A stretch of DNA of 32,022 bases from Bacteroidia bacterium (lineage in GTDB: Bacteria > Bacteroidota > Bacteroidia > Bacteroidales > VadinHA17): assembly GCA_026391555.1 (NCBI GenBank), contig JAPLEB010000109.1:1-32022 (forward strand), written 5' to 3'. Both the position numbers and the translations under genes were made by a program. Under the pieces are notes generated by a model. That model ran no database searches. It had not been told where the DNA came from and saw only the letters and a list, made by a program, of their open reading frames with translations. Below, piece by piece: positions 1 to 32,022 of this stretch. The stretch's first letter is position 1. Each line of letters opens with the position of its first letter.

Positions 1-388
1 GACACCCCAAGGAAAACTCTCAGGGACATCACTTGTTCCTCTGCTGATGAATCCTGAAAAGAAATGGAATAATGTGGCATTTAACCAGTTTACCAGACCT
101 TATAAGGCTATCAGGAAGGTTCCGCCCACACATATGGGTTATTCTGTCAGGACTGATGATTGGAGATGCACATATTGGTGGGACCTGGCAACAGGAGAAG
201 TCGTTGAGAAGGAGCTTTATAATTTAAAAGATAATAGAATTGAAAAAGTAAACGTTTCAGGTAAAAAAGAGTTTTCTCAGATTGAAGCAGGTTTTGCTAA
301 AATGTTAGAAGACTATAGAAACGGATTATATGTAAAACAAATGCCCCCAAAGCCACAAAAATCTAAAAAGCAAAAAAACATTAAATAA
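1..388 (+). CDS. Sulfatase, C-terminal part (iduronate-2-sulfatase-like), cut by the window edge
   Basis: This is the end of a gene that starts before the window. The reading frame is already open from base 2 and reads TPQGKLSGTSLVPLL before the first internal ATG at base 47, so that ATG is not the true start. The text GxSLVPLL followed by MGYSVRTDDWRCTYWWDL and a closing ELYNL is the usual C-terminal subdomain of family S1 sulfatases of the iduronate-2-sulfatase type. These remove sulfate esters from glycans in the periplasm of Bacteroidota. The formylglycine site would lie upstream and cannot be checked. The C-terminus is Lys-rich. A sialidase follows 12 bases later, so the two are probably one operon acting on sulfated, sialylated host glycans such as mucin or glycosaminoglycan. 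The family call is firm; the exact substrate is inference. Confidence 0.85.
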   Translation, partial: TPQGKLSGTSLVPLLMNPEKKWNNVAFNQFTRPYKAIRKVPPTHMGYSVRTDDWRCTYWWDLATGEVVEKELYNLKDNRIEKVNVSGKKEFSQIEAGFAKMLEDYRNGLYVKQMPPKPQKSKKQKNIK

Positions 389-400
389 TAATTATCTGAT

Positions 401-1984
401 ATGAAAGATATTGCAATAAAATTTTTAATCCTCTTTCTCGCCTTAATAGGAATAGAAAGTCGCATTCATGCTCAGTCTGTTGAAATCATACAGAAGCAAA
501 TACCTATCTTAACTCTCAAAGAAGGTAATCCTGTATTGACAATGAAAATAAATGCAGGAAAAAACAATGCTACAGTGCAGGTTATCAATATTGACTTGAC
601 CGGTACATCAGACCTGAAAGATATGGAGAATGTCAAAATATTTTATCGGGGGGATAATCTACAGGATAGCATCCAATTTGGAAAGACCTTGTCTCCATCT
701 AAAAAAATGAGTTTCATAGGTAAAGCATCCCTCAATTCCGGCTCCGGCTACTTCAGCGTTATTGTAAAACTTAAGGACAATGCAGACATCCTCCATAGTA
801 TGATAGCAAGATGTACAGATATAAAAACCAGTGGTGCTACTATTATTCCTGATGCAAAGTACCAACCATTAAAACTACGTTTTGGAACAGCCCTTTGCCA
901 GCACTGGGAAGACAGCGTGCATACCTACAGGATTCCAGGCATCGTAAGGACAAACAATGGAACTTTGCTGGCCACTTTCGACAGGAGGCTGGAAGCTCAC
1001 CGTGACCCTCAGGGTGTTGCAAACATAGGACTTAAACGAAGCACTGACGCAGGAAGAACATGGGAGACTGTCCGTGTCATTCTCGATCGTGGCAGTTGGG
1101 GCGGCTTGCCCCCGAGAATGAATGGTGTAACGGATGCCTGCATTCTGGTGAATACGAGAAATAACGACATCTTCGTTGGAGCCCTGTGGATGCATGGCCA
1201 GTGGATCAACGGAAAATGGGAGGGTATTCCGAGCAATCCAAATGCGGAATCAGGTAGAAAAAGAGCTTCCATGCCCGGAATGACGGAAAAAGAAACCTGT
1301 CAGTTTTTGCTTACAAAAAGTACAGACGATGGGAAAAGCTGGTCGGAAGCAATTAACATGACTAACATTAAGAAACCGGAATGGCCGCTTTACGCCCTTT
1401 CACCAACAAATGGAATAACTCTTGAAGATGGCACCCTCGTTTTTCCGACTAAAGTGCCCGGAAATGTTGGTCTGACGTATAGTAAAGATGGAGGCCAGAC
1501 ATGGACGGTCAGTGACTTGGGGCCAAAAACAAACGGAGCCGAAAATGCAATTGTTCAACTCAGCGATGGTTCCATTATGCTGAATGCACGGGCCATGGAT
1601 CAATCTGATTACAGAACTGTTTATACAACCCCTGATTTGGGAAAAACATGGATTGAACATCCCACCAACAGTAAGGTTTTAATCGAGCCGGGCTGCCATG
1701 GTAGCTTGTACAAACATACTTATACTTTAAATGGAGAAAAGAAAAGCATTTTGCTCTTCTCTAATCCCAATTCTGCAAAAAAACGTGTTCGGATGACCAT
1801 TAAAGTCAGCTTTGATGAAGGAATGACATGGCCAGAGAAAAACTGGATCTTGCTGGACGAAGAAACGAGTGCCTATTCTTCAATTACGTCTGTAGATGAC
1901 AAGACGATAGGAATCTTGTACGAAGGAAGCCAGGCTCAGATGACATTCCAGAAAATTGGTTTATCAGAACTCATAAAAAAATAG
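401..1984 (+). CDS. Exo-alpha-sialidase (GH33), secreted
   Basis: 527 residues. The N-terminus is a Sec signal peptide with a hydrophobic stretch at residues 8-18 and a likely cut after IHA. Next come a sialidase N-terminal beta domain (about 30-150) and a six-bladed propeller. The YRIPG motif supplies the first active-site Arg. Asp-boxes are STDAGRTW, STDDGKSW, SKDGGQTW, TPDLGKTW and SFDEGMTW. By comparison with Bacteroides sialidases, the acid/base Asp would be in RDPQG, the Glu in GAENA, the second Arg in LNAR, the third Arg in KRVRMTIK and the Tyr nucleophile in AYSSI, so the catalytic set looks complete. It should release terminal sialic acid from glycoconjugates. It lies directly after the sulfatase, and a paralogue lies at 2311. 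Confidence 0.93.
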   Translation: MKDIAIKFLILFLALIGIESRIHAQSVEIIQKQIPILTLKEGNPVLTMKINAGKNNATVQVINIDLTGTSDLKDMENVKIFYRGDNLQDSIQFGKTLSPSKKMSFIGKASLNSGSGYFSVIVKLKDNADILHSMIARCTDIKTSGATIIPDAKYQPLKLRFGTALCQHWEDSVHTYRIPGIVRTNNGTLLATFDRRLEAHRDPQGVANIGLKRSTDAGRTWETVRVILDRGSWGGLPPRMNGVTDACILVNTRNNDIFVGALWMHGQWINGKWEGIPSNPNAESGRKRASMPGMTEKETCQFLLTKSTDDGKSWSEAINMTNIKKPEWPLYALSPTNGITLEDGTLVFPTKVPGNVGLTYSKDGGQTWTVSDLGPKTNGAENAIVQLSDGSIMLNARAMDQSDYRTVYTTPDLGKTWIEHPTNSKVLIEPGCHGSLYKHTYTLNGEKKSILLFSNPNSAKKRVRMTIKVSFDEGMTWPEKNWILLDEETSAYSSITSVDDKTIGILYEGSQAQMTFQKIGLSELIKK

Positions 1985-2034
1985 ATTAGTATATATATTC
2001 TTACTAAGTACACAATCTGGAGCAGGATTGTTGA

Positions 2035-2265
2035 ATTAATGGAACGCCTAACCTTAGCGAAGATGACGGAAAAACATGGGTAAAAAGTTATCGTTATTCA
2101 AATCCCTACCCGGCTTTCTCAGGGTATTCTGATATCGCAATAATATATGATGGAGATATTGCGGTGTTGTTTGAAACAGGTCCACGATACACTAAACCAT
2201 TACGTTGGGAGGGGATAGGGTTTAAGATTGTCAAATTTAGTGAAATCAATGTTCCTATCAAATGA
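2035..2265 (+). pseudogene. Remnant of a third sialidase-like gene (C-terminal part only)
   Basis: Between the two intact sialidases there is an open frame of 76 codons with no start codon, entered directly after a TGA at 2032-2034. It contains an Asp-box (SEDDGKTW), then SGYSDIAIIYDGDI and AVLFETG, and closes with IGFKIVKFSEI. This matches the last propeller blade of GH33-type enzymes, where YS followed by a DGxIxxLxE segment carries the Tyr nucleophile. The neighbours have the equivalent YSSITSVDDKTIGILYEG. The remnant differs clearly from both neighbours, so it is not a recent partial copy of either. I read it as what is left of a third tandem sialidase after deletion of its N-terminal part. 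Confidence 0.75.
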
Positions 2266-2310
2266 ATAGGGACCCATGAAAGCAAACATAAAGAATTAAA
2301 ATACTGGCAA

Positions 2311-3951
2311 ATGAATAAAAAAATCAAATACGCCTTAGCCTTTCTTCTGATAATAGGTGAGATTTATTCCTGTGGCTATAAAAAAGGGGATCTCGTTCTG
2401 AATTCCTATCAATACCAGGTACCAGTGCTGGTGAACAAGGAGAATAATCTTTTATTGCAAATGGAGCTGATCTCTTCCGGGGTAAGGGTGATTAATAAAG
2501 TAAGAATAAGCATGAAAGGCACCACCGATCTGAATGATATTCAAACAGTAAGGCTGTTATATTCCGGCAAGAAAAAAAACTTTGACGATGGTAAGCAATT
2601 TGATACCGATCAGAAACCTGCGACAGAATTAGTTTTTAAGGGAGAGCTGTCTGTTTCTGACACTATGAATCTATGGGTAACAGTTCAGTTAAAAGAAAGA
2701 GCTGATCTGTTTCATAAAATAGCGGCATCCTGTGAATATGTCAGTACTGATCAGGACCGTGTCACACCCGATCCGTCCTTTAAGTCTAAGGCTTTACGTA
2801 TTGGGATAGCATTAAGGCAGCACATGGATGACGGTGTGAATACTTTTCGTATTCCTGGCCTGACCACAACAAATAACGGGACACTCCTGGCAATTTATGA
2901 TGTAAGGAGGGACAACAACAGAGATCTCCAGGGCAATATTGACGTTGGCCTGAGCCGGAGCACCGACGGGGGGAATACCTGGGAACCCATGCGGATCGTG
3001 CTGGACATGGGTAAGTGGGGAGGCTTGCCGGAGAAATTCAACGGGGTGGGTGACGCAAATATCCTTTTGGACAGGACAAACAATACCATTTATGTTGCGG
3101 GATTATGGATGCATGGAGTACTTGATAAAAACGGGAAGTGGATTGAAGGTCTGACCGAAGAATCTGATGCCTGGGAGCACCAGTGGAAAGATAAGGGATC
3201 ACAACCTGGTTTTGGTGTGAAAGAAACATCACAATTTCTTATGACTAAAAGTACTGATGATGGAATACACTGGTCTGAACCGGTCAACATTACCCACATG
3301 GGGAAGAAAAAAGAGTGGTGGCTTTGGGCACCGGCCCCCGGTCATGGCATCACGCTAGACGACGGTACCCTTGTGATTCCCGCTCAAGGTAGGGACGAAG
3401 CCGGATTGCCCTTCTCAAACATAACCTTGAGCAAGGACCATGGGCAGACCTGGTATGCCAGCAACCCTGCCTATCAAAATACGACGGAATGTATGGCTGT
3501 TCAACTTTCTAATGGGTTCATTATGCTGAATATGCGGCATAATGAAAACAGAAATGATACCACAGACCTCAATGGAAGGGCTGTTGCTATCACAAGAGAT
3601 CTCGGTGAAACCTGGACAGAGCATCCCACATCAAGAAGAGCATTGATTGAGCCGACCTGCATGGCCAGCATTCATAAACACGAATATACCGAAAATGGTC
3701 ATAAAAAAAGTATACTCCTGTTTTCAAATCCAAATTCGAAAAAAGGGAGACAACATTTAACCATTAAATTAAGCTTTGACGAAGGACTGACATGGCCTGA
3801 AGAAAATTGGCTCCTTCTGGATGAACTGAAATCCAGAGGATATTCCTGTCTGACCTCCATTGATGAAAATACAATTGGCATCCTTTACGAAGGCAGCCAG
3901 TCAATGATGACATTTGAAAAAATACCTCTTTCAGAACTTATGAAGAAATAA
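2311..3951 (+). CDS. Exo-alpha-sialidase (GH33), predicted lipoprotein
   Basis: 546 residues, a paralogue of the sialidase at 401. The N-terminus (MNKKIKYALAFLLIIGEIYS then Cys) looks like a lipoprotein signal with Cys21 as the lipidated residue, so this enzyme is probably membrane-anchored whereas its paralogue is soluble. FRIPG carries the first active-site Arg. Asp-boxes are STDGGNTW, STDDGIHW, SKDHGQTW, TRDLGETW and SFDEGLTW. The presumed acid/base Asp is in NRDLQG, the Glu in TTECMA, the further arginines in LNMR and KGRQHLTIK, and the Tyr nucleophile in GYSCLT. It is closer to the Bacteroides BTSA-type sequence than the upstream copy. A lipidated plus soluble pair would divide work between cell surface or periplasm and free substrate; this is inference. 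Confidence 0.92.
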   Translation: MNKKIKYALAFLLIIGEIYSCGYKKGDLVLNSYQYQVPVLVNKENNLLLQMELISSGVRVINKVRISMKGTTDLNDIQTVRLLYSGKKKNFDDGKQFDTDQKPATELVFKGELSVSDTMNLWVTVQLKERADLFHKIAASCEYVSTDQDRVTPDPSFKSKALRIGIALRQHMDDGVNTFRIPGLTTTNNGTLLAIYDVRRDNNRDLQGNIDVGLSRSTDGGNTWEPMRIVLDMGKWGGLPEKFNGVGDANILLDRTNNTIYVAGLWMHGVLDKNGKWIEGLTEESDAWEHQWKDKGSQPGFGVKETSQFLMTKSTDDGIHWSEPVNITHMGKKKEWWLWAPAPGHGITLDDGTLVIPAQGRDEAGLPFSNITLSKDHGQTWYASNPAYQNTTECMAVQLSNGFIMLNMRHNENRNDTTDLNGRAVAITRDLGETWTEHPTSRRALIEPTCMASIHKHEYTENGHKKSILLFSNPNSKKGRQHLTIKLSFDEGLTWPEENWLLLDELKSRGYSCLTSIDENTIGILYEGSQSMMTFEKIPLSELMKK

Positions 3952-4334
3952 CGATTGGACGAAAACAACAAGACTTATGAAGAAATGGATTTATGAGTTT
4001 GCATGTTTAAGTATTGAGGCACCTGCAGGTTTGTTTTGTGAACAATGAGGCCAGGTTTCCGGGGCGCGGAGTGGAAGATAACATGCCCATGCTTCGCTCT
4101 CCGGTTTATTTTTAGCAGCAGATAGGATTGTTAAAATTCGGAACTTTTGCCACACTATTTAGTGTCGACTGGTATGAGAATGGCGATGACGATACTAAAA
4201 TCAAAATAATGAAAGACTTGTTCCAAAAGTTGCACAACAATTAGTAAACAAATACTTTAAAACATAAAAAATATGTCATAAATTAGAATAGATTCAGTCT
4301 TCCCATCTTCAAATTTTCAAATTTTCAAATTGAA
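3952..4334. other. 383-base intergenic region with a possible decayed coding remnant
   Basis: This separates the glycan cluster from the hydrogenase-sensor operon; both flanking genes read into it. No intact gene is visible. Positions 4116-4244 on the plus strand are open for 42 codons without a start. They read LKFGTFATLFSVDWYENGDD and end at TAG, which looks protein-like but is not a family I recognise, so it may be a decayed gene end. The stretch 4010-4105 is GC-richer than its surroundings. Near the right edge are three copies of an 8-base repeat (separate entry). No Rho-independent terminator is convincing, though a distant GATTCA/TGAATC pair (4291-4296 with 4331-4336) could close a weak hairpin at the end of the leftward operon. 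Confidence 0.4.
4308..4331. repeat. Three perfect tandem 8-base units TTCAAATT
   Basis: Units at 4308-4315, 4316-4323 and 4324-4331 are identical and lie just after the stop of the leftward phosphatase gene. Such short arrays can change copy number by slippage. No function is evident. Confidence 0.85.
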
Positions 4335-5519
4335 TCAGATATATTCAAAAGTCACTTTCTTGAGCCATTTTTCTTCAAGTAGCCGGGCAATTCGTTTTAC
4401 CACTGTACGCCTGATCTCAAGTTCTACTGGCAGATTAGGGTCCTGGTGAGCTATATTGATCCTGGTGCCGATAACGAAATGAATCTCATCACTTTCCATA
4501 ACAAGTCTGACGATCTTATCAGCCGGTCCTTTTCCGAGCCTGACACTGTTATTAAATGTTTTCAGTATTTCATTTACCTTCTGCAGAGTAAGGATTCCTT
4601 CAGTTACAAGGTCAATTCCTTCAAGAAAACTTTCCGGGGGCAGCTCCGGATCTTCGAAGATAAGCTCATCAATAATGGTCCTGTTCAATTCCCTTGCGAC
4701 TATATCTGCTGTAGTACCTCCGCAAAGAATTACTTTTCCCTTGTATCCTTTAATTTTTATAACTAACTCCTTATCTTTTTCTTTTTCGTAGGGAGGGCCT
4801 GTACAGATAAGAAGTTTACGAGGCTCACGGAAATAGATCGTTGCGCAACTAATATCATCCCGTGCCTTATAGTTGTCGTTTTTATGTGCCATGGTAACGA
4901 TTTTTCCGGCAAGCATCATGGCTGAAATAGATGCTTCGCCTGAGACGAGAGAAGCAGCATAGTTTGCTATGTTCTCCCTTTCCCAGCCAAATGGAAATGG
5001 TTCACTACCCATTCCACTTTGCGAGACTCCATCGGAGCAGAAGATTATCCGGTCTTCTTTTTCAGGCATAAAAGTGCAGGTTTTGAGCACCTTCCCCGAA
5101 TGTTTCCCTTTCTCAAGCACAACCTTTTTCCATGAAGGATCAAATATCTGATTGCCTCTCAAGACAACTGATGAAGGGTTGTCATATTCAAGTATGGTAG
5201 CCCGGCCGCTGCTCTCTATATCGATTATTGTAAAAGTGGAATAGCTGATTTTTCTTTCGCTGCAAACCGGCAGGGTATTCATTATTATCTCTGCAATACG
5301 GTCAACCTCTTTATGTTCCTGAGTGAAATTGAGCGCCATTGTTGCAGTGAGCGTGGCGAGTATATTTGCTTTAACCCCATGCCCCATACCATCCGATAAA
5401 ACTGCAATAACCCGGTCTTCTTCTTTTATATAACGGTATAGGAAGACATCACCGGAAATCCTCTCTCCATCGTGGTTCCTCTGCTGGCTGTTTACCTCTA
5501 TGAAAAAGTTTTTATTCAC
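4335..5519 (-). CDS. SpoIIE-type PP2C serine phosphatase of a hydrogenase-sensor operon
   Basis: 394 residues. Residues 1-230 form a SpoIIE/PPM phosphatase fold: GD at 23-24, SDGMGHG at 42-48, SDG at 162-164 and RDDIS at 220-224 supply the Asp residues that bind the two metal ions. Residues 235-394 form a second domain with a CGGTTADIVARELNR segment. I know this kind of C-terminal extension from phosphatases encoded beside sensory [FeFe]-hydrogenases, but not its function. The start lies 6 bases after the stop of the H-cluster/PAS protein, so the two are co-translated. The likely role is output: the H-cluster protein senses H2 or redox state and modulates removal of phosphate from a Ser or Thr on an unknown partner. 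No anti-sigma or STAS partner is encoded in the window. Confidence 0.88.
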   Translation of the reverse strand: MNKNFFIEVNSQQRNHDGERISGDVFLYRYIKEEDRVIAVLSDGMGHGVKANILATLTATMALNFTQEHKEVDRIAEIIMNTLPVCSERKISYSTFTIIDIESSGRATILEYDNPSSVVLRGNQIFDPSWKKVVLEKGKHSGKVLKTCTFMPEKEDRIIFCSDGVSQSGMGSEPFPFGWERENIANYAASLVSGEASISAMMLAGKIVTMAHKNDNYKARDDISCATIYFREPRKLLICTGPPYEKEKDKELVIKIKGYKGKVILCGGTTADIVARELNRTIIDELIFEDPELPPESFLEGIDLVTEGILTLQKVNEILKTFNNSVRLGKGPADKIVRLVMESDEIHFVIGTRINIAHQDPNLPVELEIRRTVVKRIARLLEEKWLKKVTFEYI

Positions 5520-5525
5520 GGAAGA

Positions 5526-7412
5526 TTATTTCAGATTGCTTTTCAGATTGCCTTTTTTTGTTTTATACGACTCAATTATTGAGTTTAGCATTTGTTCAGT
5601 TTCGGAAGCGCCTTCTCCAAGAAGGAATCCGATCTTTTGTACCATTTCAAGGTTTTTCTCAATCACTTCACTTACCCTGTTAGTAACCTCTTCTCCCTGT
5701 ACTTCAGGAGAGTAGAGATCGCGGATTATTGCTCCGCACATCCTGTTCTTTTTGATGGGAAAGATTGAGATATTCAGCATTTTATCTTCAAAATGGACAT
5801 CCTTACTCACAACAGGCTCATCTTCCTTTATAACAAATGTGAACATGTTATATACATTGAATGGGATGAGAGTTTTTATGTCAGCGCCTGCCAGTCCCGG
5901 AATAACATCTGATATCGCCCTGGCATCTTCTCCGATTATGTTGATGAAGCTTTGATTTGAATGGAGAATTTTGAGATTATTGTTCACGATAACCACACCT
6001 GTAGGAAGCTTTTCGAGCATGTTATTCATCATGTCGGAAGCGTTTTGCGCAATCTCTTTTTCCCTCCGGGCAAGCTCTTCCGATTCTTTGAGAGCTTTTT
6101 TTGTTTCAGCCAGTTTCCTGTTGGTCTGCCTCAGGGTTTCAATGTATTCCTGCTTATTGCGAAGATTGAAAGTATGGCACATTTCAGGAACTGCAAGTCC
6201 CTTTGCAACTGTTGAGGCAAAATCGCGGCATGACAGGTATCCACAGGCGCCACAATTTATCTCTTCCCTGGGATTATCTTTACCTATAATTTTAAGTACC
6301 TCATTTATTGCCTCTTCAGGAGGCTCAGGAATTCTTTGGTCATTGGGGGTAAATGTTCTGGAAAAATTGAGCTTCGACCATTTTTCCATATTTTTTTGCC
6401 AGAGTGCCTTATCAAGTTTGCCTACTCTTTTTTCTGCATATCTCCGTACAAGCGCTCTTCTCCTGAACCGTTCATTGTGATGCTCCATTCCCGGTCCAAG
6501 AAGGCAACCATGACAGAAAAAGAGGTTAAAATGATGTTGTATTGTTTCAATATATTTATCGAAATCATTTATTGCTTCAAGGATTTCTTCCTTCCCTGAA
6601 GCTGTAATAACACTGCTCGAAACCATGTCGCGTTTAATTCCACCTGCCTGGATAATTCCGGCAGGAAGAGGGTAGAGGGCACCCCAGTTACCATGAGGTG
6701 GATCGAAATCCGACATTTTTACCAGTCTCTCCTGTATCTTAAATTCATCAAAAAGCTGCCTTAGCTCAATAAATGTCAGAACTCCGTCAACAAGCTTACC
6801 TGAATCATAAATAAGTGATTCATCTTTTGAGTCGATGCATGGCCCGATTTGAACCGTTGCAACTTCAGGTCCGTACAACTCCTTCACAACCATTGCTGTA
6901 GCAATCATTGGAGAGACTAAAGGGGCGAGGTTGGGTACCAGCTCCGGATGGAATTTCTCTATCATTTTAACTATTGAAGGGCAGTTGGCAGTAATTAAGT
7001 ACTTACCTTCTGCTTTAGAGAAAAGCTTTGCATGTGCAGCAGCTATCAGATCAACACCGAATGAATCCTCATGAACATAATCAAAGCCCAGCGACCGGAT
7101 CATTGCAACGAATTTCCGGTAATCAGTAATGTCATCAAACTCCGAAGCAATGCTTGGCTCAATAAGGGCAGCCGTTTTTCTGCCTGATGATAATAATTTC
7201 TTCACATCTTCCCTCGAGTCGCGGAACTCAATAGCACGAGGAGTGCATGAGACATAACATAATCCGCATCCAATACATCTGTCAGGCAGAATATAGGGAT
7301 GTGCCTTCTGAGGCTTTACCTCGATGGCATTGACAGGGCAGACACGCACGCAGGAATATGAATTTCTGCATTTTTCGTCATTTATATAAAGAACAGGTTT
7401 TCTGTTTATCAT
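5526..7412 (-). CDS. hydS: Sensory [FeFe]-hydrogenase (group C-like) with Fes4 and PAS domains
   Basis: 628 residues. Order: two N-terminal [4Fe-4S] motifs (C15, C21, C25 and C46, C49, C52, C56); the H-cluster domain with L1 at ANCPSIVK (Cys144), L2 at IGPCIDSK (Cys192) and L3 at FCHGCLLGPG (Cys300, Cys303); a Fes4-type [4Fe-4S] domain with CGACGYLSC and a distal Cys412; a coiled coil (about 420-460); a PAS domain (about 461-565); and a short helical tail. The four H-cluster cysteines are present. The residue before the L1 Cys, Cys in catalytic enzymes, is Asn143. The L2 Met is Gly190 and the L2 Lys is Ser195. This pattern is typical of sensory enzymes. Unusually, the second Cys of the first [4Fe-4S] motif is Ser18. 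It likely senses H2 and signals through the phosphatase gene that follows. Confidence 0.92.
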   Translation of the reverse strand: MINRKPVLYINDEKCRNSYSCVRVCPVNAIEVKPQKAHPYILPDRCIGCGLCYVSCTPRAIEFRDSREDVKKLLSSGRKTAALIEPSIASEFDDITDYRKFVAMIRSLGFDYVHEDSFGVDLIAAAHAKLFSKAEGKYLITANCPSIVKMIEKFHPELVPNLAPLVSPMIATAMVVKELYGPEVATVQIGPCIDSKDESLIYDSGKLVDGVLTFIELRQLFDEFKIQERLVKMSDFDPPHGNWGALYPLPAGIIQAGGIKRDMVSSSVITASGKEEILEAINDFDKYIETIQHHFNLFFCHGCLLGPGMEHHNERFRRRALVRRYAEKRVGKLDKALWQKNMEKWSKLNFSRTFTPNDQRIPEPPEEAINEVLKIIGKDNPREEINCGACGYLSCRDFASTVAKGLAVPEMCHTFNLRNKQEYIETLRQTNRKLAETKKALKESEELARREKEIAQNASDMMNNMLEKLPTGVVIVNNNLKILHSNQSFINIIGEDARAISDVIPGLAGADIKTLIPFNVYNMFTFVIKEDEPVVSKDVHFEDKMLNISIFPIKKNRMCGAIIRDLYSPEVQGEEVTNRVSEVIEKNLEMVQKIGFLLGEGASETEQMLNSIIESYKTKKGNLKSNLK

Positions 7413-7429
7413 ACTAACTCCTATCGTGT

Positions 7430-7684
7430 TTATATTAATCTGGCAAATTCTTTTTCCAGAATACTCTCTATTTTTAAAAGGGCGACATCCTCAATAATTA
7501 CTCCGTTTATATTCAGATTCGGACCATTGCTGCAATGGCCCATGCAGCGCGCACCTTTAAAAATGACTTTGTCGTCGAGATGATTTTTACTGAGATATTC
7601 CCTGATGAACATCACAACATCCTTGTTACCTCTTGAAAAACAAGAACTGCCAAGACAAATTTGCATTTCAATCCTCTGAGCCAT
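7430..7684 (-). CDS. Small thioredoxin-like [2Fe-2S] protein (HydC/NuoE C-terminal type)
   Basis: 84 residues. It has the four-Cys pattern of thioredoxin-like [2Fe-2S] ferredoxins: C-x4-C in ICLGSSC and C-x3-C in CMGHCSNGP, followed by NINGVII. It equals the C-terminal half of HydC and lacks the N-terminal helical half. It is the first gene of the leftward operon, 17 bases before the H-cluster/PAS sensor, so the likely job is to pass electrons to or from that sensor or its phosphatase partner. Such small ferredoxins often accompany sensory [FeFe]-hydrogenases; the direct partner is inference. Confidence 0.88.
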   Translation of the reverse strand: MAQRIEMQICLGSSCFSRGNKDVVMFIREYLSKNHLDDKVIFKGARCMGHCSNGPNLNINGVIIEDVALLKIESILEKEFARLI

Positions 7685-7716
7685 TTTTCTTACTGTTCAA
7701 AAATAAACAACAACAT

Positions 7717-7748
7717 CAAATGTAGTAATTATTTTGGCTGGCATCAAT
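7717..7748 (-). promoter_or_regulatory. Candidate promoter of the leftward sensor operon
   Basis: On the minus strand, TACATTTG (7717-7724) fits the Bacteroidota -7 consensus TAnnTTTG. A partial -33 box, ATTG (7745-7748), lies 20 bases upstream of it. Transcription would start near 7710, giving a leader of about 25 bases. A second -7-like box, TATTTTTG at 7698-7705, is closer to the start codon and less likely. Confidence 0.5.
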
Positions 7749-7908
7749 CTCTTTTCATCTTAAATACACATGATTAACAGGTTAATTTGCCTATCATTTC
7801 AGTACAACTAATGAAGGGCAGTTTTGAGAGAAATGTATTGAATTTAGTAAATAGCAGATAACCAATATGATAGCTTGAGTTTTTATTATCAAATAGTTTT
7901 TTATTTTA

Positions 7909-7926
7909 TTGTTAATAAAATAACAA
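7909..7926. promoter_or_regulatory. Candidate Rex operator, site 1
   Basis: The sequence TTGTTAATAAAATAACAA matches the Rex-family palindrome TTGTTAANNNNTTAACAA at 13 of 14 defined positions. Rex is a repressor released from DNA by NADH, and its gene lies at 15696 in the operon that starts just downstream. The site lies upstream of the hydC -33/-7 boxes. The match is seen directly; binding is inference. Confidence 0.65.
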
Positions 7927-7943
7927 TGTTTATTTATTAACAA
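7926..7943. promoter_or_regulatory. Candidate Rex operator, site 2
   Basis: The sequence ATGTTTATTTATTAACAA matches TTGTTAANNNNTTAACAA at 12 of 14 positions and shares one base with site 1. It covers the presumed -33 box of the hydC promoter, so a bound repressor would block RNA polymerase. Two sites end to end suggest cooperative binding. Confidence 0.55.
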
Positions 7944-7961
7944 CAAAATCGATTATCTTTG
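7929..7961 (+). promoter_or_regulatory. Candidate promoter of the hydCBA operon
   Basis: TATCTTTG (7954-7961) is a perfect Bacteroidota -7 box. TTTA at 7929-7932 is a near -33 box with a 21-base spacer and lies inside Rex-like site 2. The expected transcription start near 7968 gives a leader of about 20 bases before the ATG at 7990. The remainder of the 305-base divergent region is AT-rich with no other feature that I can support. Confidence 0.6.
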
Positions 7962-7989
7962 TATTGAAATTCTTTACATTATTATCAGG

Positions 7990-8460
7990 ATGGGTGCAGA
8001 TATTGACATAATTCTGAAAAAATACAAGCAGGGAAAAAGAGAGGATCTCATCCCTTTGCTTCAGGAAATACAGGGAGATATGGGCTATCTTTCTGAAGAT
8101 GCTATTGTAAAAGTCGGGAGTTTTTTAGGGTTAAGCACAACAAAGATCTATGGTCTTGCCACATTTTACGACAGGTTCAGGTTCATCCCTTCAGGAAAAA
8201 TTCAGATAAGGATTTGCCATGGCACCTCATGCTTCCTCAATGGGTCGCAGACAATCATTAATAAAATAAAAGAAGAGACTGGTATTTTGCCCGGGCAAAC
8301 AACAAGGGATGGCAATTTCAGTTATGAGATTGTATCATGCATGGGTGGTTGTAACAATGGACCTGTTATAAATGTTAACGGTGAATATCATACCCACATT
8401 AAAGCTGAACAGTTGCCGGAACTGATCAAAAGACTAAAGTATGTTCTTGAAAACGATTAG
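7990..8460 (+). CDS. hydC: HydC: NuoE-like [2Fe-2S] subunit of a HydABC-type hydrogenase
   Basis: 156 residues, the usual length of NuoE/HydC. The N-terminal helical half (1-70) includes the typical GDMGYLSEDA and IYGLATFYDRF segments. The thioredoxin-like half carries one [2Fe-2S] cluster on Cys76, Cys81, Cys117 and Cys121. In characterised HydABC complexes this subunit lies beside the flavin subunit HydB. It is the first gene of the rightward operon, and its stop codon directly abuts the hydB start. It follows a Bacteroidota-type promoter overlapped by Rex-like palindromes. All cluster ligands are intact, in contrast to the related domain at the N-terminus of the neighbouring HydB. Confidence 0.92.
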   Translation: MGADIDIILKKYKQGKREDLIPLLQEIQGDMGYLSEDAIVKVGSFLGLSTTKIYGLATFYDRFRFIPSGKIQIRICHGTSCFLNGSQTIINKIKEETGILPGQTTRDGNFSYEIVSCMGGCNNGPVINVNGEYHTHIKAEQLPELIKRLKYVLEND

Positions 8461-10395
8461 ATGGAAGATTTAAAGACATTCCTAATTGATAAGGTTCTGT
8501 TGTTTGAATCCGATACATTGCCACCGGAAACAGAAAAGTTATTGCAGCAGGTTAGACGCGAAAAACCCGATAAACCTGTGATCTTCGTCTCGTCAGGCAC
8601 AAGCAGTGTCATTGCCGGATCGGAAAAGACCTGGTCTGCAATTGAGAATTATATTAATGAAAATGCACCATCAGCCGGACTAATCCGTGTCGGGTGTACA
8701 GGTCCTACTAATTTTGAGCCTTTGGTCTGTATTCAGATTCCGGGGAAAAATAAGCTATTCTTCAGAAATATAACAGAGGAAAAGGTAGAACCTCTTCTCA
8801 ATGGTGTATTTCATAATGATATAAATAAGGATGATCTGGCCGGTCAGAACGGCACAAAAGGTTTTGAATTGTGGCCCGGAATACCCTTTATGGATGAGTT
8901 GCCATTCTTTGCCAACCAGAAAAGGGTAGTACTTGGTAATTGCGGATGTTACGATCCCGAAAGTATTGAAGAATACATTGCCCGTGGAGGATACCGTTCA
9001 TATATCAAAGCAATAAGACATTATACTTTTGAAGAGGTTTGTGATATTATTGAAAAAAGCGGTCTGAGAGGAAGAAGCGGTGGCGGATATCTTACAGGAC
9101 TCAAGTGGAAACATGCCCTTAACACAACTTCAAATGCAAGGTATCTTATTTGTAATGCAAAGGAAAGCGACCCGGGAGCTTTCACCGACAGAACCATTCT
9201 TGAAAGCGATCCGCACCGCCTCATTGAAGGGATTGCTATTGCCTCTTACGCGATTGGAGCTTCGAATGCTATTGTATTTATGAGATCAGGTTCCGATAAT
9301 GCATTGAACAGACTTCAAAAGGCAATCGACAGAGCCAGAGAATATGGTCTCTTCGGACACAATATTTTTTCAAGCGGCTATAACCTCGATGTCGTAATCC
9401 GAATTGAACCAGGAGCTTTTGTCTGTGGAGAAGAGACAGCTCTGATAAACACTCTTGAAGGAAAAAGGGGAATGCCCCGGCTTAAACCTCCATATCCAAC
9501 CACTGCAGGACTATTTGGCAAGCCAACAGTGATTAACAACGTTGAGACGCTTATGAATGTCCCCCTGATAATGCAGAACGGACCGGAATGGTTCCGTACA
9601 TTGGGAACAGAAAACAGTCCGGGCACAAAAGTATTTGCCGTGGCAGGAAAAGGCCGTATGTCAGGTGTGGTAGAGATTGAAATGGGTACTACAATCAGGA
9701 CAGTTCTGGAAGACATTGCTGATGGTATAAGGGAGGGAAAAGAGTTTAAAGCCATACAATTAGGAGGATCATCAGGCTCTTTTATCACCGGCGAAAACCT
9801 CGATATTGCAATAGATTATGACGAACTCAAAGAAAAGGGGATAGGAATGGGTGCCGGTGGATTCGTGATTATCGATGAGAACACCTGTATGGTCGACCTT
9901 GTGAGGTATTACATGGAATTCATTCGTAATGAGAGTTGTGGCAAATGTATCCCTTGTCGTGAAGGTACTGGCAGGATGCTTGAAATTTTGGAAAGTATCA
10001 TAAGAAAGCCTTTAAACGAAGAGTCGGGAACAACCCTCGAACGGTTTAAAGGTGTCATGCAACTCGAAACAATTGCATCGGTGATGAAGGACACATCACT
10101 GTGCGGTCTGGGTCAGACAGCTCCAAATCCTTTCATAAGTGCTCTCAAAAACTTCAGAGATGAGTTTGAAGAACACATATTCGACAGGAAGTGCCGGGCC
10201 AATATCTGCAGGGGGTTAAGAACATTTTCCATTGACGTGGATAAATGTACCGGATGCACAGCATGTGCTTCCAAATGTCCTGTGAATGCGATTTATGGAA
10301 CTCGACTTCAGCCATTCTTCATAGTTGAAGAAAAATGTATTGGCTGTGGTATTTGTTTCGATATCTGTAAGTTCAGTGCAATCAATGTTAAATAG
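8461..10395 (+). CDS. hydB: HydB: NuoF-like FMN/NAD(H) subunit with C-terminal ferredoxin domain
   Basis: 644 residues. Domains: thioredoxin-like (about 1-115), FMN/NAD(H) Rossmann region with GLRGRSGGG (201-209), CNAKESDPG (231-239) and CGEETAL (322-328), SLBB, a [4Fe-4S] site on C493, C496, C499 and C548, then two [4Fe-4S] clusters (C596, C599, C602, C606 and C626, C629, C632, C636). This is the layout of flavin-based HydB subunits that join NAD(H), ferredoxin and H2. Oddities: in the N-terminal domain Ser44, Ser49 and Thr83 stand where three of four [2Fe-2S] cysteines belong, with only Cys79 kept; and the flavin-site text NADExxPG has Lys234 in place of Asp. NAD(H) use is likely but these changes make the electron route uncertain. 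Genes on both sides are contiguous. Confidence 0.92.
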   Translation: MEDLKTFLIDKVLLFESDTLPPETEKLLQQVRREKPDKPVIFVSSGTSSVIAGSEKTWSAIENYINENAPSAGLIRVGCTGPTNFEPLVCIQIPGKNKLFFRNITEEKVEPLLNGVFHNDINKDDLAGQNGTKGFELWPGIPFMDELPFFANQKRVVLGNCGCYDPESIEEYIARGGYRSYIKAIRHYTFEEVCDIIEKSGLRGRSGGGYLTGLKWKHALNTTSNARYLICNAKESDPGAFTDRTILESDPHRLIEGIAIASYAIGASNAIVFMRSGSDNALNRLQKAIDRAREYGLFGHNIFSSGYNLDVVIRIEPGAFVCGEETALINTLEGKRGMPRLKPPYPTTAGLFGKPTVINNVETLMNVPLIMQNGPEWFRTLGTENSPGTKVFAVAGKGRMSGVVEIEMGTTIRTVLEDIADGIREGKEFKAIQLGGSSGSFITGENLDIAIDYDELKEKGIGMGAGGFVIIDENTCMVDLVRYYMEFIRNESCGKCIPCREGTGRMLEILESIIRKPLNEESGTTLERFKGVMQLETIASVMKDTSLCGLGQTAPNPFISALKNFRDEFEEHIFDRKCRANICRGLRTFSIDVDKCTGCTACASKCPVNAIYGTRLQPFFIVEEKCIGCGICFDICKFSAINVK

Positions 10396-10400
10396 TCTAT

Positions 10401-12122
10401 ATGCTTTTTACAATACAGGTAAATAATAAAAAGATAAAAGCCGAAAAGGGAGAGACAATCCTTTCAGCTCTTAATCGTAACGGGATTATTATACCTACTC
10501 TCTGCCGGATGAAGGAGTTTACCCCCACAGGAGCCTGCAGGATGTGTGTTGTTGAAGTAGAAGGTCGTGACCGTCTGGTAACAGCCTGCTCACAACCGGT
10601 TGAGGAATGGATGAAAATAAAAACCCATTCACCAAGGGTGATCATGGCAAGAAAAACAATTGTGGAACTGCTGCTTTCAAATCATCCCGACGATTGCCTC
10701 TATTGCGACAGAAACCTTAACTGTGAACTGCAGCGCCTTGCGGAAGAACTTAATATAAGAGAACGTCGTATCCGCGGAAGGAAAATTAAACCTCGTCTCG
10801 ACCAGTCGAGCCCGGCCATTGTGAGGGAACTTTCGAAATGCATCCTCTGCGGAAGATGTGTAAGAGTTTGTGAAGAGGTAATAACTTCAACCTCCCTCGA
10901 TTTTATTAATAAAGGAAGAGAGACACACGTAGGCGCTGCAATGGATCGGGATTTCAACTTCTCGAGCTGTATCCACTGCGGGCAATGTGTGTTGGTTTGC
11001 CCTACCGGAGCGCTTCATGAAAAACATAATATTACAGAAGTTCAGGAATACCTTAATAAACCTGATATTATTAAAGTAATTCAGTATTCTTCAATGGTAG
11101 TTTACGGAATAGCTGAAGAACTTGGAATGAGGTACACAAAGGAATTTGATAGGATACTGAATGCCATATTGCGTAAGATAGGTTTTGATAAGGTATTTAA
11201 AACAGGTACGGGTACCGATATATGTATTACTGAAATTACAGGACAGCTAGCTGATAAGATTGAAAACAAGGTGGATACACCATTATATATTTCTGCCTGC
11301 CCTGCTTGGGTTAAGTTCGCTGAGCAGTTCATTCCTTCACTTATCCCGCAACTTTCGACAGTTAAATCGCCGCAACAGATTACAGGGGTATTAATAAAAA
11401 CACTTGTCGCCGGCCAGTTGGGTGTAAAGCCGGAAGAGATTTTTTCAGTTTCTGCAACTCCATGCATAGCAATGAAATTTGAAGCCCGGCGAGATGGAAT
11501 GATGCGTAAGGGGATCAGTGATGTAGATTCTGTTCTGACAGTAAGGGAACTGGCCAGGCTTATCCGGTTATATGGTATAGACACCACAAATATTGAGCAT
11601 GAGCCGGCCGATGAACCGATGGCAGGGAGAAGCTCCTCTGCCGTACTGGCTGAAGTGTCAGGGGGATTAGCTGAAGGAGTTATACGATCATACCATTTTA
11701 TGAAGCTAGATAAAGAGCCTGACAAACATCTTTTTAAAAAGCTTCGTTCAGGCGGTTCATTCAGAGAAACAACAGTGCAGGTTGGAGAAATTGAGGTAAA
11801 AATTGCAGTTGTGGATGGGCTGACAGGTCTTGAAAAGTTAAAAACTTTCCTTGCATCCGGGGAAAAATATGACCTGGTGGAAGTGATGACCTGTCCGGGT
11901 GGATGTGTACATGGAGCAGGCCTGCCTTTTAATACTTCAAAGGATGAGATTAAAAGCAGGTCGAAACTGGTATATCAGGCTGATGATACAGAAGCTATTA
12001 ATCTGCCTTGCAAATCACCATCCCTCATTAATCTGTATGGAAAGCATTTAAAGGGAAATAGTGACATTGCAGATAAAAAGATATTTTTTACTCATTTTGA
12101 GAAAAGAAATGTATTATTATGA
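10401..12122 (+). CDS. hydA: HydA-like [FeFe]-hydrogenase subunit with altered active-site surroundings
   Basis: 573 residues, co-linear with C. pasteurianum CpI. The N-terminus has a [2Fe-2S] ferredoxin domain (C35, C46, C49, C63), a His-Cys3 [4Fe-4S] site (H95, C99, C102, C108) and two [4Fe-4S] motifs (147-157, 190-200). The H-cluster ligands Cys300, Cys355, Cys498 and Cys502 are present. However, L1 reads ISACPAW, so the proton-transfer Cys299 is Ala. L2 reads ATPCIAMKFE, so Met353 is Thr and Lys358 is Met. Glu279, Glu282 and Arg286 are Ile, Gln and Lys; Ser319 is kept. It lacks the extra C-terminal [2Fe-2S] domain of T. maritima HydA. With HydB and HydC it should form a trimeric complex, but normal H2 turnover is doubtful. 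Context and maturases argue that the H-cluster is assembled. Confidence 0.9.
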   Translation: MLFTIQVNNKKIKAEKGETILSALNRNGIIIPTLCRMKEFTPTGACRMCVVEVEGRDRLVTACSQPVEEWMKIKTHSPRVIMARKTIVELLLSNHPDDCLYCDRNLNCELQRLAEELNIRERRIRGRKIKPRLDQSSPAIVRELSKCILCGRCVRVCEEVITSTSLDFINKGRETHVGAAMDRDFNFSSCIHCGQCVLVCPTGALHEKHNITEVQEYLNKPDIIKVIQYSSMVVYGIAEELGMRYTKEFDRILNAILRKIGFDKVFKTGTGTDICITEITGQLADKIENKVDTPLYISACPAWVKFAEQFIPSLIPQLSTVKSPQQITGVLIKTLVAGQLGVKPEEIFSVSATPCIAMKFEARRDGMMRKGISDVDSVLTVRELARLIRLYGIDTTNIEHEPADEPMAGRSSSAVLAEVSGGLAEGVIRSYHFMKLDKEPDKHLFKKLRSGGSFRETTVQVGEIEVKIAVVDGLTGLEKLKTFLASGEKYDLVEVMTCPGGCVHGAGLPFNTSKDEIKSRSKLVYQADDTEAINLPCKSPSLINLYGKHLKGNSDIADKKIFFTHFEKRNVLL

Positions 12123-12140
12123 ATCATAAAATGGTTTAAG

Positions 12141-14102
12141 ATGTTGGTTTACACCATAAAAGAACTTTGCCGTACTTGTTACACCTGCGTGAGGGAATGT
12201 CCAGCCAAAGCCATCCGTATTGTAGGTGGTCAGGCAGAGGTTATTGATGAGAGGTGTATCGCATGTGGTAATTGTACAAAAGTATGCAGCCAGGGTGCAA
12301 AGGTCTTTCTGAACACAACCGACCGGGTAGTGAAACTTCTGGAAAATGATTCCAGGGTTGCAGCCATTATTGCTCCGAGCTTTCCGGCAGAATTTTTTGA
12401 TATACCCGATCACCACGTTCTTACCGGCATGATAAAGTCACTGGGATTTGAATATGTGGCAGAGGTCTCTTTTGGTGCCGACCTTGTTGCTGACAGGTAC
12501 AAAAAACTTGTGTCAGAAAATAAAAATTATTATATCTCATCTGATTGTCCTTCAATTGTTAAATACATAAAACTCTATCATCCGGCTCTTGTCGATAACC
12601 TGGCTCCGATTGTCTCTCCGATGGTGGCAATGTGCAGAGTTATTCGGGAAAAATATGGTAAGGATACCCGGGTTGTTTTTATAGGGCCGTGTATAGCGAA
12701 GAAAGCTGAAAGTACTGAAATAGATGAGGCTATTACATTTACTGAATTGAGAGAAATGCTGGCTCACAGGGGTATCACTCCGGAGAACAGTAAGCCATTG
12801 GATTTTGACCAGCCCGTTGGAGGAAGAGGAGCCATTTTTCCTGTTGCCCGTGGATTGCTTCAGACAGCAAAGATCAGCGATAACGCTATTACCGGTAATA
12901 TTATCGCTGCTGAAGGGAGGATTGATTTTCAGGGTGCATTAAAGGAATTTGAAGCAGGGTTAATAAAAAACCAGCATATGGAACTGCTTTGTTGCGAGGG
13001 TTGCATTATGGGTCCGGGATTGTCAAAAAACGGAAAGCAATACAACAGACGGGCACTCGTAAGTTCTTATGCCAACAGTAAGATGCAGAATATCGATTCT
13101 GACAGTTGGCAAAAGTCATTTGATGAGTTCGTGGAGCTAGACCTTTCCTTCCGTCATAAACCTGAAGATCACCGGGTTGATATCCCGGACGAAAATGATG
13201 TGAACGAGGTTCTCATTAAGATGGGCAAAAAGACAAAGAAGGACCAGCTCGATTGCGGTGCCTGTGGTTACGAAAGCTGCGTGGAACATGCAATAGCTAT
13301 TAAAAAGGGTCTTGCAGAAGTAGAGATGTGTCTTCCATACACTATCGAAAAGTTGCATAAATCGGTAAAAGATCTTGCTTTGTCAAACGAGAAACTCTCC
13401 TCTATGAAACAGGCCCTGAAACAATCGGAAAAGCTCGCTCATATGGGTCAGCTTTCGGCAGGTATTGCTCACGAGCTTAATAATCCCCTGGGTGTTGTAA
13501 TAATGTACAGCAACATACTTCTGGAAGAATCCTCTGCAGAAGATCCTGTAAGAGAGGATCTTAAACTTATCGTGGAGCAGGCTGGAAGATGTAAGAAAAT
13601 TGTTGCCGGGTTACTCAATTTTGCAAGAAAAAACCAGGTAAACCATCAATTGGTAAGTATTAAAAAGCTTGTTAATCATAGTCTTGAAAGTCTGATTATT
13701 CCTGAAAATGTAAAAATCAATATTTCCGATTTTACAACCAACCCGGAAGCTATGCTCGATTCGGAACAGATGATGCAGGTTCTGACCAACCTGATCAAGA
13801 ATGCGATCGACGCTATGCCGGGAGGGGGAATTATAGATATTAAGCTGGAAGATACTCTCGGTGATGTTATCATAACTATTAGCGACACCGGAACAGGAAT
13901 AAAGGAAGAAGACAGGGTTAAGATTTTTGAACCATTTTTTACCACTAAAGGTATAGGGCATGGTACTGGCCTGGGACTTGCAACCGCTTATGGGGTTGTC
14001 AAGATGCATAAAGGTCAGATTACCGCTGAATCGAATAACGACCCGGAAAAAGGGCCAACAGGGACAAGCTTTAAGATTGTGTTACCCAGAAGGAAAGAAT
14101 AG
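12141..14102 (+). CDS. Sensory [FeFe]-hydrogenase fused to a histidine kinase
   Basis: 653 residues. Order: two [4Fe-4S] motifs with all ligands (C10, C13, C16, C20 and C39, C42, C45, C49); an H-cluster domain with L1 SDCPSIVK (Cys136), L2 IGPCIAKK (Cys184) and L3 CCEGCIMGPG (Cys285, Cys288); a Fes4 domain (CGACGYESC); a short coiled coil; HisKA with phospho-acceptor His444 in AHELNNPL; and a HATPase with N-box NLIKNAIDAM, SDTGTGI and GTGLGLA. There is no PAS domain and no membrane segment, so it is a cytoplasmic one-piece H2/redox sensor kinase, comparable to kinase-linked group C enzymes. Asp135 replaces the proton-transfer Cys and Gly182 the L2 Met. It lies 18 bases after hydA and before two receiver genes, its probable phosphorylation targets. 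Confidence 0.93.
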   Translation: MLVYTIKELCRTCYTCVRECPAKAIRIVGGQAEVIDERCIACGNCTKVCSQGAKVFLNTTDRVVKLLENDSRVAAIIAPSFPAEFFDIPDHHVLTGMIKSLGFEYVAEVSFGADLVADRYKKLVSENKNYYISSDCPSIVKYIKLYHPALVDNLAPIVSPMVAMCRVIREKYGKDTRVVFIGPCIAKKAESTEIDEAITFTELREMLAHRGITPENSKPLDFDQPVGGRGAIFPVARGLLQTAKISDNAITGNIIAAEGRIDFQGALKEFEAGLIKNQHMELLCCEGCIMGPGLSKNGKQYNRRALVSSYANSKMQNIDSDSWQKSFDEFVELDLSFRHKPEDHRVDIPDENDVNEVLIKMGKKTKKDQLDCGACGYESCVEHAIAIKKGLAEVEMCLPYTIEKLHKSVKDLALSNEKLSSMKQALKQSEKLAHMGQLSAGIAHELNNPLGVVIMYSNILLEESSAEDPVREDLKLIVEQAGRCKKIVAGLLNFARKNQVNHQLVSIKKLVNHSLESLIIPENVKINISDFTTNPEAMLDSEQMMQVLTNLIKNAIDAMPGGGIIDIKLEDTLGDVIITISDTGTGIKEEDRVKIFEPFFTTKGIGHGTGLGLATAYGVVKMHKGQITAESNNDPEKGPTGTSFKIVLPRRKE

Positions 14103-14156
14103 GGTTTTATCATATTAACTGTTTGATTTAAAGAATTTTTAGAAATTTGTGGAAAG

Positions 14157-14552
14157 ATGAAGAAGAGTGATTTTACAATACTGGTAGTTGATGATGATCC
14201 TGATTATCTTTTCCAGACAGTATTTAACCTGGAGAAGGCAGGATACAAGACAATGGCCGTTGAGAGCCAGGCAGAGGCTGAGGCGGTAATTGCCCGGTTC
14301 AAACCTCATCTGGCAATATTCGACCTTATGATGGAGAGTGACGACAGTGGCTTTATTTTGTGTTACAAGATAAAGAGAAAATATCCGGACGTGCCGGTTA
14401 TTCTGGCAACAGCGGTATCGCACGAAACAGGGTTGTCCTTCAGTATCGATTCAGAACAGGAAAAGTTGTGGATCAGGGCTGACAGGTATCTTGAAAAAGG
14501 TATCAGACCTGAGCAGCTTGACCAGGAGGTTATGAAACTCTTAAAACTTTAA
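14157..14552 (+). CDS. Stand-alone response-regulator receiver protein
   Basis: 131 residues, a single receiver domain with no DNA-binding or enzymatic output. The acidic pocket is VDDDPD (11-16), the phospho-acceptor is Asp56 in AIFDLMM, the switch Thr is Thr85 and the conserved Lys is Lys114. Between beta strands 4 and 5 there is a longer than usual segment (about 88-108, SHETGLSFSIDSEQEK), which may make a contact surface. It sits 54 bases after the H-cluster kinase and 1 base before a receiver-kinase. The likely role is phosphate transfer between them; partner choice is inference. Confidence 0.88.
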   Translation: MKKSDFTILVVDDDPDYLFQTVFNLEKAGYKTMAVESQAEAEAVIARFKPHLAIFDLMMESDDSGFILCYKIKRKYPDVPVILATAVSHETGLSFSIDSEQEKLWIRADRYLEKGIRPEQLDQEVMKLLKL

Positions 14553-14553
14553 A

Positions 14554-15690
14554 ATGGCTGTTTTAAAAGTACTTGTTATTGATGATGAACCAGGGATACG
14601 TTCAGGTGTATCCCGGATACTGAATAATTTTCATGTTACTTATCCATTTATGGATGAGGATTATACGTTTGAAGTTACCGAAGCAGGAACAGGCGAGGAG
14701 GGTATCATAATGCTTGAACGGGATATGCCGGATATCCTTTTACTGGATAATAAATTACCCGGAATTCAGGGGGTCGATGTACTGGAGTATATCAGGAAAA
14801 GAAATTATGATATTGTCGTAGCAATGATCACATCTTATGCTTCACTCGATGTGGCAATAAGGGCTACCCGCGATGGAGCCATTGATTTCATTCCGAAACC
14901 ATTTACTCCGCAGGAACTTAAATCGAGTATTGAAAACATAACTAAACAGCAGTATCTGAAGAGGATTACTCATAAGTTGAAGCAGGAAGGGAAGAAGATC
15001 AGATATCAGTTTCTCTCTGTTCTTTCGCATGAATTGAAGGCTCCTCTGAATGCTCTGGAAGGCTATCTCAGGATGATGCAGGAGAAGCAGGCCGGCGACA
15101 GGATTGAGGATTATGCAACTCCCATCGAAAGATCGCTTCAAAGGATACAGGGTATGAGAAGTCTTATTATGGATCTTCTTGATTTTACAAAAATACGACT
15201 TGAAAGAAAAGAAGAAAAAATTCAGGAGGTCAATCTTACAGAAGTGGCTTCAGAGGCAATAGTTACTGTTCAACCTTATGCAATCCAGATGGATGTGACT
15301 ATTAATCTCGATGTACGATCCGATGCTATCATTATGGCCGATCCTGACGATATGGAGATTGTTTTTAATAATCTAATTTCGAATGCAGTTAAGTACAACA
15401 AAGTTGGAGGGAAAGCAGAAATTACTATCGATAGTTCTGATAGCGATGCAATTCTTATCTTTTCCGATACGGGTATCGGCATCACAAAAAATGATACAGA
15501 AAACCTGTTTGCCGAGTTTGTAAGGATAAAGAACGAAAAGACACGAAATATCTCTGGCAGCGGACTTGGACTCTCAATAGTTAAAAAAGTTGTTGAACTT
15601 TATCATGGCACTATTAATGTTGATAGCACACCTGATGTTGGAACAATATTCACAATCAGATTACCAAAAAAAACAGTAACAATTAATTGA
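14554..15690 (+). CDS. Receiver-histidine kinase hybrid (receiver at the N-terminus)
   Basis: 378 residues. The receiver domain (1-125) has DDEPG at 10-14, phospho-acceptor Asp65 in LLLDNKLPG and Lys115 in PKPF. After a helical linker comes HisKA with His159 in LSHELKAPLN, then a HATPase with NNLISNAVKYN, SDTGIGI and GSGLGLSIVKK. Having the receiver before the kinase suggests that an upstream phosphate signal controls its kinase activity. There is no membrane segment. It follows the stand-alone receiver by 1 base and precedes rex by 5 bases. A cascade from H-cluster kinase to receiver to this kinase fits the order, but the final output protein is not encoded here. Confidence 0.9.
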   Translation: MAVLKVLVIDDEPGIRSGVSRILNNFHVTYPFMDEDYTFEVTEAGTGEEGIIMLERDMPDILLLDNKLPGIQGVDVLEYIRKRNYDIVVAMITSYASLDVAIRATRDGAIDFIPKPFTPQELKSSIENITKQQYLKRITHKLKQEGKKIRYQFLSVLSHELKAPLNALEGYLRMMQEKQAGDRIEDYATPIERSLQRIQGMRSLIMDLLDFTKIRLERKEEKIQEVNLTEVASEAIVTVQPYAIQMDVTINLDVRSDAIIMADPDDMEIVFNNLISNAVKYNKVGGKAEITIDSSDSDAILIFSDTGIGITKNDTENLFAEFVRIKNEKTRNISGSGLGLSIVKKVVELYHGTINVDSTPDVGTIFTIRLPKKTVTIN

Positions 15691-15695
15691 AAATC

Positions 15696-16322
15696 ATGAT
15701 TAAACTACCAGGAAAAACCGTAGAAAGACTAAGCGAATACAGAAGGTCACTTCTGGAATGCCTTAATGAAAAGAAAAACTTCATCTTTTCTCACGATCTG
15801 GCTGCCCGTCTTCACATTACTGCCGTACAGGTCAGGCGCGACCTGATGCTGATTGGTTATTCGAGTGTCCTCAGAAAGGGATATGATGTGAGGGAGCTTA
15901 TTGATGCGATTGGAAAGATCATCGATTCGGAAGAGAGCATGAATGTTGCGGTAATTGGAATAGGAAACCTTGGAAGAGCCGTAGCAGGTTATTTTAAGGG
16001 CAAACGATCAAAACTTAACCTGGTCGCATCGTTCGACAATGATCCACAGAAGGTCAATAAGGTTATTTCAGGAGTGAAATGTTATCCTTACAATGATATA
16101 GAAAGGGTGATGAAAGAGCTTGATATCAGGATAGCCATTCTTACTGTTCCACCCGATTTTGCCAGGGAAATATCAGAAGAAGCAGTCCGCTTTGGAATAA
16201 AAGGTATTCTCAATTTTACTACTATTCCTTTAAACGTTCCTTCAGGTGTCTACCTCGAAGAATATGATATGATAACCTCTATCGAGAAGGTAGCTTATTT
16301 TGTAAAAGAGAATAAAATTTAG
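15696..16322 (+). CDS. rex: Rex, redox-sensing transcriptional repressor
   Basis: 208 residues from ATG at 15696. A TTG nine bases earlier is in frame, but the ATG fits the usual Rex length and start better. The N-terminal winged helix (about 1-75) includes RLSEYRRSLL and the recognition region HITAVQVRRDL. The Rossmann domain starts with AVIGIGNLGRA (85-95), which binds NADH or NAD+. Rex normally represses fermentation and hydrogenase genes when the NADH/NAD+ ratio is low. Two Rex-like palindromes overlap the promoter of this operon at 7909-7943, so autoregulation and control of hydCBA are likely. The gene is in the same run of closely spaced genes. Confidence 0.94.
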   Translation: MIKLPGKTVERLSEYRRSLLECLNEKKNFIFSHDLAARLHITAVQVRRDLMLIGYSSVLRKGYDVRELIDAIGKIIDSEESMNVAVIGIGNLGRAVAGYFKGKRSKLNLVASFDNDPQKVNKVISGVKCYPYNDIERVMKELDIRIAILTVPPDFAREISEEAVRFGIKGILNFTTIPLNVPSGVYLEEYDMITSIEKVAYFVKENKI

Positions 16323-16337
16323 GGCGCCGGTTGCAGT

Positions 16338-17258
16338 ATGAAAATTTTCAGAAACTTTAAAGATGCAAAGGTTATCAGAAATCCTGTTGTAACAACCGGA
16401 TCCTTCGACGGGGTTCACATCGGACATAAAACAATACTTAACCGGCTTAAAATGCTGGCTGAGAAGCATGATGGAGAGTCGGTGCTCATTACCTTTGACC
16501 CGCATCCAAGAAAAGTGCTCTACCCCGATACTGCAGGGAAAGATCTGAAACTGATTAATTCACGGGAGGAAAAACTGGAGCTCCTCGAGAAAGCAGGCCT
16601 TAATAATGTTATAATCATAGAATTCACCAGGGAGTTCTCAAAAGTGACGAGCGAAAAGTTTGTCAGAGATTTTCTTCATGGTATACTGCATGCTAAGGTA
16701 GTTGTTGTTGGATTTAACCATCATTTTGGATTTAATAAAGAAGGTGACTATAAACAACTATGGGCGTGGCAGGGGAAATATAATTTTGAAGCAGAAGAGA
16801 TTCCGGAACAGGAGGTTCAGCACGAAACAGTAAGTTCAACAAAAATACGCCAGGCAATAAGTGAGGGATATATTCAGAAAGCAAATGCCTACCTCGATCA
16901 CTATTATATTATTATGGGGAAACCAGAAAAATATTTCTGTGAAGAACCTTTCGAACTGCCTCCTCTAGTAAAAATCCCACTTACAGAAGAATGTAAACTT
17001 CTCCCATCACAGGGGATATATGCAGTCTCAGTGGAGAGCGGAGCTGTTTATTCAAAAGGAATGGCAATAATATACAGGAAACCTGAGGAGACAGCTGAAG
17101 TTCTCGTAAACATTTTTGATGATCTTCTCTTTCCTCTAAAAGAAAGAATGATCCTGTACTTTCACAAAAAGATTCATGGCGCTGTAAATCTTTCCGATTT
17201 CAGAACCACTTTAAGGATCAACTTAGCAAAAGAGGAGATAACGGACCTCATTTATTGA
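16338..17258 (+). CDS. ribF: RibF-like FAD synthetase with a degenerate riboflavin-kinase domain
   Basis: 306 residues, normal RibF length. The nucleotidyltransferase domain (1-190) is intact: GSFDGVHIGH (21-30) carries the HxGH-type motif, ITFDPHPRKVL follows, and VSSTKIRQAI gives the STxIR motif. The C-terminal domain keeps LPSQGIYAVSV and the FRTTLRI-like end of riboflavin kinase, but the ATP-binding segment that normally reads G-x-LGFPTAN is missing; that stretch reads KYFCEEPFELPPLV. It therefore probably adenylates FMN to FAD but cannot phosphorylate riboflavin, or has another role. It sits 15 bases after rex, in an operon whose hydB product needs FMN. A complete RibF is expected elsewhere in the genome. 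Confidence 0.82.
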   Translation: MKIFRNFKDAKVIRNPVVTTGSFDGVHIGHKTILNRLKMLAEKHDGESVLITFDPHPRKVLYPDTAGKDLKLINSREEKLELLEKAGLNNVIIIEFTREFSKVTSEKFVRDFLHGILHAKVVVVGFNHHFGFNKEGDYKQLWAWQGKYNFEAEEIPEQEVQHETVSSTKIRQAISEGYIQKANAYLDHYYIIMGKPEKYFCEEPFELPPLVKIPLTEECKLLPSQGIYAVSVESGAVYSKGMAIIYRKPEETAEVLVNIFDDLLFPLKERMILYFHKKIHGAVNLSDFRTTLRINLAKEEITDLIY

Positions 17259-17290
17259 AAGGAATCATTTCCGGAAGGTCATTTATTGAT

Positions 17291-17298
17291 TATTTTTG
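17291..17298 (+). promoter_or_regulatory. Candidate -7 promoter box before hydG
   Basis: TATTTTTG fits TAnnTTTG and lies 24 bases before the hydG ATG. The -33 region is poor (ATTT at 17267-17270, 20-base spacer). It could give hydG some expression independent of the Rex-like sites upstream of hydC. Confidence 0.4.
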
Positions 17299-17322
17299 TG
17301 ATTGAATTTAATTTATTAATTC

Positions 17323-18747
17323 ATGAGGTTTTCTCCTGAAAAACTGAGCATTCCCGATCAACGGATGAAACCATTCATTGATCCTGAAGAGATATGGAAT
17401 ATTATTAATAACACAAAACCTGAAAGGCTGAGGGTAAGGGATGTTATTGCAAAATCGCTCGATAAGCAAAGGCTTACTATGGAAGAGACTGCAGTTCTGG
17501 TAAATGCAGTCGACACAGACCTGGTTGATGAGATTAAACAGGGGGCACACGAACTGAAACAGAGAGTTTATGGGAACAGGATAGTTCTTTTTGCTCCGCT
17601 CTATGTTGGTAACAGATGCACCAATAACTGTAAGTATTGCGGTTTCAGGACTTCCAATGAAGATGCTATACGTAAAACATTGAGCGATAATGAGATCATT
17701 CAGGAGGTGGAGGCACTTGAGGATAACGGACAAAAGAGGCTAATTCTGGTTTATGGAGAACATCCCGATTACTCACCAGAATATATTGCTCATACTGTCA
17801 AGTTAGTATATGGGGTCAAGAAGGGACATGGTGAGATAAGAAGAGTGAACATTAATGCGGCTCCTCTTGATATTGAAGGTTTCAGAATTGTTGGGGAATC
17901 AGGCATCGGAACCTATCAGGTCTTTCAGGAAACTTATCATCCGGAAGCATATAAATGGTATCATCTGGGAGGCAAAAAGAGAGACTATGAATGGCGTCTG
18001 ACATCACTCGACAGGGCGCAGGAAGCCGGTATTGATGATGTCGGAATCGGAGCGCTATTCGGACTATATGACTGGAGGTTTGAGGTTCTTGGACTTTTAC
18101 GTCATACCAATCATCTTGAAGCATGTTATAATGTCGGACCGCATACAATATCGTTTCCACGGATAAAAGATGCCGTAAGCCTGAACCTTGATAAAAAATA
18201 CGAGACAAGCAATGATGATTTTAAAAAACTGGTTGCAATCCTCAGGCTTGCTGTTCCTTACACGGGATTGATTCTTACTGCCCGCGAAGCTCCTGATGTG
18301 CGCAGAGAAGTACTGCAATATGGTGTTTCACAGATTGATGGAGGAACAAAACTGGAACTTGGATCATATTCAGATTCAAAAAACGAGGAACAGAACCTGA
18401 ATCGTGAACAATTTAAGATAAGTGATGCACGATCTCTGGCTGAGGTAATCGACGAGCTGCTGACAAACGATTATTTGCCATCATTCTGTACTTCGTGCTA
18501 TAGAATGGGACGTACCGGTGAACATTTCATGGAGTTTTCAGTTCCGGGTTTCATCAAAAGGTTTTGCACGCCAAACGCTATACTTACTCTTTCAGAATAT
18601 ATCTGCGATTATGCACAGGGAGAGACTGTTGATAAAGGTTGGAATGCAATTGAAAAAAACCTCAAAAAACTCGATAATGAAGTTGCCGGGAGTACCAGGG
18701 AGAAGATTGAGAGGATTAAACTAGGGGAGAGAGATTTGTATTTTTAA
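17323..18747 (+). CDS. hydG: HydG, H-cluster radical SAM maturase (CO/CN- synthon formation)
   Basis: 474 residues, full length. The radical-SAM [4Fe-4S] motif is Cys99, Cys103 and Cys106 in NRCTNNCKYCGF. The C-terminal motif that holds the auxiliary cluster is Cys389-x2-Cys392 with Cys415 (FCTSCYRMGRTGEHF, then KRFC), the arrangement special to HydG and absent from ThiH. HydG splits tyrosine to p-cresol, CO and cyanide and delivers an Fe(CO)2(CN) unit for the [2Fe] part of the H-cluster. Its presence with hydE shows the cell can build H-clusters for the three H-cluster proteins of the locus. It follows the RibF-like gene by 64 bases that contain a -7-like box. Confidence 0.96.
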   Translation: MRFSPEKLSIPDQRMKPFIDPEEIWNIINNTKPERLRVRDVIAKSLDKQRLTMEETAVLVNAVDTDLVDEIKQGAHELKQRVYGNRIVLFAPLYVGNRCTNNCKYCGFRTSNEDAIRKTLSDNEIIQEVEALEDNGQKRLILVYGEHPDYSPEYIAHTVKLVYGVKKGHGEIRRVNINAAPLDIEGFRIVGESGIGTYQVFQETYHPEAYKWYHLGGKKRDYEWRLTSLDRAQEAGIDDVGIGALFGLYDWRFEVLGLLRHTNHLEACYNVGPHTISFPRIKDAVSLNLDKKYETSNDDFKKLVAILRLAVPYTGLILTAREAPDVRREVLQYGVSQIDGGTKLELGSYSDSKNEEQNLNREQFKISDARSLAEVIDELLTNDYLPSFCTSCYRMGRTGEHFMEFSVPGFIKRFCTPNAILTLSEYICDYAQGETVDKGWNAIEKNLKKLDNEVAGSTREKIERIKLGERDLYF

Positions 18748-18756
18748 GACCGAGGG

Positions 18757-18916
18757 AAGACTTTGTCTTAACGCCCTTCGGGCTGTCTTAACGCTGCGCT
18801 GTCTTTACGTCCTTCGGACTGTCTGTCACTTCGTTCCGTCCTGACAGGCCGAAGGCCAAGACCTCAATACAAGTGCCAGCAGGGCGCAAGACAGCCGAAG
18901 GCAAGACCTCTTAACG
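18757..18916. repeat. Cluster of short TTC/GAA-loop hairpins, quasi-palindromic
   Basis: Within 160 bases there are four small perfect hairpins with three-base loops: GCCCTTCGGGC (18773-18783), GTCCTTCGGAC (18809-18819), GGCCGAAGGCC (18847-18857) and GCCGAAGGC (18894-18902). The first two have TTC loops and the last two GAA loops, so the two halves are roughly inverse copies. TGTCTTAACG-like spacers recur between them. The element is GC-richer than its surroundings and lies between hydG and the TM1266-type gene. It looks like a dispersed intergenic repeat of the REP or BIME kind and might attenuate or stabilise the transcript. Confidence 0.75.
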
Positions 18917-18937
18917 TTGAACATTAATTAAGACATT

Positions 18938-19462
18938 ATGATAAAGGTTCTTGGTATAAAAATCATTGACAGAATTAAAGAAGCCGGTCTTACGCAGGTT
19001 ATTCTGTCACGTCATGCATCTGTCATTACAACACGTCTGGGTTTTCATGAGGTAACTGATTCAGTCTGCAGTCGCGAAGCTTGTATAATTCTTCATCTTA
19101 ACGGTGATCCGGCTGATACAGATAAACTTTCATCAGAGTTGGAAGCACTCGGAGGTATTGATATCCGGGAGATGACCTTTACCGCTGAAAAGGAAACCTT
19201 AAATATTAATTCAGTAAACAGCAGTGTGGAAATTCTTGGTATTCTTGTTGAAAGGAATATTGACGTTATTGTATCTGTACAGAAACTCCTGACTTCTTAT
19301 GGTTGCAATATCCGCACCCGTTTGGGTGTAAATGAGGTATTCTTCGGTGAGCCTGCCGGACTGATTATTCTCGAGTTGAAAGGAGATGAAAAGCAGCGTA
19401 TTTTGCTCGAAAATGACCTGAAAGCGTTAAAACAGGTTCACGTCAGAACGATGGTCTTTTAG
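18938..19462 (+). CDS. Double-domain TM1266-type hydrogenase-system regulator
   Basis: 174 residues formed by two similar halves. Residues 1-83 begin VLGIKIIDR and run through TTRLGFHEV, ACIILHLNGD and GIDIREMTF. Residues 94-174 begin EILGILVERN and run through NIRTRLGVNEV, GLIILELKGD and VHVRTMVF. Each half matches the single-domain TM1266 family, about 80 residues with an ACT/NikR-like ferredoxin fold, annotated as a putative iron-only hydrogenase system regulator and usually encoded among hyd maturation genes. Here it lies between hydG and hydE, consistent with that. Fusion of two copies in one chain is unusual to my knowledge. The ligand is unknown. Confidence 0.85.
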   Translation: MIKVLGIKIIDRIKEAGLTQVILSRHASVITTRLGFHEVTDSVCSREACIILHLNGDPADTDKLSSELEALGGIDIREMTFTAEKETLNINSVNSSVEILGILVERNIDVIVSVQKLLTSYGCNIRTRLGVNEVFFGEPAGLIILELKGDEKQRILLENDLKALKQVHVRTMVF

Positions 19463-19514
19463 CTCGTGGCTCGTGGCTTGTGGTCAACTTCTGATGATTT
19501 CTAGTATCAAATGT

Positions 19515-20612
19515 CTAATGCCTCCTTTTGTCATAGTGTTTTGAATCGCCCCATTCGCCATAAATTACCTCTGCATCAGCAAGGCTGACCCTTGCCTCAA
19601 GACAACTCTGGCAATCTTCAGCTGAATCGTCTGTACATGGCTTATTATCATATAGTTTATAGCTGTCGCGGTATTTGCCAGGGGTTATATTGGGCATAAG
19701 GATATTTGCACCGATCTTAACAGCTTTTTCCCTGCCGATAGGATCAATAGCCTGAAGAGCAGTAGCTGCAACAATATTAATATCTTTCATCATAATCCTG
19801 ATGACGGCAATCATTTTAAGCGTGAGATCAAACCTCTCTTTCAGGGGCATCAGATTTTCAGAATGTTTAATAAGAGGTGTATCAGCATGTTCAATATAGG
19901 GACCCATGCCACACATGTCAATATTGAAATCTTTCATAAAGAGCAGGTCTCCTGCAAGATCATCTAATGTCTGAAAGGGTAACCCAATCATTACGCCTGT
20001 ACCTGTCTGGTAACCTATATCCTGCAGGTTTTTAAGACAATCCATTCTCCGGTTGAAATTATGTTTTGAATCATTTGGGTGTATCTTGCTGTATAGAGTC
20101 TGGTTTGTTGATTCAACACGCAGCAGATAGCGGTGGGCGCCTGCATTGTACCATCTCTTGTAAACCTCCGGTTCCTGTTCTCCGACAGAGAGTGTTATTC
20201 CCAGTTCACCATTGGATAGCTCTTTTATCTTATTGAGAAGATTTTCTACACGGTTTGCAAATAAACCACCTTCCAACTCTCCCGACTGAAGCGCTAAAGA
20301 TCCATAACGATTGTCGTATGCAAATTTTGCTGCTGCCAGTATTTCATCATCCGAAAGGTTGTATCTTTTCAGGTTCTTGTTTCCTTTTCTGATCCCGCAA
20401 TAAAGACAATCTTTGCCACAAATATTTGAGAATTCAATTAATCCCCTGAACCATACCTTATTGCCAATATATTTTTTTTTAATTTCAGATGATTTTTTGA
20501 AAAGAAGAGTTCTATCTTCTGCTTCAGATTCAAGGAGTCTGATAATATCGGTTTTCGAAAAATCGACCCGTGTCAGTATCTCATTAATTGTATTTTCAAT
20601 CTTTCTATTCAT
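19515..20612 (-). CDS. hydE: HydE, H-cluster radical SAM maturase
   Basis: 365 residues, typical HydE length. The radical-SAM motif is Cys65, Cys69 and Cys72 in NICGKDCLYCGIR, followed by LQSGE, GITLSVGEQEP and YLLRVESTN, characteristic of HydE and BioB-like barrels. HydE acts on the HydG-derived iron synthon to assemble the diiron core of the H-cluster. It lies on the opposite strand, convergent with the TM1266-type gene and 52 bases from it, with its own promoter. HydF, the third maturase, is absent from this window and must be encoded elsewhere for the system to work. Confidence 0.95.
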   Translation of the reverse strand: MNRKIENTINEILTRVDFSKTDIIRLLESEAEDRTLLFKKSSEIKKKYIGNKVWFRGLIEFSNICGKDCLYCGIRKGNKNLKRYNLSDDEILAAAKFAYDNRYGSLALQSGELEGGLFANRVENLLNKIKELSNGELGITLSVGEQEPEVYKRWYNAGAHRYLLRVESTNQTLYSKIHPNDSKHNFNRRMDCLKNLQDIGYQTGTGVMIGLPFQTLDDLAGDLLFMKDFNIDMCGMGPYIEHADTPLIKHSENLMPLKERFDLTLKMIAVIRIMMKDINIVAATALQAIDPIGREKAVKIGANILMPNITPGKYRDSYKLYDNKPCTDDSAEDCQSCLEARVSLADAEVIYGEWGDSKHYDKRRH

Positions 20613-20619
20613 CGATTTG

Positions 20620-20627
20620 CAAAGATA
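20620..20627 (-). promoter_or_regulatory. Candidate -7 promoter box of hydE
   Basis: On the minus strand the box reads TATCTTTG, identical to the -7 box of hydC. It ends 7 bases before the hydE ATG, so the transcript would be nearly leaderless. No clear -33 box is present. Confidence 0.4.
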
Positions 20628-20695
20628 ATAAAAGCGTTACAGCATTCTTAACCCTTTCAATAGAATCCGCCTCACCTAACCTCTTTTCATTTTCA

Positions 20696-20808
20696 CCTCA
20701 CCCCAACCCCTCTCCTTTGAGGAGAGGGGCTAAAATGCATGTAATGTTTGAGTTACACTCCTTCTCCTTAAGAAGAAGGAGCATGCCTTCCGGCAGGCGG
20801 GGATGAGG
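20696..20808. repeat. Dispersed-type palindromic intergenic element
   Basis: Three nested hairpins lie in 113 bases. The first has a 9-base stem CCCCTCTCC/GGAGAGGGG with a five-base loop (20707-20729). The second has the stem CTCCTTCT/AGAAGGAG (20758-20781). The third is GCCT/AGGC around TCCGGC. The outer ends, CCTCACCCC (20696-20704) and GGGGATGAGG (20799-20808), are near inverse copies. This resembles mobile, non-coding palindromic repeats common in Bacteroidota genomes. The 301-base gap 20613-20913 holds this element and the hydE promoter, and I see no gene in it. Confidence 0.75.
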
Positions 20809-20913
20809 AGACTTACTTCTGATGACTATTATTATGTTTCGTACTATTTATTTTTATTATCTTGCTTTCATAATATCAGATCAGACAGTGGTTGCAAGTT
20901 GTTATATATCAGA

Positions 20914-22971
20914 ATGATAAATGAAAAACTTATAAACCCCGCCAGCATTGTTGTTGTCGGAGGATCGGACGATCTTTTCAAACCGGGCGGAAAAGTTCTG
21001 AAGAACATTCTCGACGGAAAATTCTCGGGTAACCTTTATGTTGTTAATCCTAAACAGGATATAGTCCAGGGTATTAAGTCATATAGAGATTTAAACGATA
21101 TTCCTGAAACCGATCTGGCTATCCTCGCTATCTCCTCGAAGTTATGTTTAAATGCCATTGAGATATTGCTAAAAAATAAAAATACAAAAGCTTTTATCAT
21201 TATTTCAGCAGGGTTCAGCGAAGCAGGTGAGGAGGGGCGGAAGCTTGAAAAAGAAATTGTTGAACTTGTTAATGAAGCAGGCGCCTGCCTGATTGGTCCT
21301 AATTGTATCGGCGTTGTCACTCAATCATATCAGGGTGTTTTTACCTCGCCTGTTCCAAAGCTTAATTGCAGAGGTTGCGATTTTGTTTCAGGATCGGGGG
21401 CTACAGCGGTTTTTATTTTTGAATCAGCCATGCCGAAAGGACTAAATTTTTCGAGTGTCTTTTCTGTTGGGAACAGTGCTCAGACCGGTGTTGAGGAGGT
21501 ACTGGAATACTGGGATAATACTTATGATGCCGCAGTCAGCTCTCCAATTAAGTTGATTTATGTCGAGAGCATCCAGAATCCTGATAAACTGCTCCATCAT
21601 GCTTCATCACTTATACGCAAGGGTTGCAGGATTGCAGCAATAAAAGCCGGCACAACTGAAGCCGGCAGCAGGGCAGCATCATCACATACCGGAGCTATGG
21701 CATCATCAGACTCAGCAGTTGAAGCATTATTCCGAAAAGCAGGAATAGTAAGGTGCTCAGGACGTGAAGAGCTTACTACAGTGGCATCGGTATTCTTTCA
21801 CAAACATCTGAAAGGCAGAAATATAGCTATCATTACACATGCCGGTGGGCCTGCTGTTATGCTAACTGACGCATTATCGGCCGGGGGTATGAATATTCCA
21901 AAAATATCCGGTGTACATCACGACCGATTGCTGACAATGATGAACCCCGGAGCATCAGCTGATAATCCTATCGATCTGATTGCAACTGCAACTAATGATC
22001 AGCTCGATAATGTAATCGAATACGTAGATAAACAACTTCCGCTGATAGACGGTATGAGTGTGATATTCGGCAGCAACGGCTTGAATGATATGACAGAGAT
22101 ATATGATCTGTTGCATAAAAAAATTCAGGACTGTAACAAACCACTTTATCCGATACTGCCTTCTGTAACAAGTTCATCAAAAGAACTTGAACATTTTCTA
22201 AATAGAGGCCATGTTAATTTCCCCGATGAAGTAGTTCTTGGACGCGCTCTCACGAAGATATTCAACACACCATACCCTGCTGAAGAAAAAATCTTCCTTG
22301 AAAATATTGATGTTCTGCATGTGAGACAAATTATAGACAATTCTCCAAATGGTTATCTGGAACCTGCTATAATACAAGAACTTCTTAATGCAGCACATAT
22401 ACCTGTTGTAAAGGAAACAATCGCCTTCTCAAAAAGAGAACTTTTATCAGTGGCTAAAAAAACCGGTTATCCTCTTGCTTTAAAGGTTGTGGGGCCGGTT
22501 CATAAATCGGATGTTGGAGGGGTAACTCTTAATATAAAATCGGAGAAACATCTTGAAGCCGAGTTCAACAGAATGATCCGGATCAAGGGCGTTAAAGCAG
22601 TACTTGTTCAGCAGATGCTTTCAGGAACAGAGCTTTTTATCGGGGCAAAATATGAACCTCGGTTCGGACATATAATTCTTTGCGGATTAGGTGGAATATT
22701 CGTTGAGGTGCTGGGTGATGTTTCATCAGGACTTGCACCTCTCACATTCAGTGAAGCTGAGTCAATGATCAGGAGCCTGAAAAGCTATAAGATAATCCAT
22801 GGAACCAGGGGGAAATCCGGAATAAATGAATCGAAATTTGCAGAAATTATTGTCAGACTTTCAAGTTTACTACGGTATGCTACAGAAATTAAAGAGATGG
22901 ATATGAACCCTTTGATCGGTAGTCTCGAAAACATAACTGTTGTAGATGCAAGGATAAGAATTGAAAAATGA
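20914..22971 (+). CDS. ADP-forming acetyl/acyl-CoA synthetase (fused alpha-beta)
   Basis: 686 residues from ATG at 20914. The same frame is open back to 20803, but that part overlaps the palindromic repeat and is not protein-like, and INPASIVVVGGSDD is the natural N-terminus. Domains: CoA-binding Rossmann (about 8-135), succinyl-CoA-ligase-like domain with the phosphohistidine His258 in SSHTGAM, and a C-terminal ATP-grasp domain (ALKVVGPVHKSDVGGV onward). It converts acyl-CoA, ADP and phosphate to acid, CoA and ATP, the energy-conserving last step of amino-acid and pyruvate fermentation. The aminotransferase and 2-oxoacid oxidoreductase genes that follow would supply its branched-chain or aryl acyl-CoA, so substrates beyond acetyl-CoA are likely. 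Confidence 0.9.
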   Translation: MINEKLINPASIVVVGGSDDLFKPGGKVLKNILDGKFSGNLYVVNPKQDIVQGIKSYRDLNDIPETDLAILAISSKLCLNAIEILLKNKNTKAFIIISAGFSEAGEEGRKLEKEIVELVNEAGACLIGPNCIGVVTQSYQGVFTSPVPKLNCRGCDFVSGSGATAVFIFESAMPKGLNFSSVFSVGNSAQTGVEEVLEYWDNTYDAAVSSPIKLIYVESIQNPDKLLHHASSLIRKGCRIAAIKAGTTEAGSRAASSHTGAMASSDSAVEALFRKAGIVRCSGREELTTVASVFFHKHLKGRNIAIITHAGGPAVMLTDALSAGGMNIPKISGVHHDRLLTMMNPGASADNPIDLIATATNDQLDNVIEYVDKQLPLIDGMSVIFGSNGLNDMTEIYDLLHKKIQDCNKPLYPILPSVTSSSKELEHFLNRGHVNFPDEVVLGRALTKIFNTPYPAEEKIFLENIDVLHVRQIIDNSPNGYLEPAIIQELLNAAHIPVVKETIAFSKRELLSVAKKTGYPLALKVVGPVHKSDVGGVTLNIKSEKHLEAEFNRMIRIKGVKAVLVQQMLSGTELFIGAKYEPRFGHIILCGLGGIFVEVLGDVSSGLAPLTFSEAESMIRSLKSYKIIHGTRGKSGINESKFAEIIVRLSSLLRYATEIKEMDMNPLIGSLENITVVDARIRIEK

Positions 22972-23075
22972 TCTTCTTCTGGTTTTTGCTATCCAATAAA
23001 TTTTATGTTTATATTCGAACCTTCATTTTCTTCCATAGCACAGACTGATAGCATGTTTTTAAGTTATTAATTAAT

Positions 23076-23083
23076 TATTTTTG
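23076..23083 (+). promoter_or_regulatory. Candidate -7 promoter box before the aminotransferase operon
   Basis: TATTTTTG fits TAnnTTTG and lies 37 bases before the ATG at 23121, in a strongly AT-rich stretch. The -33 position is not well matched. Confidence 0.4.
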
Positions 23084-23120
23084 AAAGTTTTTATTAAGAA
23101 ATTAAGTCATTTCGAATAAA

Positions 23121-24449
23121 ATGATGAAAAAAACGCCGGTCGATTATAATATAGTGAAAACAAGGCTCAGAGAAAACGGACTAACTAATCTTGGGATAGC
23201 CAGCATCAGGGAGATAGTTAAGCTAGTCAATCAGATTGAATCAGATACCGGAATAAAATTTATCAGGATGGAGATGGGCGTCCCAGGACTTCTTCCTCCC
23301 TCTATAGGTATGGAAGCCGAAATAGCTGCTCTCAGAAACGGCGTTGCAGCAGTATATCCTGATATAGAAGGTGTCAGACCGCTTAAAGATGAAGCTTCCA
23401 GATTCATAAAACTTTTTCTTGACATTGATATTAATCAGCTAGGATGCATCCCTACTGTTGGTTCAATGATGGGATCAATGATTAGTTTCCTTGTTGCAAA
23501 CAGGAACGACAAAACCAAAGAAGGTACGCTTTTCCTTGATCCTGGTTTCCCTGTTCAGAAAACGCAGGTGAAAATGCTGGGCCATGATTATCATTCCTTT
23601 GATATTTTTTATCACCGGGGTACGAAACTTAAACATAAGCTGGAATCATATTTGAAATCAGGAAAAATATCTTCAATTCTTTATTCAAATCCTAATAACC
23701 CAACCTGGATGTGTTTAAATGAGGAGGAACTTGCCATTATAGGTGAACTTTCCAGAAAGTATGATGTTATAGTAATTGAAGACCTTGCTTATTTCGGGAT
23801 GGATTTCAGAAAAGATTATTCGAAACCTGGGCTGCCTCCTTTTCAACCTACAATTGGCAGATATACTGATGACTATATAATTCTGATCTCAAGTTCCAAA
23901 GTATTTAGTTATGCAGGTCAAAGGATCGGGATAATGGCAATATCTGATCACCTTTATGACAGGCACTATCCTGATCTTTTAAGATATTATTCAACTGATA
24001 AATTTGGCCATTCAATGGTTTATGGTGCGTTGTATGGTTTATCTGCAGGTGTGTCACATTCAGTTCAGTATGGCTTTGCTGCTTTGCTGAAAGCAGTTAA
24101 TGAAGGATATTACCGGTTCATTGATGATGTCAGGGAATATGGTGAAAAAGCCAAGGTGATGAAAGCTCTTTTTACTTCTAATGGTTTCAGAATTTTATAT
24201 GATATGGACGTAAATGAACCTATTGCAGATGGTTTCTATTTTACTATTTCCTATCCGGGAATGACAAGCAGTGGATTATTAGAAGAACTTCTTTATTATG
24301 GAATAAGCGCCATTTCGCTTGATATTACCGGAAGCAAAAAGATTGGTGGTTTAAGGGCTTGTGTATCACATGTTTCCAGAACACAGTTTATCGACCTTAA
24401 GACTCGTTTAAAAAGTTTCTATAAAGATCATCCTGTAAATATGAATTAA
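23121..24449 (+). CDS. PLP-dependent class I/II aminotransferase
   Basis: 442 residues. It has the fold-type I layout: MGVPGLLPP near the N-terminus, YSNPNNPTW (188-196) for substrate and PLP contact, EDLAYFGMDFR with the conserved Asp and Tyr, and the PLP-binding Lys260 in ISSSKVFSYAGQRIG with the downstream Arg. It should convert amino acids to 2-oxoacids. It is the first gene of a tight run with a four-subunit 2-oxoacid:ferredoxin oxidoreductase, which implies it supplies that enzyme's substrate. Branched-chain or aromatic amino acids are plausible, but the exact specificity cannot be read from the sequence. A second ATG directly follows the first, so the start is uncertain by one codon. 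Confidence 0.88.
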   Translation: MMKKTPVDYNIVKTRLRENGLTNLGIASIREIVKLVNQIESDTGIKFIRMEMGVPGLLPPSIGMEAEIAALRNGVAAVYPDIEGVRPLKDEASRFIKLFLDIDINQLGCIPTVGSMMGSMISFLVANRNDKTKEGTLFLDPGFPVQKTQVKMLGHDYHSFDIFYHRGTKLKHKLESYLKSGKISSILYSNPNNPTWMCLNEEELAIIGELSRKYDVIVIEDLAYFGMDFRKDYSKPGLPPFQPTIGRYTDDYIILISSSKVFSYAGQRIGIMAISDHLYDRHYPDLLRYYSTDKFGHSMVYGALYGLSAGVSHSVQYGFAALLKAVNEGYYRFIDDVREYGEKAKVMKALFTSNGFRILYDMDVNEPIADGFYFTISYPGMTSSGLLEELLYYGISAISLDITGSKKIGGLRACVSHVSRTQFIDLKTRLKSFYKDHPVNMN

Positions 24450-24460
24450 TTAAAGATAAA

Positions 24461-24685
24461 ATGGCAAAGATAAGGGGAAGTATAATAGTTAATGTTGATA
24501 AATGCAAAGGATGCGAAGTATGTATGGTTTCGTGTCCTACAGGCACCATCTCGATGGCAAAGGAGGTGAATGGAAAGGGATACAACTACGCGTTTCCTGC
24601 AAATCCTGAGCTCTGTATTGGTTGTGCAAATTGCGCTATGGTTTGTCCTGATGGTGTGATAACAGTATATAAAACAAAAATATAG
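24461..24685 (+). CDS. Ferredoxin-like delta subunit of 2-oxoacid:ferredoxin oxidoreductase
   Basis: 74 residues with two complete [4Fe-4S] motifs: CKGCEVCMVSCP and CIGCANCAMVCP. The separate small ferredoxin subunit is typical of the four-subunit VOR/KOR class. It carries electrons from the TPP site toward free ferredoxin. It starts 11 bases after the aminotransferase and 7 bases before the alpha subunit. Confidence 0.93.
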   Translation: MAKIRGSIIVNVDKCKGCEVCMVSCPTGTISMAKEVNGKGYNYAFPANPELCIGCANCAMVCPDGVITVYKTKI

Positions 24686-24692
24686 GCAGCCA

Positions 24693-25763
24693 ATGGAAAA
24701 GGAATTAAGATTAATGAAGGGCAATGAGGCGGTTGCAGAAGCTGCAATTCGTGCCGGAGTAGATGGCTATTTTGGATACCCTATTACACCTCAGACTGAA
24801 ATTATTGAATATCTGATGGAAGCAAATCCTTCTCAGACAACTGGTATGGTGGTGCTTCAGGCTGAGAGTGAAATTGCCGCTATTAATATGGTATATGGGG
24901 GAGCAGCCTGCGGTAAAAAAGTGATGACTTCATCATCATCACCGGGCATAAGTCTTAAACAGGAGGGCATCACCTATATCGCCGGTGCCGAACTGCCCTG
25001 TCTGATTGTTAATGTCGTAAGGGGAGGCCCTGGTCTTGGAACTATCCAACCTGCACAATCAGATTATTTTCAGTCGGTTAAAGGTGGCGGACATGGCGAT
25101 TATCACCTTATTGTACTGGCACCTGCTTCAGTTCAGGAGATGGCGGACTTTGTCGATCTTGGTTTTGAGCTGGCTTTTAAATACCGCAATCCTGTTTTGA
25201 TGCTCTCTGATGGTGCAATAGGGCAGATGATGGAAAAGGTTTATCTGAGTCCGCAGAAGGAGAGATCAAAAGTATTTCCCGACTGGGCCACAACCGGAAA
25301 ACCGGCGACAAGGGAGAGAAATATAATTACCTCACTTGATCTTGATCCGAATGGCCAGGAATTATTCAACAGAAAATTAGTAGCTAAGTACGATAAGATC
25401 AGGGAAAAAGAGGTGCGTTACGAGGAGTTTCAGTGTGAAGATGCTGAATACCTGTTGGTTGCTTATGGCACAAGCGCAAGAGTATGTCAGAAATCAGTAC
25501 AACTTGCACGGGAACAAGGCATCAGAGTTGGCTTATTGAGACCGATAACACTATTCCCTTTCCCAACAAAAAGGATTAATGAACTTGCCGACAGAGTTAA
25601 AGGTATTTTATCGGTGGAGATGAGTGCCGGACAGATGGTGGAAGATGTGCTTCTGGCAGCTAATGGAAAAGTACCGGTATGGCACTTTGGAAGAATGGGA
25701 GGTATAGTTACAACACCTGAAGAGGTGATTGAAAATCTGAAATCAAAAATTATAGGAGGTTAA
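24693..25763 (+). CDS. vorB: 2-oxoacid:ferredoxin oxidoreductase alpha subunit (VorB-like)
   Basis: 356 residues. The N-terminal pyrimidine-binding domain starts KGNEAVAEAAIRAGVDGYFG and has YPITPQTEI and a QAESEIAAI segment with the Glu that activates thiamine diphosphate. TSSSSPGISLKQEG and VVRGGPGLGTIQP follow. The C-terminal domain (about 240-356) is the transketolase-C-like part. The sequence resembles subunits annotated as 3-methyl-2-oxobutanoate dehydrogenase VorB in Bacteroidota, although 2-oxoglutarate use (KorA) cannot be excluded. The complex oxidises a 2-oxoacid with CoA to acyl-CoA, CO2 and reduced ferredoxin. The last codons overlap a strong AGGAGG site (25755-25760) that sets the start of the next gene. 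Confidence 0.9.
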   Translation: MEKELRLMKGNEAVAEAAIRAGVDGYFGYPITPQTEIIEYLMEANPSQTTGMVVLQAESEIAAINMVYGGAACGKKVMTSSSSPGISLKQEGITYIAGAELPCLIVNVVRGGPGLGTIQPAQSDYFQSVKGGGHGDYHLIVLAPASVQEMADFVDLGFELAFKYRNPVLMLSDGAIGQMMEKVYLSPQKERSKVFPDWATTGKPATRERNIITSLDLDPNGQELFNRKLVAKYDKIREKEVRYEEFQCEDAEYLLVAYGTSARVCQKSVQLAREQGIRVGLLRPITLFPFPTKRINELADRVKGILSVEMSAGQMVEDVLLAANGKVPVWHFGRMGGIVTTPEEVIENLKSKIIGG

Positions 25764-25766
25764 GAT

Positions 25767-26546
25767 ATGGCTGAAGCTACCGGAATAAAGGAAATAATAA
25801 AACCAGAAAATCTGGTTTATAAGAAAACTAAGCTTATGACAGATAATACTCTGTCGTACTGTCCGGGCTGTGGACATGGAACTGCCCATCGGATCCTTGC
25901 AGAAGTTATTGATGAGGAGGGTCTGCAATCCCAAACAATAGGGGTGTCACCTGTTGGATGTTCTGTCCTGATGTATAATTATCTCGATGTTGACATGCAA
26001 GAGGCTGCACACGGTCGTGCTCCCGCTGTTGCCACAGCTATTAAGCGACTATTGCCCGATAAGTTTGTATTCACATACCAGGGCGATGGGGACCTTGCAG
26101 CTATCGGTACATCCGAGACTATTCATGCCTGTAACAGGGGCGAAAACATCCTGATCATTTTCATTAATAACGGGATTTACGGAATGACAGGAGGGCAGAT
26201 GGCTCCAACGACACTTGAAGGGATGAAAACATCAACATCGCCGTACGGAAGAGATGTCAAAACCATGGGTAACCCACTTAAGATGACCGATATAGTTGCA
26301 ACTCTTCCAGGAACTTACTACGTTACACGGCAGAGTGTTCATACTCCGGCTAATGTTCGTAAGACAAAGAAAGCTATAAGAAAAGCTGTTCAATACCAGA
26401 AGCTTGATAAGGGAACCTGCTTTGTTGAAATAGTCTCAAATTGTCCTTCGGGTTGGAAAATGACTCCGGTCCAGTCAAATAAATGGATGGAGGAAAATAT
26501 GTTCCCGTTTTACCCTCTCGGAGATATGAAAACTCCGGAAGAATAG
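25767..26546 (+). CDS. 2-oxoacid:ferredoxin oxidoreductase beta subunit (TPP-binding)
   Basis: 259 residues. YCPGCGHGTAHR is the conserved N-terminal motif of the subunit. GVSPVGCSV, AHGRAPAVATAIK and the TPP/Mg2+ motif GDGDLAAIG followed by NNGIYGMTGGQMAPTT show the thiamine-diphosphate domain. It pairs with the alpha subunit to decarboxylate the 2-oxoacid. AGGAGG ends six bases before the ATG, one of the few classical Shine-Dalgarno sites in the window. It belongs to the operon 23121-27134. Confidence 0.93.
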   Translation: MAEATGIKEIIKPENLVYKKTKLMTDNTLSYCPGCGHGTAHRILAEVIDEEGLQSQTIGVSPVGCSVLMYNYLDVDMQEAAHGRAPAVATAIKRLLPDKFVFTYQGDGDLAAIGTSETIHACNRGENILIIFINNGIYGMTGGQMAPTTLEGMKTSTSPYGRDVKTMGNPLKMTDIVATLPGTYYVTRQSVHTPANVRKTKKAIRKAVQYQKLDKGTCFVEIVSNCPSGWKMTPVQSNKWMEENMFPFYPLGDMKTPEE

Positions 26547-26579
26547 TCAATACATATTAATTAAAAAATTCTTGAGAAA

Positions 26580-27134
26580 ATGACTGAAGAAATAATTATA
26601 GCCGGATTTGGTGGACAGGGTGTCCTGTCGATGGGTAAAATTATGGCATACTCTGGTGTGATGCAGGATATGGAAGTAAGCTGGATGCCATCTTACGGAC
26701 CGGAAATGCGTGGCGGAACAGCAAATGTCATCGTTATCATCAGCAGCGAGAGGATCAGTTCACCCATAATCAAACGTTTTGATACGGCAATAATCCTCAA
26801 CCAGCAATCGCTCGATAAATTTGAGAGCTCAATCAAACCCGGAGGGGTGCTTATCTACGATAGTAATGGTATTACGAGGCATCCTGAACGAAAAGATATT
26901 ACAATCTATAGCGTTGATGCAACTGAAGAGGCTTCAAGAATGAACAGTCCAAAAACCTTTAACATGATTGTTCTCGGCGGTTTCCTTAAAGTGAAACCTA
27001 TAGTTAAACTCGATAATGTTATTAAAGGTTTGAAAAAATCCCTGCCTGAAAGATATCATAACCTGATACCTATGAATGAAAATGCCCTTACCAGGGGAAT
27101 GGAAATTATAACAGAGGTTCAGAAAGCTAAATAA
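26580..27134 (+). CDS. 2-oxoacid:ferredoxin oxidoreductase gamma subunit
   Basis: 184 residues. IIIAGFGGQGVLSMGKI at the N-terminus, WMPSYGPEMRGGTANVIV and ISSPI are the hallmark segments of the gamma (PorC/KorC/VorC) domain. It completes the four-subunit complex whose genes run in the order delta, alpha, beta, gamma. Reduced ferredoxin from this complex would be re-oxidised by a HydABC-type hydrogenase such as that encoded about 15 kb upstream; that link is metabolic inference. The gene ends the rightward operon. Confidence 0.93.
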   Translation: MTEEIIIAGFGGQGVLSMGKIMAYSGVMQDMEVSWMPSYGPEMRGGTANVIVIISSERISSPIIKRFDTAIILNQQSLDKFESSIKPGGVLIYDSNGITRHPERKDITIYSVDATEEASRMNSPKTFNMIVLGGFLKVKPIVKLDNVIKGLKKSLPERYHNLIPMNENALTRGMEIITEVQKAK

Positions 27135-27232
27135 TCATTCATAATCCGGCGTTTATTTCCGGAACTACTCTTTTTGCAGCCGGACCAGTTCCGATGTGAG
27201 CAAAAGCAGGTATTCCAATTGTTAACTTTTTC

Positions 27233-27832
27233 CTATTTCCCTTTCCTCCACTGCCTAATAACATTACTGAAAGGGAATATCGTATTCGGTTTTTTCGGAG
27301 AGAAGATACCCTCATTAACAGCCTTAATATCTTCAATGGTATAGAATGCTTTTGGGTTGAACCGGTTAATAACATCCAGAACATTCGCGAGTTCATTTCT
27401 CTGAACAATAGTATATATCAGATGCACCTTCTCCCTTGCCCCATGTGCTTCTACCACTGTTGCTCCATAACCGCTTATGTTAAGAATCTGTACTAGTTCC
27501 GGCCCCCTCTCGTGTGCGAATACCCTGATCATCTGGATCCCCATCGCAAGTTTTTCTTCAATAATCATCCCGACAAAGTTTCCTGTAGCGAAACCAGCGG
27601 CATACGCGATATAATTCACATAGTTATCGAGGTTCTGCATTATCTTGCTTATGGCTGTTATCCATATCAGCACTTCAAAAAATCCGAGAATGGGAGCAAT
27701 GTTCCTCTTCCCTTTCGATACGAAAATTATGCGCATTGTACCGATCGATACATCGCATATCCTGGCCATAAAGATCAACAGGGGCATCAGCACATAGCTG
27801 AACAGGTCGGAATCAAAGAATGAGGTTTCCAT
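27233..27832 (-). CDS. DUF2179/UPF0316 family membrane protein
   Basis: 199 residues from the ATG at 27832 (METSFFDSD). The frame is open to an earlier ATG at 27892, but a good promoter lies inside that extension, so the shorter form is preferred. Three hydrophobic helices span about 12-32, 47-68 and 72-94, with ARICDVSIGTMRIIFVSKGK and FFEVLIWITAIS typical of UPF0316. The C-terminal half (about 110-195) is the soluble DUF2179 domain (GYGATVVEAHGAREK, YTIEDIK). The biochemical role is unknown. It is convergent with the oxidoreductase operon and not obviously tied to its neighbours. Confidence 0.87.
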   Translation of the reverse strand: METSFFDSDLFSYVLMPLLIFMARICDVSIGTMRIIFVSKGKRNIAPILGFFEVLIWITAISKIMQNLDNYVNYIAYAAGFATGNFVGMIIEEKLAMGIQMIRVFAHERGPELVQILNISGYGATVVEAHGAREKVHLIYTIVQRNELANVLDVINRFNPKAFYTIEDIKAVNEGIFSPKKPNTIFPFSNVIRQWRKGK

Positions 27833-27855
27833 GATGGTACAAATTAATATGGAAA

Positions 27856-27887
27856 CAAATATAAGAATAAAGGTACAACGGTGCAAA
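27856..27887 (-). promoter_or_regulatory. Well-matched Bacteroidota promoter for the DUF2179 gene
   Basis: On the minus strand TTTG (27884-27887), a 20-base spacer and TATATTTG (27856-27863) match the -33/-7 consensus TTTG and TAnnTTTG fully. Transcription should start near 27849, between the two possible start codons, which supports the ATG at 27832. Confidence 0.65.
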
Positions 27888-27900
27888 GGCACAACAGGCC

Positions 27901-27957
27901 GGAATGACGGTTACGCTGGCATTGTATATGGGAGCGAAGCAACGAAGCAATCCGTCA
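27901..27957. repeat. Dispersed-type repeat containing GAGCGAAGC/AACGAAGCAATC
   Basis: GGAATGACGG at 27901-27910 and GCAATCCGTCA near 27957 enclose the phrase GGAGCGAAGCAACGAAGC (27931-27948). This resembles short intergenic elements scattered through many Bacteroidota and Chlorobi genomes. It lies in the 288-base gap between divergent genes; the rest of that gap holds two promoters. Confidence 0.55.
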
Positions 27958-28081
27958 CCACCGGGCGCAAACAATCTAATGAAGTACCATTACGCCCTTA
28001 AGTCAAATGACATATTAAACATTTCCATTTATTAATTGTTAATTTGTAAACTCGCCATGCATGATGAATCTATATAAATAT

Positions 28082-28089
28082 TACTTTTG
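28082..28089 (+). promoter_or_regulatory. Candidate -7 promoter box before the lipoprotein/rhodanese genes
   Basis: TACTTTTG fits TAnnTTTG and lies 31 bases before the ATG at 28121. No good -33 box is seen at the usual spacing. Confidence 0.4.
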
Positions 28090-28120
28090 ATAATTAATTT
28101 AAACCAAAACAGATAAGAAT

Positions 28121-29185
28121 ATGAAATTGAGCAAACTGGCTATTCCGGTGATCCTGACATTAGTACTTGGGATTGGTATTGTTTCGTGTACCGGTAAAAC
28201 AACGAAAAAGAATATGCACACCGGCGTGGAATATTACAGAAACCTGCAATTCAGTGAGACACCCTACGATATTGAAAAAGGAACTCACCCGCTTTCCTCT
28301 GATGAAGCTACGGCTATAAACAGTTATAAATTTACTTATGATAATTCAAGCCGCCTTTTGTCTGTGGAATTTGTCCGGAATAATGTGCTTCTTGGCTATT
28401 CATCAATGGGAGGCGCTGCAAAAATAGTTTATGAATATAAAGCTAATAAGCAGATTAAGCATTATTTCAACAAGAATAATGAACCGATTGAGTCCGCTGG
28501 GGTATTTACTGCTGAGTATTCTCTTGATGCAAATGGTGATCGCACTGGTCTTATGTTTTTAGATAAAGATGGATTAATGATAGAGAACAGGAACAAAATC
28601 CATAACTGGACATGGAGTATACTTCCTGATGGAATGGTTAGGGAGCTCAGATATAATCTTGCAGGCGAAGAGACTGTAATGAACCCATTCTGTCCGTTTT
28701 TTGAACTCAGGTTTACTTATAACGAAAAAGGTTATGTGACAAAAATGGCAAATTATAAGGCCGACACTCTTTACAATTGCACAGCTGAAAACTGCGGTGA
28801 CATTGGCGTCTCTTATTTTAATTTCAATCCAAACGAGTATGGCGATGTTGAAAGTTTTGCTGTATTTAATGTAATCGGTCAAATGTCAAATCTTTATTCG
28901 GGCTGGTCAAAACGTATTAACAAGTTTGATGAGAACGGTTACGTTCTGGAGACTGTGTTTTTTGATCAGGATGATGAATATGTTGCAGGAAAGCTTGTTC
29001 CTGTAACACAGAATGTTTATGACAATCATGGTGCACTTATTGAAGTTAAGAACATGGACAAAGACAGGAATATCATAAACCACCCTGAAACAGGTGTTGC
29101 CATTACGGAATACAAATATGATGAACTGGGTAACCGTATTGATACTCTCAAATATGATAAGGACAGAGTTCCTGTAAAGATCTGA
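28121..29185 (+). CDS. Lipoprotein of unknown function with YD-like repeats
   Basis: 354 residues. The signal peptide runs to the lipobox GIVSC, with Cys23 as the likely lipidated residue. The mature part holds recurring Y-x-Y-D/N-x2-G/S-N-R type units: YKFTYDNSSRL, YSLDANGDRTG, FTYNEKGYVT, KFDENGYVLE and YKYDELGNRIDTLKYD. These resemble single beta-hairpin units of YD/RHS repeats but without the toxin core. No enzyme motif is visible. The rhodanese gene begins 22 bases later, so they are probably co-transcribed. A periplasmic binding or scaffold role is possible, but I do not recognise the family. Confidence 0.7.
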   Translation: MKLSKLAIPVILTLVLGIGIVSCTGKTTKKNMHTGVEYYRNLQFSETPYDIEKGTHPLSSDEATAINSYKFTYDNSSRLLSVEFVRNNVLLGYSSMGGAAKIVYEYKANKQIKHYFNKNNEPIESAGVFTAEYSLDANGDRTGLMFLDKDGLMIENRNKIHNWTWSILPDGMVRELRYNLAGEETVMNPFCPFFELRFTYNEKGYVTKMANYKADTLYNCTAENCGDIGVSYFNFNPNEYGDVESFAVFNVIGQMSNLYSGWSKRINKFDENGYVLETVFFDQDDEYVAGKLVPVTQNVYDNHGALIEVKNMDKDRNIINHPETGVAITEYKYDELGNRIDTLKYDKDRVPVKI

Positions 29186-29207
29186 CCATTTCGAAAATAA
29201 ATTAGAG

Positions 29208-30248
29208 ATGCAGAAACAATATTATACGATATTCTTTTTTTTACTACTTGTTTTTCTTTCACTTACATGATGCTCTGGAAATAAAACAGAAAAGAAAAAA
29301 GAAGTAGTACAGGAAAAGGAGGTTAAAAAACCCTTGTTAATTGGAAATGAGACTTCATTATTGTTAAAAGATCTTGAGGAAAATGGCGATTATGTTAATA
29401 GCCAGGAGTTTCCATCCCTTATCAAAGCTTCTATAGTTAATGAAAGTCTCGATAAAAATATTCTTGTAATTGACCTGAGGTCATCAAAACAGTTTTCTGA
29501 AGGTCATATAAAGGGTGCAGTTAATAAGAAATTTGAAGAACTGCCAGGTTATTTCGAGACCGGTATTAAACCATTTGAGTATGACAAGATAATAATGGTT
29601 TGTGAAGATGGACAGGCATCAAGTTATACAACTTCTCTGCTTCGACTGATGGGCTATGGTAATGTATATTCAATGCGATGGGGCATGAGCGCGTGGAATA
29701 ACAAGTATGCACAGGATGGGTGGCTTAAAGGTGTTTCCGGGAAATATGAAGCCAACCTTGAGAATAAAGTAAATGAAAGACCTTCTTTAATAGGTATGCC
29801 TGAGCTTAAAACAGGAATGACCAGCGGGGAGGAGATCGGAGCAACAAGGTTCCGGAAATTATTTGAAGAGGGGATAAGGAATATCCTTATTACAGCTGAT
29901 GAAGTACTCTCCAATCCGCAAATATATTATATTATTAATCTGGAGAGGAAAGATAAATATGAGGATGGACATATTCCTGGTGCGGTAAGATATAAACCGG
30001 AAGGTACACTTGGATTTACCGGGGAAATGGCATCTATCCCTACTGACAAAACAGTGGTCGTTTATTGCGGAACGGGACATAACTCAGGATTCGCAACAGC
30101 CTACCTGCGTTTGTTTGGTTATGATGCAAGGACTCTGAAATATGGCAATAACAGTTTTATGTATGACAAGATGGTAAGGCAGAGAACTGCTTTGTCGTGG
30201 CTCCCATTTACAACCGCAGATGTTAATAATTTCGTGGTTGTAAAATAA
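29208..30248 (+). pseudogene. Two-domain rhodanese lipoprotein with an in-frame TGA in its signal peptide
   Basis: From ATG at 29208 the frame reads MQKQYYTIFFFLLLVFLSLT, then TGA at 29268-29270, then CSGNKTEKKK and onward without a stop to 30248. A typical lipobox LTGC would result if TGA were GGA, a one-base change. The mature part has two rhodanese domains: about 29450-29720 with VIDLRSSKQFSEGHIKGA and active-site Cys in MVCEDGQ, and about 29860-30200 with a Cys in VYCGTGHNSG. Both keep the catalytic Cys. Restart is conceivable at TTG 29334, which has GGAGG 11 bases upstream, and would give a cytoplasmic protein of 304 residues. It may be a recent nonsense mutation, a sequencing error or a real expression switch. 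Confidence 0.75.
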
Positions 30249-30269
30249 TTTTTCTGACTTTTCTGATGC

Positions 30270-30737
30270 TTAATGTTCCGGTCTGATTAGCGTATCTGGC
30301 CGGAATTTGCTTTTAAAGACTTCATTATCGGCATCATTGGTTAGAATATATATATTCTTGTAACCCATCTGGCTGAGAATCATCCATATCCTCGCAGAAA
30401 CAGCCGTCTCAGTTGAGAAAAGCAGAACGGGTCCATCATGGTTTCGGATAATATTAAGATATTTTTTACAAAGAATTGAGTCTGAAGGTATATTAAGTTC
30501 ATCTCTTGTAATCCCGTTAATTCCACTGCCTCCATCATCCAGATTAAGAAAAAGTTTTTCTCCGGAAAGAGTTCCTGTTTTTTCTATCGTAATTATATTT
30601 GATCTCATTGCCGATGGCTCTGCCCATTTTTTTGCATCACTTTTAAAATGGTTTGTACCGAATGATCTGAAAAGTACCAGGATCAATATTGGAAGTACAA
30701 CAGCAATTACTACCTTATAATTCTTTATTAAACTCAT
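30270..30737 (-). CDS. Membrane-anchored rhodanese-like protein lacking the catalytic Cys
   Basis: 155 residues. One N-terminal membrane helix (8-24) is followed by a periplasmic domain. LFLNLDDGGSGINGI, then GPVLLFSTETAVSARIWMIL and MGYKNIYIL match the late part of a rhodanese fold, where the active-site loop normally reads C-x-x-G-x-R. Here Ser stands at the Cys position (LLFSTETAVSAR). The protein is short and probably non-catalytic. It is last in a leftward run behind another rhodanese-like gene (23-base gap) and a YeeE/YedE transporter, so a scaffolding or sulfur-relay role is possible. Confidence 0.65.
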   Translation of the reverse strand: MSLIKNYKVVIAVVLPILILVLFRSFGTNHFKSDAKKWAEPSAMRSNIITIEKTGTLSGEKLFLNLDDGGSGINGITRDELNIPSDSILCKKYLNIIRNHDGPVLLFSTETAVSARIWMILSQMGYKNIYILTNDADNEVFKSKFRPDTLIRPEH

Positions 30738-30760
30738 ACTTTCTCCTTTCTCCTACATAT

Positions 30761-31372
30761 TTACTCACATCCTCCGTCAAGTTTTTTTGCAGCGACACGT
30801 TTAGATTCAATGAATTTCAGTTTCAAACTATCGGGCAGACTATTTATTTCATTAAACATTTTCCTGGCTCTTGTCCTGGTCTCAAACAGAGCATTTTCTC
30901 TGGCTGATATCCTTTCTCCCTTGAAGCTGCTGTTCATAACAGTGTTGAACCATTCATTAAGACCACCCTTCATTACATAGATATTATTATAATTCAATCC
31001 CGTTGCAATTACAAGTGCGTAGTTTGAATCAAAATCACCATTGGAATAAAAAATGTATTTAATATTTTCATTATTCAGGAAGCTGCCGGGGTCATTATCA
31101 AGGAGTTCATCGTAACGAATATTTACTGACCCCGGGATATTCATAGACCTGAATTCTTCGGGCGACCTGAGGTCAATAACCTGAACTGTACTATCTTCTG
31201 ATATCACGAATCTTGCTACCTGATCAACAGTGAAATAAGTTTTTTCGTCAAGTACTTCAGACAGTAACCTATGAGGTTTCACGTTAAATGACCTGTTTCC
31301 CGAAAGGGGCAGTAAAGCAAGAATAAACCCCAGGCTTAAAAGTCCGACTGAAAATTTTTCCCTGATATTCAT
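30761..31372 (-). CDS. Exported rhodanese-like protein with Ser in place of the catalytic Cys
   Basis: 203 residues. The N-terminal hydrophobic segment (8-24) is a signal or anchor. The rhodanese domain (about 47-145) has VIDLRSPEEFRSMNIPGSVNI, a textbook CH2A-like segment, then YIFYSNGDFDSNYA at the active-site loop, where Ser replaces Cys, and YNNIYVMKGGLNEWF. The C-terminal extension (146-203) is helical and charged and ends in DGGCE with the protein's only Cys. Persulfide transfer by the usual Cys is therefore not possible, though the C-terminal Cys could serve. The gene lies 11 bases after the YeeE/YedE gene, in the same operon. Confidence 0.82.
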   Translation of the reverse strand: MNIREKFSVGLLSLGFILALLPLSGNRSFNVKPHRLLSEVLDEKTYFTVDQVARFVISEDSTVQVIDLRSPEEFRSMNIPGSVNIRYDELLDNDPGSFLNNENIKYIFYSNGDFDSNYALVIATGLNYNNIYVMKGGLNEWFNTVMNSSFKGERISARENALFETRTRARKMFNEINSLPDSLKLKFIESKRVAAKKLDGGCE

Positions 31373-31383
31373 CTCATTAATAA

Positions 31384-31986
31384 TTAAATTTCGTTGGTTA
31401 TATCAGGTCGTGCGAATCTCTTTTCTGCGGCCTCTGCAAGCCAGAACATTGCCACTGCAGCAATTATAAGAAGAAAAATAAACAGCCCGGGTGAAATACC
31501 CATGACCTCATTTATTTTGATTGGTCCTTTGTAAGAACCGTTAGTTAAGTTCTGAATAAAAGGGTATGTTTCTGCAAAAAGAAATGCTCCGGTGAGTCCG
31601 CCTGCAAAAAAAACCATCGCATCAATTTTACCGATTGAGAGTGCGCTTAATCCTGTACCGGGACAAAATCCGCCCATAATAAAGCCGGCACCCATTATAA
31701 CACCGCCAACTATTGATGAAGTAACATAAAATTCGTTCACGAAGACCATATTCAGATTGAGCAAACCGAAGAAGCTTAATAGCTGTGATCCTATGAGAGC
31801 AACAATTGCTGCGGTAAAGAACACCTTTATAACAGTTGTATCGTACCCGTAAAACATTCCTGCCAGTTTTCGGCTCGAAGAGAACCCGGCCTGTTCGAGA
31901 GAAAATCCGAAACCTATGCCAATCAGCAGCGCTATTAGCAAATCGAGCCATTCCGGCATTGATATTAATGATGATATGGGTCCCAT
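31384..31986 (-). CDS. YeeE/YedE-family sulfur-compound transporter (DUF395)
   Basis: 200 residues with about five membrane helices. LEQAGFSSSRKLAGMFYG and GGVIMGAGFIMGGFCPGTGLSALSIGK, with the conserved Cys108, are the signature segments of the family. YeeE imports thiosulfate, and YedE-type relatives handle selenium or sulfur species. The length is about half of a full YeeE, as in split versions made of two polypeptides, so a partner gene may lie just beyond the window edge. Two rhodanese-like genes follow, which fits uptake or relay of sulfane sulfur. The start could also be Met10 (MPEWLDLL). Confidence 0.88.
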   Translation of the reverse strand: MGPISSLISMPEWLDLLIALLIGIGFGFSLEQAGFSSSRKLAGMFYGYDTTVIKVFFTAAIVALIGSQLLSFFGLLNLNMVFVNEFYVTSSIVGGVIMGAGFIMGGFCPGTGLSALSIGKIDAMVFFAGGLTGAFLFAETYPFIQNLTNGSYKGPIKINEVMGISPGLFIFLLIIAAVAMFWLAEAAEKRFARPDITNEI

Positions 31987-31998
31987 GGTAATTACTTT

Positions 31999-32022
31999 GT
32001 TGTTATGTTGTTATGTTGTTAT
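31999..32022. repeat. Three perfect tandem 8-base units GTTGTTAT, running off the window
   Basis: Units at 31999-32006, 32007-32014 and 32015-32022 are identical, and the array continues or ends beyond the edge. It lies 13 bases upstream of the transporter start codon. Copy-number change there could alter promoter spacing or leader length. Confidence 0.85.

Follow-up and report, generated by a model that had tools for sequence, protein, structure and literature searches.

What relays protons to the H-cluster of a HydABC-type [FeFe]-hydrogenase that has lost the residues of the canonical pathway? The question is raised by the hydA gene of contig C49, which is the whole 32,022-base stretch analysed here (the window) and belongs to a draft genome of 3.5 Mb (completeness 96%, contamination 4%); near relatives are metagenome-assembled genomes named Bacteroidales or Bacteroidota. 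The earlier note on this DNA had read the product as a HydABC-type catalytic subunit with a dismantled proton route. Alignment with Clostridium pasteurianum CpI bears out the residues on which that reading was based: the numbering of the two proteins coincides at I279, Q282, K286, A299, C300, S319, Q325, T353, C355 and M358, and E279I, E282Q, R286K, C299A, M353T and K358M are all real, with S319 kept. Misaligned positions are ruled out, because the motif stretches are gapless against CpI, the T. kivui, A. woodii and T. maritima HydAs and many relatives. The four cysteines of the H-cluster [4Fe-4S] are likewise present (C300, C355, C498 and C502, the last two corresponding to CpI 499 and 503) and are kept in all readable members of the variant clade described below. 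The accessory-cluster cysteines are invariant in a 48-row family alignment, in which His95 is at least 90% conserved.

The protein matches the H-domain family PF02906 at 219.3 bits (cut-off 22.1), and a Pfam search places neither PF04060, an FeS domain, nor a PAS domain in it. Its best PDB match by phmmer is the T. kivui HydA (E 1.1e-128), followed among solved HydAs by those of the A. woodii and T. maritima HydABC complexes and then by CpI. The AlphaFold model has 8a6t_A as its best structural match (TM 0.63) and a mean pLDDT of 73.5, with values below 50 at residues 121–207 and block means of 91–95 for residues 401–430. The T. kivui (8a6t), A. woodii (7q4v) and T. maritima (7p5h) systems share the domain order, the accessory clusters and the hydC-hydB-hydA row of the window, whereas their HydAs have E279, E282, C299, M353, K358, F417 and G418 where the variant has Ile, Gln, Ala, Thr, Met, Ala and Glu.

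Features of the window and of its hydA reading frame, with codons numbered after CpI.
Feature	Coordinates	Strand	Remarks
SpoIIE-type phosphatase domain protein	4335..5519	-	PF07228; syntenic
Second sensor-type [FeFe]-hydrogenase homologue	5526..7412	-	N299, G353, S358
HydC, NuoE-like [2Fe-2S]	7990..8460	+	PF01257; syntenic
HydB, NuoF-like, FMN domain, C-terminal 2x[4Fe-4S]; N-terminal [2Fe-2S] ligands lost	8461..10395	+	
Variant HydA	10401..12122	+	573 aa; [2Fe-2S], His/Cys [4Fe-4S], 2x[4Fe-4S], H-cluster domain
Ile279 codon (CpI Glu279)	11235..11237	+	Clade: I31 L25 M6 V3 T3, never Glu, n=68
Ala299 codon (CpI Cys299)	11295..11297	+	Defining residue of the 68-member clade
Thr353 codon (CpI Met353)	11457..11459	+	T 60, S 8 of 68 clade members
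Met358 codon (CpI Lys358)	11472..11474	+	Defining residue of the variant clade
Ala417-Glu418 codons (CpI Phe417-Gly418)	11649..11654	+	Proposed new carboxylate relay; E65/D2 at 418
Sensor-type [FeFe]-hydrogenase fused to histidine kinase	12141..14102	+	D299, G353, K358 kept
Single-domain response-regulator receiver	14157..14552	+	PF00072; syntenic
Receiver + histidine kinase protein	14554..15690	+	PF00072, PF00512, PF02518; syntenic
Rex redox-sensing repressor	15687..16322	+	
RibF-like FAD synthetase	16338..17258	+	PF06574
HydG maturase	17323..18747	+	TIGR03955 483.7 bits, above cut-off
CPF_0552/TM1266-type putative regulator	18938..19462	+	
HydE maturase	19515..20612	-	TIGR03956 350 bits, above cut-off

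The residue set is shared by a clade, as the earlier note had proposed to look for. The alignment comprises 151 family sequences, of which 146 remain once near-identical rows are taken out, together with four solved HydAs and 23 canonical ones from Bacteroidales; 68 of the 146 distinct family sequences, all from one Bacteroidales family, combine Ala299, Thr or Ser353 and Met358, the group being defined by this set itself. Positions 279, 299, 353 and 358 are fixed as non-canonical in the clade, and 282 (Gln in 40 members, Glu in 10) and 286 (Arg in 24, Lys in 24) still vary. S319 is kept in 67 members and Q325 in all 68, and M497 and E495 in every one that is readable. In quick trees with SH-aLRT support, the 17 members included form one group at 100%; support is 58% (13 members) after the addition of two H299/A358 sequences, which join at 100%. 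Since 68 distinct sequences share the set, it is no sequencing error. NG86 estimates of dN and dS for the window hydA are 0.056 and 1.69 against L038, 0.110 and 1.73 against L049, and 0.146 and 3.0 against L062, dS being saturated and not computable in the other three of the six pairs; the gene is under purifying selection. A sequencing or assembly error or a pseudogene is thus ruled out by conservation in the clade, the intact frame and the low dN/dS.

Close matches to the variant (E ≤1e-200) are found in 71 of the 117 genomes, and in 4 of the 15 genera, of the source genome's family, a count of similarity, with residues read for the fetched loci only. Of 295 genomes sampled across the order, 94 contain a family member (E ≤1e-140). 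Searched in 395 Bacteroidota genomes, six of them of the same order with the source included, the P2 pattern gives three matches, one being the source genome and two being short frames that are unrelated; a backward control pattern gives one. Other phyla were covered by one contig scan, which reveals close relatives only because it used exact peptide patterns and the best 80 of 122 relatives were kept. Among the titles and abstract openings listed in a literature search, whose coverage stopped short of subscription papers, none concerns the A299/T-S353/M358 clade.

Variant and sister sequences form one family apart from the canonical HydAs at 100% SH-aLRT, and within it the variant clade and genus g196 form one group, also at 100%. 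Early-branching family members are canonical at the positions followed. The full set of E279, E282, C299, M353 and K358 is kept in 28 of 76 non-variant family sequences; the others account for losses of E279 in 46, Cys299 in 24 (13 of them to Asp), M353 in 12 and K358 in 9. To judge from these sequences, the canonical proton route has been eroded stepwise, in several lineages. In published work on [FeFe]-hydrogenases, strict conservation of the Cys299 pathway and the two methionines is taken as a rule of group A (PMC11803613). Two further family members, L097 and L098, combine Asn299 with a Glu at 353, normally a methionine, and no kinase-fused sensor gene was found beside either.

What the clade has gained lies at position 418. 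An acid is present there in all 67 readable members (one row is truncated), against Gly in 23 of 23 canonical Bacteroidales HydAs; the 76 other family sequences have Gly (46), Ala (21), Ser (7), Asn (1) or Asp (1). The neighbouring Phe417 has become Ala in 60 of the 67, and columns at least 90% fixed in the clade and differently fixed in canonical HydAs include 299, 358 and 418. Outside the clade, an acidic 418 occurs among the 146 family and 23 canonical sequences in L171 and L203 only. L171 is the only other A299 sequence (A299, S353, R358, D418); its place in the trees, apart from the clade, suggests a second origin of the A299/D418 pairing, but it joins a long branch there at 88–89% support. 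L203 pairs H299 with E418, and L204 has H299, A358 and Ser418. These are the two genomes read from genus g196, both with H299, T353 and A358, an unusual intermediate within the same HydA family.

Glu423, at the relay site of group D, is found in four other family members, none with Cys299 (L147 with D299, L182 and L189 with S299, L188 with R299), and an acid at 418 or 423 is found in none of the 75 Cys299 sequences (52 family, 23 canonical). In the variant clade, position 423 is Leu (29), Ile (22), Met (13), Phe (2) or Tyr (1), so the Glu423 of group D is absent. A replacement relay is not always seen, since L204 has Ser418 and 12 of the 13 D299 sequences are acid-free at both 418 and 423, although the latter is expected if Asp299 itself relays. 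A test of independent pairs for Cys299 against an acid at 418 or 423 yields four supported pairs and is not significant (p 0.5 to 1); origins are few, and the independent pairs too few for such sign tests. Fitch reconstruction on one tree gives seven losses of Cys299, with 45% of the family branch length non-Cys299, and all five acid gains fall on non-Cys299 branches (p about 0.02), a rough, one-tree value that is generous because a stem branch carrying both changes was counted as non-Cys299. Phylogenetic coupling of 299 and 418 is therefore suggestive only.

Published yardsticks, taken here from the available parts of the cited papers, indicate what such changes may cost. In CpI, C299A/S and E279A/Q each leave less than 1% of activity, E282Q leaves 8.2%, E282A about half, and C299D variants keep 30–80% (PMC6226526); slow or altered turnover, as the earlier note proposed, is thus a fair inference from the mutant losses at C299, E279 and E282. 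In groups C and D, position 299 is mostly Ala and most of the group A pathway is missing (PMC10407848, PMC11803613). The group D enzyme TamHydS of Thermoanaerobacter mathranii has A137, S191 and K126 at positions 299, 353 and 286; its experimentally supported relay residue, E252, takes the place of a group A Val and lies 3.4 Å from ADT in a homology model, and in E252V/D H2 oxidation is nearly abolished (PMC10407848, PMC11803613). E252 is placed at CpI 423 by way of the GGE codons in the printed primers. TamHydS is assembled (semisynthetically) and yet slow (PMC11803613, PMC10407848), and in group D a hydroxyl residue in place of Met353 is well conserved (PMC8163306). Thr353 is also found in C. 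pasteurianum CpII, an enzyme with altered catalytic bias that is highly active and called prototypical (PMC10055695). In the group C enzyme TmHydS of Thermotoga maritima, Y223 (CpI 417) is said to be near the ADT amine but not needed, and restoring the cysteine in A131C lowered activity, so relay logic is not simply transferable between groups (PMC10055695).

The variant resembles these sensor-type enzymes in part. With TamHydS it shares Ala299, Ser/Thr353, Lys286 (in the window protein) and a new Glu in the 417–423 loop, and group C/D genes are, in the literature available, often in operons with group A enzymes; it differs in having Glu418 and Met497, whereas TamHydS has Glu at 423, Leu497 and another domain architecture. 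With TmHydS, an enzyme reported as of low activity, it shares Ala299 and the loss of Met353, although TmHydS is a separate sensor protein with Gly353, Ser497 and Tyr417. The variant has the Ala299 and the small or hydroxyl residue at 353 typical of groups C and D, and lacks the extra C-terminal FeS cluster domain and the PAS module (group C). In Hydrogenedentota BfuABC-T clusters, A3 genes lie beside group C3 sensor hydrogenases with PAS/kinase domains, and the general motifs listed are P1 TSCxP and P2 MPCxAKK (PMC11406978).

The class of the complex turns also on HydB. The HydB encoded on contig C118 of the same genome, the one canonical HydB used in the comparison, has four N-terminal [2Fe-2S] cysteines at window columns 44, 49, 79 and 83. 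Only that at 79 is kept in variant-clade HydB (52 of 54 rows), none of the 54 having Cys at 44, 48, 49 or 83; sister-clade HydB has Cys at 48, 79 and 83 in 18 of 19 (one gap). From residue 476 onward, the HydB cysteines are intact in all 53 of the variant loci fetched. A new Cys appears at HydB residue 90 in 44 of the 54 variant-clade rows. The loss of the N-terminal ligands makes bifurcation by the variant complex doubtful, given the argument in the part of PMC11406978 available that the full B1–B5 cluster set appears necessary for it. The description HydABC-type holds by sequence, domains and gene order, with the reservation that HydB is without its N-terminal [2Fe-2S] ligands. HydA is nearest to A3 HydAs and adjoins hydB and hydC, but the Cys299 proton pathway, Met353 and Lys358 are absent, and for want of the N-terminal [2Fe-2S] the HydB cluster set is incomplete. 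NCBIfam group A cut-offs are missed as well (TIGR02512, 346 against 405.95; NF040763, 571.2 against 765). The complex is best regarded as a variant of the A3-type HydABC kind, with a group D-like pocket logic and not a member of group D.

The same genome encodes two more HydAs whose relay residues are canonical, one on C118, where the genes run B-A-C, and one on C159, where they run C-B-A and HydB is short. The second canonical HydA that the earlier note suggested seeking is thus present, and the variant as sole hydrogenase of the cell is ruled out. By hand count, the genus has the variant in 31 of 36 genomes, source included, and in 30 of these 31 it is accompanied by one or more other HydA matches (E ≤1e-60). 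As other HydAs coexist with it in genome and genus, the variant is probably auxiliary. Ser replaces the nominal [4Fe-4S]H ligand at CpI position 300 (TSCSP) in 12 of the 23 canonical HydAs (L001, which is G000:C159, L116, L125-L128 and L130-L135) and in the A. woodii HydA; Ser at 300 is described as common in A3 enzymes (available text of PMC11406978).

The core gene order is found again in both variant and sister loci among the best 80 of 122 relatives, though many of these 80 run into a contig end, and some lack HydG or HydE or have it elsewhere. HydF is on contig C97 of the source genome. Both sensor-type hydrogenases flanking HydABC contain PF04060, and Pfam detects no PAS domain in the upstream one, whose PAS-like region comes from a partial NCBIfam match. 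With each ORF assigned to its best-matching query paralogue, Lys358 is present in 52 of 53 variant-clade rows of the kinase-fused sensor hydrogenase (one unreadable), and its equivalent in none of 46 relatives of the other one (Ala 27, Ser 9, Ile 5, Asn 4, Val 1). The same contig holds a CoA-ligase-like ATP-grasp protein, an aminotransferase and a three-gene 2-oxoacid:ferredoxin oxidoreductase-like set with POR domains at 20803–27134, the last a possible ferredoxin source. At the contig end, 401–3951 encodes two adjoining BNR-repeat neuraminidase-like proteins.

Several readings of this enzyme can be weighed against one another. Were its substitutions without functional meaning, the enzyme would be an ordinary one, as T353 in the active CpII and the half activity left by E282A would allow; this is very unlikely, since C299A and the loss of E279 are severe in CpI (PMC6226526, available text) and the set has changed together and become fixed in the clade. 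The earlier interpretation, in which the H-cluster is assembled and the proton route broken without replacement, leaving a very slow, biased or sensing enzyme, is a serious alternative, if a rather unlikely one. The near-complete loss of activity in the CpI C299 and E279 mutants (each below 1%, PMC6226526), the prevalence of Ala299 in sensor groups C and D, and the two sensor-type homologues that flank the complex, one of them kinase-fused, all fit it; an acid at 418 in 67 of 67 readable members and 0 of 23 canonical enzymes, and the low dN/dS, do not.

The cofactor itself bears on a further alternative. H-cluster-type cysteines, all four of them, are also kept in proteins such as Nar1 that have no diiron site, and Lys358 normally contacts the distal cyanide ligand of the H-cluster. 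The diiron subcluster might accordingly be unbound, leaving HydA a purely electron-carrying or structural part of a complex that works as a ferredoxin:NAD oxidoreductase or as a scaffold: Lys358, Phe417 and mostly Ser232 are lost, and 418 is now charged. Met497, Gln325, Pro354 and the bridging Cys503 nevertheless stay fixed, and the locus also contains HydE and HydG, though these serve other hydrogenases too; this reading is quite unlikely. A potential salt bridge of Lys358 is mentioned in the available text of PMC6100070, and a literature search on K358 with cyanide and on G418 gave no match. Catalysis of some other small-molecule reaction by a modified H-cluster would agree with a pocket altered on several sides (230, 232, 299, 353, 358, 417 and 418), but no substrate or partner gene points to one, and the conserved neighbours are H2-related or signalling; it is the least probable reading, and would be surprising.

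The preferred explanation is that the proton relay has been re-sited. The chain Cys299-Glu279-Ser319-Glu282-Arg286 is broken, as the earlier note held, but the clade has gained a fixed Glu/Asp418, and since this acid adjoins 417 and lies five residues from the group D relay at 423, the route may have been moved and not dismantled; that note had overlooked G418E and F417A, the existence of relatives, and the missing N-terminal cluster of HydB. In outline, the HydABC-type complex would be NAD(H)-linked, its H-cluster subunit having abandoned the Cys299/Glu279 route for Glu/Asp418, which would take over as first proton relay beside the ADT amine. The new carboxylate would occupy room freed by the change of Phe417 to Ala, and the onward path would possibly run through the retained Glu495. 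Thr353 and Met358 would retune the diiron site. The enzyme would probably be slow or strongly biased relative to the two other HydAs of the cell and, with the adjoining sensor hydrogenase-kinase, would serve to sense or fine-tune the H2/NADH balance, not to handle the main H2 flux. The kept cysteines, Met497 and Gln325 and the maturases present argue for H-cluster assembly; an acid in 67 of 67 readable clade members and 0 of 75 Cys299 sequences, the low dN/dS and HydE/HydG in the locus count for the explanation. The loss of Lys358 counts against it, as it could impair cofactor binding. The whole combination of an assembled H-cluster, a relay at Glu/Asp418, retuning by Thr353/Met358, slow or biased turnover and a regulatory role is put forward tentatively, at somewhat less than even confidence. 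A stronger version is unlikely: Glu/Asp418 would be a third, previously undescribed site of the first relay, besides Cys299 and the group D Glu423, and an A3-type HydA would have independently evolved a sensor-like pocket, the whole NAD(H)-linked HydABC complex thereby sensing H2 or redox state in coupling with the hydrogenase-kinase encoded just downstream.

The family forms a graded natural series, from the full canonical set through loss of E279 to Asp, Ser, Asn, His, Arg or Ala at 299, with acids at 418 or 423 in some members. This series lets the control of rate, bias and reversibility by the protein shell be tested with natural enzymes on one scaffold.
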